DNA of 64,000 nt from Blastococcus sp. MG754426 (GTDB lineage: Bacteria; Actinomycetota; Actinomycetes; Mycobacteriales; Geodermatophilaceae), in contig NZ_SSXC01000006.1 in the NCBI RefSeq assembly GCF_021699055.1, positions 1 through 64,000 on the forward strand, read 5' to 3'. Positions 1 through 64,000 of this stretch are shown here, piece after piece. Every line of letters starts with the position of its first letter. Position 1 is the first letter of the stretch. Below the pieces are notes generated by a model, which was given only the letters and a program-made list of their open reading frames with translations, searched no databases and was not told the DNA's origin. The translations under genes and the position numbers were made by a program.

Positions 1-324
1 CCCGGACCCGGTGCCGCCCGCGCGCCCGGTCGGCCGGGTGGCCCGGCGGCGGGGGCGGGCCACGACCGCGGTCGGCTCCGGCGAGCTGAACTGGGCGCCG
101 AACCGAGGTCCGGCCGGCTCGGGTTCGGGCTCCTCGGCCGGGGCCTCGACCTCGGCTGCCGTCGGCTCGTCGTCCTCCTCGGCGGCGTCCTCGTCCGGCG
201 CGCCCTCCGGGGAGGTCGCCGGGACGCCGGTGGTCTCGGCCTCCGCGGGCTGCGGTGTGCCCGGCGGGACCGCGGCGTCCGTCGCTTCGTCGGTGTCGGT
301 GGTCGGGTGGTCGGTGTCAGCCAC
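1..324 (-). CDS. Rne/Rng family ribonuclease, N-terminal part only
   Basis: This is an open reading frame running off the left edge. It starts at a GTG (322-324) with an AGGAGG about 11 bases upstream. The visible 108 residues are low-complexity: rich in Asp, Glu, Pro and Ala, then turning Arg-rich. No catalytic domain is visible. Actinobacterial RNase E/G proteins carry such disordered acidic N-terminal extensions, and the gene directly downstream of the TIGR03960-TIGR03936 pair is commonly this ribonuclease, followed by rplU-rpmA-obg. The call therefore rests on gene order plus composition. Another disordered protein cannot be excluded. Confidence 0.55.
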   Translation of the reverse strand, partial: MADTDHPTTDTDEATDAAVPPGTPQPAEAETTGVPATSPEGAPDEDAAEEDDEPTAAEVEAPAEEPEPEPAGPRFGAQFSSPEPTAVVARPRRRATRPTGRAGGTGSG

Positions 325-644
325 GAGGGCTCTCGCCTCCTGTGCTGCTCCCGGGCGCCGATCGGTGAGGACTGGCGGCCGCGCAGGAGCACGGGTTGGG
401 CGGGGCGGGCCGCCGCGGGGGTGTGGCGGACGTGCTCGCCCTGCGAAGTCTGTGGGCGGCTCCCGCGCGACGGTTGCCGCGGCAGGGAGCCGGTGTGCGG
501 TGGTGCCCGTTCCCCGGTGACGCCGGGGGCGGTGGTGCGGGTCCTGCGGTGGTCTCAGGCGTCCGGGCCGGGTGGCCCGGGGCGGGCGCGTCACGTCTGG
601 CAGCCGTGCCGCTCGACGGCGGGCGGCCTCCGGGCGTCCGCCGG
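325..644. other. intergenic leader with no recognised gene
   Basis: About 320 bases separate the TIGR03936 gene from the ribonuclease start, both on the minus strand. Reading frames here look like shadows of GC-rich DNA. It probably holds the promoter and long 5' leader of the ribonuclease gene. I see no convincing terminator or riboswitch. Confidence 0.4.
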
Positions 645-1412
645 TCAGACCGTCGCGTGCTCCCCCTGGCAGCGGGTGCGCGCCGCACGGTCAGGACCGA
701 GCGGATCGGCCACGGTCCCGGTGTCGTCGAGCCGGCCCTGCGCCTCACGCACGGCCCGGGGGGGCAACGGCGGGCGCAGGTCGGCGACGGCAGCCAGGGC
801 GGCCAACACGTCATCGGGTCGTACAGCGGGCGTCACCTGCCGGACGACCATGTGCAGTATGGCACAACCTGCCTCCTCCGCCGCTGACGCGCTGGCGACG
901 GCGGGGCGGGCGTCGACGTCCTTCAGGCCGTTCTTGGTGCGCTTCGCGACGGTGACGACGTCGGCGGCCAGGAACTTCTCGACCGCCGGGGCGAGCTCCT
1001 CCAGGCGCACGCCGGGCAGCTCCACCCGCCAGACCGAGGTGTCGATCCGATCGGCGAGCGAGCCGGTCCCCTGCGCGGCCTCGACGCACTCCAGGACGGC
1101 GATGTCCTCGGGCAGCGCGGCGTCCAGCGCGGCCCGGACCGCCTCGGGGTCGCGGCGTTCGGCGAGCCCGATCTCCACGTACTCCGCCTCGCTGGCCGAG
1201 CCGGTGGGCGCCGCACCGAGGTAGGAGATCTTGGGGTGCGGGCTGAACCCGGCGGAGAACGCCATGGGCACCCGCGCCCGGCGCAGCGCCCGCTCCAGGG
1301 CGCGGGCCAGGTCGCGGTGCGAGGCGAACCGCAACCGGCCGCGCTTGGCGTAGCGGATGCGCAGCTTCTGCACGGTCGGGGGCGGCGGCGGCCCCTCGGG
1401 CTGGCGGGCCAT
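645..1412 (-). CDS. TIGR03936 family radical SAM-associated protein (DUF2344)
   Basis: A 255-residue protein. The core begins after a Pro-rich start with KLRIRYAKRGRLRFASHRDL and contains SAGFSPHPKISY, both typical of the DUF2344/TIGR03936 family. This family is encoded next to, or fused to, a B12-binding radical SAM protein. The start codon at 1410-1412 overlaps the stop of the upstream TIGR03960 gene (TGATG), so the two are translationally coupled and probably act together. The substrate is not established; a role linked to RNA or ribosome modification is only suspected from the neighbourhood. The family call is secure and the function unknown. Confidence 0.85.
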   Translation of the reverse strand: MARQPEGPPPPPTVQKLRIRYAKRGRLRFASHRDLARALERALRRARVPMAFSAGFSPHPKISYLGAAPTGSASEAEYVEIGLAERRDPEAVRAALDAALPEDIAVLECVEAAQGTGSLADRIDTSVWRVELPGVRLEELAPAVEKFLAADVVTVAKRTKNGLKDVDARPAVASASAAEEAGCAILHMVVRQVTPAVRPDDVLAALAAVADLRPPLPPRAVREAQGRLDDTGTVADPLGPDRAARTRCQGEHATV

Positions 1413-3334
1413 CAGACGACGGTGAGCGGGAGCAGGCTGCGCCCGGTGGGCCCGATCTGGATCTCGGTGCCCATCGTCGGGCAGACCCCGCAGTCGTAGC
1501 AGGGGGTCCACCGGCAGTCCGCGACCTCCTCCTCCGAGAGCGCCTCCTGCCAGTCCTCCCAGAGCCACTCCTTGTCCAGCCCGGAGTCCAGGTGGTCCCA
1601 GGGCAGGATCTCGTGCTCGGTGCGCTCGCGGGTGGTGTACCAGTCGAGGTCGACACCGAACGCCGCGAGCTCCTCGGCCGCGGCCTGCGTCCAGCGCTCG
1701 AAGGAGAAGTGCTCGCTCCAGCCGTCGAACTTCCCGCCCTCGCGCCACACCCGCTCGATGACGCGGCCGACCCGGCGGTCACCGCGGGAGAGCAGGCCCT
1801 CGATCACGCCGGGCTTGCCGTCGTGGTAGCGCAGCCCGATGGAGCGGCCGATGCGGCGGTCGGCGTTGATCGCCTGGCGCAGCACCCGCAGCCGGTGGTC
1901 GATGGTCTCCGCGCTCGCCTGGGCCGCCCACTGGAAGGGGGTGTGCGGCTTGGGCACGAAGCCGCCGATGGAGACGGTGCAGCGGATGTCCTTGCGGCCG
2001 CTGGCCTCCCGGCCGGCGCGGATGACCTCGACCGCCAGCTCGGCGATCTCCAGGACGTCCTCGTCGGTCTCGGTCGGCAGACCGCACATGAAGTAGAGCT
2101 TCACCTGCGTCCAGCCGTTGGCGTACGCCGTCGTCACCGTGCGGACGAGGTCCTCCTTGGACACCGTCTTGTTGATGACCCGGCGGATCCGCTCGCTGCC
2201 GCCCTCCGGGGCGAAGGTCAGCCCGCTGCGGCGGCCGTTGCGGGAGAGCTCGTTGGCCAGGGTGACGTTGAAGGCGTCGACCCGGGTGCTGGGCAGGCTG
2301 AGACTGGTGTTGGTGCCCTCGTAGCGGTCGGCGAGCTGCTTGGCGACCTGGCCGATCTCCGAGTGGTCGGCGCTGGAGAGGCTGAGCAGCCCGACCTCCT
2401 CGTAGCCGGTCGCCTGCAGCCCCTGCTCCACCATCGAGCCGATGCCGGTGATCGTCCGCTCGCGCACCGGGCGGGTGATCATCCCGGCCTGGCAGAAGCG
2501 GCAGCCGCGGGTGCAGCCGCGGAAGATCTCCACGCTCATCCGCTCGTGCACGCTCTCGGCCAGCGGCACCAGCGGCTGCTTCGGGTAGGGCCACTCGTCG
2601 AGGTCCATGACGGTGCGCTTGCCGACCTTGACCGGCACGTCGGCACGGGTGCGGGTGACGGCGGCGATGGTGCCGTCCGGCCCGTAGGAGAAGGCGTAGA
2701 AGCGCGGCACGTAGACGCCGTCGACCCGCGAGAGCCGGGCGAGCAGCTCCTCACGGCCACCGGGGCGGCCCTGCCCCTTCCACGCCTTCACGACGTCGGT
2801 GATGTCGCCGACGGCCTGCTCGCCGTCACCGAGGACGGCGCAGTCGACGAAGTCGGCGAACGGCTCGGGGTTGAAGGCGGCGTGCCCGCCGGCGACGACG
2901 ACCGGGTGGGTCTCGTCGCGGTCCACCGCGTGCAGCGGGATCCCGGCGAGGTCGAGCGCCTCGAGCAGGTTGGTGTAGCCGAGCTCGGTGGCGAAGCTGA
3001 CGCCGAGCAGGTCGAAGTCGCGCACCGAGCGGTGGCCGTCGACGGTGAACTGCGGGACGCCGTGCTCGCGCATGAGGGCGGCGAGGTCGGGCCAGACGGC
3101 GTAGGTGCGCTCGGCGAGGGCGTCGGGGCGCTCGTTGAGCACCTCGTACAGGATCATCAGGCCCTGGTTCGGCAGCCCCACCTCGTAGGCGTCGGGGTAC
3201 ATGAGCGCCCAGTGCACGTCCGCGGACTCCCACGGCTTGGTCTGGGCGTTGAGCTCGCCGCCGACGTACTGGATCGGCTTCTGGATCCGGGCCAGCAGCG
3301 GCTCGAGGCGGGGGTAGAGGGTCTCACCAGTCAT
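1412..3334 (-). CDS. TIGR03960 family B12-binding radical SAM protein
   Basis: A 640-residue protein with an N-terminal B12-binding-like domain (roughly residues 40-180, ending in a conserved GDGE near 169) and a radical SAM domain. The cluster motif is CTRGCRFC, Cys at about 274, 278 and 281 (CxxxCxxC). The C-terminal part contains a Cys-containing segment (CRWTPCYDCGVC), as in this family. It is coupled to the downstream DUF2344 protein by a 1-base overlap. The family is conserved in actinobacteria and other phyla beside RNase E/G and ribosomal genes. The reaction is unknown. Confidence 0.9.
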   Translation of the reverse strand: MTGETLYPRLEPLLARIQKPIQYVGGELNAQTKPWESADVHWALMYPDAYEVGLPNQGLMILYEVLNERPDALAERTYAVWPDLAALMREHGVPQFTVDGHRSVRDFDLLGVSFATELGYTNLLEALDLAGIPLHAVDRDETHPVVVAGGHAAFNPEPFADFVDCAVLGDGEQAVGDITDVVKAWKGQGRPGGREELLARLSRVDGVYVPRFYAFSYGPDGTIAAVTRTRADVPVKVGKRTVMDLDEWPYPKQPLVPLAESVHERMSVEIFRGCTRGCRFCQAGMITRPVRERTITGIGSMVEQGLQATGYEEVGLLSLSSADHSEIGQVAKQLADRYEGTNTSLSLPSTRVDAFNVTLANELSRNGRRSGLTFAPEGGSERIRRVINKTVSKEDLVRTVTTAYANGWTQVKLYFMCGLPTETDEDVLEIAELAVEVIRAGREASGRKDIRCTVSIGGFVPKPHTPFQWAAQASAETIDHRLRVLRQAINADRRIGRSIGLRYHDGKPGVIEGLLSRGDRRVGRVIERVWREGGKFDGWSEHFSFERWTQAAAEELAAFGVDLDWYTTRERTEHEILPWDHLDSGLDKEWLWEDWQEALSEEEVADCRWTPCYDCGVCPTMGTEIQIGPTGRSLLPLTVV

Positions 3335-3374
3335 GACCCGTCCAGGGTAGCCGCCCCCGCCCGCCGCCCATGGT

Positions 3375-3391
3375 GATCAGGTCACCTGATC
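3375..3391. repeat. perfect 17-bp palindrome GATCAGGT-C-ACCTGATC
   Basis: Eight-base arms around a single central C, in the gap between two divergent genes. It could be an operator or a hairpin. A related CATCAGGT occurs at 3433-3440. Confidence 0.5.
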
Positions 3392-3398
3392 GAACTGG

Positions 3399-3430
3399 GT
3401 CCTGGCTCAGCTCCGACCGTGAGCCAGGAC
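3399..3430. repeat. 11-bp inverted repeat with an extra half-copy
   Basis: GTCCTGGCTCA (3399-3409) and TGAGCCAGGAC (3420-3430) form a perfect 11-bp stem with a 10-base loop. A third copy of the right arm lies at 3440-3450. It sits upstream of both the radical SAM operon and the XRE regulator, so it is more likely regulatory or a dispersed repeat than a terminator of either gene. Confidence 0.55.
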
Positions 3431-3482
3431 CACATCAGGTGAGCCAGGACGGCGAACGCTTCCCCGCGCCGTCGCATTAATG

Positions 3483-3495
3483 CTACGGTTCGTAG
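3483..3495 (+). promoter_or_regulatory. putative -10 box with overlapping operator of the XRE gene
   Basis: TACGGT (3484-3489) followed by exactly 7 bases and ATG (3497) fits a leaderless promoter. The palindrome CTACG-GTT-CGTAG (3483-3495) covers the -10 box and start site, where a small HTH protein could repress its own transcription. Confidence 0.5.
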
Positions 3496-3496
3496 T

Positions 3497-3763
3497 ATGG
3501 GACGACAGCCCAGATCCGAGGCGGACAAGGTGCACGACCGCATCGCGGTGCTCCGCGCCGACCGCGGCGTGAGCCGGAAGGAGCTGGCGGACGCCGTCGG
3601 TGTGCACCCGCAGACGATCGGCTACGTCGAACGCGGCGAGTACAGCCCGTCACTGGCCCTGGCCCTGCGCATCGCCCGCTTCTTCGACCTGCCCGTCGAG
3701 GCGGTCTTCTCGCTCGACCCGCTGCCCTCGCTCAGCGAGGAGCTCCTCAGGAGGACGTCATGA
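3497..3763 (+). CDS. small XRE-family helix-turn-helix regulator
   Basis: An 88-residue protein that is almost entirely one HTH domain. RIAVLRADRGVSRKELADAV is followed by VHPQTIGYVERGEYSPSLALAL, a canonical XRE DNA-binding helix pair, and a short PLPSLSEELL tail. The translated stop overlaps the ATG of the next gene by 4 bases, so it is co-translated with a membrane protein. Similar small regulators paired with a multi-span membrane protein are common in bacteria. It probably controls this two-gene operon through the palindrome over its own -10 box (inference). Confidence 0.85.
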   Translation: MGRQPRSEADKVHDRIAVLRADRGVSRKELADAVGVHPQTIGYVERGEYSPSLALALRIARFFDLPVEAVFSLDPLPSLSEELLRRTS

Positions 3764-4266
3764 GCACCCACCCGCAGCAGACCTACCTCGCCCGCACCTT
3801 CGACGACAGCCGCTACGACCGGGCGCGCAGCCGCCGGACCCGGCGCCGGGCCGTGCTCGCCGAAGCGGCGCTCCTCGCCGCACTGGTGACCGCGACGCTG
3901 GTGTGCGCCGCATCGCCCCAGGGCTGGTCGACGTGGTACTTCGTCGTCTGGACGGCGGGCATGCTCGGGTTCATCCCGCTGCACTCGCTGCTCAACCTGG
4001 GCATCCGCGGGGTGTTCGACCGCAGCAGCCGCTCGCTGGACGAGCACCAGCAGGAACTGCGGGAGCGCTCCTACGTGGCGGTGGCGTGGCCGGCGTGGGG
4101 GCTGCACTTCACCGCGTTCGCCGGTGCGGTCGCCCTCGTCGCGCTGACCGACGAGGTCGCGCTCGGGCTGTGCCTCGGCTTCCTGCTCTGGATGACCGCC
4201 GGGCTGCTGGCCTACTGGCACCTGGCGTGGACCGCCCCCGACGAGCCGACCGACGCCGACCTCTGA
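3760..4266 (+). CDS. multi-span membrane protein of unknown function
   Basis: A 168-residue protein with an Arg-rich cytoplasmic N terminus (DRARSRRTRRR) and four hydrophobic segments near residues 32-50, 56-76, 103-122 and 126-146. ATGA overlap with the upstream XRE regulator indicates coupling. No catalytic motif was recognised. The pairing suggests a membrane protein whose level is set by its own regulator. Confidence 0.7.
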   Translation: MSTHPQQTYLARTFDDSRYDRARSRRTRRRAVLAEAALLAALVTATLVCAASPQGWSTWYFVVWTAGMLGFIPLHSLLNLGIRGVFDRSSRSLDEHQQELRERSYVAVAWPAWGLHFTAFAGAVALVALTDEVALGLCLGFLLWMTAGLLAYWHLAWTAPDEPTDADL

Positions 4267-4272
4267 TGCCCT

Positions 4273-4334
4273 GGGCAGAGGAAGCTGTACCTGCGTTCTC
4301 GGGCCCCGATCCGCCCGTATAGCTTCCTCTGCCC
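4273..4334. terminator. bidirectional hairpin between convergent genes
   Basis: GGGCAGAGGAAGCT (4273-4286) pairs perfectly with AGCTTCCTCTGCCC (4321-4334), and the stem extends three more pairs past one mismatch. It lies 6 bases after the membrane-protein stop and 6 bases before the ndk stop on the other strand, so it probably ends transcription both ways. There is no U-tract. Confidence 0.65.
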
Positions 4335-4340
4335 CCGCGA

Positions 4341-4751
4341 TCAGGAGAGGTCGGGGAAGAAGAGCGCCACCTCGCGCGCGGCGGACTCGGGCGAGTCGGA
4401 GCCGTGCACGATGTTGTTCTGCACCTCGAGGGCGAAGTCGCCGCGGATGGTGCCGGGGCCCGCCTTCACCGGGTCGGTCGCGCCGGCGAGGGCGCGAAAG
4501 GCCTCGATGGCCCGCGGCCCCTCGACGACCAGCGCCATGAGCGGGCCGCCGGTGATGAACTCCACGAGGCCGGCGAAGAAGGGCCGCTCGCGGTGCTCGG
4601 CGTAGTGGGTCTCGGCGGTCTCCCGGTCCAGGGTGCGCAGCTCGGCGGCGACCAGGCGCAGCCCCTTGCGCTCGAGCCGCGTGATCACCTCGCCGACCAG
4701 GCCGCGGGAGACGCCGTCGGGCTTGACGAGGACGAGGGTGCGTTCGGTCAC
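4341..4751 (-). CDS. ndk: nucleoside diphosphate kinase
   Basis: A 136-residue protein, the normal family length. It starts [20 protein letters not shown] and carries the active-site segment NIVHGSDS, with the phosphorylated His at about residue 116. It transfers the gamma phosphate from ATP to nucleoside diphosphates in the cytosol. The GTG start at 4749-4751 is chosen because [13 protein letters not shown] matches the family N terminus. It follows folC and the DUF4233 gene in the same direction with about 11 bases to the DUF4233 stop, so a folC-DUF4233-ndk operon is likely. Confidence 0.97.
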
Positions 4752-4762
4752 GGGGCGGCAGC

Positions 4763-5170
4763 CTACGGGGTCGGCGTGGCGTCCCCGCCGCCCTCGGTGG
4801 GGTCCGGCTCGGCGACGGCGCCGAACGCGGTGCCGAGCAGCTCCTTCCGGACCTGCAGCAGGTAGGCCCAGATGAGCAGGAACGCCCCGGCGACGAACCA
4901 CATGACGCCGTTGATCAGCCCGGTCGCCAGCAGGGGGACCTGCAGCGCCGTGCCGATCAGCAGCCCGCGCTCACGGCGCTGGATCCCGCTGGCGAGGATG
5001 AGGACAAGGGCCAGGACGAGGAGCGCGGCGAGCAGCCCGCCGCTCAGGCCGTCCTCGGTCTGGGCGATGCCGCGCGGCACGAAGAGCACGGCGATCCCCT
5101 CGAGCACCAGCACCGCGGCGGCGGCCCCGCGCAGGGCCTTGGCGGCGCGTACCGGGTCGGCTGCCGTCAC
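4763..5170 (-). CDS. DUF4233 domain membrane protein
   Basis: A 135-residue protein with about four membrane segments (residues 14-30, 43-60, 68-84 and 88-104) and an acidic, Pro/Thr-rich C-terminal tail. Actinobacterial DUF4233 proteins are regularly encoded between folC and ndk, as here. The start overlaps the folC stop by 4 bases (ATGA), indicating translational coupling. The function is unknown. Confidence 0.88.
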
Positions 5171-6519
5171 CGGGAACCCCGCGCCATCAGCGTGCGGGCC
5201 TCACCGGCGGTGATCACGCTGCCGGTGACCAGCACGCCGGAGCCGCCGAGGGCGTCGTCCGGACCGGCCTCGGCCAGCTCGACCGCCTCGGTGAGCGCCT
5301 CGGGGAGCACCGGCTGGACGCTCACCCGGTCGGCGCCGAAGACGTCGACGGCCAGCGCGCCGAGCTCGTCGGCCGGCATCGCGCGGGGCGAGCCGTTCTG
5401 GGTGACGACGAGCTCCGCGCAGATCTCCTCGAGCGCGGCGAGCATCCCGGTGACGTCCTTGCCGTGCACGCAGCCGACCACACCGACGAGCCGGGTGAAG
5501 TCGAAGGACTCCCGGATCGCCTCGACCGTCGCCCGCATGCCGGCCGGGTTGTGCGCCGCGTCGACCAGCACCGTGGGGCTGGTGCGCACCCGCTCCAGCC
5601 GGCCGGGCGAGCGCACGGCGGCGAAGGCGGCGCGGACGGTCTCCTGCTCGATCGGTCCGGTCGTCGCACCCGCGCCCAGGAACGCCTCCACCGCGGCCAG
5701 CGCCGTCGCCGCGTTCTGCGCCTGGTGGGCGCCGAACAGCGGCAGGAAGACCTCCTCGTACTCGCCGCCGAGGCCCTGCAGGCGGACCTGCTGCCCGCCG
5801 ACGGCGACCTTCCGCTCCAGCACGCCGAACTCGGTGCCCTCGCGGGCGACCACCGCCTCGACCTCCACGGCGCGGCGGACGAGGGCGTCGAGCGCACCCG
5901 GCTGCTGGCGGGCGAGGACGGCGATCGAGCCGGGGGCGATGATGCCCGCCTTCTCCCCCGCGATCGTCGCGACGTCGGGGCCCAGGTACTCGGCGTGGTC
6001 GAGGTCCACCGGGGTGACGACGGCGACCCGCGCGTCGGCCACGTTCGTGGCGTCCCAGGTGCCACCCATGCCCACCTCGATGACGGCGACGTCGACCGGC
6101 GCGTCCGCGAACAGGGCGTAGGCCATGCCGACCATGACCTCGAAGAAGCTCATCGGGGTCTCCCCCGCGGCGTCGACCATCTGCACGTAGGGCGCGATGT
6201 CCTGGTAGGTCTCCACGAAGCGCTCGGCGCTCACCGGCTCGCCGTCGAGCACGATGCGCTCGCGGATCGACTCCAGGTGCGGGCTGGTGAACCGGCCCAC
6301 GCGCAGGCCGAAGCCGCGCAGCAGCTCGTCGACCATCCGGGCCGTCGTCGTCTTGCCGTTGGTGCCCGCCACCTGGACGACCGGCATCGCGCGGTGCGGG
6401 GAGCCGAGCAGGTCGACCAGCGCCGAGATGCGGGTCAGCGACGGCTCGAGCCGGTTCTCCGGCCAGCGGGCCAGCAGCTCTCTCTCGACCCGGGCCATGT
6501 CACCGGTGCTGCTGCTCAC
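5167..6519 (-). CDS. folC: bifunctional dihydrofolate/folylpolyglutamate synthase
   Basis: A 450-residue Mur-ligase-type enzyme. The P-loop AGTNGKTTT lies at about residues 51-59, and TSPHLESIRERI follows, the folate-site segment of the FolC family. GMGGTWDATN and LDHAEYLG are further family blocks. It adds glutamate to dihydropteroate and extends folate polyglutamate chains in the cytosol. The start at 6517-6519 is plausible; an internal ATG at residue 8 would remove a weakly conserved leader. In valS-folC neighbourhoods of other bacteria the two genes are co-oriented. Here valS lies nearby but on the opposite strand. Confidence 0.95.
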   Translation of the reverse strand: MSSSTGDMARVERELLARWPENRLEPSLTRISALVDLLGSPHRAMPVVQVAGTNGKTTTARMVDELLRGFGLRVGRFTSPHLESIRERIVLDGEPVSAERFVETYQDIAPYVQMVDAAGETPMSFFEVMVGMAYALFADAPVDVAVIEVGMGGTWDATNVADARVAVVTPVDLDHAEYLGPDVATIAGEKAGIIAPGSIAVLARQQPGALDALVRRAVEVEAVVAREGTEFGVLERKVAVGGQQVRLQGLGGEYEEVFLPLFGAHQAQNAATALAAVEAFLGAGATTGPIEQETVRAAFAAVRSPGRLERVRTSPTVLVDAAHNPAGMRATVEAIRESFDFTRLVGVVGCVHGKDVTGMLAALEEICAELVVTQNGSPRAMPADELGALAVDVFGADRVSVQPVLPEALTEAVELAEAGPDDALGGSGVLVTGSVITAGEARTLMARGSR

Positions 6520-6540
6520 CCGGTCAAGGATGCCAGCCGT

Positions 6541-6996
6541 TCACCAGGCCCCGGCGCGCCGCGGGGGTGCGCCGCCCACCACGCCGCCACCGGCGTGCAT
6601 CCAGTCCCTCGGCGGCGCCGTCTCGACCACCCGCTTGCCCAGCGGGAACAGCCCGACGGCGGCCAGCTTGAACGAGGCGATGCCGAAGGGGATCCCGATG
6701 ATCGTGAGGCAGAACCCGATGCCCGCGACCACGTGCAGCACCGCGAGCCACCAGCCGGCGACGAGGAACCACAGCAGGTTGCCGACCGCCGAGGCCACGC
6801 CGGCGCCCGGTGCGCGCACCGTCGTCCGCCCGAACGGCCAGACGACGAAGCCGGCCAGCCGGAACGACGCGATGCCGAACGGGATGGTGACGACCAGCAG
6901 GCAGGCGATGACCCCGGCCAGCAGGTAGGCCAGCGCCAGGATCCAGCCCTGCAGCACGAGCCAGACCAGGTTGAGCAGCAGGCGCAGCGTGTCCAC
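6541..6996 (-). CDS. YccF domain inner-membrane protein
   Basis: A 151-residue protein with two copies of the YccF repeat: [22 protein letters not shown] (about 36-57) and [20 protein letters not shown] (about 99-118), each after hydrophobic helices. YccF-type proteins are small membrane proteins of unknown function. The C-terminal Gly/Pro/Arg-rich tail is probably cytoplasmic. It is divergent from valS with about 80 bases between. Confidence 0.85.
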
Positions 6997-7063
6997 GTCT
7001 GTCCCACGCGCGACACCGGGCGGGAGTTCCCCGGCGGGGCGGAGGCCCGTTGCCCGCCCTTCC

Positions 7064-7069
7064 TAGGAT
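7064..7069 (+). promoter_or_regulatory. -10 box of valS, leaderless layout
   Basis: TAGGAT, then 7 bases, then ATG at 7077. This supports 7077 as the start rather than the in-frame ATG at 7068, which overlaps the box. Confidence 0.55.
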
Positions 7070-7076
7070 GAGCGGC

Positions 7077-9662
7077 ATGGTTCCCGACATCGCGACCCCG
7101 GACACGACTGCCCCGGCTGCGACCGTCGGCGTACCCGACAAGCCGACCGTCGACGGGCTCGAGGAGAAGTGGATCGGCCGCTGGGCGGCCGAGGACACCT
7201 ACGCCTTCGACCGCGAGGCCGCGCTGGCTGCGCCGCGCGAGCAGATCTGGTCGATCGACACGCCCCCGCCGACCGCCAGCGGCTCGCTGCACGTGGGGCA
7301 CGTCTTCAGCTACACCCACACCGACATCGTCGCCCGCTACCAGCGGATGCGCGGCAAGCACGTCTACTACCCGATGGGCTGGGACGACAACGGCCTGCCC
7401 ACCGAGCGGCGGGTGCAGAACTACTACGGCGTCCGGTGCGACCCGTCGCTGCCCTACGACCCGTCCTTCCAGCCCCCGGCCAAGCCGGGCAAGGACCAGC
7501 AGCCGGTCTCGCGCCGCAACTTCGTCGAGCTCTGCATGCAGCTGACCGAGGAGGACGAGGCGGAGTTCGAGAAGCTGTGGCGCCGCGTGGGCCTGTCGGT
7601 GGACTGGACCAACGTCTACCGGACGATCTCGGAGTCCTCCCGGGCCACCGCGCAGCGGATGTTCCTGCGCAACCTCGCCCGCGGTGAGGCCTACGCGCAG
7701 GAGGCGCCGACCCTCTGGGACGTCACCTTCCGCACCGCCGTCGCCCAGGCCGAGCTCGAGGACCGGGAGCGCCCCGGCGCCTACCACCGGATCGCCTTCC
7801 GCTCCCCCGCCGGCCCCGTCTTCATCGAGACCACCCGGCCCGAGCTGATCCCCGCCTGCGTCGCCCTGGTCGCGCACCCCGACGACGAGCGCTACCAGCC
7901 GCTCTTCGGGACGACGGTGCGCACGCCGCTGTTCGACGTCGAGGTGCCGGTGGTCGCCCACCGCCTCGCCGAGCCGGACAAGGGCTCGGGCATCGCGATG
8001 ATCTGCACCTTCGGCGACCTCAACGACGTCACGTGGTGGCGCGAGCTGCAGCTGCCGACCCGGGCGATCGTGGGCTGGGACGGCCGGCTGCTGCCCGAGC
8101 CGCCGCCGGGCGTGGCGGCCGCCCCCTACGCCGAGCTGGCCGGCAAGACGGTGTTCAGCGCGCAGCAGCGGATCGTGGAGATGCTGCGCGAGTCCGGCGA
8201 CCTCGAGGGCGAGCCGAAGCCGATCACCCACCCGGTGAAGTTCTTCGAGAAGGGCGAGCGCCCGCTGGAGATCGTCACCACCCGCCAGTGGTACATCCGC
8301 AACGGCGGCCGCGACGCCGACCTGCGCGACGCCCTGGTGGCCCGCGGCCGGGAGATCCAGTGGGTGCCCGAGCACATGCGGCACCGCTACGACAACTGGG
8401 TGGAGGGGCTGAACGGCGACTGGCTGATCAGCCGCCAGCGCTTCTTCGGCGTCCCCTTCCCGGTCTGGTACCGCCTCGACGAGGCCGGCGAGCCGGACTA
8501 CGAGAACCCGGTCCTGGCCGACGAGGCGTCCCTGCCGGTCGACCCGTCCTCCGACGTGCCGCCGGGCTTCTCCGAGGAGCAGCGCGGCGTGCCCGGCGGG
8601 TTCATGGCCGACCCCGACGTCATGGACACCTGGGCCACGTCGTCCCTGTCCCCGCAGGTGGCCTCGGGCTGGGACACCGACCCGGAGCTGTTCGCCAAGG
8701 TCTTCCCGATGGACCAGCGCCCGCAGGCGCACGACATCATCCGCACCTGGCTGTTCTCCACGGTCGTCCGGGCGCACTTCGAGCACGGCACGGTGCCGTG
8801 GACGCACGCCACCATCTCCGGCTTCGTCGTCGACCCCGACCGCAAGAAGATGTCGAAGTCCAAGGGCAACGCGACGACGCCGATCGACGTCCTGGAGCGG
8901 TACGGCACCGACGCCGTCCGCTGGCGGGCCGCCGGTGCGCGGCCGGGCGCGGACTCGCCGTTCGACGAGGCGCAGATGAAGGTCGGCCGACGCCTGGCGA
9001 TGAAGATCCTCAACGTCGGCAAGTTCGTCCTGGGCCTGGGTGCGTCGGCCTCGCTGACCGCCGAGCAGGTGACCCAGCCGATCGACCGCGCGCTGCTCAC
9101 CGGGCTGGCCACCGTGGTGCAGGAGGCGACGGCGGCGCTGGAGTCCTACAACTACACGCGGGCGCTCGAGGTCACCGAGGCGTTCTTCTGGTCGTTCTGC
9201 GACGACTACGTGGAGCTGGTGAAGTCGCGCGCCTACGGCTCGGGCGAGGCCGCGACCTCCGCGCAGGCGGCGCTGGCCATCGCGCTCGACGTCCAGCTGC
9301 GGCTGTTCGCGCCGGTGCTGCCGTTCGCCACCGAGGAGGTCTGGTCCTGGTGGCAGACCGGCTCGGTGCACCGCGCGGCGTGGCCGGCCGCCGCCGAGCT
9401 GCCGGCCGACGGCGACCCGGCGGTCGTCACGGTGACGGCGGCGGCGCTGGCGGCGGTGCGGAAGGCGAAGTCCGACGCCAAGCAGTCGATGCGGGCCGAG
9501 GTGGAGACGGCGACGGTCACGGTGGCGCCCGACCAGCTGCCGCTGGTCGAGGCCGCGCGGTCCGACCTCGTCGACGCCGGGCGCATCCGCTCGCTGACCG
9601 TCCGCCCCGGCGAGGGCGAGCTCGCCGTCGACGTCGTCCTCGCCGAGGCCGCCGAGAGCTGA
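7077..9662 (+). CDS. valS: valyl-tRNA synthetase, archaeal-like short form
   Basis: An 861-residue class I synthetase that charges tRNA-Val with valine. HIGH-type motif HVGH is at about residues 72-75 and KMSKS at about 591-595. The editing (CP1) domain is present ([20 protein letters not shown]). After the anticodon-binding region the protein ends with about 70 residues and lacks the long C-terminal coiled-coil arm of standard bacterial ValRS. Extra sequence after the HVGH core ([15 protein letters not shown]) also resembles the archaeal-type subfamily found in some actinobacteria. The start at 7077 is supported by the leaderless -10 box. Confidence 0.95.
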
Positions 9663-9698
9663 CCCCGGTTCGACCGTGCCGCCCCGGGCGCCGACGTC

Positions 9699-10625
9699 TC
9701 AGCCTGCGTCGGCGGCCCAGGCCGGCGCGGGTCCCGTGCCGAGCCGCCAGCGCGCCGCCTCCTCCGACGGGCTGTACGGGCCGAGCGCCAGGCGCAGCGC
9801 CCGCAGCTGGGCGCGGGTGACGGCGAGCTGCGCCGCGCCGCCACGGCCCCGGCCGGGCACACCGGCGCACCCGGCGATCGACGGCGACACCACGTAGGCC
9901 GCAGCGCCGGACAACCCGCGGTAGACCACCCGCTCGGGGACGCTGAGGCCCGGTGGCGCGGCGAGGAACTCGCGCAGGTGCCCGGGAACGGGCCGCAGCC
10001 GCGGGCGGTAGGCGGCGAGGGCCTCGGCCAGCTCGGCCCTCGTCAACGGCAGGTCGGTGGCCCCCAGCTCCGCCGCGGCGCGGGCCCACTCCCCCACGTA
10101 GACGTCGGGCCAACCGCGGCCGAAGCGCGGGGTCAGGTCGCTGCCGACCGCCTGCTGGGCGGCGAGGAAGGCGTCGGTGAAGGCCAGGTGCACCCAGCGC
10201 AGCAGCGCCGGGTCGGACGCCGAGTAGGCCGTGCCACCCACCCGGCCGCGGACGCGGGCGTGCATGGCCCGGACCCGGGCCGCCTCCCGCTCGGCCAGCT
10301 CGGTCGAGCCGAAGGTGCTGACGACCAGCCAGCGGGCGGTGCCGGCCAGCCGCTTCCACGGGTCCTCGCGGTAGGCCGAGTGCCGCTGCACCCCGGCCAG
10401 CGCGAGCGGGTGGGCGCCCTGCCCCAGCAGCGCCGCGACCCCGCCGACCAGCGTGGCGAGGTCGCCGTGCACGCGCCAGACGACGCCGTCGGGCTCGAAC
10501 CAGCCGGGGCCGGTGCCGACGCGGGCGATGTCGCGGACCCAGTCCGGGGCGCCGGTCGGATCACCGGAGACGCGGGACCGGAACGCCTCCCGCGCCTGCT
10601 GGGGCAGGGAGGTCAGGGCGCGCAC
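9699..10625 (-). CDS. oxygenase MpaB family protein (DUF2236)
   Basis: A 308-residue protein. It has the DUF2236/MpaB pattern: FRSRVSGDP near the N terminus, HGDLATLVGGVAALLGQGAHPLALAGV in the first third, RWVHLAFTDAFLAAQQ in the middle and a C-terminal helical region. The family includes a mycophenolic-acid pathway oxygenase and is related to latex-clearing heme proteins; most actinobacterial members have no known substrate. The GTG start at 10623-10625 is chosen because the longer frame adds a low-complexity stretch. It is followed tail-to-tail by valS. Confidence 0.8.
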   Translation of the reverse strand: MRALTSLPQQAREAFRSRVSGDPTGAPDWVRDIARVGTGPGWFEPDGVVWRVHGDLATLVGGVAALLGQGAHPLALAGVQRHSAYREDPWKRLAGTARWLVVSTFGSTELAEREAARVRAMHARVRGRVGGTAYSASDPALLRWVHLAFTDAFLAAQQAVGSDLTPRFGRGWPDVYVGEWARAAAELGATDLPLTRAELAEALAAYRPRLRPVPGHLREFLAAPPGLSVPERVVYRGLSGAAAYVVSPSIAGCAGVPGRGRGGAAQLAVTRAQLRALRLALGPYSPSEEAARWRLGTGPAPAWAADAG

Positions 10626-10662
10626 GCCCCGAATGTGCCACGCAGCGGGTGCACCGGGACGC

Positions 10663-11190
10663 TCAGCGGGTGAGCTCGACCAGCTTGCGCACCGTGTTCC
10701 AGTTGCGGGTGGTCCCGGCGGCACCGAGCAGCCGGTCCCACGAACGGCCCGCGGTGCTGCTGCGCTGGAAGCCCTCGGGCAGCCACGCGTAGAGCTCGCG
10801 CCCGCGCACCACGTGCTCCCCGTTCTCGGCCGCCGGCAGCGCCGCCACCCGCTCGGGGTCCAGGGGCTCGGCGTAGAAGGTGACTGCGTAGCGCGCGGCG
10901 TCGGTGGCGACGTGGCCCAGCGGGTCGGCGGCCAGCACGGCGGCGAGCTCGTCGGCCGTGCGGACGACGACGGGGACGTCCAGCGCGAAGTGGTCGGCGA
11001 TCGCGGCGGACAGGTCGGCGGCGAGCTCCGCCTCCGGCAGCGGGCTCTCGAGCAGGACGTTGCCGCTGGCCAGGTGGGTGCGGACGGCGCCGTACCCGCG
11101 GGCGGTGAGCACCTCGCGCAGCCGCGGCATCGGGACCCGGCGGGTGGCGCCCAGGTTGACCGCCCGCAGCAGGGCCACGTACCGCGTCAC
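10663..11190 (-). CDS. DUF1697 domain protein
   Basis: A 175-residue protein beginning TRYVALLRAVNLGATRRVPM, the hallmark DUF1697 N terminus, with LASGNVLLESP in the first third and a C-terminal WNTVRKLVEL block. The family is widespread and its function unknown. The GTG at 11188-11190 is selected because a TAGCGT box lies exactly 7 bases upstream (leaderless). A longer frame to 11217 would include this promoter. Confidence 0.88.
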   Translation of the reverse strand: MTRYVALLRAVNLGATRRVPMPRLREVLTARGYGAVRTHLASGNVLLESPLPEAELAADLSAAIADHFALDVPVVVRTADELAAVLAADPLGHVATDAARYAVTFYAEPLDPERVAALPAAENGEHVVRGRELYAWLPEGFQRSSTAGRSWDRLLGAAGTTRNWNTVRKLVELTR

Positions 11191-11197
11191 GTCCCGG

Positions 11198-11203
11198 ACG
11201 CTA
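11198..11203 (-). promoter_or_regulatory. -10 box of the DUF1697 gene, leaderless layout
   Basis: Reading the minus strand: TAGCGT, 7 bases, GTG at 11190. Confidence 0.5.
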
Positions 11204-11229
11204 GCGCTGATCTGCACCCGGCATGCGGG

Positions 11230-11290
11230 AGGCGTTGTCCCTGATCACGACATCCGGCCCTTCCGAGTGTCGTGATCAGGGACAACGCCT
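11230..11290. repeat. 23-bp perfect inverted repeat between divergent genes
   Basis: Arms at 11230-11252 and 11268-11290 are exact reverse complements, with a 15-base loop. The arms contain CCTGATCACGACA. It lies between two genes that diverge, so it is not a simple terminator. It could be a dispersed intergenic element, a small hairpin RNA or a nucleoid/regulator site. Confidence 0.7.
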
Positions 11291-11350
11291 GCGGGGCCGT
11301 CCACAGGTCTGCCTCTGGCGCCCCGTTGCGGGACGGCTGACGGCCACTCT

Positions 11351-12283
11351 GTGGCCGTGCACGATGTCCTCCAACTGCTCGGTCCCGCTCGCGTGGCGTC
11401 GACCGCGACGCTGTCGCGTCTCGTCGCACCGCGCACCGTCGGGCGCTGGCTCGCTACCGGCCGCATCGTGCACCTGCACCCCGGCTGGGTCACGGTCCCG
11501 GAACTCGTCGACGACTGGACCGTCCGCGCCTACGCAGCCGCGTCCTACTGCGGAGGGCCCCTCAGCCACTGGAGCGCACTGGCCGTCCACGGGCTCGGCG
11601 ACGAGTACACCCGGTTGCACGTCACCGTGCCGGCGGGAGCGAGGGTGCGGTCGTCACCGCGGCTCCGTGTCCACCGCAGCCGGTTGCCGTTCGGGCTGAC
11701 CACCGCGCGAGGGCTGGTGACGACGCCGGTCAGCCGGGCGCTGGTGGACAGCTGGGGCGACGCGCACTCCGCGACGGCGGTACGGGCCTCCCCCGGCCTG
11801 GCCCGCGCAGCGGTGCTGCGCGCGGTGCAGCGGCGGCGCGTCCAGCCGGCCGAGGTGGCGGACGAGCTCGACCGCCGCCCCAACCTCCCCGGGAAGGCGG
11901 AACTGCACGAGCTGCTGGGCCTCGTCGCGGGTGGGAGCCACAGCGAGCTGGAGATCTTCGGCCTCCGGCACATCCTCACCGTCCCCGGGCTGCCGGAGTG
12001 CAGACGCCAGTACCGGGTGGACCTGCGCGACGGGCCCGTCTTCCTCGACGCGGCATGGCCGGACGTGCTCCTGGCGGTCGAACTCGACGGCGCCGCCTTC
12101 CACGGCTCCCCGGCGGCACGGGAACGAGACCTGCGCCGGGACGCCGCCCTCGCCGTCCTCGGCTGGCAGACCTTGCGCTTCAGCTACCGACGGGCCACCT
12201 CGGACCCGGCCGGTTGCCGCGCCCAGATCGCGGAGATCTACTGCCGCCGCTTGGGCGATGTCCCTCAGGCGGACATGAGATGA
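11351..12283 (+). CDS. DUF559 domain protein with AbiEi-like N terminus
   Basis: A 310-residue protein. The N-terminal part (about 1-45) resembles the winged-helix AbiEi/type IV antitoxin domain (ASTATLSRLVAPRTVGRWLATG). The C-terminal part is a Vsr/DUF559-like endonuclease fold: YRVDLRDGPVFLDAAWPDVLLAVELDGAAFH, followed by RDLRRDAALAVLGWQTLRFSY. The D/E residues in FLDAAWPD and VELDG fit the PD-(D/E)XK core. Such genes are abundant as solitary copies in actinobacteria and their role is unknown. GTG codons at 11351 and 11357 are equally possible starts. Confidence 0.75.
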   Translation: MAVHDVLQLLGPARVASTATLSRLVAPRTVGRWLATGRIVHLHPGWVTVPELVDDWTVRAYAAASYCGGPLSHWSALAVHGLGDEYTRLHVTVPAGARVRSSPRLRVHRSRLPFGLTTARGLVTTPVSRALVDSWGDAHSATAVRASPGLARAAVLRAVQRRRVQPAEVADELDRRPNLPGKAELHELLGLVAGGSHSELEIFGLRHILTVPGLPECRRQYRVDLRDGPVFLDAAWPDVLLAVELDGAAFHGSPAARERDLRRDAALAVLGWQTLRFSYRRATSDPAGCRAQIAEIYCRRLGDVPQADMR

Positions 12284-12337
12284 CCGCGAACGTCGCGTGC
12301 AGGGTCATCGCTCCCCGGCAGGCTCGTCCGGTGAACG

Positions 12338-12374
12338 CCAGAGGCCCAGAACCGGGCGGGTCCTGGGCCTCTGG
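12338..12374. terminator. bidirectional terminator hairpin after clpX
   Basis: CCAGAGGCCCAG (12338-12349) pairs perfectly with CTGGGCCTCTGG (12363-12374). It lies 22 bases past the clpX stop and 55 bases past the stop of the convergent plus-strand gene. Confidence 0.75.
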
Positions 12375-12395
12375 GCTGCCGTGGTCAGCTGTGGC

Positions 12396-13670
12396 TCACG
12401 CCGACTTCTCGCGGGGGGCTCGGGTCGGCTTGCGCGGCACGATGGTCGGGTTCACGTGCTCCAGCACGACCTCCTTGGTGATCACCACGGAGGCGACGTC
12501 GTCCCGGCTCGGGACGTCGTACATCACCGACTGGAGCACCTCCTCCATGATCGCCCGGAGCCCGCGGGCGCCGGTGCCGCGGAGGATCGCCTGGTCCGCG
12601 ACCGCCTCGAGCGCGTCGTCGGTGAACTCCAGCTCCACGCCGTCGAGCTCGAACAGCTTCCGGTACTGGCGCACCAGGGCGTTCTTCGGCTCGGTCAGGA
12701 TGTTGATCAGGGCCTGGCGGTCGAGCTTGCGCACGCTGGTGATCACCGGGAGCCGGCCGATGAACTCGGGGATCATGCCGAACTTCAGCAGGTCCTCGGG
12801 CATGACCTCGGCGAAGGCGTTGGCGTCCTCGATCTCCTGCTTGCCGCGGACCTCGCCGGCGAAGCCGATCCCCTGCTTGCCGGCGCGGGCCTCGATGACC
12901 TGCTCCAGGCCGGCGAACGCGCCACCCACGATGAACAGCACGTTGGTGGTGTCGATCTGGATGAACTCCTGGTGCGGGTGCTTGCGCCCACCCTGCGGCG
13001 GCACCGACGCCGTCGTCCCCTCGAGGATCTTCAGCAGCGCCTGCTGCACGCCCTCGCCGGAGACGTCGCGCGTGATCGACGGGTTCTCGCTCTTGCGGGC
13101 GATCTTGTCGACCTCGTCGATGTAGATGATGCCGGTCTCGGCCCGCTTGACGTCGTAGTCGGCGGCCTGGATCAGCTTGAGCAGGATGTTCTCGACGTCC
13201 TCACCGACGTAGCCGGCCTCGGTCAGCGCCGTGGCATCGGCGATGGCGAACGGGACGTTGAGCATCCGCGCCAGCGTCTGGGCGAGGTGGGTCTTGCCGC
13301 AGCCGGTGGGGCCGATCAGCAGGATGTTGGACTTCGCCAGCTCGACGGCGTCCTCGCGGGAGGCGCGGTCACCGCCGGCCTGGATCCGCTTGTAGTGGTT
13401 GTAGACGGCGACCGAGAGCGTCCGCTTGGCCTTGTCCTGGCCGATGACGTACTGGTCGAGGAAGTCGTGGATCTCCTTGGGCTTGGGCAGCTCGTCGAAC
13501 TTCAGGTCCGACGACTCCGAGAGCTCTTCCTCGATGATCTCGTTGCAGAGGTCGATGCACTCGTCGCAGATGTAGACCCCGGGGCCAGCGATGAGCTTCT
13601 TGACCTGCTTCTGGCTCTTGCCGCAGAACGAGCACTTGAGCAGGTCACCGCTCTCACCGATTCGTGCCAC
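12396..13670 (-). CDS. clpX: ATP-dependent Clp protease, ATP-binding subunit ClpX
   Basis: A 424-residue AAA+ unfoldase. The N-terminal zinc-binding domain has Cys 13, 16, 35 and 38. Walker A is GPTGCGKT (about 120-127). The pore loop GYVGED and the sensor region [20 protein letters not shown] are intact. It unfolds and feeds substrates into ClpP. It lies downstream of clpP1-clpP2 on the same strand with about 300 bases between, so it may have its own promoter. The C terminus is of normal length. Confidence 0.98.
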
Positions 13671-13968
13671 CTGCTGACCTCCACCTCGACAGTCGCCGGT
13701 CCTGGTGTCAGGTACCCGCGGGTTGGACCCTGCTTGCTTGTCTTCTGCCCCTGCTCGACCCCGCTGGCAGGCTGCCCCGCGAGGCTCTCCTCCCGGCGGT
13801 GCGGGCCGGGGATCGGGCGTTCGCCGAACCTACCCGCCGCCTCCGGCCGGTCCGGGCAATGACTCACCCGGATGACCCGAGGCCGTCCCTCTTCTGTCCC
13901 GTCGTGCCCTCGGACCCCCGACGGTACGGGCCGAACACGCGCCTCGCGCGCCCCCGGCCCGTACCGGA

Positions 13969-14598
13969 TCAGGCAGTCGGGAGGGCGTTCAGCTTCCGGC
14001 TCTGGATCACCTGGTCGACGATCCCGTACTCCTTGGCCTCCGGAGCGGTGAGGATCTTGTCGCGGTCGATGTCGGCGCGGACCTGGTCGGCGGTCCGGCC
14101 GGTGTGCCGCGCCAGGATCTCCTCCATCTGCGTGCGCACCCGCTGGATCTCGGCGGCGTGGATCTCCAGGTCGGAGACCTGACCGCCGGCCTCTCCGGAG
14201 GGCTGGTGGATCAGCACGCGGGAGTACGGCAGCGCCAGCCGCTTGCCCGGCGTCCCGGCGGCGAGCAGGACGGCCGCGGCCGAGGCGGCCTGACCCATGC
14301 AGACGGTCTGGATGTCGGGCCGGACGAACATCATCGTGTCGTAGATGGCCATCAGCGAGGTGAAGGAGCCACCGGGCGAGTTGATGTAGATGGTGATGTC
14401 GCGGTCCGGGTCGGCCGACTCGAGGGTGATGAGCTGCGCCATCACGTCGTTCGCCGACGCGTCGTCGATCTGCACCCCGAGGAAGATGATGCGCTCCTCG
14501 AAGAGCTTGTTGTACGGGTTGGACTCCTTCATGCCGTAGCTCGTGCGCTCCACGAAGGAAGGCAGGATGTACCGGCTGGAGGGCATCTGGAAGCTCAT
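13969..14598 (-). CDS. clpP2: ATP-dependent Clp protease proteolytic subunit ClpP2
   Basis: A 209-residue serine peptidase. The triad is visible: Ser in [10 protein letters not shown] (about 106), His in [11 protein letters not shown] (about 131) and Asp in [10 protein letters not shown] (about 180). Actinobacteria carry two ClpP proteins that assemble as a mixed ClpP1P2 tetradecamer. The ATG at 14596-14598 gives the usual short N-terminal propeptide before [10 protein letters not shown]. It follows clpP1 with 20 bases between, so they are co-transcribed. Confidence 0.97.
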
Positions 14599-14618
14599 GT
14601 GTCTGTGTCCTCGGGCGC

Positions 14619-15257
14619 TCAGTTGTCGGAGACCGGGTTGGCGCTGTCGGTCATCGCGGCACGGCTGACGACGTGGTCGACGAAGCCGTACTCGAGCGCC
14701 TCCTGCGCGGTGAACCAGCGGTCGCGGTCGGCGTCCTTCTCGATCTGCTCGACGCTCTGACCGGTGTGGAATGACTGCAGCTCGTTGAGCTCCCGCTTGG
14801 TGCGGCGGAACAGGTCGGCCTGGATCGCGATGTCGGCCGCGGTGCCGCCGACGCCGGCCGAGGGCTGGTGCATCATGATCCGCGCGTGGGGCAGGGCGTA
14901 GCGCTTGCCCTTGGTGCCGGCGGTGAGCAGGAACTGGCCCATCGAGGCGGCCAGGCCCATGCCGTAGGTGGCGACGTCGCAGTCGATGAACTGCATCGTG
15001 TCGTAGATGGCCATGCCGGCGCTGACCGAGCCGCCGGGCGAGTTGATGTAGAGGTGGATGTCCCGCTTCGGGTCCTCCGCGGACAGCAGGAGCATCTGGG
15101 CGGCCAGCTGGTTGGCGATGACGTCGTCGACCTGGGTGCCCAGGAAGATGATGCGCTCGCGCAGCAGGCGCTCGTAGACCGAGTCGCCGAGGTTCATCCC
15201 CCCGCCGTTGGCGCGCAGCAGCGGCGCGCTGGCCAGGTTCGGGTCGGTGGTGCTCAC
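14619..15257 (-). CDS. clpP1: ATP-dependent Clp protease proteolytic subunit ClpP1
   Basis: A 212-residue serine peptidase with Ser in [10 protein letters not shown] (about 105), His in [11 protein letters not shown] (about 130) and Asp in [10 protein letters not shown] (about 179). The N-terminal [19 protein letters not shown] is the family start. The GTG start at 15255-15257 follows a good GGAGGT about 12 bases upstream. It is the first gene of the clpP1-clpP2 operon. A ClgR-like site lies about 160 bases upstream. Confidence 0.96.
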
Positions 15258-15370
15258 GGGTGCGGTGACCTCCGTAGGACGCGTGTCGTGGCAGTCGGTC
15301 TCGGTGTGGTGCGGGGCCCGGAACGGCCTGCCGGGAGAGGTATCCCCCGGCGATCGCCTGAGTCCTGTCG

Positions 15371-15376
15371 ACCCTA
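15371..15376 (-). promoter_or_regulatory. putative -10 box of the clpP1P2 operon
   Basis: Minus-strand TAGGGT about 115 bases upstream of the clpP1 start and about 40 bases downstream of the ClgR-like site. Confidence 0.35.
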
Positions 15377-15414
15377 ACGCGCACCTGCGACGGGACAGTC
15401 CCCGTGGCGGCGGT

Positions 15415-15428
15415 GTTCGCCGTCGGCG
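15415..15428 (-). promoter_or_regulatory. candidate ClgR-binding site upstream of clpP1
   Basis: The minus strand reads CGCCGACGGCGAAC, matching the core of the actinobacterial ClgR consensus CGCYNANRGCGWWS at every position. The outer W positions on the other side are not matched. ClgR is known to activate clpP1P2 in Corynebacterium, Streptomyces and Mycobacterium. Confidence 0.5.
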
Positions 15429-15513
15429 CAGCGACGACCCCGGAACGGCGACGACGCCGCCCCGCCCGGATGGGCAGGACGGCGTCGCCGCGGAGGGCGG
15501 TCCCGTCCAGAGG

Positions 15514-15539
15514 CTCACCCCGAGCGTGCGAGGGGTGAG
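15514..15539 (-). terminator. hairpin after the trigger factor gene
   Basis: CTCACCCC (15514-15521) and GGGGTGAG (15532-15539) form a perfect 8-bp stem with a 10-base loop, 18 bases beyond the tig stop. A second, imperfect GC-rich stem lies at 15447-15489. There is no U-tract. Confidence 0.6.
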
Positions 15540-15556
15540 GGGGACGGGGTCCTTTC

Positions 15557-17020
15557 TCAGGCCTTGGTGACGTCCTCGGTGTCCTCGGTCGCCCCTTCGG
15601 CGGCCTCCGTGGCGACGGCCTGGACGCCGATCTCCTCGGCCTCGACCGGGGCCTCCTCGGTGTCCCCGGCGGGGGTCTCCTCGGCGGCCGCCTGGACCGT
15701 CTTCGGCCGCAGGGCGTCGAGGTCGACGGTCCGGCCCGACTCGTCGGTGATCGTCGTCTGCTCGAGCAGCTGCGCGAGGGTCTTGGTGCGCCGGACGTCG
15801 GCGACGAACTCGGCGATGTTGCCGCTCTGCTGCAACTGCTGGGCGAACTGCTCCGGGCTCATCCGGTTGCGCTGCGCCTGCGCCATGATCTGCGCCGACA
15901 GGTCGTCGTTGCCGACGGTGACCTCACGGGCGTCGGCGATGGCGTCGAGGATGAACTGCGTCTTGACCGCCTGCTCGACGTTGGTGCGCTGGTCGGCCTC
16001 GTAGTCCTCGCGGCTCTCCACGCCCGACATCTGCAGGAAGGCGTCCCAGTCCATGCCGGCCTGGGCGAGCTCGCGCTCGAAGGCCTGGTTGCGCCACTGC
16101 ACCTCGCGCTCGACCAGGTTCTCCGGCACCGGCACCTCGATGGTCTCGATGAGGTGCTCGACCAGCTTGTCGCGCGCCTGCGCGCCCTGCTGGATCACCT
16201 TGGTGCGGGCCAGCCGGGTGCGGGCGTCCTCCCGCAGCTCCTCGAGGGTGTCGAACTCGCTGGCGGTCTGCGCGAACTCGTCGTCGAGCTCCGGCAGCTC
16301 CTTCTCCTTCACCGAGCGGACGGTGACGGTGACGTCGGCCAGCTGGCCGGCGTCGGGGCCGGAGAGGAGCGCGGTCTGGAAGGTCTTCGACTCGTCGGCG
16401 GAGAGGCCGCGGACGGCGTCGTCGAGACCCTCCATCAGGTTGCCCGAGCCGACCTCGTACGACATGCCCGTGGTGGAACCGTCCTCCAGGACCTCGCCGT
16501 CGAGCTTGGCCTCGAGGTCGATGGAGACGAAGTCGCCGTCCTGGGCGGCGCGCTCGACGCCGGTGAGCATGCCGAAGCGCTCGCGCATGACGGAGATCTG
16601 CTGGTCGATCTCCTCGTCGGTGACCTCGACGTCGTCGACGGTCACGGCCAGGGAGTCCAGCGCCGGCAGCTCGAGCTGCGGGGCGACGTCGACCTCGGCG
16701 GTGAAGGCGAGGGTGTCGTTGTCGTCGAGGCGGGTGACCTCGATGTCGGGCTGGCCCAGGACGCGGACCTGGTTCTCGCGGATGACCTCGGAGTAGATCT
16801 CCGGGACGGCGTGCTGGACGACCTGCTCCAGGACGACGGGGCGGCCGAGGCGCTGGTCGAGCACGCGGTTGGGGACCTTGCCGGGGCGGAACCCGGGGAC
16901 GCGGACCTGCTTGCCCAGCTCCTTGTAGACCTCACCGAAGGCGTGGTCCAGGTCCCCCCACGGCACCTCGATCGCCATCCGGACCCGCGTGGGGCCCAGT
17001 TCCTCGATGGTGCTCTTCAC
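15557..17020 (-). CDS. tig: trigger factor
   Basis: A 487-residue ribosome-associated chaperone. The ribosome-binding loop GFRPGKVP is at about 43-50. The FKBP-type prolyl isomerase domain follows (around 150-240: [16 protein letters not shown]), then a long helical C-terminal domain and a disordered acidic tail rich in Glu, Ala and Thr from about 440. It acts on nascent chains leaving the ribosome. Its placement directly upstream of clpP1-clpP2-clpX is the common bacterial arrangement. Confidence 0.97.
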
Positions 17021-17116
17021 AGCGGCAGTGCTCCTCGGTGAGACAGTGGTGTGCAGGCGCCCGGGCGGACTCGGGACGCCGGGTCGACCCCCGAGTCTAG
17101 AGACGTCGGGGCACGG

Positions 17117-17190
17117 TCGGGGTGGCGGGATTTGAACCCACGGCCCCCCGCTCCCAAAGCGGGTGCGCTACCAAGCTGCGCCACACCCCG
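17117..17190 (-). tRNA. tRNA-Pro (anticodon TGG)
   Basis: On the minus strand the 7-bp acceptor stem CGGGGTG/CACCCCG, D arm, anticodon stem CCCGC/GCGGG with loop TTTGGGA, and T arm GTGGG-TTCAAAT-CCCGC fold as a complete tRNA. Loop positions 3-5 read TGG. The discriminator base is A and no CCA is encoded. Confidence 0.96.
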
Positions 17191-17279
17191 TGGCCGCACG
17201 AGTCTAGGCGGACCGGCGGCCGGCCGGGCGGGCGCGGTCGTCAGGGCACGCGGGTCACCGCCGCGGTGCAGGCGCCCGC

Positions 17280-18731
17280 TCACGCCGACACCGGCGGCCG
17301 CTGCCCGGCCCACGGCGCCGCACCCTCCAGGGCGGCGGCCACGCGGACGAGCAGGTCCTCCCGCCCGACGGCGGCGACGAGCTGGACGCCGACGGGCAGC
17401 CCCTGCTCGGTCCGGTGCAGCGGCAGGCTGACCGCCGGCTGGCCGGTGACGTTGAACTGGGAGGTGTAGGGCATGAGGCTGTTGATCCGCCGTCCCTCCT
17501 CCTTCTCGCCGGCCGCGGTGAACCAGCCGAGCTCCGGCGGGGGCGCGGCGATGGTCGGCGTGACCAGGAGGTCGAACCCCTCGCCACCGAGCTCCCGCGG
17601 CGCCCACCACTGCGCCATCCGGCGGCTCCAGGTGCCCAGCCAGGTGCGCGCCCCGAGGTACTTCTCGGCCGAGAGCCTGCGCCCCACGGCCCGGTACACC
17701 CGGTTGCGCGGTTCCAGCTCCCCGTCCTCGATCGGCCGGCCGAGGGACCGCTCGAAGGCCGAGAGGGTGAGCGCCACGTCCGCCGCGATGGTCGTGGTGA
17801 ACCAGCGCGGGAACTCCGGGTCGAACATCGCCCCCGGCGTCCCCGGCTCCACGTCGCAGCCGAGGTCGGCGAGCAGCCGGCCGGTGCGCTCGACCGCCGC
17901 CCGGCACGCGGGGTGGTCCAGGTACTGCTCCCCCGGCTCGGCGTCCAGCAGCCCGACGCGGAGCCGGCCCACCGGGGCACCGACCTCCTCGGCGAGCGGG
18001 CGGGGCAGCGGCGGGGCGGCGTAGGGGTCGCCGGGCATCGGGCCGCTGATCGCGTCGAGGACGGCGGCGGTGTCGCGCACCGTGCGGGTGACGACGCCGT
18101 CGGTGGTCGCGCCGGCCCAGCTCTCCCCCACCTCCGGCCCCTGGCTGACCCGGGCCCGCGTGGGCTTGAGCCCGACGAGGCCGCACTCCGCCGCAGGGAT
18201 GCGGATCGAGCCGCCGCCGTCGCTGGCGTGCGCGACCGGGCCCAGCCCGGCGGCGACCGCGACGGCCGATCCGCCGCTGGAGCCGCCGGCGGAGCGACCG
18301 GTGTCGTACGGGTTGCGGGCCGGCGGGTGCGCCGCCGGCTCCGTGGTGATCGTGGTCCCGAACTCCGGCACGTTGGTGCGGCCGAGGACGACGAACCCCG
18401 CGGCGCGGAAGCGGGTGGCGAGGTGGCTGTCGACACGCCAGCGGACGTCGGCGTCGCGCAGGAAGGAGGTGCCGTAGTGGGTGGCCTCGCCGGCGACGTG
18501 GCAGCCGAGGTCCTTGAGCAGGATCGGCACGCCGCGGAAGGGGCCGTCGGGCAGGTCGCCGGCGGCCTCGGCGCGGGCGGCGTCGAACCGCTCGCGGACC
18601 ACCGCGTCCAGCCGCGGGTTCACCCGTTCGATCCGCTCGATCGCGGCGTCGACGAGCTCCGCGGGCGTGGCCCGGCCGGTGCGGACCAGCTCGGCCTGCG
18701 CGGTGGCGTCCATCCAGGTGGTGTCGGTCAC
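17280..18731 (-). CDS. amidase signature family hydrolase
   Basis: A 483-residue protein. The catalytic Lys is in GVPILLKDLG (about 73). The Gly/Ser-rich signature GRSAGGSSGGSA lies around 146-157, and the nucleophile Ser is in SDGGGSIRIPA (about 175), giving the Ser-cisSer-Lys triad. It hydrolyses an amide; the substrate is not evident. It is not next to gatC or gatB, so it is not the tRNA amidotransferase subunit. The GTG at 18729-18731 is chosen for its leaderless spacing from TAGCGT; a GTG at 18740 would overlap that box. Confidence 0.9.
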   Translation of the reverse strand: MTDTTWMDATAQAELVRTGRATPAELVDAAIERIERVNPRLDAVVRERFDAARAEAAGDLPDGPFRGVPILLKDLGCHVAGEATHYGTSFLRDADVRWRVDSHLATRFRAAGFVVLGRTNVPEFGTTITTEPAAHPPARNPYDTGRSAGGSSGGSAVAVAAGLGPVAHASDGGGSIRIPAAECGLVGLKPTRARVSQGPEVGESWAGATTDGVVTRTVRDTAAVLDAISGPMPGDPYAAPPLPRPLAEEVGAPVGRLRVGLLDAEPGEQYLDHPACRAAVERTGRLLADLGCDVEPGTPGAMFDPEFPRWFTTTIAADVALTLSAFERSLGRPIEDGELEPRNRVYRAVGRRLSAEKYLGARTWLGTWSRRMAQWWAPRELGGEGFDLLVTPTIAAPPPELGWFTAAGEKEEGRRINSLMPYTSQFNVTGQPAVSLPLHRTEQGLPVGVQLVAAVGREDLLVRVAAALEGAAPWAGQRPPVSA

Positions 18732-18738
18732 ACGCCGC

Positions 18739-18744
18739 ACGCTA
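18739..18744 (-). promoter_or_regulatory. -10 box of the amidase gene, leaderless layout
   Basis: On the minus strand TAGCGT is followed by 7 bases and GTG at 18731. The same hexamer precedes the DUF1697, DUF4062 and 38,552 genes. Confidence 0.5.
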
Positions 18745-18945
18745 GCCGCTGCCCAGGCGGCCCCCGGGACGACGGGGCGGACCGTTCACCCGCCCCGGCC
18801 GCCGATCAGGCTCCACGGGACCGACATGTGCCGCTCCCACCAGCCGTCGATGATGGGGTGGACCCCCGCGCCGGTGCCCGTGAGCGGGCGGGCGACGCCC
18901 CGGCGCGGGTCCGGCACGACACCCCGGTGCACGCGGAGAGGGCCC

Positions 18946-20883
18946 ATGACCAGTCGTCGAGCAGCAGTGCTCCTGATCCCCCTGCTCACCGTCGGCGCGT
19001 GCACGAGCAGCGGTGAGGACGACGCCACGGCCGTCGACGCCTCCCCCTCGGCGACGGCCGGCGAGGTCGACATGGGCGCATGCGGGTTCGACGTGCCGGC
19101 GGGCGTGGACGTCGAGTGCGGAACGCTGCCCGTCCCGGCCGACCGCGACGACCCCGACGCCGGGGAGATCCAGCTGGCGTTCGCCGTCGTCCGCAGCGAC
19201 TCCGGCAGCCCGGCCGAGGACCCGGTCGTCTACCTGTCGGGAGGACCGGGTCAGAGCACCCTGGAGCTCGTGCCGCAGGCGTTCGGCCAGCTCTACGAGC
19301 CGCTCACCGCGAACCGCGACCTCGTGCTCGTGGACCAGCGCGGCACCGGGCTCACCGAGCCGTCGCTGGCCTGCGACGAGTACAGCTCGTGGGTGCGGGA
19401 GTCGCTGGGCTCGGACCTCCCGCCGGAGGAGCTGGAGGCGCAGGCAGTCGGGTCGCTGGAGGAGTGCCGGCAGCGCCTGGTCGACGAGGGGGTCGACTTC
19501 TCCGACTACAACAGCGCCGCCTCCGCCGCGGACCTGGAGGACCTGCGGGTCGCCCTCGGCTACGACGAGTGGAACCTGTACGGGATCTCCTACGGCACCC
19601 GGCTGGCGCAGGCGGCCCTGCGCGACCACCCGGAGGGCATCCGGTCGGTGGTGCTGGACGCCGCGTACCCCGTGGACGCCGACCTCTACGAGGAGACGCC
19701 GGGCAACGCCGTCCGCGCCATGGACGCCCTGTTCGCGACGTGCGCCGACGACGCGGGGTGCGCCGCGCGGTACCCCGACCTCGAGCCGAGGTTCCGGGCC
19801 CTGGTCGACGAGCTGAACGCCTCGCCGGCGCCGATCACCGTGGTCGACCCGGCGAACGGGCAGCGCATCGAGGACGAGCTCGACGGGGACTCCCTCGTGG
19901 GCTTCCTCTTCCAGACCCTGTACTCGACCGAGCTGCTGGCGCACCTGCCGGAGATCATCGCCGCGGCCGACGACGGCCAGTACGGCACGATCGGGCTGCT
20001 CCTCGGCGCCCTCACCCAGCAGCTGGACCTGGTCAGCCTCGGCCAGCAGCTGGCCGTCCAGTGCCAGGAGGAGGTCCCCTTCGGCTCCCGGGAGGAGGCG
20101 GCCGAGGCAGCCGCCGAGCACCCGCTGGTCGAGGGGTTCTTCGAGGGCGCGCCGACCCTGGGCCCGGGTGTCTTCGACGTCTGCTCCTCGTGGGACGCCG
20201 GGGAGCCGGGCCCGGGGGCGGACGACCCGGTGACCAGCGACGTCCCCGCGCTGGTGCTCGCGGGCATCCTGGACCCCATCACGCCGCCGCGCTGGGGGGA
20301 GGAGATCGCCGCGGGGCTGTCCGCCGGCTCCTTCGTGGAGTTCCCCTTCACCGGGCACGGCGCCCTGCCCAGCCACGACTGCGCCGTCCGGATCGCCACC
20401 GACTTCCTGGACGATCCCCGCAGCGAGCCGGCGACGGACTGCGTCGACGACATCGCGGCACCGGCCTTCACGGCGGACGACGTCGACGTCGAGATGACGT
20501 CGTTCGAGGACGAGCAGCTGGGCCTGCGGGGCGTGCGGCCCGACGGCTGGACCAAGGTGGTCCCCGGGGTGTGGCAGGAGTCGGCCCTGGTCTCGCTGGT
20601 CCAGCAGGTGGTGCCCGGCGCCACCGCGGACCAGCTGCTCCAGCAGGTCGGCGTGCAGCTGAGCCTGGCCGAGCCGCCGCAACCGGTCGGCGAGCTGTCG
20701 ACGGAGTCCTCCACCTGGCAGCTCTACCGGCTGGACGACCTCGGGCAGAGCGTCGAGCTGGCGCTCGCGGACGGTCCGGACGGCCTGGTGCTGGTGCAGC
20801 TGACGACCAGCCCCGACCGCGCCGACGTCCACCGCGAGCAGGTCTTCCTCCCGGCCGTGGAAGCACTCGCCCCGGCGCCCTGA
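18946..20883 (+). CDS. secreted lipoprotein alpha/beta-hydrolase (tripeptidyl aminopeptidase-like)
   Basis: A 645-residue protein. The signal peptide ends in a lipobox TVGAC, so Cys 19 would be lipidated and the enzyme anchored outside the membrane. YLSGGPGQS (oxyanion region) precedes the nucleophile elbow GISYGT with Ser near 215. PALVLAGILDPITPP and GHGAL provide the acidic and His segments of the C-terminal TAP-like domain. The family is related to Streptomyces tripeptidyl aminopeptidases SlpD/SlpE. About 120 extra residues follow the hydrolase core; I do not recognise them. Confidence 0.88.
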   Translation: MTSRRAAVLLIPLLTVGACTSSGEDDATAVDASPSATAGEVDMGACGFDVPAGVDVECGTLPVPADRDDPDAGEIQLAFAVVRSDSGSPAEDPVVYLSGGPGQSTLELVPQAFGQLYEPLTANRDLVLVDQRGTGLTEPSLACDEYSSWVRESLGSDLPPEELEAQAVGSLEECRQRLVDEGVDFSDYNSAASAADLEDLRVALGYDEWNLYGISYGTRLAQAALRDHPEGIRSVVLDAAYPVDADLYEETPGNAVRAMDALFATCADDAGCAARYPDLEPRFRALVDELNASPAPITVVDPANGQRIEDELDGDSLVGFLFQTLYSTELLAHLPEIIAAADDGQYGTIGLLLGALTQQLDLVSLGQQLAVQCQEEVPFGSREEAAEAAAEHPLVEGFFEGAPTLGPGVFDVCSSWDAGEPGPGADDPVTSDVPALVLAGILDPITPPRWGEEIAAGLSAGSFVEFPFTGHGALPSHDCAVRIATDFLDDPRSEPATDCVDDIAAPAFTADDVDVEMTSFEDEQLGLRGVRPDGWTKVVPGVWQESALVSLVQQVVPGATADQLLQQVGVQLSLAEPPQPVGELSTESSTWQLYRLDDLGQSVELALADGPDGLVLVQLTTSPDRADVHREQVFLPAVEALAPAP

Positions 20884-20990
20884 ACCCCGGTCCGAGCCGC
20901 GCGCGGTGACACCCGCCGATAGCCTGCCGGGAACGCGCGGACCCGGGCCACCGGGCCGCCGGAGCGTGCCCCACGGACGGAGACCTCGCA

Positions 20991-21377
20991 GTGGCGATCG
21001 ACGACGACGGCCTCGGCCCGGCCACTCCCCCGCCGCCGCCCGGGTTCGGCGTGCTGCCCGCGGCCGCGGCGCTCGCCCGTCTGCCCTTCGACGTCGCGGT
21101 GCTGGTCGGCTACACCGTGCGCCAGCTCCCCCTGCTGGTGCAGGACGTGCGCAGCACGGTCAACGACGTCGCCCGGCTGGTGCACCACGGCGAGCGGGAC
21201 GGCGCGCTGCGGGAGCTGATCGACGCCCTCGCGCGCGCCGCCCGCGCCGACAGCGCCGGCGCGCTGGCGCACGCGCTGCGCTCGGCCGGCGACCTGGCCG
21301 CCGTCCGTGCCGAGGTCGAGCAGCAGCGCCTCGTGACCGGTGCGGTCGACCGCGACGGGGACCGCGGGCACCCGTGA
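20991..21377 (+). CDS. hypothetical protein, Ala-rich helical
   Basis: A 128-residue protein from a GTG. It has a Pro-rich N terminus (TPPPPPGFGVLPAAAALARLPFDVAVLVGYTVRQL), a possible amphipathic or membrane-skimming helix at about 25-50, and a charged helical remainder. No domain is recognised. Codon use looks coding. It stands alone between the hydrolase gene and the convergent ABC operon. Confidence 0.5.
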   Translation: MAIDDDGLGPATPPPPPGFGVLPAAAALARLPFDVAVLVGYTVRQLPLLVQDVRSTVNDVARLVHHGERDGALRELIDALARAARADSAGALAHALRSAGDLAAVRAEVEQQRLVTGAVDRDGDRGHP

Positions 21378-21413
21378 CCGCCTGCCGGTCGGCCCAGCAC
21401 GGGTGAGGGGTGA

Positions 21414-22031
21414 TCAGACGTCCACCGGCGCCCAGTCGACGACGCGGGACGCGACCGCGTCGAGCAGCGGGCGGTCGTGCGAGATCGCCAGCAGCCCGAT
21501 GCCGGCGGCGCGGCAGTGCTCCAGCAGCAGGTGCCAGATGGCGGCCTGGGTGACGGCGTCGACGCTCGCGGTGATCTCGTCGGCGACGAGGTAGCGCGGC
21601 CGGGCCAGCAGCGCCCGCGCCAGGTCGACCCGCTGCAGCTCGCCGCCGCTGATCTCGTGCGGGTGGCGGTCCAGCCAGGCCGGGTCGACCAGCCGCCGGT
21701 CCAGCGCGGCGACGTCGCCCTCGGACGCACCGGTGGCCGCGAGCACCCGCCGCACCGTCCAGCGCGGGTCCATCGCGCGCTCGGGGTGCTGGAGCACGAG
21801 CTGCACCGGGTGCGGGGCGCGCCGGGCCCGCGGGACGGCGCCGTCGACGGTCACCCGGCCGCGGACGGGGGTGGCGAACCCGGCCAGCACCCGGCCGAGC
21901 GTGCTCTTGCCCCCGCCGCTCGGGCCGCACAGCCCCACGACCTCCCCGGCCTCGACCCGCAGGTCCACCCCGGCGAGGACCCACGGCTGCGCGGTGCCGT
22001 AGCGGAACCACACGTCGTCGGCGTGCAGCAT
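21414..22031 (-). CDS. ABC transporter ATP-binding protein (NikE/DppF-like)
   Basis: A 205-residue ATPase. Walker A is GPSGGGKST (about 36-44), the signature is ISGGELQRVDLARALLARP and Walker B is YLVADEITASVD. It is shorter than typical DppF/NikE proteins, ending shortly after the D-loop/His switch region (AISHD). It is the last gene of a five-gene importer; its start ATG overlaps the upstream ATPase stop. The Nur box upstream of the operon suggests nickel as substrate. Confidence 0.88.
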   Translation of the reverse strand: MLHADDVWFRYGTAQPWVLAGVDLRVEAGEVVGLCGPSGGGKSTLGRVLAGFATPVRGRVTVDGAVPRARRAPHPVQLVLQHPERAMDPRWTVRRVLAATGASEGDVAALDRRLVDPAWLDRHPHEISGGELQRVDLARALLARPRYLVADEITASVDAVTQAAIWHLLLEHCRAAGIGLLAISHDRPLLDAVASRVVDWAPVDV

Positions 22032-22837
22032 CAGGTCAGCGCCTCCGCCGGCACCCGGAAGCCGTTGGCGGGCAGCGCCTGCCAGAGCGACCGGGTGTAC
22101 GGGTGCTGCAGAGCGGCCCCGTCGCCGGTGAAGGCGCGCGGGTCGGCGACGTCGACGGTGCGGCCGTCGCGGACGATGACCACCCGGTCGGCGACGGCGA
22201 GCGCGGCCACCAGCTCGTGGGTGATGAGCACGACCGCGCAGCCGTCGTCGGCCATCGCCCGGAACTCGGCGAGCGTGCTGGTGACACCGGCGGCCGGGAG
22301 GCCCGTGGTCGGCTCGTCGGCGATCAGCACCCGCGGCCGGCTCATCGTCGCCATCGCGACCAGCACCCGCCGGGCCATGCCGCCGGAGAGCTCGTGCGGG
22401 TGCAGCCGCAGCACCTCGGGCCCCAGCCCCCGGCGGGCCAGCGCCTCCTCCGCGGCCCGCCGCGGGTCGGGGTGCCCGGCCAGCCGCGCCGAGCGCCGCA
22501 CCTGCCGGCCCACCCGGCTCAGCGGGTCGAGGAAGGCCACCGACTGCGGCAGCAGCGCGAGGCCGCGCCCGGCCAGCCGGCGGCGCCCGTCGGGGTCGAG
22601 GTCCACGCCGTCGTAGGCCACCGTCCCGCGCTCGACCGCGTTCGGCGGCAGCAGCCCCAGGACGGCGTGCGCGAGCAGCGACTTCCCGGCTCCGCTGGCC
22701 CCGACCAGCGCCACCACCTCGCCCGCCGCCACGGTGAGGTCCATGCCGGAGAGCGCAGCCACCGTGCGGCGGCGCAGCCCGCGCTCGTACTGCACGAAGT
22801 CCACCTCGAGGTCGCGCACCTCCAGCAACGGGCTCAC
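22031..22837 (-). CDS. ABC transporter ATP-binding protein (NikD/DppD-like)
   Basis: A 268-residue ATPase. Walker A is GASGAGKS (about 46-53), the signature LSGGMARRVLVAMA and Walker B VLIADEPTTGL. The C-terminal HPYTRSLWQALP is the oligopeptide/nickel-class tail. It begins with a GTG that overlaps the permease stop (GTGA). With the second ATPase it powers uptake through the two permeases. Confidence 0.9.
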   Translation of the reverse strand: MSPLLEVRDLEVDFVQYERGLRRRTVAALSGMDLTVAAGEVVALVGASGAGKSLLAHAVLGLLPPNAVERGTVAYDGVDLDPDGRRRLAGRGLALLPQSVAFLDPLSRVGRQVRRSARLAGHPDPRRAAEEALARRGLGPEVLRLHPHELSGGMARRVLVAMATMSRPRVLIADEPTTGLPAAGVTSTLAEFRAMADDGCAVVLITHELVAALAVADRVVIVRDGRTVDVADPRAFTGDGAALQHPYTRSLWQALPANGFRVPAEALT

Positions 22838-23691
22838 AGGTGGGCGCTCCGCGGGTCCAGCAGCGCCCGGGTGTTCTCGCCGATCGTGTCGACGAGCTTC
22901 ACCACGACCAGCAGGCACAGCCCGGGCAGCACGGCGAGCCACCAGGCGCCGGCGCTGAGGTAGCGCATGGACTCGGCCAGCAGCACCCCGATCGAGGGCT
23001 CCCCCGGGTCGACGCCCAGACCCAGGAAGGACAGCGCCGCCTCGTGCAGGATCGCGTGCGGGAAGAGCAGGACGGCGCCCACGAGGAAGTGGCCGGTCAG
23101 GTGCCCGGCGAGGTGGTGGCGGGCGATCCAGCCGCGGCCGTGGCCGAGCTGCCGGGAGACGGCGACGTGGTCGGAGGAGACGATCTCCCGCGCCCGGCCG
23201 CGCAGCACGCGGGTGAGCGTCGGCCAGTGGGTGAGGGCGACGGCGATCACCGCGGCCTGCGTGCCCCCGCCGAGGACGAAGGCCAGCAGGATGAGCAGGA
23301 CCAGGTGCGGCAGGGCGAGGAAGAGGTCGACCAGCCAGCTCACCACCCGGTCGACGACGCCGCCGAACACCGCTGCGGCGGAGGCGAGCAGCAGCGCGAT
23401 GACGGCGGAGATCAGCGCCGCCGTCGTCCCGACCACCAGGCTGAGCCGCAGCCCCGCCAGCACCCGGGCCAGCAGGTCGCGACCGAGCGGGTCGGTGCCG
23501 AACGGGTGGGCGGCCGACGGGCCGAGGTTGCGGTCGGCGAGCGCGGTGGTCGAGGCGGCGTCGTCCGCCAGGCCCCCGGCGACGAAGACGCCGAGCACGA
23601 CCAGCAGCGAGAGCCCGACCCAGGCGAGCGTCCGGCGGCGCCGGTCCCCCAGGAACCCGGTCCGGAGGGCGGGATCGGCGGCGGTGCTCAT
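22834..23691 (-). CDS. ABC transporter permease (NikC/DppC-like)
   Basis: A 285-residue membrane protein. The N terminus is cytoplasmic with one helix (about 24-42). HPFGTDPLGRDLLARVLAGLRLSL is the hallmark of DppC/NikC permeases, and several more helices follow. The EAALSFLGLG stretch is the ATPase-contact region. Its start overlaps the stop of the partner permease. Confidence 0.92.
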   Translation of the reverse strand: MSTAADPALRTGFLGDRRRRTLAWVGLSLLVVLGVFVAGGLADDAASTTALADRNLGPSAAHPFGTDPLGRDLLARVLAGLRLSLVVGTTAALISAVIALLLASAAAVFGGVVDRVVSWLVDLFLALPHLVLLILLAFVLGGGTQAAVIAVALTHWPTLTRVLRGRAREIVSSDHVAVSRQLGHGRGWIARHHLAGHLTGHFLVGAVLLFPHAILHEAALSFLGLGVDPGEPSIGVLLAESMRYLSAGAWWLAVLPGLCLLVVVKLVDTIGENTRALLDPRSAHL

Positions 23692-24800
23692 CGCACCCCC
23701 TGCCCGGCCGGGGAGGGCGGCACCTGCTCCTGAGGGGGCAGCGCACCGGTTGCCGGCGGGCGGGGTGCAGCGACCGGACCGCGCAGGCCACGCCGGGCGC
23801 GCCGGGCGGCGGCGAGATCGGCCGACACCCGGGGGTCGAGCCGGGCGTGCACGAGGTCACCGACCTGGTTGCCGACGAAGACGAAGACGGTGGTGGACAG
23901 GACGATGCCCAGCAGCAGCGGGACGTCCTGCCCGAGGGCGGCGGCGGTCGTCGCGGCACCGAGGCCCGGGTAGGAGAAGACCTGCTCGGCGAGGACCGCG
24001 CCGCCGAAGAGCTCACCGAGGGAGCTGAACTGGAGCAGCACCGCGGGGGCCGCGGCGTTGCGCAGCACGCGGTGCAGCACGACGCCGGTCGCCGACTCCC
24101 CCTGCGCGCGGGCGAAGGCGACGTAGTCGCTCGCCAGCGCCTCGACGACGGCGTGCCGGGTGTGCAGCACGACCGGGGCGACGCCCACGACCGAGAGGGT
24201 GACCGCCGGCAGCACCAGGTGGTGCAGCCGGTCGAGGAGGGTGACGTCCTCGGCCAGGGTGCCGACCGGGACCGCGCAGCACACCGGCGTCCAGCCCAGC
24301 TGCACCGAGAAGACGTAGAGCAGCAGCAGGCCGACCCAGAAGGTCGGCGCCGAGGCCAGGGTGTAGGCCCACCAGCAGATCGCCCGGTCGGTGAACGTGC
24401 CCTGCCGGGCACCGGCGAGCACCCCGAGCGCGAACCCGGCGAGCCCGGAGAGCAGCCAGGCGGTGGCCATGAGCGCGAGGCTGGCGAGGAAGCGCTCCCC
24501 GATGACGTCGGCGACCGGCTGGTTGAACGTCAGGGACCGCCCCAGGTCCCCCTGCGCGAGCTGCCCCGCCCAGGCGAGGAAGCGCTCGACCGGTGGCTCG
24601 TCGAGCCCCCAGCGCTCGGCGATCAGCGCCCGCTGCTCGGGGCCGACGGCGGCGATGTCCCCGCCGACGTAGGCGTCCACGGGGTCGACCGGCGAGTGCA
24701 CCACCAGCGCGAACGACGCGGTGGCGACCGCGACCAGCAGCAGGGCCAGCCGCACGAGCCGGCCGGCCAGCCACCGCGTCGCCCGGCTCAGCAGCTCCAC
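23688..24800 (-). CDS. ABC transporter permease (NikB/DppB-like)
   Basis: A 370-residue membrane protein with about six helices. After the first helix comes a periplasmic loop, then GDLGRSLTFNQPVADVIGERF, the DppB-family block. The GTG start at 24798-24800 lies inside the end of the substrate-binding protein gene (13-base overlap), showing tight coupling. A Pro/Arg-rich C-terminal tail of about 40 residues is unusual but is followed in frame by the next gene. Confidence 0.9.
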   Translation of the reverse strand: MELLSRATRWLAGRLVRLALLLVAVATASFALVVHSPVDPVDAYVGGDIAAVGPEQRALIAERWGLDEPPVERFLAWAGQLAQGDLGRSLTFNQPVADVIGERFLASLALMATAWLLSGLAGFALGVLAGARQGTFTDRAICWWAYTLASAPTFWVGLLLLYVFSVQLGWTPVCCAVPVGTLAEDVTLLDRLHHLVLPAVTLSVVGVAPVVLHTRHAVVEALASDYVAFARAQGESATGVVLHRVLRNAAAPAVLLQFSSLGELFGGAVLAEQVFSYPGLGAATTAAALGQDVPLLLGIVLSTTVFVFVGNQVGDLVHARLDPRVSADLAAARRARRGLRGPVAAPRPPATGALPPQEQVPPSPAGQGVR

Positions 24801-26407
24801 TGCCAGTCCGCGATCCCCGCAGTGACCGGCCAGCCGTGGCCGTGCGGCTCGATCCGCGGGCTGCCGAGGTCGAGGCACTCGTCGACGAAGTAGGTGTGCT
24901 CGAGGTTGACCAGCCAGGCCCAGGCGGCATCCCCCTGCGGGCCGAACCCGGCGCCCTCGCCGTCGTGCTGGGCCGCCTGCCAGTGCGGGATCGCGGCCTC
25001 CTGGTCGGGGGCGGTCATCGCCGCCTCCAGGTGCGCGTCGACCTCGGAGCTCGCGTAGTAGCCGGGGTTCCAGTACTCGACGCCGGCCTGGGTCGACGAG
25101 TAGAGGTTGTACATCTCGGTCGGGTCGAGACTGCCCCAGCCGAAGAGGACCGCGTCGGAGTGCAGCCGCTGCTCGATGACGTCCCAGCTCGCGCCGTCCG
25201 GGGTGACCTCGATGCCCACCGGGGCGAGCATGTCGGTGACGGCGAGGGCGAGCGCCTGCCGCAACGAGTCGTCGGCCGGGTAGAGCAGGCTGAACGCGGC
25301 CGGGACGCCGTCGCGCTCCCGCACGCCGTCGCCGTCGGCGTCGACCCAGCCGGCCGCCTCCAGCAGCCGCTCGGCCTCGGCGGTGTCGGCGTCGGTGACC
25401 GCCGCGGCAGGCTCGTCCCAGGGCAGCCCGTCGACCGGCCCGGTCGCCGGCGTGCCGTAGCCCTCCAGGACGCCGTCGACGAGCGCGGCGCGGTCCACGG
25501 CGACGTTGACCGCCTGGCGCACGGCGCGGTCGGAGGTGACGTCGTCGCCGATCGGCTGCCCGTCCTCGGTGGTCCGCCCCTCGTCGGGCACGAAGGGGAA
25601 CATGATCCCGCGGTTGTCGACGGACCGGACCGCGACCAGCTCCATGCCCGGGACCTGGCTGGTCGCCAGCTGCGCGGGGACGGCCGCCATGTCGACCTGC
25701 CCCGCGGCCGCGGCGGCCAGGGAGGTGTCCTCGCCGGTGAACTGGAAGACCAGCCGCTCGAAGGCCGGCTGCTCGCCGTAGTAGCCGTCGTTGCGCTCGA
25801 CGATGAGCTGCTGCCCCTCGTCCCACTGCACGAAGGTGTAGGGCCCCGAGCCGACCGGGTTGCGGGCGTAGTCCGGGCCGTGCGCGTGCTCCGGGACGAT
25901 GCCCAGCGAGACCAGCCGGTTGACGAAGGTGCTCTGCGGCCGCTCCAACCGCAGCTCGACGGTGTCCTCGTCGACGGCGACGGCCTCGGCCAGCGCGGTG
26001 ACGTCGGTCAGGCCGCCGCTCTCGCTCGCCGTCGTGAAGGTGTAGGCGACGTCGTCGGCGGTGACCGGCTCGCCGTCGGTGAAGCGGGCGTCGGTGCGGA
26101 GGTCGACGGTCCACACCAGGCCGTCCTCGCTGACCGACCAGTCGGTGGCCAGGTCCGGGACGACGTCGAGGTCCGCGTCCCGCGCCAGCAGGGTCGACTG
26201 GAACAGCGGCGAGCCGTACCGCCCCCAGCCGAGCGTCGGGTCGTAGCCGTCGTCCGGCTCACCACCGATCGCCAGCCGCAGCTCGGTGGGCGCAGTCGAT
26301 CCGGCGGCCGTCCCGGCCCCGCCGGTGGCGGCGCCGCAGCCGGCGACCAGGACCGCCGACGCGCCGACGGCCAGCGCGTTCCGGACCGCTCCCCGCCGTG
26401 CGCGCAC
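24788..26407 (-). CDS. substrate-binding lipoprotein of a nickel/peptide ABC importer
   Basis: A 539-residue SBP_bac_5 family protein. The signal peptide ends in lipobox LVAGC (Cys about 24). VTADDVAYTF and VGSGPYTFVQWDEGQQLIVERN are family motifs. The GTG start at 26405-26407 has GGAGG about 7 bases upstream. It captures the ligand outside the membrane for the two permeases. The family binds peptides, opines or nickel chelates; nickel is favoured because a perfect Nur box lies 63 bases upstream. Confidence 0.9.
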   Translation of the reverse strand: MRARRGAVRNALAVGASAVLVAGCGAATGGAGTAAGSTAPTELRLAIGGEPDDGYDPTLGWGRYGSPLFQSTLLARDADLDVVPDLATDWSVSEDGLVWTVDLRTDARFTDGEPVTADDVAYTFTTASESGGLTDVTALAEAVAVDEDTVELRLERPQSTFVNRLVSLGIVPEHAHGPDYARNPVGSGPYTFVQWDEGQQLIVERNDGYYGEQPAFERLVFQFTGEDTSLAAAAAGQVDMAAVPAQLATSQVPGMELVAVRSVDNRGIMFPFVPDEGRTTEDGQPIGDDVTSDRAVRQAVNVAVDRAALVDGVLEGYGTPATGPVDGLPWDEPAAAVTDADTAEAERLLEAAGWVDADGDGVRERDGVPAAFSLLYPADDSLRQALALAVTDMLAPVGIEVTPDGASWDVIEQRLHSDAVLFGWGSLDPTEMYNLYSSTQAGVEYWNPGYYASSEVDAHLEAAMTAPDQEAAIPHWQAAQHDGEGAGFGPQGDAAWAWLVNLEHTYFVDECLDLGSPRIEPHGHGWPVTAGIADWQWSC

Positions 26408-26469
26408 GTGATCCCCTCCGCTCCGACGGCGTGCCGCACCCGGTGCGCGCCATGCCGCCGCCGAGGTTA

Positions 26470-26486
26470 TTGCAAACATCTTGCAA
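26470..26486 (-). promoter_or_regulatory. Nur box (nickel uptake regulator operator)
   Basis: TTGCAA-N5-TTGCAA, a perfect match to the Streptomyces Nur consensus tTGCaa-N5-ttGCAA. On the minus strand it is directly followed by TAACCT, a good -10 box, so a bound Nur would block the promoter of the ABC operon. A nearby TTGC-N5-GCAA at 26501-26513 has the wrong spacing. Confidence 0.8.
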
Positions 26487-26658
26487 CAGGCCATCCGGGG
26501 TTGCACACCGCAACCGGGGTACCGGGAAGGAACACTGCACACCGCCGCCTCGTTGGTCTGCGGGGCGACCGCCCCCGTCCTCCTCCGAAGAGAGCCATGA
26601 GCCCCTACCACAGTCCCCAGGCCGCGCCCCTCCGTTCCGGTGAGGGGGTGCGCGGCCG

Positions 26659-28041
26659 GTGACCGAAGTGCTCTCGCTCCTGCTCGGGGTGCTCGTCGTG
26701 CTGGCGATCACGGCCGTCACGGGCTACTTCGTGGCCCAGGAGTTCGCCTACATGGCGGTCGACCGGGCGACCCTCGGTGCGCGCGCAGCGGGCGGTGACG
26801 CCGCCGCGAAGCGGGCGCTGGACGTCACCCGCCGGACGTCGTTCATGCTGTCGGGCGCCCAATTGGGGATCACGGTCACCGGGCTGCTGGTCGGCTACGT
26901 CGCCGAGCCGCTCATCGGCGAGTCCCTGGGGGCGCTGCTGGGAGGCGTCGGCATACCGACGGCGGTCGGCGTCGGCATCGGCGCGGTGCTGGCACTGCTC
27001 TTCTCCACGGTCGTGCAGATGCTGTTCGGGGAGCTCTTCCCGAAGAACCTGGCCATCTCCCGCCCGGAGCCGGTCGCCCGGTGGCTGGCCGCCTCGACGG
27101 TGGTGTACCTCAAGGTCTTCGGCTGGCTGATCTGGGTGTTCGACCAGGCGTCCAACCTGCTGCTGCGGGCGCTGCGGATCGAGCCGGTGCACGACGTGGA
27201 GCACGCCGCCACCGCCCGGGACCTGGAGCACATCGTCGAGGAGTCCCGCGACAGCGGGAACCTGCCGGCGGAGCTCTCGATGCTGGTCGACCGCATCCTC
27301 GACTTCCCCGACCGCGACGTGGAGCACGCGATGATCCCGCGCCCGCGCGTGGACACCGTCCAGGACACCATCACCCTGGGCGACCTGCGCGCCCTGATGA
27401 CCCACGGGCACTCGCGCTACCCGGTGCTGGAGGCCGGCACCGGTGACGTCGTCGGCGTGGTGCACCTGGCCGACCTGCTGGCCACACCCGAGCCGGACAC
27501 CGCGCGGGTGACGACGATCGCCCGGGAGTGCCCGGTCGTCTCCACGTTCACCCCGCTGCCCGACGCGCTCCGCCGGCTCGCGGAGGGCGGCGAGAAGATG
27601 GCCTGTGCCATCGACGAGTACGGCGGCTTCGCCGGCATCGTCACCCTCGAGGACCTCGCCGAGGAGCTCGTCGGCGAGATCACCGACGAGCACGACGACG
27701 AGCGCCCGGAGTACGTGCCGGTCGTGGGCGACGGCGTGTGGGAGATGGCCGGTGACGTGCACGTCGACGAGGTGGAGCGGGCGCTCGGCGTCGACCTGCC
27801 CGACGGCCACCACGAGACGATCGCCGGGCTGGTCATCACCGCGGCCGGCGCCCTGCCCGAGCCGGGCGACCGGCTGACCATCGAGCTGCCGCCGGACCCG
27901 GCGGATCTGGTGCACGCCGACCGGCCCGCCCCACGGCACCTGCACGTGGAGGTGCTCGACGTGGAGCGGCACGTGCCCTCGCGCGTCCGCCTGGAGCTGC
28001 CCGACCGCGCCGGCGCCACCGCCCCGGAGGAGGCCCGATGA
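26659..28041 (+). CDS. CNNM/hemolysin-type membrane protein with CBS domains
   Basis: A 460-residue protein. The N-terminal CNNM (DUF21) membrane domain has about four helices with GAQLGITVTGLLVG. A CBS pair follows (about 220-345; MIPRPRVDTVQDT, AIDEYGGFAGIVTLEDLAEELVGEI) and then a C-terminal CorC_HlyC domain. Relatives act in magnesium or cobalt homeostasis; the name hemolysin is historical. It starts at a GTG divergent from the nickel operon and overlaps the next gene by 4 bases. Confidence 0.9.
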   Translation: MTEVLSLLLGVLVVLAITAVTGYFVAQEFAYMAVDRATLGARAAGGDAAAKRALDVTRRTSFMLSGAQLGITVTGLLVGYVAEPLIGESLGALLGGVGIPTAVGVGIGAVLALLFSTVVQMLFGELFPKNLAISRPEPVARWLAASTVVYLKVFGWLIWVFDQASNLLLRALRIEPVHDVEHAATARDLEHIVEESRDSGNLPAELSMLVDRILDFPDRDVEHAMIPRPRVDTVQDTITLGDLRALMTHGHSRYPVLEAGTGDVVGVVHLADLLATPEPDTARVTTIARECPVVSTFTPLPDALRRLAEGGEKMACAIDEYGGFAGIVTLEDLAEELVGEITDEHDDERPEYVPVVGDGVWEMAGDVHVDEVERALGVDLPDGHHETIAGLVITAAGALPEPGDRLTIELPPDPADLVHADRPAPRHLHVEVLDVERHVPSRVRLELPDRAGATAPEEAR

Positions 28042-29063
28042 GCGAGAACCCGTGGGTGGTCCTCACCGCGACCGTGGTGATCGTGGCGCTGTCGGCGTTC
28101 TTCGTCGCGGTGGAGTTCGCCGCGCTGGCCGCCAAGCGCCACCGGCTGGAGGAGGCTGCGCCCGGCAGCCGGTCGGCCCGCGCGGCGCTGCGCAACTCCT
28201 CGGAGCTGACCCTGCTGCTGGCCGGTTCGCAGCTGGGCATCACCGCCGCCACCCTGGCCCTGGGCGCGATCAGCAAGCCGGCGGTGCACCACTGGCTCAC
28301 CCCGCTGTTCGAGTCGTGGGGACTGCCGCTGGTCGCCGCCGACGTCGCCGGCTTCGTGCTGGCGCTGCTGGTGATCACGTTCATCCACCTCGTGGTCGGC
28401 GAGATGGCGCCGAAGTCGTGGGCGATCGCGCACCCCGAGCGCTCGGCCACGCTGCTGGCGGCGCCGATGCGGGCGTTCATGGCGGTGTTCCGGCCCCTGC
28501 TGCGCCTCCTCAACACCATGGCCAACCGGCTCGTCCGCTCGGTCGGGGTGGAGCCGGCCGACGAGCTCGCCGTCGGGCACAGCCCCGATGCGCTGCGCCA
28601 CCTGGTGGAGCACTCCGCCAACGTCGGTGCGCTGGACGCCGGCTTCTCCACGCAGATCTCCGGCGCCCTGGAGCTGGAGCGCATGACCGTCCGGGAGCTC
28701 GTCACCCCCGAGGCGCCGCTCGTCTCGGTGCCGGCGGACGCGACCGTGGAGGCGGTGCGGGAGGCCACCCGGCGGAGCGGCCACCTGCGCATCCTGCTCG
28801 GGACCCGGGCCCGGCTGACCGGTGTGGTGCACGTACGCGACACCCTCGCCTCCGCGCCCGGCACCCCGGCGGCCGGGTTCGCCCGCCCGGTGTTCGACCT
28901 GGACGCCGGCACCACCGTGTGGGCGGCCCTCGCGGCGATGCGCGAGACGCGGAACCACCTCGCCGTCGTCACCGAGGCCGGTTCGGTGCTCGGCGTGGTC
29001 ACCATGGCCGACGTGCTGCACCGGCTCCTCCCCCAGCCCGCGGCCGCCGAGCCGGCCGGCTGA
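28038..29063 (+). CDS. second CNNM/CBS membrane protein, short form
   Basis: A 341-residue paralogue of the preceding gene. CNNM domain with GSQLGITAATLALG in the first helices, then a CBS pair (about 205-330). The C-terminal CorC_HlyC domain is missing. Adjacent long and short CNNM proteins are a common actinobacterial pair and may form a heteromer. The ATG overlaps the upstream stop (ATGA). Confidence 0.9.
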   Translation: MSENPWVVLTATVVIVALSAFFVAVEFAALAAKRHRLEEAAPGSRSARAALRNSSELTLLLAGSQLGITAATLALGAISKPAVHHWLTPLFESWGLPLVAADVAGFVLALLVITFIHLVVGEMAPKSWAIAHPERSATLLAAPMRAFMAVFRPLLRLLNTMANRLVRSVGVEPADELAVGHSPDALRHLVEHSANVGALDAGFSTQISGALELERMTVRELVTPEAPLVSVPADATVEAVREATRRSGHLRILLGTRARLTGVVHVRDTLASAPGTPAAGFARPVFDLDAGTTVWAALAAMRETRNHLAVVTEAGSVLGVVTMADVLHRLLPQPAAAEPAG

Positions 29064-29070
29064 GCGGGGC

Positions 29071-29103
29071 GGCCCGGCAGCCCGTTGCCTGGACTGCCGG
29101 GCC
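29071..29103. terminator. bidirectional hairpin between convergent genes
   Basis: GGCCCGGCAG (29071-29080) and CTGCCGGGCC (29094-29103) form a perfect 10-bp stem with a 13-base loop, 7 bases after the CNNM stop. It faces the end of the convergent ANTAR gene. Confidence 0.65.
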
Positions 29104-29174
29104 TGGGCGGCGCACCTGCCGGCGGGCGCGGCGCCGCGGGACGAGCGTCCCCGCCGGAGTGCCCGTCCGCTCGC

Positions 29175-29966
29175 TCAGTCCCGGGACGGGGTCGGCAGGA
29201 CGCCGGTCTCGCTCAGCTCCTCGGCGATGTCGACGAGCTTGCGGTTGGTGTGCGAGGACGCCCGCACCAGGACCTGGAAGGCCTGGTCACCGGTGAGCTT
29301 GAACTGGTTCATCAGGATGCCCTTCGCCTGACCGATCAGGTCGCGGCTGGCGAGCGCGGTCCGCAGGTGCTGCTCGTGCTGCGCGCTGACGAGGGCCACC
29401 GCGGCGTGGCTGGCGAACACCAGCCCCACCGACTCGGACTCCTCGCCGAAGGCGCCGGGCCGCGACGAGTAGAGGTTGAGCGCCCCCACGGTGCTGCCGG
29501 TGACGAACAGCTGGAACGACAGCATGCTGCGGGCGCCCAGGTCGGCGGCCTCACCGGCGAACCGGGGCCAGCGGTCCTCTTCCCGGAGGTCCTCGATGCG
29601 GACGGTCCGCTGCTCGAACAGCGCGTCCAGGCACGGCCCCTCGCCCAGCCGCTCCTGCAGGCGGTCGATGCTTCGAGGCAGGTCGCCGGTCGGGGCCCGC
29701 GACTCCACCGTGCGGCGGTCGACCACGAGGGTGATGCCGCTCTCCTCCGCTCCGGGCACGGAGCCGACCGCGGCGTGGGTGATCGCCTGCAACGTGGCCT
29801 CGACGTCGCCGTGCTCCTCCTGCAGCGCGCGGGCGACCTGCCCCATGACCTCGCCGAGGTCCGCCGCCGGCCCCCGCGCTACCGCACCGTTGCCCGGGAA
29901 GGGAACCGGCCGCTGCGGCTCATCGCTGTGGGCGGACCGGGCTGCGCGGTCGGGCCTCTCGGGCAT
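29175..29966 (-). CDS. GAF and ANTAR domain transcription antiterminator
   Basis: A 263-residue protein. A GAF sensor domain spans about 45-185 (ESGITLVVDRRTV, LGARSMLSFQLFV, GALNLYSSRPGAF). The C-terminal ANTAR domain has LIGQAKGILMNQFKLTGDQAF, which in the family binds a two-hairpin RNA to prevent termination. No kinase or receiver domain is present, so the GAF domain probably senses the signal. The ATG at 29964-29966 sits 7 bases after TACCGT (leaderless). It is the last protein gene before tRNA-Gly. Confidence 0.9.
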   Translation of the reverse strand: MPERPDRAARSAHSDEPQRPVPFPGNGAVARGPAADLGEVMGQVARALQEEHGDVEATLQAITHAAVGSVPGAEESGITLVVDRRTVESRAPTGDLPRSIDRLQERLGEGPCLDALFEQRTVRIEDLREEDRWPRFAGEAADLGARSMLSFQLFVTGSTVGALNLYSSRPGAFGEESESVGLVFASHAAVALVSAQHEQHLRTALASRDLIGQAKGILMNQFKLTGDQAFQVLVRASSHTNRKLVDIAEELSETGVLPTPSRD

Positions 29967-29973
29967 GCGCGCC

Positions 29974-29979
29974 ACGGTA
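29974..29979 (-). promoter_or_regulatory. -10 box of the GAF-ANTAR gene, leaderless layout
   Basis: Minus-strand TACCGT, 7 bases, ATG at 29966. Confidence 0.5.
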
Positions 29980-30166
29980 TCGCCGGGCCGCGCGGCTGTC
30001 CCTGCGCGGGAGCCGCAGCGTCGACGGTTCTGGGAGCCGACGCCTGCATGGGGCCGCTGCCACGTCGTCCGGCGGCGGCGCGCTACGCTCGTCGCGGCTC
30101 GGCAGCCGGTGGATCTCGGTCCCGGCGGCTCCGATGTCGAGGGAGCCCGCTCCCTCGCGCCGTCAC

Positions 30167-30240
30167 GCGGGTGTAGCTCAATGGTAGAGCCCCAGCCTTC
30201 CAAGCTGGCCATGCCGGTTCGATCCCGGTCACCCGCTCCA
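30167..30240 (+). tRNA. tRNA-Gly (anticodon TCC), CCA encoded
   Basis: Acceptor stem GCGGGTG/CACCCGC, D arm with AATGGTAGAGC, anticodon stem CCAGC/GCTGG with loop CTTCCAA (anticodon TCC), and T arm CCGG-TTCGATC-CCGG. TCCA closes the gene, so CCA is genomic. The sequence changes character just after it, suggesting an attachment site. Confidence 0.96.
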
Positions 30241-30494
30241 CGTTTCGACCAGCTCGTATGCCAGTTATCCCAGCTCAGCAGTGCCTCGGCGCTGAGTTCG
30301 TGCCTCAGTGATACCGACCCCTGTTGGCCGCTGACCACCCGATTTGACCGGTGCTTAAGGCACGGATAAGGCACGACCTCGAGCGGCCCAAGCTGCAAAC
30401 GCGTTGTCCTATGACTCGCTGCACTGCCGGGTGAAACCGGCTCTTCTTACTCGAGGTGGCCGTCGGCTGGGCGTCAGGGCTCCGGGGATCGCCG
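30241..30494. other. junction between tRNA-Gly and accessory DNA
   Basis: No gene is seen. It contains short direct repeats of AAGGCAC (in the TTAAGGCACGGATAAGGCAC stretch, about 30,355-30,375) and GTGCCTC/GTGCCTCA near 30,280-30,310. Such repeats can be arm-type integrase sites, but no integrase gene lies in the window. Confidence 0.35.
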
Positions 30495-31490
30495 TCATGT
30501 GTCGAGGAAGTCCCATTCGCTGCCGAGGACCCAGCGCAGGGCCGAAAGCTTTCCGTTGAGCATCCCGAGCTCGGAATCCGTGTACGGGCCCAGCTGACCA
30601 GGCTCTGTGTACAGCCCTTCAACACGCCGGCGCCCTGGCCCTGCAATCGCGAGTAGGCGCTCCAGCTCGGCGTCGTCCCCAACGTCCTCGAGCCGGTACT
30701 CGTGTTGGAGGGAGCGGTGGTACCAGATGCGGTCGAACAGCTCCCGTTCTGCCTCCACGATCTCGTCCAGCCGTCGGGGCTCCTCCTCGAAGTAGGTCTC
30801 CGCGAACAGCTCTTCAATCTCGTCGCCGAAGTAGTCCAGGAGGACTTGATTGAGGCCGTCGACTCCCAGGCCGTAGGTCGACCCCTCCACTGCGAACAGA
30901 CCGGCGAGGTCAGGATGCGGCTGCCGCGCGTCTCCGCCGGGCATGGAGAAGTCGTCGCTGTTGCTCGTGATGAACGCGTGCGGCTCGTGGTCCAGGTCGA
31001 CGCCGCGGAGAGTCGTTTCGTAGAGCTCGATGAGCAAGGCGTCGGCGACACTGTTGCGGGACCGGTGGAACGGCGCCTGCTTCAACAGGCCGCGCTCGAC
31101 CACCCCGCGTTTCTCTTCGTCCCCTGGCTCGAGGCCACGGCCGGCTCGGAGCAGGTCGAGCACCTCGTCGAAGTTGCGGGTCGTCATGGCTCCGATGAGC
31201 GGCACATGGCGGGCAAGATCCGTGATGACGTTGAGCGCCTGCTCGTTGTCCGAGCCGCCGTAGTCGTCGAGGTCTTGCTTGATGAGCCTGAACCGCTGGG
31301 CGATGCTCGCCGTCATCGACGTCTCAACCCGATCTCGGTTCCGCTCGAACTCGTCGATGACGAGTCGTGGGACGAGCAGCTCGACCTGCCCCTGGTGAAC
31401 GAGTACTCGGAGCGCGACGATCCAGCGCTGCCCGTCGCGGCGCTTGCACAGGTCCAGCCAGGTGGAGGTGTCAACGAGCAGACGTAGCAC
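30495..31490 (-). CDS. PIN domain protein (DUF4935-like)
   Basis: A 331-residue protein. The PIN core is N-terminal: LRLLVDTSTWLDL (first Asp), LVPRLVIDEFERNR (Glu) and AFITSNSDDFS (paired Asp near the middle). PIN folds cleave RNA with a metal cluster. The C-terminal 130 residues are acidic and helical and are not recognised. This long form is more typical of solitary DUF4935-type nucleases than of VapC toxins, and no antitoxin gene is next to it. The GTG at 31488-31490 is chosen by leaderless spacing; 31496 is an alternative. Confidence 0.75.
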   Translation of the reverse strand: MLRLLVDTSTWLDLCKRRDGQRWIVALRVLVHQGQVELLVPRLVIDEFERNRDRVETSMTASIAQRFRLIKQDLDDYGGSDNEQALNVITDLARHVPLIGAMTTRNFDEVLDLLRAGRGLEPGDEEKRGVVERGLLKQAPFHRSRNSVADALLIELYETTLRGVDLDHEPHAFITSNSDDFSMPGGDARQPHPDLAGLFAVEGSTYGLGVDGLNQVLLDYFGDEIEELFAETYFEEEPRRLDEIVEAERELFDRIWYHRSLQHEYRLEDVGDDAELERLLAIAGPGRRRVEGLYTEPGQLGPYTDSELGMLNGKLSALRWVLGSEWDFLDT

Positions 31491-31496
31491 GACCAC

Positions 31497-31502
31497 ACCG
31501 TA
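31497..31502 (-). promoter_or_regulatory. -10 box of the PIN gene, leaderless layout
   Basis: Minus-strand TACGGT followed by 6 bases and GTG at 31490. Confidence 0.4.
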
Positions 31503-31522
31503 TGGCCTACCCAGGAGGCGAC

Positions 31523-31594
31523 ATGGCCCAGTTGACCGAGGAGCAGAATGCTCAGCGAGCGGCCGCCCGGCGCCGCACTGCCAGGCCGTCTTGA
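31523..31594 (+). CDS. tiny open reading frame, possible gene remnant
   Basis: A 23-codon frame starting MAQLTEEQNAQR and ending in an Arg-rich stretch. An AGGAGG lies 4 bases before the ATG, unusually good for this window. The polar Gln/Arg-rich start looks like the N terminus of a longer protein cut short, so it may be a remnant rather than a real small protein. Confidence 0.3.
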   Translation: MAQLTEEQNAQRAAARRRTARPS

Positions 31595-31975
31595 TCGCGT
31601 TCATAGCAGTTCGTCGCAGTTCCATAAGCCGTTTGAACAGCGGATAATTACGGCCGCGCACGGCGACGAATGACCGTGAACGCGGCCAACTGCAACCACA
31701 ACTGCAACCGGTTCTGGAGCGCAAGGGCGCCCGACCGGGGCCGTCCAAGACCTGAGTGATGTCACTAATCGGCGACGCAGCCGGTGAGTTGTCCAGCAAG
31801 ATCATGATACCGACGCCGGTTGAGGCGTCGTCGACGTCACGTAATACCGGCGTCCCCGCCATCGCGACCCGCGTTCGCTCCTCTGGCCCTGCGCTTGCCC
31901 TTGAGCCCAGAGAACCGAACCCGGCCCAGGTGCCATCACGGTCTGTACACAAATGGATCTGGTGGCGCCCGCGGG
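31595..31975. other. non-coding accessory DNA
   Basis: No convincing gene. It contains a direct repeat of AACTGCAACC (about 31,689-31,711), a related GCAGTT motif near 31,606 and 31,617, and lower GC than the core. It may be a decayed attachment or control region. Confidence 0.3.
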
Positions 31976-33112
31976 CTATCGGGCTTGGCGGAGCCCGTCG
32001 AGCAGTTCAGCTGCCATCTCTGCCGCGACATCCCCGCTGTGATCGATGACCGCACTCAGGGACACGGTCGCGGTCGGATGCATGACAGCAGCTGCCCCCG
32101 TCGTCATCCGCATAGTGCCTTGATGACGACCCCCCACCTTGGACGGATCTCCCTCGAAGACTCGGTCAAGGGGTGCCAGTGAAGCCGCAGGAGCCACTGC
32201 CGTGGTGTAAGAAGGCGCGACACTGGCCCCCAACACCATGAGACGCGAAAGCCTCCGCTGAAGATCGTCCCGGTTCACCAGAGCACCCATGAAATCGGTG
32301 GGGAGCGCCTCGAACACCGACACCTGTCCGCTCCTATGGACCAGAATTCCTCGATGTGTGGGCTCTTGACGGTCAGTGAGGAAGCCGCCGGCTCCTCCCC
32401 CACTCTGATTCGGCACCCATGACAAAGCCATCGCGGAGTTGCTCGCCGCCTTGACCGCATCGGTCTCTGCGAAAAATCCTGCGTCACGGGCGCTGCGGGT
32501 CAGAATTCCAGGGAGCCCCTGCAACTGCGTTGCCCGCAGCGGCTGTGCGCCTATCGGCACCAGGTGAGCATCAAGAACGGGACCATAGACCCCCGAGTCG
32601 CGGACGGCGGGCACATCCCAGCGCCAGACTACGGCCGGTGGCTCTGGCAACGTTGACCACTCGAGTGCAGCGGGGCCGAGTGACACTTCTGCTAACGCCG
32701 CCGTGACTGCCAGATTCAGCGTCAGCGGGTCTGCGAAGCTGCCTCTGAAGTAGCCATTGACGTAGGACTGCACCCGGGCCTTGAACTGCGCCTGACGAGG
32801 CTCGTCCTCTTCGTCGATAGTTTTGACGAACGCCAAGATCTCCTTGCCCAGACGTCGAGCGTGTTCGAACTCTTCCTCGGTGGGCGCCTTGCCAGTGTCG
32901 GGAAGGGCGTCGCCGTAGCGAGGGCCGAGCAGCAGTACATAGACGTCACACGCCTCTACGCCGGCGAGACACGCTTCCCGCGATGAGCGGCCCTGTGCTG
33001 TGAAGTCCTCGAAGCGCAGCGGCTGGTACGGCGGCACGACCTTCAGCTGAGCGGCGAGAGCGTCACGCTCGGCCTTCAGCGCGTAGGTGACCGACGAAAT
33101 GAAGACCTTCAT
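31976..33112 (-). CDS. DUF4062 domain protein
   Basis: A 378-residue protein. The N terminus MKVFISSVTYALKAERDALA is the DUF4062 signature, followed by ACDVYVLLLGPRYGD and PTEEEFEHARRLGKEILAFV, the conserved core of this TIR-like Rossmann domain (about 1-130). DUF4062 proteins often occur in defence genes as sensing or effector modules. The remaining 240 residues are not recognised. The ATG at 33110-33112 follows TAGCGT by 7 bases (leaderless); a longer frame to 33142 would include that box. Confidence 0.82.
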   Translation of the reverse strand: MKVFISSVTYALKAERDALAAQLKVVPPYQPLRFEDFTAQGRSSREACLAGVEACDVYVLLLGPRYGDALPDTGKAPTEEEFEHARRLGKEILAFVKTIDEEDEPRQAQFKARVQSYVNGYFRGSFADPLTLNLAVTAALAEVSLGPAALEWSTLPEPPAVVWRWDVPAVRDSGVYGPVLDAHLVPIGAQPLRATQLQGLPGILTRSARDAGFFAETDAVKAASNSAMALSWVPNQSGGGAGGFLTDRQEPTHRGILVHRSGQVSVFEALPTDFMGALVNRDDLQRRLSRLMVLGASVAPSYTTAVAPAASLAPLDRVFEGDPSKVGGRHQGTMRMTTGAAAVMHPTATVSLSAVIDHSGDVAAEMAAELLDGLRQAR

Positions 33113-33119
33113 GGCGGGG

Positions 33120-33125
33120 ACGCTA
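33120..33125 (-). promoter_or_regulatory. -10 box of the DUF4062 gene, leaderless layout
   Basis: Minus-strand TAGCGT, 7 bases, ATG at 33112. Confidence 0.5.
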
Positions 33126-33193
33126 GCGACCGGGGCTGACACATCGACGCCTCTGGCCCCTGGGATGTCACCCCCAGCTGCCAGGCTGGCCTC

Positions 33194-33403
33194 ATGGACT
33201 TCTCGGTGACGACGACAACCTACGGTGGAACACCCGAGCCGCGCCGCGTGCGCGTCCCCAACCGGGACGACATCGGTGTCGTCGTGGTGCCAGGAATGAA
33301 CTTTGGCATGTCGCCGGCCATCTACTGCCTCGGCATCTACTTTCCCGAGACCGGCGAGTGCCTGTACTACGACGTCAAGAAGGTGCGGAATGCCGACGAG
33401 TGA
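33194..33403 (+). CDS. small hypothetical protein
   Basis: A 69-residue protein, MDFSVTTTTYGG at the start, then VPNRDDIGVVVVPGMNFGMS and GIYFPETGECLYYDVKKV. It looks like a compact beta-rich domain. It is divergent from the DUF4062 gene and may have a weak CAGGCT -10 box 6 bases before the ATG. No family recognised. Confidence 0.5.
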   Translation: MDFSVTTTTYGGTPEPRRVRVPNRDDIGVVVVPGMNFGMSPAIYCLGIYFPETGECLYYDVKKVRNADE

Positions 33404-33510
33404 TCACCGCGCCGGTTGGCCTGTGCGAGGACGCCACTTCTCCGAGCCGACCGAAACTGGCTGCGATACTGGCCCGCCTTGGTTCTCACGACGGTCGGAG
33501 GCTTCCTCGG

Positions 33511-34074
33511 ATGAGCGGTGAAGAGGGCGGGAATCCTCAGCAGCAATGGGCTGACGCCCTCGCCGAGAGGATCGAGGCGGCGACGGACGGCCGAATTCGC
33601 CTTGCCGTCCATGTTCTCGCGCGGATGGCGGTACTGCTGTACCCCGCTCAGCCCCGCCATGTCGACGTCAACCTTGCATCCAGCGAGCGAATGCTCGTCA
33701 GCGGCGTGGTCCGGGTCTGGACGGACGACCATCTGCTACTCGCCGACCTTCAGGACGTCAAGACGGCGCGCCACCATCGTTTTGACGACGGGCACCGCGA
33801 AGCCCGGGTCTCGATCAAGGTCCTGCCCCGCTCTGCGCTGCAGCAGGTCAGCATCGAGCCCGAAGGAGACTCATGGGTGAATGGCGCTGACGTGTGGCAA
33901 GCCAGCGCCGCAGAGGGCAACTGGACCTTCCCGCACTACGGTCGGGTGACCCTCCGGTATGCCGGTTTGGCCGAGCCGGTCGCGCTGCCGGCCGGCGTCT
34001 CCCCCGGCGGCATCGGCGAGCTTCTGCCAACCCTGCTTGGGGACCTCAGTCCATCCTGTCGGGGCGCCGAATGA
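33511..34074 (+). CDS. hypothetical protein
   Basis: A 187-residue protein from ATG 33511, with GGAGG about 12 bases upstream. It has an N-terminal helix (ADALAERIEAATDGRIRLAVHVLARMAVLL), then a beta-rich region with VRVWTDDHLLLADLQDV and PHYGRVTLRYAGL. No domain recognised. Its stop overlaps a short ATG frame (34071-34193, 40 codons) that could be a coupled peptide or a frameshifted start of the next gene. Confidence 0.55.
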   Translation: MSGEEGGNPQQQWADALAERIEAATDGRIRLAVHVLARMAVLLYPAQPRHVDVNLASSERMLVSGVVRVWTDDHLLLADLQDVKTARHHRFDDGHREARVSIKVLPRSALQQVSIEPEGDSWVNGADVWQASAAEGNWTFPHYGRVTLRYAGLAEPVALPAGVSPGGIGELLPTLLGDLSPSCRGAE

Positions 34075-34297
34075 CGTCCAGCAGCCAATCGGCGGGGACC
34101 ACCAGTACCGCGGGCCGGATCCGTGACCGTGGCGCGGCCTCCACACCGGGCCTGTGGTTACTCTTCGTCGCGGTCGCGGCGGCGACGCCCTAGTCACCTG
34201 GCTGCCTACTGCTCGCGGTATCCGCGGCGGCATCGCGACCGGGGCGTCGGCCGCCGGCAGGCGCGCCAAGGTGACCTCGCTGTCAAGCTTCGATGCC

Positions 34298-35233
34298 ATG
34301 ACCGCCCCCGTGCAGCCGGCGCAGTCCTTCCCCGACGTCGGCACGATGCTTGAGAAGTTCGCCGACGCCCTCGAGGTCATCATCGGGGGCTTCGGCCACC
34401 CTTGGGCCGAGAGCTCTCAGGCGGCGGCGGAGAGCGCGCTGGAGGACACCCTCGCCGGCCGCTGGGCGCAGCGCCCCGTGCTGCTGGCGACCTCCCTCGT
34501 CGCCGCATTGCTGAACCACACCGAGGATCACCTCCGCGGCATGGCGCTCCTTGCCGGGCAGGAGCGCATCCTCATGGTCCCCTTCACCCTCGTGCGTCCA
34601 GTGCTCGGCTCCGCTGCCCGGGCCAACTTCCTGCTGGAGCGCAACATCTCCGCACGCGAACGGGTACGCCGGGCCATGTCCATCAAGCTGAAGATGATCA
34701 GCGAGCTCGACCGTATCGGCTTGGCGTCCTCCACTACCGAGATCGCGAACATCGTTGAGGGCGCCAAGCAGGCCGGCTTCCACGTCACCCTGCCGGGGCG
34801 CAGGCGGAGCGGCGAGGACCCGCCTCCCCAGATCGGCCCTCCGCTGCCCCGCGAGATGTCATTGGTCCGAGCAGTGCTCGACGACGTCCCGGGCGACGAG
34901 ACGGGCGACATCGTCTACCGGGTCGCGTCAGCGTTCGTCCACGGCGAGCCGCACTTCACCTCGTTGATGTCGGTCCGCGACCACAGCCCAAACCCGGCAC
35001 CCGAGTCGACGACCGTGCAGTTGGGAATGCGTCTGGACAACTTCGTGGTGTTCACCGCAAGCGCGATCTTCGCCGTCCACCGCACGGCCATGGCCGCGCT
35101 GGCTTACGCGGGGTTACCCGACTCGGTCTGGCTGGACGTCATCGGACCCACGTTGCTGCGGTGGCAGGCAAGCCTCCACGCGGTCCGAGAGACCGCCTTT
35201 CGGGACATGAGGGAGGGGCTACCGGGCGGCTGA
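34298..35233 (+). CDS. hypothetical protein, helical
   Basis: A 311-residue protein if the ATG at 34298 is used; GTG 34271 is also possible. It is mainly helical: LVAALLNHTEDHLRGMALLAGQE, RPVLGSAARANFLLERNIS and ERVRRAMSIKLKMISELDRI. ERVRRAMSI with a following His in FVHGEPHFTS resembles proteins that screen patient-like helical bundles such as DUF5677, but I cannot confirm the family. It lies among solitary accessory genes. Confidence 0.6.
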   Translation: MTAPVQPAQSFPDVGTMLEKFADALEVIIGGFGHPWAESSQAAAESALEDTLAGRWAQRPVLLATSLVAALLNHTEDHLRGMALLAGQERILMVPFTLVRPVLGSAARANFLLERNISARERVRRAMSIKLKMISELDRIGLASSTTEIANIVEGAKQAGFHVTLPGRRRSGEDPPPQIGPPLPREMSLVRAVLDDVPGDETGDIVYRVASAFVHGEPHFTSLMSVRDHSPNPAPESTTVQLGMRLDNFVVFTASAIFAVHRTAMAALAYAGLPDSVWLDVIGPTLLRWQASLHAVRETAFRDMREGLPGG

Positions 35234-35392
35234 CATCCCCTCGCGGTGTTGGCGGACGCGCCTGGAGCAGGGTCGCCGTCGGCGAGTGGCCCCACTAACG
35301 GATGCCCGCGGCGCTGGGCGTTGCGAGGCAGGCCGCGACGCTGCAGGAGTAACCGGCCCGCATCAGCTCGGCGACTCAGAGACGAGTCGCCC

Positions 35393-35398
35393 TAGGCT
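35393..35398 (+). promoter_or_regulatory. -10 box of the small membrane protein gene, leaderless layout
   Basis: TAGGCT, 7 bases, GTG at 35406. Confidence 0.4.
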
Positions 35399-35405
35399 GC
35401 GCCAG

Positions 35406-35564
35406 GTGAGCCCACTCCTGCGTCGGCGCGATGTACCCCTCACGGACGAACAGCGCCGACGACGCCGCGAGATCGTCGCCCAGGTCGTGATCGGCGTCGC
35501 TCTCTTCGGCGTAGCGGTGGCGGGCCCGGCAGCACATCCGTCGACCGCCGGGCGTCGTTCGTAG
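35406..35564 (+). CDS. small single-span membrane protein
   Basis: A 52-residue protein from GTG 35406. A basic segment (TDEQRRRRREIV) precedes one hydrophobic helix (AQVVIGVALFGVAVAGPA). The leaderless promoter spacing supports it as a real gene. No known family. Confidence 0.4.
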   Translation: MSPLLRRRDVPLTDEQRRRRREIVAQVVIGVALFGVAVAGPAAHPSTAGRRS

Positions 35565-35569
35565 GCTGG

Positions 35570-35878
35570 TCACGGCCAGTACTTGCTCGGCGGCTGGGTC
35601 GCTGGGTCCGTGATCTTGTGGCTCTTGCGCCTAGCCAAGCCGCTGATCTCGACGATCCGCTGCGTCGACACAAGGTCGAGTTCCGAGATGACGGGCTGGA
35701 TGGCCGCACAGATCGCGGCTGACTCAAGCGCCAGCCCGGCGAGTCCCGGCTCCAAGGTGTGCGAGATCCAGTGCAGACGGGAGCGTTGGATGGCTCGGCA
35801 CTCATCGGGGTCGTTGAGCTGCCGGATGTTGTTCGTGAGGAACGCGTTGAAGCGGAACGTTCTGAGCGTGCACGACAG
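35570..35878 (-). pseudogene. C-terminal remnant of an unknown protein
   Basis: An open minus-strand stretch of 102 codons with protein-like composition (FRFNAFLTNNIRQLNDPDEC, then RLHWISHTLEPGLAGLALES) and a normal stop. A stop codon lies directly upstream (35879-35881) and no ATG or GTG precedes the coherent part; only a TTG at 35755 is inside. This suggests a truncated or frameshifted gene. Confidence 0.35.
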
Positions 35879-36088
35879 TCATTGGCAGACTCGGAAACTA
35901 GCGGATGACCAGCGCATCCGTTGTTGGACGGTGTTGGTCGACAGGGGTCTCGGATGGAAGTTTTGTGACTGGTTGTTGACTGACGCCCACGCGGTCGGGC
36001 GCGTCGCCAGCTCCCGTTGCGGCTCGGTCGACCCCCGCGGATCGGACCTCGTTGAGTGCGCACGACTTCGAGACCGGCGAGCGGGCGC

Positions 36089-36116
36089 GTGTCTCCGAAG
36101 GCGGCTTATGGGACAC
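36089..36116 (+). repeat. palindromic element, copy A
   Basis: 28-bp imperfect palindrome with ends GTGTCTC and GGGACAC and an inner AAG-gcgg-CTT. It lies 45 bases downstream of the EVE nuclease stop. It is the best match to the copy at 45050-45077 (26 of 28 bases). Confidence 0.7.
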
Positions 36117-36160
36117 CTGTGGGTATGGGGCTGCGATGGAGGGCTGGTCGGCGCAACCGG

Positions 36161-37114
36161 TCAGCTGACTTTCGGGAGCTTCGTCCGTTTGGTGCTACGC
36201 CGCACGACCGACGCCCCGAGGTCGTCGTGACTCACGAATGCGACTTCCGGGTGTTCCTCGAGAAGGGACTTGCCCCACTTGCCTAAGTCCGCTCCGATGA
36301 CGATCCCCTTCGTCGGTCGGCCGCCGGCGAGCTCGTTCCGAGCGTTGGCCATGTACCTCAGCACCTGACCGACGGTGTCTCCATTAACGGTGCGCGCCTT
36401 GAGTTCGACGACCACGTACTGCCCGCCGGCCTTGTCCCAGTAGACGAGGTCGGCCCGGGTTCGGTCGGCCCAACGGCGCTGCTGGTGGCGCAGCTCGAGC
36501 GAGTAGCCCAGCTTTCGCCAGATGTCCCCGTTGTCGACGAGGTACCGCTCGAGCGCAAGCTCGTCCTCCAACTCGCGGGCCCTGTGCTCGATCGCGGACC
36601 GGACCTCCTCCGGCCGCCGGTTCGTTAACCGGTCGAGGAGTCGCTTCCATATCGCATGGGGCACCCGGTGGACGGACCCATTGAAGTTGATCTTTAGTGC
36701 GGCCCACTCCGCCAGCGACGGGTCCGCCCTCATGGCCTCGATCGACAGCGGATGGCTGAACTTCTTGACGACGGTGTAGTCGCACCCGTGGGTGTTTCTT
36801 CCCGGGACCCCGTCGCCCGCCGAGAGCGGGTACGCGTCCGACTCCGCTCTGACGAGGTACGCGATGTCCTTGCGCTGTCTTGCCCGGTACAGGAGCGCCG
36901 GGTCGCCGAACCGCGTGTCGGAATGGCACGTCCACCAGCCTCGGGGGCCGTCGAACGACGCTGGGTCCAGGTCGGCTCGATCCCGGCCGTCGTCGTCCAG
37001 GTAGAACTCAGGTCCGGTGACCCAGAGCCACGCCTGTCCGGCCGTCGGGGTTGCGGAGGCGGCCCCGGTCCTCCGTTGAGCGCCGTTGCGACGGAGCCTC
37101 TCGATCCAGCTCAC
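36161..37114 (-). CDS. EVE-like domain fused to a NucS/DUF91-like nuclease
   Basis: A 317-residue protein. The N-terminal third has an EVE-like pattern: AWLWVTGPEFYLDDDG, DGPRGWWTC and DIAYLVRAESDAYPL. EVE domains bind modified bases. The C-terminal part is PD-(D/E)XK: RADLVYWD supplies the Asp, VVVELKA the ExK, and QVLRYM the downstream helix, as in NucS/DUF91 enzymes. Together this predicts a nuclease directed at modified DNA, probably phage defence. The GTG at 37112-37114 has a GGAGGAG six bases upstream; the TTG at 37120 is less likely. Confidence 0.75.
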   Translation of the reverse strand: MSWIERLRRNGAQRRTGAASATPTAGQAWLWVTGPEFYLDDDGRDRADLDPASFDGPRGWWTCHSDTRFGDPALLYRARQRKDIAYLVRAESDAYPLSAGDGVPGRNTHGCDYTVVKKFSHPLSIEAMRADPSLAEWAALKINFNGSVHRVPHAIWKRLLDRLTNRRPEEVRSAIEHRARELEDELALERYLVDNGDIWRKLGYSLELRHQQRRWADRTRADLVYWDKAGGQYVVVELKARTVNGDTVGQVLRYMANARNELAGGRPTKGIVIGADLGKWGKSLLEEHPEVAFVSHDDLGASVVRRSTKRTKLPKVS

Positions 37115-37212
37115 CAGCAACTCCTCCGGTCGTTGAGCGCGACATCACGTCAGCGGCTCAGCGGAGCTGCTGAATCAGCCAAGCTTGGCAGAAGCGGAGG
37201 GCGCCGCCGCCA

Positions 37213-37238
37213 TGTCCTGAAGGCGGGCTATGGGACAC
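37213..37238 (+). repeat. palindromic element, copy B
   Basis: Same family as 36089-36116 (19 of the 20 right-hand bases match with one substitution shift). It lies 25 bases beyond the stop of the next minus-strand gene (37263). Confidence 0.65.
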
Positions 37239-37262
37239 CGTCTCACACGTCGCGGCGAGCTT

Positions 37263-37679
37263 CTAACGAGCTCGCCGCGCGTCGATGCCCCAGCGCTTGC
37301 ACTGGGCGACCTGCCGTTCCCAGAAGCCATAGGCAGCGATCATGCGCTCTGGCGGTGTCCGGTCGTGGAAAGCGTCGTCGTGACCGTTCACCTTGAAGTA
37401 GCCACCGCCAGGCTTCCCCTCGCGAGGACCGGCGACGTGCACAACGAGGGCATCGAGCGGAGGCAAGTCTCGCTCGATGCAGCGGTCGTGGAAGGCTTTC
37501 ATGAACTCGGTGACCAAATGAGACTCCGCGCCCTGGTGCAACATCTGGGGCGCCGGCAAGCCACCCGCCTCGAAGACGCGCGTGTAGCTGACGGTCTGCC
37601 CTCGATCCTTCGCTGCCTCGATAACGAGATCGATAGCAGCGTCCACCTGATCCGTCGTGAGTGAGCGTCCGGCGGCCAT
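37263..37679 (-). CDS. hypothetical protein
   Basis: A 138-residue protein starting MAAGRSLTTDQVDAAIDLV. It has a conserved-looking core: VFEAGGLPAPQMLHQGAESHL, LDALVVHVAGPREGKPGGGYF and RMIAAYGFWERQVAQCKRWG. It is probably a small alpha/beta domain. No family or function recognised. It is divergent from the next gene and next to the EVE nuclease. Confidence 0.65.
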   Translation of the reverse strand: MAAGRSLTTDQVDAAIDLVIEAAKDRGQTVSYTRVFEAGGLPAPQMLHQGAESHLVTEFMKAFHDRCIERDLPPLDALVVHVAGPREGKPGGGYFKVNGHDDAFHDRTPPERMIAAYGFWERQVAQCKRWGIDARRAR

Positions 37680-37800
37680 TGGCCCTTCCTACCTGCCCTG
37701 ACTCTCTGCGGCGAGGGCCTCTCGTCGAACGGTTTCCGCCAGACGTGGCGGCGGCCGTGCGATGGCAAGCTGCAACCCGGTTCCCGGAGAGGAGAACGTC

Positions 37801-38334
37801 GTGCCAAATTTGGGACCCAGCTGGTCCAACGATGGTGACGAAGCCGCCCGTCTGGCCAGTTCAGTCGCACAAGCCACGTTCGCACTGACCGACAAGTGTG
37901 TGCACGTCGACCACCGGAAGCGCTTGCTGAACGAGGCGATCTGGTTCGTTACGGAACGGGGCAGCGTCAGCCGGAAGTATCTGTTGCGCTACCGGACCAA
38001 TGGCGCCTTGGCGATTCAGGCGTCGATGACGCCTTCGGCTGCGGCGAAGCTACTGCACCACGAACATGTGCAACCGCGGAAGGGCCTGGTGCAGCAGCTA
38101 CTTCAGCCGGGCGCTGACGTCGCGGCGCTTCTCGCCGGTGCCGTCGCATGCGTGGTCACCCGAGACGAACACAAGCTGCTGAGTGCTCACGAGGACAAGG
38201 TTGGCTGGGCACGGTATGTCGCCGCCGGCTTGACGGTCGTCGACCTCGCCAGCAACCAGCCGCTTGATCTTGCCGGTCAATCGCCCGTGGTCTCTGCCTC
38301 GTTCGCGGCTGCGGGCGACGTTGTCGGGAAATGA
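37801..38334 (+). CDS. hypothetical protein
   Basis: A 177-residue protein. The GTG start at 37801 follows a GGAGAGGAG about 7 bases upstream, much better than the ATG at 37762. Features: ATFALTDKCVHVDHRKRLLNEAIWFVTER and HHEHVQPRKGLVQQLLQPGADV, suggesting a helical protein with several His/Asp/Glu residues. A hydrophobic AALLAGAVACVV may be a buried helix. No family recognised. A palindromic element lies 6 bases after the stop. Confidence 0.65.
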   Translation: MPNLGPSWSNDGDEAARLASSVAQATFALTDKCVHVDHRKRLLNEAIWFVTERGSVSRKYLLRYRTNGALAIQASMTPSAAAKLLHHEHVQPRKGLVQQLLQPGADVAALLAGAVACVVTRDEHKLLSAHEDKVGWARYVAAGLTVVDLASNQPLDLAGQSPVVSASFAAAGDVVGK

Positions 38335-38338
38335 ACGA

Positions 38339-38364
38339 GCGTCCCCAAGGGGCGCCTTAGGACA
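38339..38364 (+). repeat. palindromic element, copy D
   Basis: GTCCCC and GGACA ends around AAGGGGCGCCTT. It lies 4 bases past the stop of the preceding gene, same layout as the other copies. Confidence 0.5.
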
Positions 38365-38405
38365 AGCAGACCGCCCATCTGGGACTGACGCGAGGTGGGT
38401 TCCCC

Positions 38406-38422
38406 GCACAACTTCGTTGTGC
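38406..38422. terminator. compact hairpin
   Basis: GCACAAC-TTC-GTTGTGC, a perfect 7-bp stem with a 3-base loop between two plus-strand genes. It may end transcription from the upstream gene. Confidence 0.45.
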
Positions 38423-38480
38423 TTGCCAAGTCCCCGTTACGGCCGTCTCTCGGGGACGCGGCCTGCGGGGCCGGTGGCGG

Positions 38481-38509
38481 GCTATCCCTGGAGTGGGCCG
38501 CTCAGGGGC
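38481..38509 (+). repeat. palindromic element, degenerate copy
   Basis: Shares TGGGCCGCTCAGGG (38494-38507) with the copy at 39296-39322, and TATCCCT in place of its left TGTCCCT. Probably a decayed copy. Confidence 0.4.
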
Positions 38510-38539
38510 GCACGCGATCCGATGCCAAGTTGATAGGTC

Positions 38540-38545
38540 TAGCGT
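38540..38545 (+). promoter_or_regulatory. -10 box of the 38,552 gene, leaderless layout
   Basis: TAGCGT, 6 bases, ATG at 38552. Confidence 0.5.
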
Positions 38546-38551
38546 CCCGTC

Positions 38552-39274
38552 ATGTCCGTGCAGCCGGCATTCTTTGCTCGCCCTAACGGCGAGCTCCTGC
38601 CTCTCGGGGTCGCGCCTCGCCTGGCGAGCTGGAACAGGACGGGGGATCCGGATCGAGTGCGGCTCGAGGCGTTCCTGACACATGCGGTGGACGTGCTCAC
38701 GCCGGCGCTGTCTGACGTGGCGGACCCGCTGGCCCTACGGCTGGATGTAGGCCTTCCCGCTAAGACGCCCTTGCTCGACGCCAACGACCTGGACAACTAC
38801 GTCTTCCCGCTCGCGATGAGACTGATCAACGTCAGCCAGCGCCAAGTGGCCTGTGTGTGGGCAACAAAGCGGCACGCGACGACCTCGCTGATCGGCATTG
38901 AGCAAGCCGTGCTCCTCGCCGACGCGGACCCGGCTGGCGGGTGGCTCTTCGTCCACACCACCGCCTCCGGCGAGAGCGGCGTCTATAAGCAGCAGATTCA
39001 GGACGCTCTCCTCACGGTGGCCGAGCTTCCGCCGGGTCCGGTGTCTCTGGAACTGAGCTTCACGGTGGGGCCTAGGAGGAACTGGCCGAACCTTTGGAAA
39101 GCCACCATTGATGCCCTCAGCCCGCTCCTAGGACAAGCAGGCTCGGCCAAGCCATGGACCCCCAATGACGGACGCATCGTGGAGCTTGGCCTGCACCGGC
39201 AGGTCGAGCAGGGCCGCGGCCATGATGTGCTCCTGGCCATCGCCGCTAGGCCACACGAGGGAGTGGACCCATGA
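38552..39274 (+). CDS. unknown protein with RusA-like motifs
   Basis: A 240-residue protein. LLDANDLDNYVFPLAMRL (around 71-90) and, near the end, WKATIDALSPLLG followed by PNDGRIVELGLHRQ resemble the Asp-Asn (DN), DAL and N/DD motifs of RusA Holliday-junction resolvases. Against this, the order is stretched and RusA proteins are half this length. It could be a distant relative or a coincidence. Leaderless promoter; it precedes the restriction-like operon. Confidence 0.45.
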   Translation: MSVQPAFFARPNGELLPLGVAPRLASWNRTGDPDRVRLEAFLTHAVDVLTPALSDVADPLALRLDVGLPAKTPLLDANDLDNYVFPLAMRLINVSQRQVACVWATKRHATTSLIGIEQAVLLADADPAGGWLFVHTTASGESGVYKQQIQDALLTVAELPPGPVSLELSFTVGPRRNWPNLWKATIDALSPLLGQAGSAKPWTPNDGRIVELGLHRQVEQGRGHDVLLAIAARPHEGVDP

Positions 39275-39295
39275 CACGGCGCCATAGTCGGTGAC

Positions 39296-39322
39296 TGTCC
39301 CTAAATGGGCCGCTCAGGGACA
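39296..39322 (+). repeat. palindromic element, copy E
   Basis: TGTCCCT (39296-39302) and AGGGACA (39316-39322) form a perfect 7-bp stem around AAATGGGCCGCTC, 21 bases after the stop of the preceding gene. Confidence 0.65.
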
Positions 39323-39728
39323 CCGGCGGCCTAGCTGACTCCCGCGGCGGCTTGCGGCGTAGCCGTCGTCTCCTCTCGTAAGGGCGACGATCTAACTGCA
39401 GGAACGCAGACCTCCGGGTGCCTTGCGCGCTTCTAGCCCCTCGACGACCTAGGTTTGCAGTGACGGTCAGGACGAGCAGGAGGAGCGGCTGGTGCGGGGC
39501 GCAGGCACACGGCTTCAACGGCAGGCAGTGCTGCCCCCGGACGCAGGAGGCCCTACCCCAGGACAGACGCTCTCTTGCCGGTCAGCGCCGGTCGAGATAG
39601 TGCTCCCCGAGGCCAGGGCCCTCGCTATCGCGAGCAAGGTCAGCGAGGGTCGTCCTGCAGGAGCCGGACCCGCAGTGAAGGCGCTACGGACGACGCATGT
39701 GCCGACGCTGATCGTGGAGGAGCAAGTC
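39323..39728. other. upstream region of the restriction-like operon
   Basis: About 400 bases. The methylase frame stays open back to 39492, but the upstream sequence is not protein-like, so I treat it as leader and promoter region. No -10 box is convincing. Confidence 0.35.
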
Positions 39729-40346
39729 GTGAAGTCCCGGCAACGCGTCAAGGTCTACGGCGAGGTCTTCACGCAGCGGCAGATGGTCAACACGATGCTC
39801 GAGTTGGTCCACGAGGAGCTGGAGACGGGCCCCGACTTCGTCGACAAGACCTTCCTTGAGCCTGCGGCGGGCGACGGCAACTTCCTCGTCGCGATCCTGG
39901 GCCGCAAGCTCCGAGCGATCGAGAAGCGGTGTGGGCCGGAGTCCTGGCTCGACGAGTCGCTGTTCGCCCTGGCCTCGATCTACGGGATCGAGCTGCTGGA
40001 GGACAACCATCGGGACGCCAAGGCGGCGATGTTCGCCGAGTTCCTGCGGTTCCATTCCAGCCACGGCGTTGCTTGCGGTTCGGGCACCAGGGCCGGGCGG
40101 GCCGCCGCCTTCCTGATCGACACGAACATCGTCTGCGGCGACACCCTCAAGGGTCTGGACTCGCACGGCGAGGAGATCCAGTTCTCCTGGTGGCACAGGA
40201 TCGCGGACATGCCCGGCATGGTCCAGCGGGAGCCCTTCGCACTCGCGTCGCTGCGCGGCGACGGCATGCTCGACTTCACCGACTACGGAACGTACGCGGT
40301 GAGCCGGATCGACCGTGTCCACGAGAAGGCCAAGGCCAGTGGCTAG
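39729..40346 (+). CDS. DNA adenine methyltransferase, N-terminal half (split)
   Basis: A 205-residue protein. It begins VKSRQRVKVYGEVFTQRQMVNTMLELV, the usual start of N6-adenine methylases of the Eco57I/type I M-subunit kind. Motif I is FLEPAAGDGNFLVAIL (about 43-58), which binds SAM, and NIVCGDTLKG (about 135) is the next acidic motif. It ends before the catalytic NPPY motif. That motif opens the gene at 43619. GTG 39729 has GGAGGAG about 7 bases upstream. The stop overlaps the next start by 8 bases. Confidence 0.8.
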   Translation: MKSRQRVKVYGEVFTQRQMVNTMLELVHEELETGPDFVDKTFLEPAAGDGNFLVAILGRKLRAIEKRCGPESWLDESLFALASIYGIELLEDNHRDAKAAMFAEFLRFHSSHGVACGSGTRAGRAAAFLIDTNIVCGDTLKGLDSHGEEIQFSWWHRIADMPGMVQREPFALASLRGDGMLDFTDYGTYAVSRIDRVHEKAKASG

Positions 40347-43300
40347 CCCGAAGATCAGGACCTTCCGCGAGGTGGTGCCCCTCATCTACTCGTGGAGGAC
40401 TCCTGACGTCCCCAAGTACTCGGGCTGGGAGAAGATCGGCTACACCGAGCAGGACAGCGCCGACGCCCGCATCGCCCAGCAGGCGAGCCAGATGTCGGTC
40501 GAGAAGCAGAAGGTCTGGTCTCGCCGTGCCTTGTTCACCACCGAGGCCGGAGGGCGGTTCACAGACACGGACTTCCACGCCTTCCTGAAGCAGCAGGGCG
40601 TGGTCCGAGAGACCGCTCCCAAGCGGACCGAATGGCACCGCTTCGCCGGCGCTCCTCGGACGTCGCTCGACTACTTGAACGACTTCGCAGGGCAGGACTT
40701 CGGCGACCTCCAGGCCGGCGGCGAAGACGACTACGTCCTCAGGCCGGAGCAGCGTGCCGCCGTGGACCAGGCCGTCGCGGCCTTCTCCGCAGGATCGGCG
40801 GAGGCACTGTGGAACGCGAAGCCCAGGTTCGGCAAGACGCTCACGGCCTACCACCTCATGCGGGAACTGGACGTCAAGACGGTCCTCATCGTCACCAACC
40901 GCCCCGCCATCGCGAACAGCTGGTACGACGACTTCACGCGCTTCATCGGCCACCAGACGACCTTCAAGTTCGTCTCCGAGTCCCCCTCGCTCGACGACCG
41001 TTCGCCCATGTCCCGCGAGCAGTGGCGCCATTTCTGCGCCGACCGTGCGGACGCCCGCGTCGTCGAGTTCGTCTCCCTCCAGGACCTCAAGGGGTCGCAG
41101 TACTTCGGCGGGTACTACCCCAAGCTCAAGCACATCGCCGACCTCCATTGGGACCTCCTCGTCGTCGACGAGGCCCACGAAGGCGTCGACACGACCAAGA
41201 CCGACATCGCGTTCGACCAGATCAAGCGCAGCCGGACCCTGCACCTGTCGGGCACGCCGTTCAAGGCGCTCGCGTCAGGAAGGTTCGCCTCCGGCGAGAT
41301 CTTCAACTGGACGTACGAGGACGAGCAGACCGCCCGCCGTGAGTGGGTTGGCGACGGCCAAGACAACCCCTACGCCGCACTGCCGACGCTCAATCTGCTG
41401 ACCTACCAGCTCTCCCGCATGATCACCGACCGCCTGGACGAAGGGGTGGCGATCGAGGGGGACGAAGCGAACGTGGACTACACGTTCGACCTCAACGAGT
41501 TCTTCAGCACCAAGGACAACGGCTACTTCGAGTACGAAGCCGACGTCATCAAGTTCCTCGACCGCCTCGCGACGAACGAGAAGTACCCGTTCTCGACCCC
41601 AGAGCTCCGGGACGAGGTCCGGCACTCCTTCTGGCTGCTCAACCGCGTCGCCTCAGCGAGGGCGCTGGAGCGCCTCCTCAAGGCGCACGAGGTCTTCAAG
41701 GACTACACCGTCGTCCTGGCCGCAGGCGACGGGCGCTCCGACGAGTCCGACCCTGCTGCCATCGGAAAGTCGTTGGGCAGGGTGCGGAAGGCCATTGCCG
41801 ACGCCGAGGCCGTCGGCGGAAAGACCATCACCCTGTCCGTGGGCCAGCTCACGACAGGCGTCACGGTCCCGGAGTGGACAGCGGTGATCATGCTGTCCAA
41901 CCTCACGTCGCCGGCCCAGTACATGCAGGCCGCCTTCCGCGCGCAGAACGCCTGCACCTTCGAGCGCGGCGGAACGGTCTTCCAGAAGCAGAACGCCTAC
42001 ATCTTCGACTTCGCGCCCGAACGAACTCTGACGATGTTCGACGCCTTCGCCAACAACCTCAGCCCGAACCCCTCGGGAGACCCCGGGGTGCGGCAGGAGA
42101 ACATCCGCAGGCTGCTGAACTTCTTCCCGGTCCTCGGTGAGGACTCCGAGGGGCGGATGATCGAACTTGATGCGGGGCAGGTGCTCGCGTTCCCGCAGGT
42201 CTTCAAGGCCCGTGAGGTCGTTCGCCGCGGCTTCCTGTCGAACCTTCTGTTCGCCAACGTCGCCGGCATCTTCCGCTACTCGGAGCACCTCAAGGAGATC
42301 CTTGAGAAGCTGCCCGCCGCGAAGGGGAACCGGGCCACCGCCGGGCAGACGATCGACCTGCCCGAGCCACCGCCCACGACCGACCGAGACGGCAACGTGC
42401 TGGTCGACGTGGAGACCGTCATCAACCCCAAGGTGGCAGAGTTCGGCAAGCCCGTCTGGCGCATCGAGGACATCCCAACAGCTGACTTCGACGCCCCGGC
42501 GACCAAACTGGCGGCGGACATCGCCAAAGTCGTGACCGAGCACGCTCGGGAGAAGCGCGACGAGCTCAAGGACGCGTACGGACTGACCGCCGGGCAGGTC
42601 GAACGGGACGAGAGGCGCACCGAACAGGCAGTGAAGGCGAAGGTCGAGCGTGCGCTTGCCGAGCAGGCCATCGCGAAGAAGCACCTGGCTGACGAACTAG
42701 CCGAGGCCGCGACCGAGGCCGAGGCGGCGGCCGTCGCGGCCAAGCGGGAAGAGCAGAAGCAGGCTTTCCAGAAGGACATCATCGCCATCGTCACCGCAAC
42801 GATGGACGAAGTCGTCCCTGAGGTGGTCACGCGCGAAGAGACGAAGAAGGAGCAGAAGCTCGCGAACCAGACGATGGACGACTGCCGCTCCCACCTCCGC
42901 GGCTTCGCGCGGACCATCCCGATGTTCCTCATGGCGTACGGCGATCGAGGCATGCGCCTCGCCAACTTCGACGACTACACGCCCGACGACGTCTTCCAGG
43001 AGATCACCGGTATCTCGGAGGAAGAGTTCCGCCTCCTCCGCGACGGACAGGACGTCGTCGAGGAAAACGGAACGACGACCAGGATCCCCGGCCTCTTCGA
43101 CGAGGCGGTCTTCGACCAGTCCGTCCAGGAGTTCCTGGACAAGAAGGAAGCGCTCGCCGACTACTTCGACGAGGAGCAGGTCGAGGACATCTTCGCGTAC
43201 ATCCCGCAGCAGAAGACCTCCCTTGTCTTCACGCCGCAGGCCGTCGTGAAGATGATGGTCGACTCGCTTGAGGCCGAGAACCCAGGCATCTTCAGTGACC

Positions 43301-43617
43301 CGGACAAGAAGTTCGCTGACCTGTTCTCCACCGCTGGCCTGTTCCTGATGGAGCTTGTGCGGCGGCTGGACACCGGCCTGGCCGCCAAGTTCCCGGACCA
43401 GGACGTGCGGCTACGGCACATTCTGACTTCACAGATCTTCGAGATGAGCCACAACGAGATCCTCCACGACATCACCATTGAAGCGGTCTCCGGTGGCAAC
43501 GCCGAACGCAGGCAATGGGTGAAGGAGTCTGGGCACTTCCGAGTCGGCAACCTCGCGCGGATGAGCCCAGCGGACCGGCAGAAGATGATCGGCGACATGC
43601 TGAGCGGAGATCGCTGA
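40339..43617 (+). CDS. GIY-YIG-like + SF2 helicase + methylase-motif restriction protein
   Basis: A 1092-residue protein. The N terminus reads VVPLIYSWRTPDVPKYSG then WEKIGYTEQD and ARIAQQ, a T5orf172/GIY-YIG-like nuclease pattern (about 8-50). A superfamily 2 helicase follows: Walker A PRFGKTLTAY (about 162), DEAH box VVDEAHEG (about 276), and the C-terminal helicase half with TTGVTVPEW (about 508). A Glu/Lys/Ala-rich coiled coil spans about 740-860. The end has FTPQAVVKMMVDSLE and FADLFSTAGLFLMEL (about 990), a second methylase-type motif I, without NPPY. It resembles type I R subunits joined to a methylase. GTG 40339 is preferred over 40315. Confidence 0.8.
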   Translation: MASPKIRTFREVVPLIYSWRTPDVPKYSGWEKIGYTEQDSADARIAQQASQMSVEKQKVWSRRALFTTEAGGRFTDTDFHAFLKQQGVVRETAPKRTEWHRFAGAPRTSLDYLNDFAGQDFGDLQAGGEDDYVLRPEQRAAVDQAVAAFSAGSAEALWNAKPRFGKTLTAYHLMRELDVKTVLIVTNRPAIANSWYDDFTRFIGHQTTFKFVSESPSLDDRSPMSREQWRHFCADRADARVVEFVSLQDLKGSQYFGGYYPKLKHIADLHWDLLVVDEAHEGVDTTKTDIAFDQIKRSRTLHLSGTPFKALASGRFASGEIFNWTYEDEQTARREWVGDGQDNPYAALPTLNLLTYQLSRMITDRLDEGVAIEGDEANVDYTFDLNEFFSTKDNGYFEYEADVIKFLDRLATNEKYPFSTPELRDEVRHSFWLLNRVASARALERLLKAHEVFKDYTVVLAAGDGRSDESDPAAIGKSLGRVRKAIADAEAVGGKTITLSVGQLTTGVTVPEWTAVIMLSNLTSPAQYMQAAFRAQNACTFERGGTVFQKQNAYIFDFAPERTLTMFDAFANNLSPNPSGDPGVRQENIRRLLNFFPVLGEDSEGRMIELDAGQVLAFPQVFKAREVVRRGFLSNLLFANVAGIFRYSEHLKEILEKLPAAKGNRATAGQTIDLPEPPPTTDRDGNVLVDVETVINPKVAEFGKPVWRIEDIPTADFDAPATKLAADIAKVVTEHAREKRDELKDAYGLTAGQVERDERRTEQAVKAKVERALAEQAIAKKHLADELAEAATEAEAAAVAAKREEQKQAFQKDIIAIVTATMDEVVPEVVTREETKKEQKLANQTMDDCRSHLRGFARTIPMFLMAYGDRGMRLANFDDYTPDDVFQEITGISEEEFRLLRDGQDVVEENGTTTRIPGLFDEAVFDQSVQEFLDKKEALADYFDEEQVEDIFAYIPQQKTSLVFTPQAVVKMMVDSLEAENPGIFSDPDKKFADLFSTAGLFLMELVRRLDTGLAAKFPDQDVRLRHILTSQIFEMSHNEILHDITIEAVSGGNAERRQWVKESGHFRVGNLARMSPADRQKMIGDMLSGDR

Positions 43618-43618
43618 C

Positions 43619-44674
43619 ATGAGCAAGAAGTTCGACGTCGTCATCGGCAACCCGCCGTACCAGGAAGAGGCCCAGGGCGGGGGCACACGCGACACCCCGA
43701 TCTATCACCTGTTCATGGATGCCGCGTACGAGGTCGGCAGCAAGGTCGTGCTCATCACGCCCGCGCGCTTCTTGTTCAACGCAGGCTTCACGCCCAAGGC
43801 GTGGAACGAGAAGATGTTGGCCGACGAGCATCTGAGCGTCGCTCACTATGAGCCTGACTCAAATCGTCTGTTCCCAGGGCTCTCGGACCCCATCAAGGCC
43901 GGCATCGCTGTTACGTACCGCGATTCGGAGCGCAAGCTCGGCCCCATCGGGTTCTTCACCGGACATCCCGAGCTCAACGCGATCCTGCACAAGGTCCAGG
44001 AGTCGGGATCCGCCTTCATCGACACCCTCGGCATCACGAGCTCACGCTCATACCGCTACACAGCCAAGCTGTACGAGGACCACCAACAGGCACTTGCCCT
44101 GCGCCCTGAGGGCAACCAGGCCCTGGTCAACACCAACGCTTTCGAGATGTTCTCGTTCCTCTTCCACGCGGAGAAGCCCAGCGATGGCAACGAGTACGTG
44201 CAGCTCCTCGGAGTGATTAGGAACAGGCGCGCGGCCCGCTGGATCCGCAGCGACTACATCACCGGCCCCGCCAGCTTCGACAGGTACAAGGTCTCGGTCC
44301 CAGCTGCGAACGGGTCGGGCTCGACAACTGACTTCTTCGGCGTCGCGTTGAACAACCCCACGGTCGTTGGGCCAGGTGTCGGGGTCACGCAGACCTTCAT
44401 CACCATCGGCTCGTTCGACGCCGAAGCCGAGGCGCAGGCGTGCATGAAGTACCTCAAGTCCAAGTTCGCGAGAACGATGCTCGGCGTCCTGAAGGTCACC
44501 CAGCACAACCCGCGAAGCACCTGGAAGTTCGTTCCGGCGCAGGACTTCACCAAGTCCTCGGACATCGACTGGTCGAAGTCGATCGCCGAGATCGACCAGC
44601 AGCTGTACGCCAAATACGGCCTTGACTCCGAGGAGATCGCCTTCATCGAGGCCAAGGTCACGCCGCAGGAGTGA
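43619..44674 (+). CDS. Eco57I-type methylase, C-terminal half with NPPY
   Basis: A 351-residue protein starting MSKKFDVVIGNPPYQEEAQG. NPPY (about 11-14) is the catalytic motif IV of N6-adenine methylases. VVLITPARFLFNAG follows, the conserved motif V/VI strand, and the rest looks like a target-recognition region. There is no SAM-binding motif I. It starts one base after the stop of the helicase gene. It must combine with a motif-I protein, either the 39,729 gene or the helicase C terminus. Confidence 0.85.
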   Translation: MSKKFDVVIGNPPYQEEAQGGGTRDTPIYHLFMDAAYEVGSKVVLITPARFLFNAGFTPKAWNEKMLADEHLSVAHYEPDSNRLFPGLSDPIKAGIAVTYRDSERKLGPIGFFTGHPELNAILHKVQESGSAFIDTLGITSSRSYRYTAKLYEDHQQALALRPEGNQALVNTNAFEMFSFLFHAEKPSDGNEYVQLLGVIRNRRAARWIRSDYITGPASFDRYKVSVPAANGSGSTTDFFGVALNNPTVVGPGVGVTQTFITIGSFDAEAEAQACMKYLKSKFARTMLGVLKVTQHNPRSTWKFVPAQDFTKSSDIDWSKSIAEIDQQLYAKYGLDSEEIAFIEAKVTPQE

Positions 44675-44752
44675 AGGCGAACAGGCAGCCTGCTGCGGCT
44701 TCGGCTCCCGGTAGAGCCCACACGTTCGAACCAGCCCGGGCAGCAGTGGCCG

Positions 44753-44890
44753 GAGGTCTGCGAGATCACGCTTCGCGTGTTCGCTGACAATGTGGCGGAC
44801 CACTACCACCGCCGCAGGCGCCAAGACGCCCTCGGCCGCATGACCCCCATCGAGTTCGAGACACTGACCCAGGCCGCTCACGCGGCCTGA
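44753..44890 (+). pseudogene. C-terminal fragment of an IS3-type transposase
   Basis: About 46 codons ending in YHRRRRQDALGRMTPIEFE and a stop, matching the end of IS3/IS150 DDE transposases (NRRRRHSALG...SPIEFE). The rest of the insertion sequence is missing, and no clear terminal inverted repeat was found. It shows that a mobile element once sat next to the restriction-like operon. Confidence 0.65.
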
Positions 44891-45423
44891 CCGCCCCTAC
44901 CGAACAGAGGCAACTGAAGTCCGGGCAGTCCCCATCGCTTGCCTACCGGCCGGTCGGGGTGGGCGGAAGTCCCATGTGGAGACAACGTGCGCCAACGCTC
45001 ACTTCTGGGGCGAGAAACTGACTCTCTACGCACATGGTTTCGGAAGCGCGTGTCCCATAGGCCGCCTTCAGAGACACCGCGCCCGTCATGCCGCACTCGC
45101 CACCACGCCTGATTCCGCGGTGTCTCATCGCGCGCGAACTGGCCGCCTCCCGAAGCTGGAGAACTGCAAGATCACGAGCCGACACACGTCTTGCATTTCG
45201 GCGGGCTGCTCGCCGGCAGTCTGCGGGCGAGGGGCAGAGGAAGGCGCCACCCCCGGTGGTGGCCTGCGGTCCGTGAGCGAAGTCTTGGTCGTCGCGCACA
45301 GAGATCCGTGTCAACTCCCCGACTCGGACAACGTCGAGGCCCTGGCCGGCGCTTCCGGGCCCCGGGGGCTACTGGAGAAGTACGGCAGTCCTAGTGGAGA
45401 CCGCCTTCCTACGGTCCGCAGGC
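44891..45423. other. non-coding region between transposase remnant and relaxase
   Basis: No convincing gene; frames here overlap in several readings. It carries palindrome copy C (45050-45077). It is a likely place for the origin of transfer, because it directly precedes the relaxase gene, but no nick site can be named. Confidence 0.3.
45050..45077 (-). repeat. palindromic element, copy C (inverted)
   Basis: Reverse complement of the 36089-36116 copy with 2 mismatches over 28 bases. It is opposite in orientation to copies A and B. Confidence 0.7.
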
Positions 45424-45426
45424 GTG

Positions 45427-48400
45427 ATGACGCTGCACAAGCTGACCGCCGGGGACGGTTACACCTATCTCACGCGACAGGTGGCGGCGTTCGATGCCAC
45501 GGAGCGGGGTCACGTCGGGCTGGGCGACTACTACTCGCAGCGCGGCGAGTCCCCGGGGAGGTGGGCTGGCAATGGCCTGCCCGGGCTCAGCGGAGTCATC
45601 GCCGGCCAGTTCGTCGGCGAAGACCAGATGAAGTCGCTCTTCGGTGAGGGTCGACATCCCGACGCCGACCGGCTCGAGCAGGACGCCTTGGCCGGCGGAC
45701 GGACGCCGGCGGAAGCACATGCCGCAGGATCTCTCGGGCGAGCCTTCTTCGTCTTCAGTGCTCGAGCCGACGGCTTCCGGGCGCGGTGCGCCCAGGGGTA
45801 CGCCGCCTTCAACGCTGCCCGCGGACAGCCCGCCACTACCCCGGTTCCGCACGATGACCGCGCGCAGATCCGCAGCGACCTGGCCCGGACCATGTTCACC
45901 GAGGCCTACGGCCGCGCTTGGCGCGATGCACGTGAGTTGTCGGGGTTCATCGCCCGAGTCTCGCGGCCGGCGACGACAGCGGTGGCCGGCTACGACCTGA
46001 CCTTCTCCCCGGTCAAGTCGGTCTCGGCGTTGTGGGCGTTGGCGCCGCGGGAGGTGGCCGAGCAGATCGAGGCCGCCCATGCCACCGCGGTCGCCGACGC
46101 CCTGGCCTGGCTGGAGGACAGCGCCTGCTTCACCCGGCTCGGCACCGACGGGGTGCGGCAAGTCGAGACCACCGGGCTGATCGCCGCGGTGTTCACGCAC
46201 CGCGACTCCCGCGCCGGTGACCCGGACCTGCACAGCCACGTGGCCGTGAGCAACAAGGTGCAGACCCGCGACGGGCGCTGGCGGGCGCTGGACGGGCGGG
46301 TGCTGCACAAGGCCGCTGTCGCCGCCTCCGAGCGCTACGACACCCGGCTGCAGGCGCACCTGGTCACCCGCCTGGGGATTCGATTCACCGACCGTCCCGG
46401 CATCACAACGGGCCGGCGGACGGTGCGGGAGATCGTCGGCATGGACCAACGCCTGCTGAGCGCGTGGTCGTCGCGGCGTCGGGACATCGACGCCCGGCGA
46501 GGCGTGTTGGCGGGCGAGTTCCAGCGCCACCACGGCCGGGCGCCCACGGCGGTGGAAGCGATCGGGCTGGCACAGCAGGCGACCCTGGAAACGCGCGGCC
46601 CCAAGCACGAGCCACGCTCTATCGGTGAGCAGCGGGCAACCTGGCGCCGAGAAGCCCTCGCCATCCTCGGCAGCCCGAATCGCGTCGACCGGATGCTGGG
46701 CCGGGTGCTGGGCGCGCGAGGGTCCCCGCGCCCGGGGGTAACCGAGGCCTGGGTCCAGTCGGCCGCCTCCCGGGTGCTGGACACCATCTCGGCTGGGCGG
46801 GCTACCTGGCAGATGTGGCACGTGTGCGCCGAGGTGGAGCGGGTAGTGCGGGCCGCCGCCCTGCCTCCCGCTGAGGTGGACGTCGCGGTCACCCGGGTCA
46901 CCGAGGAGGCGCTGTCCCCCGGCCTGTCCGTTCCCCTCGGTGAACGCGACCCGGTGGTCGAGCCGCCGGAGCTGCGCCGCTCGGACGGGGCCAGCGTCTA
47001 TACCGTCGCCGGATCCCGGCTCTACACCAGCCGGGCGGTGCTTGACGCCGAGGCGCTGCTGCTGGCGGCCGCGGGGCGCGGTGAGGGACGCCGCGCCGAT
47101 CCGGCCACGGTGGAGCTGGCGCTGCTTGAGTCGACGGCCAACGGCGCGGAGCTCAATCCCGGCCAGGCGCAGCTGGTCCGTGAGCTGGCCTGCAGCGGTG
47201 CCCGAATGCAGCTGGCCCTCGCCCCGGCCGGCGCTGGTAAGACGACCGCGCTGGCCACCCTGGCCCGCACCTGGACCGCCGACGGCGGGACGGTGCTCGG
47301 GTTAGCGCCCTCCGCCGTGGCCACCGCCGGGCTGCGGGCTTGTCTTGGTGCACCTTGCGAGACGCTTACCAAGCTCGTCTGGTGCCTCGAGGCCGGACAA
47401 GCACCCGACTGGGTGGCCGGCATCGGGCCGACGACGCTGGTGGTCCTCGACGAAGCCGGCATGGCCGGCACTGTCGAGCTGGCCCGCGCGGCCGAGTACG
47501 TCTTGGGGCGGGGCGGATCGGTGCGCCTGGTCGGCGATCACCAGCAGCTGACCTCGGTTGCCGCCGGCGGCCTGCTGGCCGAGATCGCCGCCACCCATGG
47601 CGCGGTCACCCTCACCCAGTTGGTGCGCTTCGATGACCCGGCGGAGGCCGCGGCGACCGTCGCCGTCCGGGAGGGCGACACCCTCGGGCTGGGCTTCTAT
47701 CTCGACTCCGGCCGGGTCCACGTCGGGGACCGGTCCACCTGCGCCGAGCAGGCCTACGCCGCCTGGGCCGCCGACCGCGACCGCGGTGTGGACGCGCTGC
47801 TGCTGGCCGCGACCCGGGAGCTGGTCGCGCAGCTGAACCAGCGGGCGCGGGCTGACCGGCTGACCCGCGCCGCCTCCTCGCCGGGTGCGGAGGTCGAGCT
47901 GGCAGACGGCACCCGGGTCGGCGCTGGGGACCCCATCATCACCCGCACCAACAACCGGCATTTGCCGATCACTGCCACCGAGTGGGTGAAGAACGGTGAC
48001 CGGTTCGCCGTCCGGGCCGTCGGCGGCGACGGCTCCCTCGACGTCGTGCACACGGACACCGGACGGCGGATCAGCCTGCCGGCGGGCTACGTCGCCGAGC
48101 ACGTGCAGCTCGGCTACGCGACTACGGTGCACGGCGCCCAGGGCGTCACCGCCGAGGTCTGCCACACCGTTCTCGGCGGCACCGAGTCCCGGCAGCTGCT
48201 CTATGTGGCGCTGTCCCGGGGGCGCGCCGCGAACCACCTATACCTGGCCACCATCGGCGACGGTGATCCGCACAGCATCGTCACCCCCGCCGCCGTGTCC
48301 CCGCCCACGGCCACCGACCTGCTGGTCGGCATGCTCGCCCGCGACGGCGCCCAGACCTCCGCGGCCGGCGCCCGCCGGGCACTGGCTGACCCGGCCGAGC

Positions 48401-50925
48401 TGCTGCACGAGGCCGCCACCCGGTACGCCGACGCGCTACACGTCGCCGCCGACCACCGCCTGGGTGCCGTGACTGCAGAAGAACTGGAGAACGCCGCCGA
48501 GCGCCTGCACGCCGGGTTGACCGCCGCGCCGGCGTGGCCGACGCTGCGCGGACACCTGGCGCTGCTCGCACTCAAAGGCTGCGACCCTGCCGCCGTACTG
48601 AGGACGACGGTCGAAGCGCGGGAACTGGAGACGGCGACCGACCCCGCTGCCGTCCTCGATCACCGGCTGCCCGTGTCGGGTCCGGCAGGTCCGCTGCGGT
48701 GGCTATCCGGGATACCGGCGGCACTGGTCGACGATCCGCGTTGGGGGCCCTATCTGACCGCCCGCGCCAATCACGTCATCGCCTGCGCGGCACGGGTCGG
48801 AGAGAACAGCGCCGGCATGACCGCGGCCACCGCGCCCACCTGGGCGAGACCGCTGCTGGGCCCGGATCACGGGTCGCTGCGTGCGGACCTCGCCGTCTGG
48901 CGCGCCGCGCTCAGTGTTCCCGACAGCGACCGGCGCCCCACCGGACCGCCCCGGCGGCAGGCTGCGGAACGCCAATCTCAGACACGCCTGGACGAGGCCG
49001 TAACCGCTACCGGCCCCACCCGGGACAGCTCCGTGTGGTCCGCCCTCGCCGACGGCATCGCCCCCCGCATCCGCCGCGACGAGCACTGGCCGGCACTCCG
49101 CGACCGGCTGGCCGCCGCCGACCGTGCCGGTCTAGATGCCGCCGGCATGCTCGCCGCCGTTGCTGCACAACGTCCCCTGCCCGACGACCTGCCCGCCGCG
49201 GCCCTGTGGTGGCGGATGGCACCCCACGTCGCCCCGGCCAGCGTTCCCGCTGGGCCGGGCACGGCCGGACCGCGCCCCGACTGGTGCACCACCCTGCTGG
49301 ACCTGCTCCCAGACCAGCAGGCCCAAGGTGTGCTGGCCGACCCGGCGTGGCCGGCGCTGGTCACCGCGGTCACCACCGGCACCCGCAACGGATGGCGTCC
49401 CGCCGACCTGCTCACCGCCGCACTCACCGGCCTGCCGCCCGCAGTGACCGACGACGCGGTTGGGCTGGCCGAGGCGCTGGTCTTCCAGATCGCCGCCCTC
49501 ACCGACCCGGCCCCCGTGCACGACCCCGAACCCCTGCCGGCCGATCTGCAGCCCCCCGACGATGCGCATCTACTGCCGCCCGTGCACGCACCCAAGACCG
49601 CCACCACTGACCCGGCGGACGGGCTGCCCTGCGACGAGGACGCGCCATTCGACCCCAACTACGACACCCCTCCGCCGGCGTGGCCGCCGCGGTATCGCAC
49701 GCCGGACCCCTTCACCGTCACCGGCGGGGTCGATGTCGCCGACGACGCCGACTACCTCCTCGAGCAACACTTCTGGGCCACCGCCATCGTTGGCCGCGAC
49801 CGGCTCATCGAGCTCAACGCCCAGGCCGCCGCCTTCTCCAGCGACCACTACCGCCACTCCTGGGCAGCGGGCTACCTGCACGACCGGCTGGGCACCGACC
49901 TCACCGCCGATCCCCGGTTCACCGCGGGCTACGCCCCCGCCGGCTGGACCGCGCTCGTCGACCACCTGCGCGGCCTCGGCGCCAGCGACCAAGAGCTGCT
50001 CGCCGCAGGCCTCGCCCTCCGCGCTCGCACCGGAGCGCTGATCGATCGGTTTCGCGACCGGCTCACCTTCCCCATCTTTAGCCGCGACGGCGTCATCGTC
50101 GGCTTCGTCGCCCGCCGCAACCCCACCGCACCCGACGACGGACGCGCCGGACCCAAGTACCTCAACACCCCGGGCACCGACCTGTACCGCAAGGGCGAGC
50201 ACCTGTTCGGGCTCCATGAGAGCCGAGCTGCGCTGGCCGCGGGAGCCACCCCGGCTCTCGTCGAGGGACCGCTGGACGCCATCGCCCTCACTCTGGCCGG
50301 TGGCGAACAGACCGTCGGCGTCGCCGCCCTCGGGACCGCCCTGACCGACCGACAAGCAGACCTCCTCGGCCCCTACATACGCCTCCACGGCCCCGGCATT
50401 CTCGTGGCCACCGACGACGACACCGCCGGACAGCAGGCCGCAGAGCGCATCTTCTGGCAGCTCTCCACCCGTGGGGACGACCCGCGCCGACTCGCCCTGT
50501 TCGACGGGCTCGATCCCGCCGACCTCTTCCACCGCGAGGGGGCCACCGCGCTACGGAGGGCCATCGACGCCTCGAGCAGCCTCGCCGACAACCTTCTCGA
50601 CGCCCGCCTTACCGCCGCGCTCTCCGACAGGAGCCCCGCAGCTCTCCGCGCAGCACTGCACGACGTCAGCGCCACCATCGTCGCCCTGCCACCCAGCCGG
50701 TGGCTGGCACACATCGACCGGGTCACCGAGGCTCTCGGCGTGCCGCCTGGCACCGTCCACAAGGCCGTGCTCGACACCGAACCGATCACCTCGGCGCCTC
50801 GCAGGACCCCGACTGGTCCACACCGGGCGCACCGCTCAACGCCCCCATACGCGGATCCTCAGCGGCCGGGTCAGACGGGACGGCCGTCCCACAGCACGCC
50901 ACCTGAGCTGCACCAACCCCGGTAG
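45427..50925 (+). CDS. MobF relaxase fused to helicase and TOPRIM primase
   Basis: A 1832-residue protein. The N-terminal TrwC-type relaxase begins MTLHKLTAGDGYTYL, has GYDLTFSPVKSVSALWAL, and the metal-binding His segment DPDLHSHVAVSNKV (about 263-276). A RecD-like helicase follows: Walker A APAGAGKTTA (about 597), LVVLDEAGM, and YATTVHGAQGVTAE. The last 500 residues are DnaG-like: a catalytic core (LTFPIFSRDGVIVGFVARR, KYLNTPGTDLYRKGEHLFGL) and TOPRIM motifs LVEGPLDAIAL (about 1612) and ATDDDTAG (about 1662). No zinc finger is present. It nicks oriT, unwinds the strand and may prime its replication in the recipient. GTG 45424 is an alternative start. Confidence 0.9.
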   Translation: MTLHKLTAGDGYTYLTRQVAAFDATERGHVGLGDYYSQRGESPGRWAGNGLPGLSGVIAGQFVGEDQMKSLFGEGRHPDADRLEQDALAGGRTPAEAHAAGSLGRAFFVFSARADGFRARCAQGYAAFNAARGQPATTPVPHDDRAQIRSDLARTMFTEAYGRAWRDARELSGFIARVSRPATTAVAGYDLTFSPVKSVSALWALAPREVAEQIEAAHATAVADALAWLEDSACFTRLGTDGVRQVETTGLIAAVFTHRDSRAGDPDLHSHVAVSNKVQTRDGRWRALDGRVLHKAAVAASERYDTRLQAHLVTRLGIRFTDRPGITTGRRTVREIVGMDQRLLSAWSSRRRDIDARRGVLAGEFQRHHGRAPTAVEAIGLAQQATLETRGPKHEPRSIGEQRATWRREALAILGSPNRVDRMLGRVLGARGSPRPGVTEAWVQSAASRVLDTISAGRATWQMWHVCAEVERVVRAAALPPAEVDVAVTRVTEEALSPGLSVPLGERDPVVEPPELRRSDGASVYTVAGSRLYTSRAVLDAEALLLAAAGRGEGRRADPATVELALLESTANGAELNPGQAQLVRELACSGARMQLALAPAGAGKTTALATLARTWTADGGTVLGLAPSAVATAGLRACLGAPCETLTKLVWCLEAGQAPDWVAGIGPTTLVVLDEAGMAGTVELARAAEYVLGRGGSVRLVGDHQQLTSVAAGGLLAEIAATHGAVTLTQLVRFDDPAEAAATVAVREGDTLGLGFYLDSGRVHVGDRSTCAEQAYAAWAADRDRGVDALLLAATRELVAQLNQRARADRLTRAASSPGAEVELADGTRVGAGDPIITRTNNRHLPITATEWVKNGDRFAVRAVGGDGSLDVVHTDTGRRISLPAGYVAEHVQLGYATTVHGAQGVTAEVCHTVLGGTESRQLLYVALSRGRAANHLYLATIGDGDPHSIVTPAAVSPPTATDLLVGMLARDGAQTSAAGARRALADPAELLHEAATRYADALHVAADHRLGAVTAEELENAAERLHAGLTAAPAWPTLRGHLALLALKGCDPAAVLRTTVEARELETATDPAAVLDHRLPVSGPAGPLRWLSGIPAALVDDPRWGPYLTARANHVIACAARVGENSAGMTAATAPTWARPLLGPDHGSLRADLAVWRAALSVPDSDRRPTGPPRRQAAERQSQTRLDEAVTATGPTRDSSVWSALADGIAPRIRRDEHWPALRDRLAAADRAGLDAAGMLAAVAAQRPLPDDLPAAALWWRMAPHVAPASVPAGPGTAGPRPDWCTTLLDLLPDQQAQGVLADPAWPALVTAVTTGTRNGWRPADLLTAALTGLPPAVTDDAVGLAEALVFQIAALTDPAPVHDPEPLPADLQPPDDAHLLPPVHAPKTATTDPADGLPCDEDAPFDPNYDTPPPAWPPRYRTPDPFTVTGGVDVADDADYLLEQHFWATAIVGRDRLIELNAQAAAFSSDHYRHSWAAGYLHDRLGTDLTADPRFTAGYAPAGWTALVDHLRGLGASDQELLAAGLALRARTGALIDRFRDRLTFPIFSRDGVIVGFVARRNPTAPDDGRAGPKYLNTPGTDLYRKGEHLFGLHESRAALAAGATPALVEGPLDAIALTLAGGEQTVGVAALGTALTDRQADLLGPYIRLHGPGILVATDDDTAGQQAAERIFWQLSTRGDDPRRLALFDGLDPADLFHREGATALRRAIDASSSLADNLLDARLTAALSDRSPAALRAALHDVSATIVALPPSRWLAHIDRVTEALGVPPGTVHKAVLDTEPITSAPRRTPTGPHRAHRSTPPYADPQRPGQTGRPSHSTPPELHQPR

Positions 50926-51066
50926 AGGTTCGGCTTCCGGGACGCGTTCACTCCCGGCAGCCGGGAGGACGCGCCACGGTCTGGGTCCCATCACTGTCGG
51001 GTGACAGTCCTGCGCCGCATGCCGCTTGTCCAGCGCTCGGTCATACCTCCCTGACAAGATGCGCTC

Positions 51067-51759
51067 ATGAACCGAGTCGCCCGGCTGGTGGACCGCCCGG
51101 TGTACTCGATGGCCCAGGTCGATCGCATCCTCGGTCTTCATGGCGGGACAGCCCGCCGGTGGATCGACGGCTACAACCGCGGAGCCAAGTCGTATCCGCC
51201 GGTCATCAGGCAGGAGCGGACCAACGAGGACACCGCCACGTGGGGCGAGTTTGTAGAGACTCGGTTGCTCGCGGAGTTCCGTGACGCCGGGGTGCCGATG
51301 ATCCGGATGCGGCCAGCGGTGGAACGCCTGCGCCGAGAGCTCGAAACGCCGTATCCGCTGGCCTCAGCGCGGACCTGGCTGTACGCGGAGGGTCAGGAAC
51401 TGGTCCGAGCGGTGCAAGACGAGGTCGGCCTCGACAGCGCGTTGCAGCTCGTCGTGGTGAGGAGCAACCAGCGTCTTCTCTGGTCTCAGCATGCCGAGTC
51501 GTTCCGGGGGTCGCTCGAGTGGACAGACGGCGATGTTCCTGAGCCCCGACTACTGCATCCCATGCCGGACATCGCTGAGGTACAGGTCGATCCGCTTCGC
51601 GGCTACGGGGAGCCAGTTGTTCGCAACGTCCCTACTGAGGTCATCGCAGAGCTGATCCGTGCGGGAGAAACGCCTGACTCTGTGGCAGACATGTACGAGC
51701 TGAATCGCTCGCTCGTCGACGCCGCGGTCCGGTACGAGCTGAAGCGCGCGGCCGCCTGA
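51067..51759 (+). CDS. DUF433-type antitoxin with HTH
   Basis: A 230-residue protein. The N-terminal MerR-like helix-turn-helix is YSMAQVDRILGLHGGTARRWIDGY. The C-terminal block PLRGYGEPVVRNVPTEVIAELIRAGETPDSVADMYELNRSLVDAAVRYE matches DUF433 antitoxins. It is followed after 6 bases by a DUF5615/PIN-like toxin gene. It would neutralise the toxin and repress the operon. Confidence 0.8.
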   Translation: MNRVARLVDRPVYSMAQVDRILGLHGGTARRWIDGYNRGAKSYPPVIRQERTNEDTATWGEFVETRLLAEFRDAGVPMIRMRPAVERLRRELETPYPLASARTWLYAEGQELVRAVQDEVGLDSALQLVVVRSNQRLLWSQHAESFRGSLEWTDGDVPEPRLLHPMPDIAEVQVDPLRGYGEPVVRNVPTEVIAELIRAGETPDSVADMYELNRSLVDAAVRYELKRAAA

Positions 51760-51765
51760 CGTCTC

Positions 51766-52179
51766 GTGGTGGCCGATCGCGAACGTCTGCGCTTCTACGT
51801 GGACGAGAGCGCGCTCGGGCTCGGCAAGGCTCTCACCGCCGCGCGCTTTGACACCGTTCATGTCGGCCATCCACTGATCCCCGAATGCCCATACGGCACG
51901 CTGGACCCCGACTGGATGCCAGCTGTGGCGGCGCGAGGCCTCATCGCCATTGGCCGGGACAGGCGAATGCGTACCCGGCCGGCCGAAGTGCACTTGATCC
52001 GGGAGTCGGGCCTGCGTGTCTTCCGGATCGGCGGCAAGCGGGATGAAACGACGTGGGGTTGGCTGACGTGGATGGTTCGCCGGTGGGACGACATCGAGGA
52101 GATCGTTGACACCAGGGGCCCAGGGCCATGGTGGTACGTCATCACCGAACGGTCAGTAAGGGAGTTGCCTTTGGCTTGA
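51766..52179 (+). CDS. PIN-like toxin (DUF5615/VapC45-type)
   Basis: A 137-residue protein starting RLRFYVDESALGLGKALTAARFDTVHVGH. The YVDES Asp, the IAIGRDRRM segment (where such toxins have a D/R core) and WWYVITERSVRELP at the end fit PIN-like toxins encoded next to DUF433 antitoxins. GTG 51766 or 51769 is the start. Probably an RNase toxin of an element-maintenance pair. Confidence 0.75.
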   Translation: MVADRERLRFYVDESALGLGKALTAARFDTVHVGHPLIPECPYGTLDPDWMPAVAARGLIAIGRDRRMRTRPAEVHLIRESGLRVFRIGGKRDETTWGWLTWMVRRWDDIEEIVDTRGPGPWWYVITERSVRELPLA

Positions 52180-52261
52180 GAAGCCCCCGCCGAATGGGGG
52201 CAACCGTCATGTCGGTACCCGGCTGCATAGTCAGGGCACCCCGAGTAAGTACGGAGTACCG

Positions 52262-53095
52262 ATGCCGGATCGCTTGTGGCTCGACGTGCCGTACGCCGAG
52301 AAGGACGCTGCCAAGGCAGCCGGTGCCCGATGGGATCCCGACGTTCGCCGCTGGTATGCGCCTCAGGTGGCACTGCTCCCGAAGCTCGCGCGCTGGGAAT
52401 CACGGATACCCGAGCTCTTGCCCGGGGAGGACCGCAGCTTCGGCCAAGGTCTGTTTGTCGACCTGGTGCCGTCGACTTGCTGGTTCACCAACGTCCGCAG
52501 TTGCGTCGACGAAGGCCAGTGGGACGCGCTCCGGTCCATGGTCTACCGCCGGGCCGGGCACCGCTGCGAGGCCTGCGGCGCTCCACGCGGCACTGACCGT
52601 CAGCGACTGGAAGCCCACGAGCGCTGGCAGTACGACGAGAGCACCTACACGCAGACGCTGCGGCGCCTGATCGCCCTGTGTTGGTCCTGCCATCGGGCGA
52701 CGCATTTTGGCTTCGCCGAGGTCACCGGCACCTCCGCCGAAGCGACCGCCCACCTTCGGGCGGTCAACGGCTGGTCACCCGGCGAAGCTGACGCCCACAT
52801 CGACCGCGCCTTCGCACTCTGGGAGAAGCGGTCGACCCATGAGTGGCGGCTCGACCTGGGCATCCTCACGAACGCCGGCATCAGGGTGGTCGAGCCCCCC
52901 GATCCCGGGCGTCGGACTGAGGAGAGCGCGACGCGCCTGGCAATCAAGATGCCGCTCCTGCCCACGTCGATACAGGGGGAACACGGCAGCCATACCGCCG
53001 CGGAGTACCGATGCGACGACGAAGGCCCCTCCGCACCCGAACCGCCCCGCAGAAAGCTGTGGGCGCGTATTCGCGGAGCTCTCACTAGTCAGTAG
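52262..53095 (+). CDS. DUF5710-HNH protein
   Basis: A 277-residue protein. The N terminus LDVPYAEKDAAKAAGARWDPDVRRWYAP is a DUF5710 domain (about 6-33), often found in conjugative-element primases. The middle has CEACGAPRGTDRQRLEAHERW and LCWSCHRATHFG, a zinc HNH-like fold with CxxC pairs. The C terminus is basic (PPRRKLWARIRG). It may be an HNH nuclease. Its end overlaps the convergent gene by 7 bases. Confidence 0.7.
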   Translation: MPDRLWLDVPYAEKDAAKAAGARWDPDVRRWYAPQVALLPKLARWESRIPELLPGEDRSFGQGLFVDLVPSTCWFTNVRSCVDEGQWDALRSMVYRRAGHRCEACGAPRGTDRQRLEAHERWQYDESTYTQTLRRLIALCWSCHRATHFGFAEVTGTSAEATAHLRAVNGWSPGEADAHIDRAFALWEKRSTHEWRLDLGILTNAGIRVVEPPDPGRRTEESATRLAIKMPLLPTSIQGEHGSHTAAEYRCDDEGPSAPEPPRRKLWARIRGALTSQ

Positions 53096-54426
53096 CGGCC
53101 AGGGCCGCCTGCGCCCGGCGCCGGGGTGTTGATCCCTTGCGCACAGCGGGCTCGTGCGACTGCCTTGGCCACGTCGTCGGCGTGGCTGAGCAGTCGCTCG
53201 CCCGGGCCGGGCGCTCGAGCGCGCTGCGCGTAGAGCCCGGCGAGGTGGCGCTGGCTCGTAGGTGCGGCGGGTGCAGCACGGTTCACGGCGTCGGCCAGGC
53301 TGCTCGACAGCGCGGTGGCCGAGGCGACCGCGCGACCGAGGCGGTCAAGGTCGGCGCCGCGGGCCTGTACGCGGCGGCCGGCGATGACGTCCCGCACCCG
53401 GTCGTCGGGCATGTTGTCCATGCGGGGCAGGTCGCGGGCGGCGGCGTAGAGCTGACCGGTGCGTGACCAACGGTCGACGGCCGCGGCGAGTCGGTCGGCG
53501 AGGACGGGAAGCTGGTTGGTCACCTGCTGGACCGTGCGGGTCAGGCGAGGGAGGTCGCCCCGGTCGCGGAGCGCGCCGCGGTCGGCGTTGGACCCGAGGT
53601 CGTTGCGCAGCGTGTCGGCGAGGGCGCGTGCCCAAGGAACGACGCCGTGGGGGTCAGTGGGCCCGACTCGGTGGCCGTCGTCGAAGGTCATGCTGATTCG
53701 GCCCGTGAGTTCCCATGCGACGGCTGCCAGCAGGGGCCGCATGCCTTCGTCGCCCGAGGCGGCAGCTAGCACGGACGAGGCGCAGTCGCTGGTGATCTCG
53801 GCGGCGGCCACAGCGGCGCGAAAGTCGCGCAAGGTCAGGCCTTCGCTGCGCAGGGATCGGTCGACCGCCGCGGTCAGCGCCGCTGCGGCATCGACTGCGG
53901 TCAGCCTCTCGCCGGCTCGTGGCAGGCCGGACACCGGCACCAGGCGATCGAGGACGGCCGCGCCGTTGGCCGTCGGCGGGTCGGCCTGGGCGTCGCGCTC
54001 GACGGCTGCGGCCAGCCTCCGGACGACGGCCAGCTCGGCGACCGCAGCCTGCGGCAGCAGCCGGTGCGCCAGCCGGGCGCAGTGGTCGGCAGCTTCGGCA
54101 AGTTCGACGGTGACCGCCCACCGGTGGCCGCGACCCATGCTGGCGCGGTCGCGGCCGATCACGTCGGCGGCGGCGCCGGCCAGGTCGGTCAGCGGTCCTC
54201 CGGTGCGCGGCCAGAGCCGGCCCACCGTCGTGCAGGCAGCGGTCATCTGGGCGGCGGTCTGCTGCCGACGGCTGACGCCAGCAGTGAGCCCGTCCTGGGT
54301 CATGCCAGCGATGGCGCGGCCGAGGTGGGCCATCGCTCCGGTGACGTCCTCGATCGCCGCGACGCTGGTCGGCGCCGCGGTGCGTTCGGCGAGCGCGTCG
54401 AGCAGCTGCTGCAGGCTGGTGGCCAT
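53089..54426 (-). CDS. conjugative-element protein of unknown function
   Basis: A 445-residue, Ala-rich and mainly helical protein. No known domain. Repeated patterns such as LLPQAAVAELAVVRRLAAAVERDA and LTRTVQQVTNQLPVLADRLAAAVDRW suggest a coiled-coil or repeat scaffold. It is the last gene of the minus-strand transfer operon and overlaps tail-to-tail with the HNH gene. Confidence 0.65.
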   Translation of the reverse strand: MATSLQQLLDALAERTAAPTSVAAIEDVTGAMAHLGRAIAGMTQDGLTAGVSRRQQTAAQMTAACTTVGRLWPRTGGPLTDLAGAAADVIGRDRASMGRGHRWAVTVELAEAADHCARLAHRLLPQAAVAELAVVRRLAAAVERDAQADPPTANGAAVLDRLVPVSGLPRAGERLTAVDAAAALTAAVDRSLRSEGLTLRDFRAAVAAAEITSDCASSVLAAASGDEGMRPLLAAVAWELTGRISMTFDDGHRVGPTDPHGVVPWARALADTLRNDLGSNADRGALRDRGDLPRLTRTVQQVTNQLPVLADRLAAAVDRWSRTGQLYAAARDLPRMDNMPDDRVRDVIAGRRVQARGADLDRLGRAVASATALSSSLADAVNRAAPAAPTSQRHLAGLYAQRARAPGPGERLLSHADDVAKAVARARCAQGINTPAPGAGGPGRY

Positions 54427-54428
54427 GA

Positions 54429-54725
54429 TCAACGCAGCTGTCGCAGGGCGCGGCGGGCTGCGCGGGCCGCGTCGATGACGTAGCGAGTCGCGAAGGCCTC
54501 CTGGTCGACGAGGCCGAGCGCGCCCATAGCCGCGCGGATGCTGGCGCGGGGGTCGTCGTCGACCAGTGGGACAGGCTCGGCGTGCCCACCGGCCAGCTCG
54601 AGGAGCTCCGCGGCCTGCATGCACTCCAGGGCGATGTGTGCGGGGACTTGCTCTCGGTCGGCGCCGACGGCGTCGAGCAGGGAGGCGGCGTAGCTGAGCG
54701 GGTCGATGCTCGCCTCGACGGTCAC
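54429..54725 (-). CDS. small conjugative-element protein
   Basis: A 98-residue protein from GTG 54725, helical and acidic in the middle with a basic C terminus (YVIDAARAARRALRQLR). Its stop is 2 bases before the next start, so the pair is coupled. No family recognised. Confidence 0.6.
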   Translation of the reverse strand: MTVEASIDPLSYAASLLDAVGADREQVPAHIALECMQAAELLELAGGHAEPVPLVDDDPRASIRAAMGALGLVDQEAFATRYVIDAARAARRALRQLR

Positions 54726-54833
54726 GGCGGCTCTCCTTCACTTGGTGGACTGCACCGAGGCTGGGTCGCCGCGGCCGGTGAGTGGGGATGTGGCGATCAA
54801 CCTGTGGATCGCGGCGGGGCTGTTTACGACCGG

Positions 54834-55316
54834 TCATCTGGGCGGCGGCGTGGCTGGGCCGCCGTCCGCATCGGGAACGGGCAAGGCGGCCGGGCAGTCG
54901 TCGAGCAGTCGCCAGTGCAACTCCCGCGCCGGATGCCGGTCGGGAAGCGGGGCGGCGGCGAGGCCGGGCAGCCCGGCGGCAACGTCGTAGCCGGCGGCCG
55001 CGGCGCGGGTGAGGGCGGCGGACAGAGGCCACCAGTCCGGGCCGTCCAGGAGGCGCGGATCGATCCGCCGGGCGACGGCCTCCCACGCCGGGTCTGCAGG
55101 CTCGTCGTCCCGGCGGCCGACCGGCTCGCTCTCCATCTCGGCGGCGACGCGCACGATCTCGGCCGCGATGGCGCGCCGCCGGGCCTCGGGCATGGCCTCG
55201 CACCACGCGGCCAGCAGTTCCGGAGTGTGGCGAGTCATCCACTGCCGGCTGACCCGGACGCCGCCGAGCAGCGCGACCCAGTCGTCGGACCGGTCAGGGC
55301 GCGGAGCAGCACTCAT
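54834..55316 (-). CDS. conjugative-element protein of unknown function
   Basis: A 160-residue protein with WVALLGGVRVSRQWMTRHTPELLAAWCEAMPEARRRAIAAEIVRVAAE in its first half and a Pro/Ala-rich tail. Its start overlaps the upstream stop (ATGA). No family recognised. Confidence 0.6.
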   Translation of the reverse strand: MSAAPRPDRSDDWVALLGGVRVSRQWMTRHTPELLAAWCEAMPEARRRAIAAEIVRVAAEMESEPVGRRDDEPADPAWEAVARRIDPRLLDGPDWWPLSAALTRAAAAGYDVAAGLPGLAAAPLPDRHPARELHWRLLDDCPAALPVPDADGGPATPPPR

Positions 55317-55891
55317 CGGGTAGCTCCCTCGCCGTCGTCCAGTGTGACTGTGTCCGGTGCCCCGTCAGATGACTGGGCCCCGGTGTCGGCGTCGAAGCGG
55401 CGGCGCCGCTCCGCGACGGCGGACGGAGTGCGGTAGTCGGCGTCCCAGGAGCGGGCCGGCCAGTCGACATGTCGGCCGGGTGGGCAGCCGAGGCCCTGTC
55501 GCTCGTTCATGCGGGCGTAGAAGCCGGGCAGGGCGTAGCGGTGCCACTCCTCCATCGGATGGGGAACCGTGGCGTCGGCCGCCGCGGCCCGCATGCACGC
55601 GAGGACTGCCAGCTCGCGGACCAGTGCCGGGTGGGCCGGCCAGCAGGAGGGGACGAAGTGCGCGGTTTGCCAGGCGTAGGTGTGGTTGAGCCAGCCGGCG
55701 ACGTCGTCGATCCACGACCACAGCTCCCGGCGCACTTGGGGAGAGCAGGTCGCCGGGTCCCACGGCCGGTCTAGCAGCCCGTAGGCCGATGGCTCGAGCC
55801 CGGACACCTCGGCCTGCCGCAGCATCTCCAGCGCGTGCCGGACCCAGCGCGGCGGTCGCGGAAACGGGGGCGCCAGGAGGATCTCGGTCAC
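55313..55891 (-). CDS. DUF4913-like conjugative-element protein
   Basis: A 192-residue protein. The WSWIDDVAGWLNHTYAWQTAHFVPSCWPAHPALVRELAVLACMR and EEWHRYALPGFYARM blocks resemble DUF4913-type proteins found in actinobacterial conjugative clusters. The GTG at 55889-55891 overlaps the VirD4-like stop (GTGA). Confidence 0.65.
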   Translation of the reverse strand: MTEILLAPPFPRPPRWVRHALEMLRQAEVSGLEPSAYGLLDRPWDPATCSPQVRRELWSWIDDVAGWLNHTYAWQTAHFVPSCWPAHPALVRELAVLACMRAAAADATVPHPMEEWHRYALPGFYARMNERQGLGCPPGRHVDWPARSWDADYRTPSAVAERRRRFDADTGAQSSDGAPDTVTLDDGEGATR

Positions 55892-57801
55892 GACACCTCC
55901 CAACTCGCGGGCATGGTCCCTGCGGCTTCAGCCGTCGGCTCGGAGGGGCGGCGGGGGCGCTCCCCTCCCCCGGTGCCGCGGCCGCGGGCGGCCATAACCC
56001 GGTCGCGGGCGGCCGCCTGGGCGGCCAAGAGCGTGGCGCCCCGGCGCCCCGTGAGGCACCGGGTCAGACGGGCGATCAGCGGCGGCGCGTTCTCTGCGAG
56101 CACCAGCGCCCGGCCGGGCGGCAACAAGCGGATCTCCTCCGGCCGCAGCACCGGGGTGTCCTCGCCGTGGGTGGACCGCGCCCAGCCGGCGCCCCGGTAG
56201 CTGTAGGAGGAGCGGCGCACGCGGGTCCGGCCGATCAGCTCGGAGAGCTCGCGGTAGAAATCGCCGTCCTTGCCGCCGCCGAAAGCGATCACGACGTTGG
56301 TGAGGCCGAACAGGGCCCGGGCCTCGTGCTCGCCGTAGAGCAACACCAGCTGCCGCCAGGTCTGGGCGGCGTAGATGTAGCTCACGCCCAGGGCCCGGTC
56401 GTTGGCCATGCGAGTGCGCAGAGTGGGCAGCGGCGCGGTGGACGGCAGCTCGTCCAGACAGGCCAGCAGCGGCGGGCACAGCCGGCCGGTCCGCGAGCCG
56501 GCGGCGAGTTGGAGCGCGGTATCGAGGACGTGCTCGGCCAGCGCGGTCAGCAGCGGGGACGCGGAGGCGTAGGGGTCGTCGCGCCCGAGCAGGTAGACGG
56601 TGCCGCCGGCAGCGAGGAGACCGGCAACCTCGGTGGCCGGCCGGCCGGGCCCGGGAGTGCAGCGGCGGCGGATGTCGGCCTGGAAGAACAAGGCCAGCGC
56701 CTGCTGGACGGTCGTGGCGGTGTTCCCGGCGGTGCGCGGGTCGCCCTGCATGGCGCCGTGCAGCAGCCCGTCCCACAACGGCGCGGCCTGCGGGTGGCCC
56801 CGCAGGATGTCGGCCGGGGCGGTCGCGGCCTGCGGATGGGCCGCCCACTCGAGGACGTGCTCGACGGTGCCACCGGTCAGCGCGGCGGCGTGGAAGTAGG
56901 CCTGCAGCACCTTGGCCGCCTCGAAGGCGTAGAAGCGGGCCGCGCCGTCGGAGATCCCCCCGGTGACCGCGCCGGCGACGGTGCCGGCGGTGAACGCCTT
57001 CGCCCGACGCTCGGCGACCATCGGATCTCCGCAACCGGCGACCGGGTCCCACACCAGCTCCGGCACGCCCGGGACCGAGCCGAACGGATCGCACACGGCG
57101 ACCGGCCGCCCGCCGTCGGCGCGGGCGTCGAGGGTGAGCAGCAGGTCCTCGGCCTTGGTCAGCGTCACCAGCGCCGCGCCGGGCGCGTCCAGGAGCGCCG
57201 GTGCGAGCAGGTCAAGGGTCTTGCCCGAACCCTGCGGGCCGTAGATGCCGGTGGTCCGGTCGAAGGGCACCCACAGCTCTCCACCGGCGGGGACGGCGCA
57301 GACGCCCAGCCGCCAGCCCACGCCATCCGACTCGGGGGACCGCCCGCCTCGACCCGCGGAAGTGGGAAAGTCGGGCCGGACCACGGCAGCGGCGCGACGC
57401 AGCCGGGAGCGGCCAAGCACCTGCTCGACTTGGCTGCGGTCGGCCATTCCGCTCGGCGTCCCGAGCAACCGCCGTCCGGCCCAGACGGCACCTCCGCTGG
57501 CGACGAGGAAGGCGACGAGCAGGACCGCGATGACGGCGTAGACGGCGGGGGTGCCGGGCAGCGCCGCCGCCTGGCTCGCGTCGAGGCCGGTGTCCGGATC
57601 CCCGACCAGCAGGCCGCCGATCGAGGCGGTCAGGGCGGCGCCGTCGGTCGGCCAGACCCAGCCGCCGCCGTCGAGCACCGCGGCCACTCCGCGGCCGACA
57701 GGCAGCAGCAGCGCAGCAGCGGCCAGCCAGGCGCTGACGGCTGCAGCCGGGACCTCCCAGCTCGCCGGGCCCACGTCTGCGCGCGCGCCGACGCCGGTCA
57801 T
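55888..57801 (-). CDS. type IV coupling protein (VirD4/TraG-like)
   Basis: A 637-residue ATPase. An N-terminal membrane segment around 19-35 and another near 85-105 anchor it. Walker A is GPQGSGKT (about 186-193) and Walker B LACLDELPS (about 447). IYAAQTWRQLVLLYG and GRTRVRRSSYS are coupling-protein blocks. It brings the relaxase-DNA complex to the secretion channel. ATG 57799-57801 is chosen; the longer frame to 57888 overlaps the peptidase gene. Confidence 0.9.
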   Translation of the reverse strand: MTGVGARADVGPASWEVPAAAVSAWLAAAALLLPVGRGVAAVLDGGGWVWPTDGAALTASIGGLLVGDPDTGLDASQAAALPGTPAVYAVIAVLLVAFLVASGGAVWAGRRLLGTPSGMADRSQVEQVLGRSRLRRAAAVVRPDFPTSAGRGGRSPESDGVGWRLGVCAVPAGGELWVPFDRTTGIYGPQGSGKTLDLLAPALLDAPGAALVTLTKAEDLLLTLDARADGGRPVAVCDPFGSVPGVPELVWDPVAGCGDPMVAERRAKAFTAGTVAGAVTGGISDGAARFYAFEAAKVLQAYFHAAALTGGTVEHVLEWAAHPQAATAPADILRGHPQAAPLWDGLLHGAMQGDPRTAGNTATTVQQALALFFQADIRRRCTPGPGRPATEVAGLLAAGGTVYLLGRDDPYASASPLLTALAEHVLDTALQLAAGSRTGRLCPPLLACLDELPSTAPLPTLRTRMANDRALGVSYIYAAQTWRQLVLLYGEHEARALFGLTNVVIAFGGGKDGDFYRELSELIGRTRVRRSSYSYRGAGWARSTHGEDTPVLRPEEIRLLPPGRALVLAENAPPLIARLTRCLTGRRGATLLAAQAAARDRVMAARGRGTGGGERPRRPSEPTAEAAGTMPASWEVS

Positions 57802-57868
57802 CGCCGCCGTCCGTACGGCGTCCGGTGCATGGCTCCTCCTGTGGGTCGGAAAAGGGGGCACGAGCAGG

Positions 57869-59023
57869 TCAGCCCGGGTTGGACGCATTCAGGTCCACGC
57901 CGCGATCGGCCAGCCACGGAACCGGGTCGAGCGGCGCGCCGTCCTGGCGGACCTCGAAGTGCAGGTGGACACCGGTGCTGTTGCCGGTGGATCCCTGGAA
58001 GCCGACCAGCGTCCCGGCGCCGACGTGCTGGCCCGCGCTGACCGTGTAGGTCGAGAGGTGCCCGTACCGGGTGGTCACCCCGCCGCCGTGGTCGAGCTCG
58101 ACGAGGTTGCCGTAGCCGGCCAGCCCCAGGCCGCCGTCACGGTCGCAGTAGGCGCTGGTGCAGGCGGCGGTGATGACGGTGCCGCCGCCGGCGGCGTAGA
58201 CGGGGCTGTCGCGGGGGCCGGCGATGTCGACGCCGGCGTGCAGGGTGCCCCAGCGGGGCCCGGAGCCGGAGGTGACCTGACCGGCGGTGGGCCGGATCCA
58301 GGATCCGGCGGGCACCGGAAGGTTCGGGCAGACGCCGGACGCCCCGCGAGCAGGGTCGGCAACGATGGCCTGGGCGGTGGGCCACAGCATGCCGGTCAGC
58401 TCGCCCGCGAACGGCGCCCAGCGGGCGTAGGCGCCGCCCGCGGCCGAGACCTGCACCTCCTGGGCTGCCTGGGTGAGCGGGATGGTCCGCCAGTTCGGCA
58501 CCTCGACCAGCCGGTCGTAGAAGGCCGCAGCGGCGTAGACGGGGTCCATCAGCTGGGCGACGGTGCCCCAGCCGGCGATCCAGCGCTGCTGGAAGGTGTT
58601 GACGCTGTCGTGGTCGGAGCCGAGGCCGTCGTGCGCGTGCTGGAGGCTGGTGGCGGTCACCGCAGCCTGCTCGGCGGTGAGTTCGGGGCTGCTGCCGTCA
58701 TTGGCCAGCATCCGGATCCGGGACTCCTGGTATGCGGTGGCCAGCGCCACGGTGGCCGCATAGGGGTCGAGTCCCTGCGCCGCGGCGACGGCGACGATGG
58801 TCTGCGCGTGACCCATCTGGACGGCGTCCAGCTCGATGCCGGCGACGGTGCCCCGGGTGCCGCCGATCGAGCAGCGCGACGATGCGGCCGCTGGCTGGTC
58901 GGGTGCGGCCAGAACGGCGAGCGGGATTAGCAACAGGGTGAGCCCGGCGAGCACCGGGAGGGCGACCGGAGCGGCGGCCTTCCACAGCCACGCCCGCGCC
59001 GCGCGCTCCGCCGCGCCGCTCAT
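57869..59023 (-). CDS. M23 peptidase with lysozyme-like N-terminal half
   Basis: A 384-residue protein. A single N-terminal membrane helix (about 12-40). The first half has ALATAYQESRIRMLAN, a lysozyme/transglycosylase-like segment with a Glu. The C-terminal M23 domain has HAGVDIAGP (His and Asp zinc ligands) and HLHFEV. It opens the peptidoglycan for the transfer channel. It overlaps the VirB4-like stop by 4 bases. Confidence 0.88.
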   Translation of the reverse strand: MSGAAERAARAWLWKAAAPVALPVLAGLTLLLIPLAVLAAPDQPAAASSRCSIGGTRGTVAGIELDAVQMGHAQTIVAVAAAQGLDPYAATVALATAYQESRIRMLANDGSSPELTAEQAAVTATSLQHAHDGLGSDHDSVNTFQQRWIAGWGTVAQLMDPVYAAAAFYDRLVEVPNWRTIPLTQAAQEVQVSAAGGAYARWAPFAGELTGMLWPTAQAIVADPARGASGVCPNLPVPAGSWIRPTAGQVTSGSGPRWGTLHAGVDIAGPRDSPVYAAGGGTVITAACTSAYCDRDGGLGLAGYGNLVELDHGGGVTTRYGHLSTYTVSAGQHVGAGTLVGFQGSTGNSTGVHLHFEVRQDGAPLDPVPWLADRGVDLNASNPG

Positions 59024-60528
59024 CGCGCTCCCCCGGCGGTGAGGGCCTCGTTGGTGTAGGTCAGCCGCAGCTCGGGCTCGGTGAGGACGGTCTGCACCTT
59101 GAACGCCCGGTCCCCGACCAGCCACAGTGCCCGGCCCTTGCCCGCGACGGCCCAGCCGGTGACCACCCGCTGGGCTATCGGGGCCAGGCCGAGCAGGCTG
59201 CCGAGTTCGTCGCCGATGGCCTGGTCCTGGCCGTGCAGGACCTTGACGTCGCACAGGTGCAGCAGGTCGCGGCCGATGGCGACCGCCTGCGAGGTCGCGT
59301 CCCCGGCGGTGAGCATGTCGGAGGGCTTGTGCGCCAGCAGGATCTGCACGTCGGCGTCGCGGCGGGACAGCCGGAGGTTGGCGTCCAGGCTCTTCATCGC
59401 CTCGGCACCCAGGCGCATTTGCCGCCACGTCTCGTCGCGGATGACGATGCGCAGGTCCCCGGGCTCGGCGATCTCGCGCATCGCCTGGCCCCAGGAGTTG
59501 AGGCAGGTCAGCGCGATGCCGACGGCCTGGTCACCGAGCGGCTCGACCCGGGACAGCGACAGCGACTGGATCGGGGCGCGCCAGTCGACGGCGATGGTGG
59601 TGTGGTCGTCGAACAACCCGGCCAGGGAGCCCTTGACCAGGGCGCCGAGAGCGTCGCGGAGAGTGCGGGTGGCGTCGATGAAGTGCCGCCGGTCGGCGTA
59701 GCGGCAGCCGGCGACGAGCTCGTCGGGAGGCTCGTCGAGTGCCCGCCACAGCTGCGGGATGGTGGGCTCGGTCAGCCGGGTGGCGCCCGAGCGGTAGCCA
59801 GTGAGCAGCCGCAGCGCCTCCCCGACCGCGGTCTCCTCCACCGGGCCGAACGGCACCGCCTGCGAGCCGATCAGGCCGCGCAGCAGCACCAGCCACCGGG
59901 CGAACAGGAGCGCCTCGCGGCGCCGGGCCTCGGCGGCGTCGAGGCGGTCCCAGCCGTACCCGAGCGGGCCGAAGGCCAGCGGGTTCACCCGGGTCGGCAG
60001 GCCGTGACCGATGACGAACGGCTCCACGCCGAGTGCTCTGCAGAGGGGCTCGTACTCGTCCTTGGTGTCCCCGAGGATGAGAGTGCGATAGCCGTAGGCG
60101 AGCATCCGCAGCGCGAAGGCCTTGACGGTGGCGGACTTGCCGCGGCCGGGCTTGCCGAAGACGACGACGTTGGGGTTGGTGACCGGGAGATCGTCGTCGG
60201 TGACCCAGCCGACCGGATCGCAGTAGAACGCTCCGCCGGACAGCAGGTCGAGTCCCATCTGTGCGCCGGTGGGCGGTAGGCCCGAGGTGGCAATCAGGGG
60301 CCACACCACCGGCGTCTGCTCCGAGGTCATCCGCCACACCGACAGCGGCGCCAGCGCCGCCGCTCGGCCACGACCACGTCCGCGGGGGCCGCGGCGGGGC
60401 ACCAGCTGGGTGAACGGCCCCCGTTCCCGTGCCGCGGTCTCGATCGCGGGGACGGCGGGCAGCCGGTGGCCGAAGTCGTCGAGCAGGACAGCGACGTCCC
60501 GGCCACGGCGGAAGGGACGGCGGCTCAT
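59020..60528 (-). CDS. VirB4-like conjugation ATPase
   Basis: A 502-residue protein. Walker A is GKPGRGKS (about 124-131), then TLILGDTKDEYEPL. RIVIRDETWRQMR is Walker B-like. QILLAHKPSDML is the arginine-finger-side motif. It energises the type IV secretion channel. It starts at ATG 60528 overlapping the SCO6880 gene. Confidence 0.9.
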   Translation of the reverse strand: MSRRPFRRGRDVAVLLDDFGHRLPAVPAIETAARERGPFTQLVPRRGPRGRGRGRAAALAPLSVWRMTSEQTPVVWPLIATSGLPPTGAQMGLDLLSGGAFYCDPVGWVTDDDLPVTNPNVVVFGKPGRGKSATVKAFALRMLAYGYRTLILGDTKDEYEPLCRALGVEPFVIGHGLPTRVNPLAFGPLGYGWDRLDAAEARRREALLFARWLVLLRGLIGSQAVPFGPVEETAVGEALRLLTGYRSGATRLTEPTIPQLWRALDEPPDELVAGCRYADRRHFIDATRTLRDALGALVKGSLAGLFDDHTTIAVDWRAPIQSLSLSRVEPLGDQAVGIALTCLNSWGQAMREIAEPGDLRIVIRDETWRQMRLGAEAMKSLDANLRLSRRDADVQILLAHKPSDMLTAGDATSQAVAIGRDLLHLCDVKVLHGQDQAIGDELGSLLGLAPIAQRVVTGWAVAGKGRALWLVGDRAFKVQTVLTEPELRLTYTNEALTAGGAR

Positions 60529-62039
60529 CGTCGGCCTCTGCGGTCCGGCAGCCCAACGCCGAGGGGAATGGCGGCAGCGGCGAAGGCGGAGTCCTGCGCC
60601 AGGTCGAGTCGCAGCGGCACGAAGCCGGCGGCCCGGACCGAGGCGGACAGCCGGCGGCCGTGCTCGACCACCGGCCACGTCGCCGGCACGGTGACGCAGG
60701 CCGCCGCGGCGACGCGCACCAGAGCACGGCCGGCGGTGAGCTTCTCCTCGGCGGCACCGACCCGCTCGGTGTCCCGCCGCTGCCGGGCCCGCTGCCGGAA
60801 ACCCATCCGGGCGCGCATCTCGTTGCCGGTGGTGGCGCTCATCTGCTCCCGACTGACCACCCGGGTCGCCCGGGTCAGCGGCAGCGGGTCGAGGAAGACG
60901 GTCAGGCAGCGCCGCTCCCCCGCCACCGTCGGCACGAGCACCGGGGCGAGCGCGCCGAGCACCGCACCGGAGTCGGGCAGCAGGATCGTGTCGGTCACCG
61001 ACGCCCAGGCGTCGTGCAGGTAGTGCCGCACCTCGGCGCGCGCCATCGTGGGTGCCGCGGCGGCCATCGGCACCCCGGTGGCCAACTGCTGGCTGGAGGC
61101 GGCCGCCAGGTCGGCGGCGACCAGCTCGCCACGGTCACCCGGGGCGAAGCTGGTGCGCACCGCGGCGGCGAGCTGTGCGGAGTCGAGCCAGGACACCGTC
61201 GTGCAGCCGACGGGTCCACGAAGCGCGGCCTCGACCTCTGCCATCACCGAGTGCAAGACCCGGGCCCGGCCGTCCACGCCCCCGCCGGACTCCCTCGCCG
61301 CCCGGGCGATCCGTCCCTCGCCGACCACGACGGTCACGAACGCTTCGGTCCGTACCGCGGCCGGCGTCAGCGTTGCGCCCAGCAGCGCGTTGACCCGCGC
61401 GGCGAGCGTCGGCGCGTCGGGGTGGGTGTGAGTGCGTTCCCAGGCGGCGCGCTCCGCGCCGTCGTCGGGCACGGTGCGCACCTGCAGGACGAGCACGTCG
61501 ATCAGCTCGGTGCGGGCGGCGAGCTCGCACATCTCGGCCAGGCCGGCGCCCATCCGGTCCCGCTCGCCCGCCTCGGCGAGCCCGATGCCGGGATGGGCAA
61601 TCGACGCCACCGCTGCCCAGGTCCGTGCGGCGCAGTTCTGCACGATCACCGGCCGGGTGAACAGCTGCCCGAAGGGCGGCCCGTCGTGAGTGCGGATTCC
61701 GGCGAGCACTCCCGGCAGGTCGGCCTCGGACAGGTCGTCGGCCGTCCCCGCTCCGGCCCGTGAGCCGAACGCCGCCCAGCCCATGGCTCCTCCGATCGCG
61801 TGCAGACAGAGGTCGCCGAACCAGCGGCCGGCGGCACGGCCCCGGATAGGCACCAGCAGCACGGCGGCCAGCAGCGCCCACACCGGCAGCCAGCCGACGA
61901 ACAACCCCCAGGCCTGGCCGTTCAGGGCCAGCAGCGCCGGAACGCCGGCGAGCGTCACCAAGGCCAGCTGCGTGCCGGTCATCCCCAGGAACCAACCGGA
62001 GACGTCCTTGGCGTACTCGCCGTAGCGGTGTGCGCTCAT
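60525..62039 (-). CDS. SCO6880 family conjugation protein
   Basis: A 504-residue protein. Two hydrophobic segments near the N terminus (about 20-60), preceded by MSAHRYGEYAKDVSGWFLGM, match the SCO6880/PrgI-VirB3-like start. The rest is soluble with YLHDAWASVTDTILLPDSG and RCLTVFLDPLPLTRATRVV, typical of the family. It probably links the membrane channel to the VirB4-like ATPase encoded next. ATGA overlaps join it to both neighbours. Confidence 0.88.
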   Translation of the reverse strand: MSAHRYGEYAKDVSGWFLGMTGTQLALVTLAGVPALLALNGQAWGLFVGWLPVWALLAAVLLVPIRGRAAGRWFGDLCLHAIGGAMGWAAFGSRAGAGTADDLSEADLPGVLAGIRTHDGPPFGQLFTRPVIVQNCAARTWAAVASIAHPGIGLAEAGERDRMGAGLAEMCELAARTELIDVLVLQVRTVPDDGAERAAWERTHTHPDAPTLAARVNALLGATLTPAAVRTEAFVTVVVGEGRIARAARESGGGVDGRARVLHSVMAEVEAALRGPVGCTTVSWLDSAQLAAAVRTSFAPGDRGELVAADLAAASSQQLATGVPMAAAAPTMARAEVRHYLHDAWASVTDTILLPDSGAVLGALAPVLVPTVAGERRCLTVFLDPLPLTRATRVVSREQMSATTGNEMRARMGFRQRARQRRDTERVGAAEEKLTAGRALVRVAAAACVTVPATWPVVEHGRRLSASVRAAGFVPLRLDLAQDSAFAAAAIPLGVGLPDRRGRR

Positions 62040-63664
62040 GCGGCACCGTCGTCGGCAGGAGAGTCAGGCCGCCCCCGCGGAGCGGGGAGGTCGGATTGGG
62101 GAGACCCGCCGCGTCCGGCGCCGTTGGCCCGCTCCGCGGGCCAGCCAACAGCCGCTGCGCCGTCGGCGAGGGACGACCACAGCGGATCAGGAGTCAGGGG
62201 GTCTTGGCCGTCCCCGTCCGGACGCGGCGACGCGTCGTCCTGTCGTGAGAGCGCGGTTGCGCGAGCGTGCCCGTTTCCCGCCACGGAAGCCCGGCCCCGA
62301 ACTGACTGCCTGTAGTAGGGCGCGGTGTGTCCGATGCCAGCTCCGGAGAGGACGTCGGCCGCCGAGGCGGCCACCCCAGCGGCCAGACGGCCGGCCGTGG
62401 AGGTGCCCGTTGTCAGCGCACGCAGCGCGCCGGCGAAGCGACCACTGGTCGCGGCGTCGGCGGTCGACTCCCCCTGCGCGCGGTCTCCAACCAGCTCTGC
62501 CGCGGCTCCGGAGGCCGCAACCCCACCGGAGGCGGCGACAGCGGCGGCCCCCGCAGCACGACCACCTCCCCCGCCGAGATTGCCCAGTGCGCCCATGACT
62601 CCGCCAGAGGCGGCCAGGGACGAACGCAGAGCCGCGCCGCTGGAGGTACCGGGGTCGACAAAGGCCAGCAGCCGGAACAGCGCCAGCGGGCAGATCGCGC
62701 CGAGCAGAATCAGCAGGCAGCCGACCACCGCCATGCCGACCGCTGCCTCTGTGCTCGTTTCCTCGGCTCCGGTGACGATGCCCTCGGTGATGGTGACGCC
62801 GACACCAAGGATGAGGACGGCGACCGGGGCGACCAGCAGTGCGGCGAGGAACCAGCGCAGGCTGCGCCAGAACCAGGCGCTCGAGGACTGTGCCAACAGG
62901 CCGCCGGCCGAGATGGCCGAGGTCGCCGCCAGCACGATCAACGCCGCCTCGCGGACCAGCATCAGCAGCAGGTAGCCGACGCTGGCCGGCACCAGGAGGA
63001 AAATGGAGCTGACTCCGAGAACGGTGGCAACCGTGCCGTTGACCACGTCGCGGCCCACGCTGATCGACGGGTCAAAGGCGGCCAGAGTGTCGATGTCGAG
63101 CAGGCTGCGCAGCAAGGCGGTGATCAGCCCGGAGACGCCGGTGACCAGCAGCGCCGCGATGCCGACGTAGCTGACCCAGACCAGCCCGAACTGCAGCAGG
63201 CCGATGAGCAGCCGGCCGAGGCTCTGCCCGTCCCGGCGTGCCGCCGCGACACCGAGTTGCACCATGGCCATCAGCGCAGCCACGGCCGCGCCGATGCCGA
63301 AGGTCACTGGATAGACCCCGGCCAGCGGGCCCCCTGCGGACAGGTCAGGGGTGGCGAGCGCGTCGATCACCGAGAAGGCCAGGCCCAGTAGCCACAGCCC
63401 GGCCTCCCACAGCGACAACATGGCGCTGATCCACACGTCGGCGACCACGGCTCCGGCCGCTTCACCGATCACGCAGAACGGGTTGGTCGGCAGACACGAC
63501 AACGCGTCCTCGGCCGATGACGGATCGGCCGGGAAGGCGACCACCACCGCCGTGTCGGCCAATGCGGGAGCGGCGACTGCCAGCCATCCCGCCGCCGCCA
63601 GCAGAACGACGACCAAAGCTCTGGGCCCGACCCGACTACGCCGTCGTGGCTGTGGGCTAGGCAT
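62036..63664 (-). CDS. TrbL/VirB6-like channel protein
   Basis: A 542-residue protein. A signal-like N-terminal helix ends in APALA (about 37). About seven membrane helices lie between 60 and 370. The C-terminal 170 residues are Gly/Ala-rich and disordered, probably cytoplasmic or in the channel. The layout is that of TrbL/VirB6 pore proteins. ATGA overlap with the SCO6880 gene. Confidence 0.8.
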   Translation of the reverse strand: MPSPQPRRRSRVGPRALVVVLLAAAGWLAVAAPALADTAVVVAFPADPSSAEDALSCLPTNPFCVIGEAAGAVVADVWISAMLSLWEAGLWLLGLAFSVIDALATPDLSAGGPLAGVYPVTFGIGAAVAALMAMVQLGVAAARRDGQSLGRLLIGLLQFGLVWVSYVGIAALLVTGVSGLITALLRSLLDIDTLAAFDPSISVGRDVVNGTVATVLGVSSIFLLVPASVGYLLLMLVREAALIVLAATSAISAGGLLAQSSSAWFWRSLRWFLAALLVAPVAVLILGVGVTITEGIVTGAEETSTEAAVGMAVVGCLLILLGAICPLALFRLLAFVDPGTSSGAALRSSLAASGGVMGALGNLGGGGGRAAGAAAVAASGGVAASGAAAELVGDRAQGESTADAATSGRFAGALRALTTGTSTAGRLAAGVAASAADVLSGAGIGHTAPYYRQSVRGRASVAGNGHARATALSRQDDASPRPDGDGQDPLTPDPLWSSLADGAAAVGWPAERANGAGRGGSPQSDLPAPRGRPDSPADDGAA

Positions 63665-64000
63665 GGCGCAGATCCCGCCAGCCAGCCGCGATCGCGGTGT
63701 CGGTACCCGGCCAGACGGACGGCGCCGGCGCGGGCTCCGGCCCGGCACCGATCATCCACCGGTCCCCCACCCATGCCATGCGCTGGCAGTCGGCGATCGC
63801 GATCCGCGACGTCTGCTCGACGGTGACGGTGAACTCGAGGTTTACGCACACCACCGCGAACTGCGGACCCACCGTTCCCTTGATCAGCCCCATCGCCGGT
63901 CGGACAACGATGGCCAACTGCGGGGACCCGGCACCGGACAGCCCCGCCGCCGACAGAAGGCTCGCCATGCCAGCCACCCCGGACCACGACTCCGGGGTCG
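63657..64000 (-). CDS. conjugative-element protein, C-terminal part
   Basis: A frame open to the right window edge; a GTG at 63977 is inside it. The visible 114 residues read LLSAAGLSGAGSPQLAIVV and LEFTVTVEQTSRIAIADCQRMAWVGDRWMIGAG, a compact domain with no membrane helix in this part, followed by a stop that overlaps the VirB6-like start. It is likely a soluble or extracellular channel component whose membrane anchor is outside the window. Confidence 0.6.
   Translation of the reverse strand, partial: TPESWSGVAGMASLLSAAGLSGAGSPQLAIVVRPAMGLIKGTVGPQFAVVCVNLEFTVTVEQTSRIAIADCQRMAWVGDRWMIGAGPEPAPAPSVWPGTDTAIAAGWRDLRHA

Follow-up and report, generated by a model that had tools for sequence, protein, structure and literature searches.

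A putative split-methylase restriction-modification operon of the DrdVI family, with a single catalytic half for two cofactor halves

Organization of the operon

Within the window (the whole 64,000-nucleotide stretch analysed here, from Blastococcus sp. MG754426, contig NZ_SSXC01000006.1) lie three consecutive genes on the forward strand. Preceded by the sequence GGAGGAG is gene 1 (39729..40346; GTG start, TAG stop, 205 residues), followed by gene 2 (40339..43617; GTG start, TGA stop, 1092 residues) and gene 3 (43619..44674; ATG start, TGA stop). The 8-base overlap of genes 1 and 2 and the 1-base gap between genes 2 and 3 agree to the base with the initial annotation, and the motifs it had reported for each gene are found at the places given below. 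All three frames are open, with ends that overlap or abut and with conserved motifs.

Among 77 loci collected via the motor domain of gene 2, 39 have the identical three-gene order (the window's own record is counted in both numbers), and the operon is found, strongly conserved, across many genera. Owing to this shared order and to the Pfam matches of its products, the operon is not a chance arrangement; judged from sequence, genes 1–3 are an operon for a putative restriction-modification system of the 'split methylase' family to which DrdVI belongs. The operon neighbours a gene for a TrwC relaxase, from which a transposase-like remnant separates it.

Genes 1 and 3

Gene 1 corresponds to M1 of DrdVI (39.6% identity, E = 1e-31) and comprises the N-terminal half of an adenine methylase, with motifs X, I, II and III. 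The canonical S-adenosylmethionine (SAM) motif I, FLEPAAGDGNF, is at 39852..39884 (+) and the acidic motif, YGIE, at 39981-39992; NPPY is absent from the gene 1 sequence, and a short M1 with a SAM motif and without NPPY is also a trait of the DrdVI family. Both the first glycine of motif I and the acidic residue of motif II are kept in all 75 aligned gene-1 halves (alignment column counts, as are those for the second N-half below). The match of gene 1 to Pfam MmeI_Mtase (8.8e-5) is under the Pfam cut-off, and a PDB sequence search (E up to 0.1) gave no match. Phage records matching gene 1 (E up to 1e-3) number 55, including those of 28 Synechococcus phages and 11 Klebsiella phages.

Gene 3 comprises the C-terminal half of M2, that is, the catalytic NPPY half and a target-recognition region (Eco57I, 3.8e-16; 29.0% identity with residues 211–544 of DrdVI M2, E = 3e-34). 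It starts with MSKKFDVVIGNPPY, and the SAM motif I is absent from its sequence. The β4–β7 part (43619..43948 (+), borders by homology) carries NPPY (43637-43663) and is followed by the probable target-recognition region (43949..44518 (+)), conservation being lowest around residues 120–210. The C-terminal tail (44519..44671 (+)) again varies in step with the other two genes (r = 0.43 for gene 1 and 0.34 for the motor). A PDB sequence search with gene 3 (E up to 0.01) gave no match.

Gene 2, a putative nuclease-motor with a second methylase N-half

Gene 2 comprises R and the N-terminal half of M2, and as in the DrdVI family the R part is a GIY-YIG domain fused to a translocase; DrdVI R is matched by residues 19–664 of the 1100-residue open frame of gene 2 (31.7% identity, E = 6e-79). 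Situated at the N terminus is a GIY-YIG-type nuclease domain (40339..40713 (+), border approximate), assigned from invariant residues and from profile matches of family members, with the KIGYT pattern at 40432-40446. The 29 family N-termini scanned (a subset of 70 aligned; E up to 1) match MUG113 in 25 cases (best 8.1e-8) and T5orf172 in 19 (best 9.8e-11), both of which we take to belong to the GIY-YIG clan. The window's own N-terminus matches MUG113 below threshold (E = 0.012), so that the GIY-YIG assignment of the initial annotation is supported at the family level and is weak for the window protein alone. D75 and E97 are invariant (A1 numbering), and the aspartate sits at what is presumably the place of the GIY-YIG catalytic glutamate, which leaves DNA cutting by gene 2 not assured. 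A PDB search with the GIY-YIG profile returned two unrelated, chance-like matches only, and one with the gene 2 sequence (E up to 0.01) none.

Following the nuclease domain is an SF2 helicase-like motor (40714..42258 (+), border approximate; ResIII, 1.3e-15) with the motifs GKT, DEAH, SGTPF and AAFRAQ, and then a variable linker leading into a better conserved stretch (42259..43173 (+), from the conservation profile). The remainder of gene 2 (43174..43614 (+)), referred to here as g2C, is a second, degenerate methylase N-half, recognized from motif I and II column counts and from the fold described below. Residues 958–1088 of the open frame match the N-half of DrdVI M2 (27.9% identity, E = 8e-13), and the motif-I-like FADLFSTAGLF is at 43312-43344. 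None of the 72 g2C halves has the first glycine of motif I, and none the acidic residue ending motif II; 41 of the 72 (window's layout) have a glutamate two places ahead of the usual acidic place. A degenerate motif I is no proof of lost cofactor binding.

The M2 modules of the DrdVI family (degenerate N-half, NPPY half and recognition region) are thus all present, distributed here over two chains, and by its sequence motifs the operon appears to hold two cofactor halves (gene 1 and g2C) and a single catalytic half (gene 3).

Natural fusions of the halves

All four modules are present in 73 of the 77 motor-collected loci, the profiles for this count of topologies being wide ones built from the same loci and the count therefore partly circular. 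Less circular is the match of an actinobacterial gene-1 profile to the CGEAP-type gene-1 halves of the g1-g3 fusions (about 1e-4 to 1e-14). The gene-1 half is found in 75 of the 77 loci, and L052 and L064, which lack it, are truncated at contig edges. The gene-3 half is fused to the gene-1 half, to the gene-2 half or to neither. Genes 1 and 3 form one chain in L050, L051, L078 and L054; in the first three g2C stays on the motor, and in L054 motor, g2C, g1 and g3 are on a single chain. A scan of viral contigs with the g1-g3 stretch of L054 gave no match. The halves g2C and g3 share one chain in DrdVI M2 and in 18 other loci, of which six are R-M2 fusions and the rest, together with DrdVI itself, make up the 13 loci of DrdVI order.

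Structure prediction with AlphaFold gives a complete adenine methylase fold for the g1-g3 chain of L054 and a whole adenine-methylase fold for the natural g2C-g3 fusion of L045. The predicted γ-type N6-adenine methylase fold is thus complete once the halves are joined in these two natural fusions. The two pairings were folded separately, with one fusion each, both from other bacteria, and in such models the covalent linkage itself favours the pairing.

The initial annotation had proposed that genes 1 and 3 complement each other as halves of a methylase and that the operon encodes a restriction-modification machine whose methylase is assembled from parts, and the halves and their fusions bear out both proposals. 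Of the three observations it had named as fatal to the split-machine idea (a complete NPPY site in gene 1, a hidden SAM site in gene 3, an N terminus of gene 2 lacking the GIY-YIG fold), none was made, the support on the last point being at the family level. It had also set the pairing of genes 1 and 3 against that of genes 2 and 3 as alternatives, and both occur as natural fusions. Its history of the locus, a methylase gene interrupted by an inserted motor gene, is very improbable. Genes 1 and 3 are indeed one chain in some relatives, as that history would have it, but the last 150 residues of gene 2 and gene 3 are together homologous to one protein, DrdVI M2, alongside a separate gene 1. The motor tree disagrees with it also: loci of the window's layout form a single clade (99/91), sister to the R-g2C-g3 fusions L045 and L066, in a tree with a midpoint root only and with long branches flagged. 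Owing to this homology and this sister relationship, breakage of an R-M2 fusion at the β3/β4 border appears likelier than insertion of a motor into a methylase gene.

Exchange of gene 3 between relatives

Divergence in gene 1 goes with divergence in gene 2 (r = 0.63) across the 39 loci that share the window's layout. The first 110 residues of gene 3 follow neither gene 1 (r = 0.01) nor gene 2, with a weak linkage to g2C (r = 0.23), and to judge by this independence gene 3 is exchanged between related bacteria as a cassette. By itself, the value of 0.23 for g2C against 0.01 for gene 1 would favour a pairing of genes 2 and 3; exchange borders within the g2C end explain the linkage equally well. 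In the 12 control loci of DrdVI order, with M2 as one chain, coupling to the motor is 0.44 for the catalytic part and 0.97 for the N-half, and in the seven closest of these the contrast is weak (0.36 versus 0.49), the number being small. Owing to this lower coupling of the catalytic part, the module border is not a peculiarity of loci arranged like that of the window.

Proposed working and alternatives

We consider it somewhat probable that genes 1 and 3 methylate and that genes 2 and 3 find sites for restriction, with the parts of a DrdVI-family enzyme spread over three chains. Gene 1 would bind SAM and join gene 3, presumably yielding in the window's strain an active adenine methylase by which self DNA is marked. 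The GIY-YIG nuclease, an ATP-driven motor and the degenerate copy of the cofactor half would come from gene 2. In the working complex g2C would dock on the same gene-3 half, bringing the nuclease-motor to the same target sequence, where gene 2 would perform the cutting step. Because the only recognition region is on gene 3, replacing this gene would change at one stroke which sites are marked and which are cut. More tentatively, gene 3 may be shared by two competing cofactor halves, gene 1 and the dead g2C copy, as a modify-or-restrict switch whose specificity is swapped with one half-enzyme gene; the two pairings would then be mutually exclusive, because both use the same β4 edge.

Only slightly less plausible than the switch, and doubtful in itself, is one fixed three-chain complex in which genes 1 and 3 are the methylase and g2C is a docking platform on another face, without exchange of partners. 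Type I and Type III enzymes are fixed complexes, the single chain of L054 carries every module, and systems with g1-g3 and R-g2C chains link gene 3 to gene 1 covalently. However, the predicted g2C-g3 fold is of the same kind as that of g1-g3 and by homology implies the same β4 edge, and docking elsewhere is unnecessary to explain it.

That genes 2 and 3 are instead the catalytic methylase, with g2C binding SAM despite its odd motif and gene 1 serving as an accessory or regulatory SAM-binding subunit, is unlikely. The 19 g2C-g3 chains, the whole methylase predicted for L045 and the weak linkage of gene 3 to g2C are consistent with it, but motif I glycine and motif II acid are missing from all g2C halves and kept in all gene-1 halves, the gene-1 half is lost only where contigs end, and the g1-g3 fusions of L050, L051 and L078 leave g2C on the motor. 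Least probable of all is that the operon travels as cargo of a conjugative element and has decayed or been put to another use, such as anti-restriction: the neighbouring relaxase gene and transposase-like remnant and the aspartate of the GIY-YIG domain would fit, yet the open frames, tight gene junctions, conserved motifs and wide distribution of the operon argue against this, as do the relatives DrdVI and MaeIV, which are reported to methylate specific sites.

The division of labour favoured here, with genes 1 and 3 marking and genes 2 and 3 locating sites to cut, bears on an old question of restriction biology, namely how marking and cutting specificity are kept identical during evolution; here, both activities seem to depend on borrowing one and the same half-enzyme. 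The β3/β4 border of adenine methylases emerges as a natural boundary between modules, at which fusion, splitting and renewed fusion have occurred. Neighbouring plasmid annotations of 'N-6 DNA methylase', 'DEAD/DEAH helicase' and 'Eco57I methylase' would be united as one system.

Comparison with known systems

In Type I enzymes (HsdM/HsdS/HsdR), one exchangeable gene sets the specificity of both modification and restriction, and gene 3 would likewise be an exchangeable specificity gene common to both. To our knowledge HsdS has no catalytic part; gene 3, in contrast, bears the NPPY catalytic half together with the recognition region, and a separate HsdS without catalytic motif is not what is found here. 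The Type ISP enzymes LlaGI and LlaBIII each combine one methylase and a nuclease of the Mrr family in a single chain, whereas the window operon has three chains, two N-halves and a GIY-YIG domain whose family matches are to T5orf172 and MUG113. Systems of the OspHL35III type, IIG-like, also combine a methylase/TRD, a translocase and a GIY-YIG nuclease; their methylase is described as MmeI-like and, unlike in the window, translocase and GIY-YIG nuclease are separate proteins.

Closest is DrdVI, with homologous M1, R (GIY-YIG plus translocase) and both parts of M2 at the identities given above. Its genes run M1, M2, R, and M2 is undivided; in the window the M2 N-half is on R and the C-half is a gene of its own. 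DrdVI is from plasmid pDrdVI of Deinococcus wulumuqiensis 479 and is reported as M1-2.DrdVI, GCAGCC and m6A, listed as IIG. MaeIV from Methanococcus aeolicus (M1-M2, GCACY) is reported to give site-specific m6A; its authors place it in a 'so called split methylase/RM' family like DrdVI, and it is likened here by that description. As reported, M1 and M2 of MaeIV were cloned together and those of DrdVI were not told apart, and the family appears in print in brief mentions with the names DrdVI and MaeIV already given. The window operon is a variant of this already named family, with its modules distributed differently over the chains.

Gene organization and domain families

Gene 1 (39729–40346, + strand; GTG start, GGAGGAG upstream, 205 amino acids) carries, in order, an X-like GEVFT, FLEPAAGDGNF (motif I), YGIE (motif II) and a motif III-like stretch, and then stops. 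Gene 3 (43619–44674, +; 351 amino acids) begins with VVIGNPPY, its start corresponding to β4 by homology. Between them lies gene 2 (40339–43617, +; 1,092 amino acids). Its N-terminus carries a KIGYT domain, SF2 motor motifs are present, and a stretch at the C-terminus resembles a second methylase N-half (FTP, FADLFSTAGLF). Gene 2 overlaps gene 1 by 8 bases and is separated from gene 3 by 1 base. The positions are computed. The initial annotation had listed motif I and an acidic motif in a gene 1 without NPPY, VVIGNPPY in gene 3, and the KIGYT, helicase and FADLFSTAGLF motifs of gene 2, and all were located, with the overlap, gap and gene 2 length exact.

Pfam places gene 2 in ResIII, gene 3 in Eco57I and, below threshold, gene 1 in MmeI_Mtase. 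Among 29 gene 2 N-termini scanned out of 70 aligned, MUG113 was matched in 25 and T5orf172 in 19 (E up to 1). The PADLOC model PDLC03626 (1,359 residues) matches both the gene 2 motor (1.3e-17) and the end of gene 3 (3e-24), which was the earliest hint that the two can form one chain. In the phage family profile PHROG 11371, gene 3 matches in the middle and gene 1 behind it, a reversed order, and this family may be a circularly permuted methylase.

One intact and one degenerate cofactor half

In aligned columns, the 75 gene 1 halves (g1) all have motif I's first Gly and the acidic residue that closes motif II, and 11 of them have Ala in place of the second Gly. Neither residue occurs in any of the 72 counted methylase N-halves from the gene 2 C-terminus (g2C): at the first-Gly place are Thr (41) or Lys (31), at the acidic place Ser, Ala, Gly, Thr, Asn or Val, and Glu stands two places before the latter in 41. 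Lys also occupies the first-Gly place in three diverged g2C halves outside this set (L086–L088). NPPY or NPPF was found at 72 of the 75 starts of the gene 3 half (g3); the match starts only behind the motif in the others (L076, L085 and L052, the last cut by its contig end). Judged by these columns, the system has a single catalytic half and two cofactor halves, of which one is intact and the other degenerate.

Four modules in many layouts

Seventy-seven motor-bearing loci, the window's own included, were cut into open frames and searched with profiles for g1, motor, g2C and g3; as the loci were collected via the motor, the counts say nothing on g1 or g3 elsewhere. All four modules are present in 73, the remainder being three loci cut by contig ends (L052, L063 and L064) and one with a broken gene 2 and no g3 (L047). 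The same three-gene order, g1/motor-g2C/g3 (slashes separate genes, hyphens join one chain), was looked for elsewhere and is found in 39 of the 77, again counting the window. Other layouts are g1/g2C-g3/motor (13 loci), g1/motor-g2C-g3 (6), g1-g3/motor-g2C (3, plus L057 and L079 with g3 apparently broken), g1/g3/motor-g2C (2, plus L076 and L084 with a broken motor) and the single chain motor-g2C-g1-g3 (L054). L086–L088 read g1/motor-?-g3, with a diverged g2C recognisable by eye (EINSKTGLY or DINSKTGLY); L033 and L061 are window-like with frame oddities, and a 78th locus, pTEF3 (L092), has a g2C-g3 piece only. A 1,312-residue open frame on another contig of the L054 genome (G296) includes a stretch with 65% identity to the L054 g3 and probably belongs to a second system.

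Exchange of gene 3

Across the 39 window-type loci (741 pairs, Mantel p), gene 1 and motor identities are correlated (r 0.63, p 0.0005). Residues 1–110 of gene 3 follow neither gene 1 (r 0.01, p 0.44) nor the motor (r 0.01, p 0.41), are weakly linked to g2C (r 0.23, p 0.0045) and strongly to the gene 3 recognition region (r 0.70); residues 215–349 show a weak link (0.25 to gene 1, 0.18 to the motor). Saturation was rejected as the cause of the decoupling of residues 1–110, their mean identity being 0.73 versus 0.77 for the motor. Followed in 60-residue steps, the coupling to the motor ranges between 0.44 and 0.84 within gene 2 (motor steps being partly self-compared), lies between −0.04 and 0.08 in residues 1–300 of gene 3 and is 0.34 in residues 301–350, which couple to gene 1 at 0.43.

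DNA identity was profiled for four locus pairs chosen as extremes. L022/L034 are 0.81 to 0.95 identical over most of gene 2; identity drops to 0.63 at its end and 0.46 in mid gene 3, then rises to 0.87 in the final gene 3 step, downstream of which the DNA is unrelated. L018/L082 behave similarly, and L016/L020 and L020/L029 show the opposite pattern, with gene 3 closer than gene 1. From the step couplings and pair profiles, the exchanged block seems to begin near the end of g2C and to stop around gene 3 residue 300. In 12 loci with the order of the known DrdVI system (g1/g2C-g3/motor), motor coupling is 0.97 for the N-half of M2, the g2C-g3 protein, versus 0.44 for its catalytic part; the seven closest show a weak contrast (0.49 versus 0.36).

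Proposed mechanism

The sole recognition region visible in the sequence sits in gene 3 and is therefore expected to serve both marking and cutting; that gene 3 alone is exchanged while genes 1 and 2 stay constant is consistent with such sharing. As the intact half is gene 1, genes 1 and 3 are likely to form the methylase. The degenerate half of gene 2 would complete gene 3 without methylation, and the motor-nuclease would thereby gain a site-reading head. The two pairings of gene 3 may alternate, as a switch, or may coexist within one complex; one half-enzyme common to marking and cutting is a testable idea.

Distribution and neighbourhood

At E up to 0.001, gene 2 is matched in 18 of the 296 phylum genomes sampled (window's own included, three marginal) and at 51 loci in the species collection (window's own record included). 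Among 72,556 plasmid records 83 have a match, and among 50,697 phage records 9 do. Gene 2 was not found in 22 other genomes of the genus (E up to 1e-20), which suggests that it was acquired. Methylase N-halves similar to gene 1 were found in 55 phage records (E up to 1e-3), among them 28 Synechococcus and 11 Klebsiella phages. A public contig identical to the L016 record (SPQJ01000003.1) carries the unverified label 'Bacillus sp. AZ43', against which stand a GC content of 64–77% and the mostly actinobacterial close relatives of gene 2.

Directly behind gene 3, a short reading frame (~44762–44890, +) ends in ...YHRRRRQDALGRMTPIEFE..., which resembles the terminal part of an IS3-family transposase. 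Homology to another species of the genus (G319, L094) starts at 45368, directly past the operon: over 5,003 aligned bases in the relaxase gene (45368–50367) identity is 96.9%, and over the 13,734 bases at 50267–64000 it is 100%, either because a conjugative element was transferred recently or because the assemblies are mixed. The TrwC-type relaxase (45394–50925, +; 1,843 amino acids) is a single chain that also contains AAA_30 helicase and DnaG/Toprim primase domains. On the other side, an EVE-domain gene (36161–37120, −; EVE 2.8e-5, NucS/YhcG-like nuclease matches below their cut-offs) is possibly a second, modified-base-sensing defence gene, and at 30167–33142 a tRNA-Gly precedes lower-GC DNA containing PIN_12 and DUF4062 genes, where an integrated island may have its left edge.

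Comparison with DrdVI

The DrdVI-type restriction-modification family is already known. Plasmid pDrdVI of Deinococcus wulumuqiensis 479 carries a relative of the 13-locus layout; one source gives GCAGCC and m6A for M1-2.DrdVI (PMC6430315). In another, DrdVI is termed a fused translocase and nuclease, the relative of that protein has a GIY-YIG domain, and an inactive Bibersteinia relative is described in which a single gene, carrying a frameshift or spread over several frames, is M1-like N-terminally and M2-like C-terminally (PMC4996451). The largely open-access literature searched contained no account of two N-halves with one shared C-half or of C-half exchange.

DrdVI M1 matches gene 1 (39.6%, E 1e-31), and R, the motor protein, matches gene 2 residues 19–664 (31.7%, E 6e-79; numbering of a 1,100-residue open frame). 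M2 matches partly the gene 2 end (residues 26–176 to 958–1088 in the same numbering; 27.9%, E 8e-13) and partly gene 3 (residues 211–544; 29.0%, E 3e-34), so that, by homology, M2 is split in the window at the β3/β4 border, with its N-half carried on R. Between its methylase halves, DrdVI M2 (L089:2795-4438) has a CxxC...H...FIH stretch, zinc-finger/HNH-like by eye, whereas none like it was seen by eye at the gene 2/gene 3 junction.

The initial annotation had proposed a methylase of genes 1 and 3 with the motor gene inserted between its halves. The pairing is retained as likely; the insertion is not favoured by a tree of 44 motors, in which the 39 window-type rows were thinned to 14 and broken or cut loci were omitted except L057, L063 and L079, in which enough of the motor was present. 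On this tree, which is limited by a midpoint root and flagged long branches, loci of the window's layout form a single clade (99/91) whose sisters are two R-g2C-g3 fusions (L045 and L066), and the DrdVI layout forms a separate clade (100/100). Together with the M2 homology, this makes a break of a fused R-M2 chain likelier than motor insertion, and the operon is a variant of the DrdVI kind.
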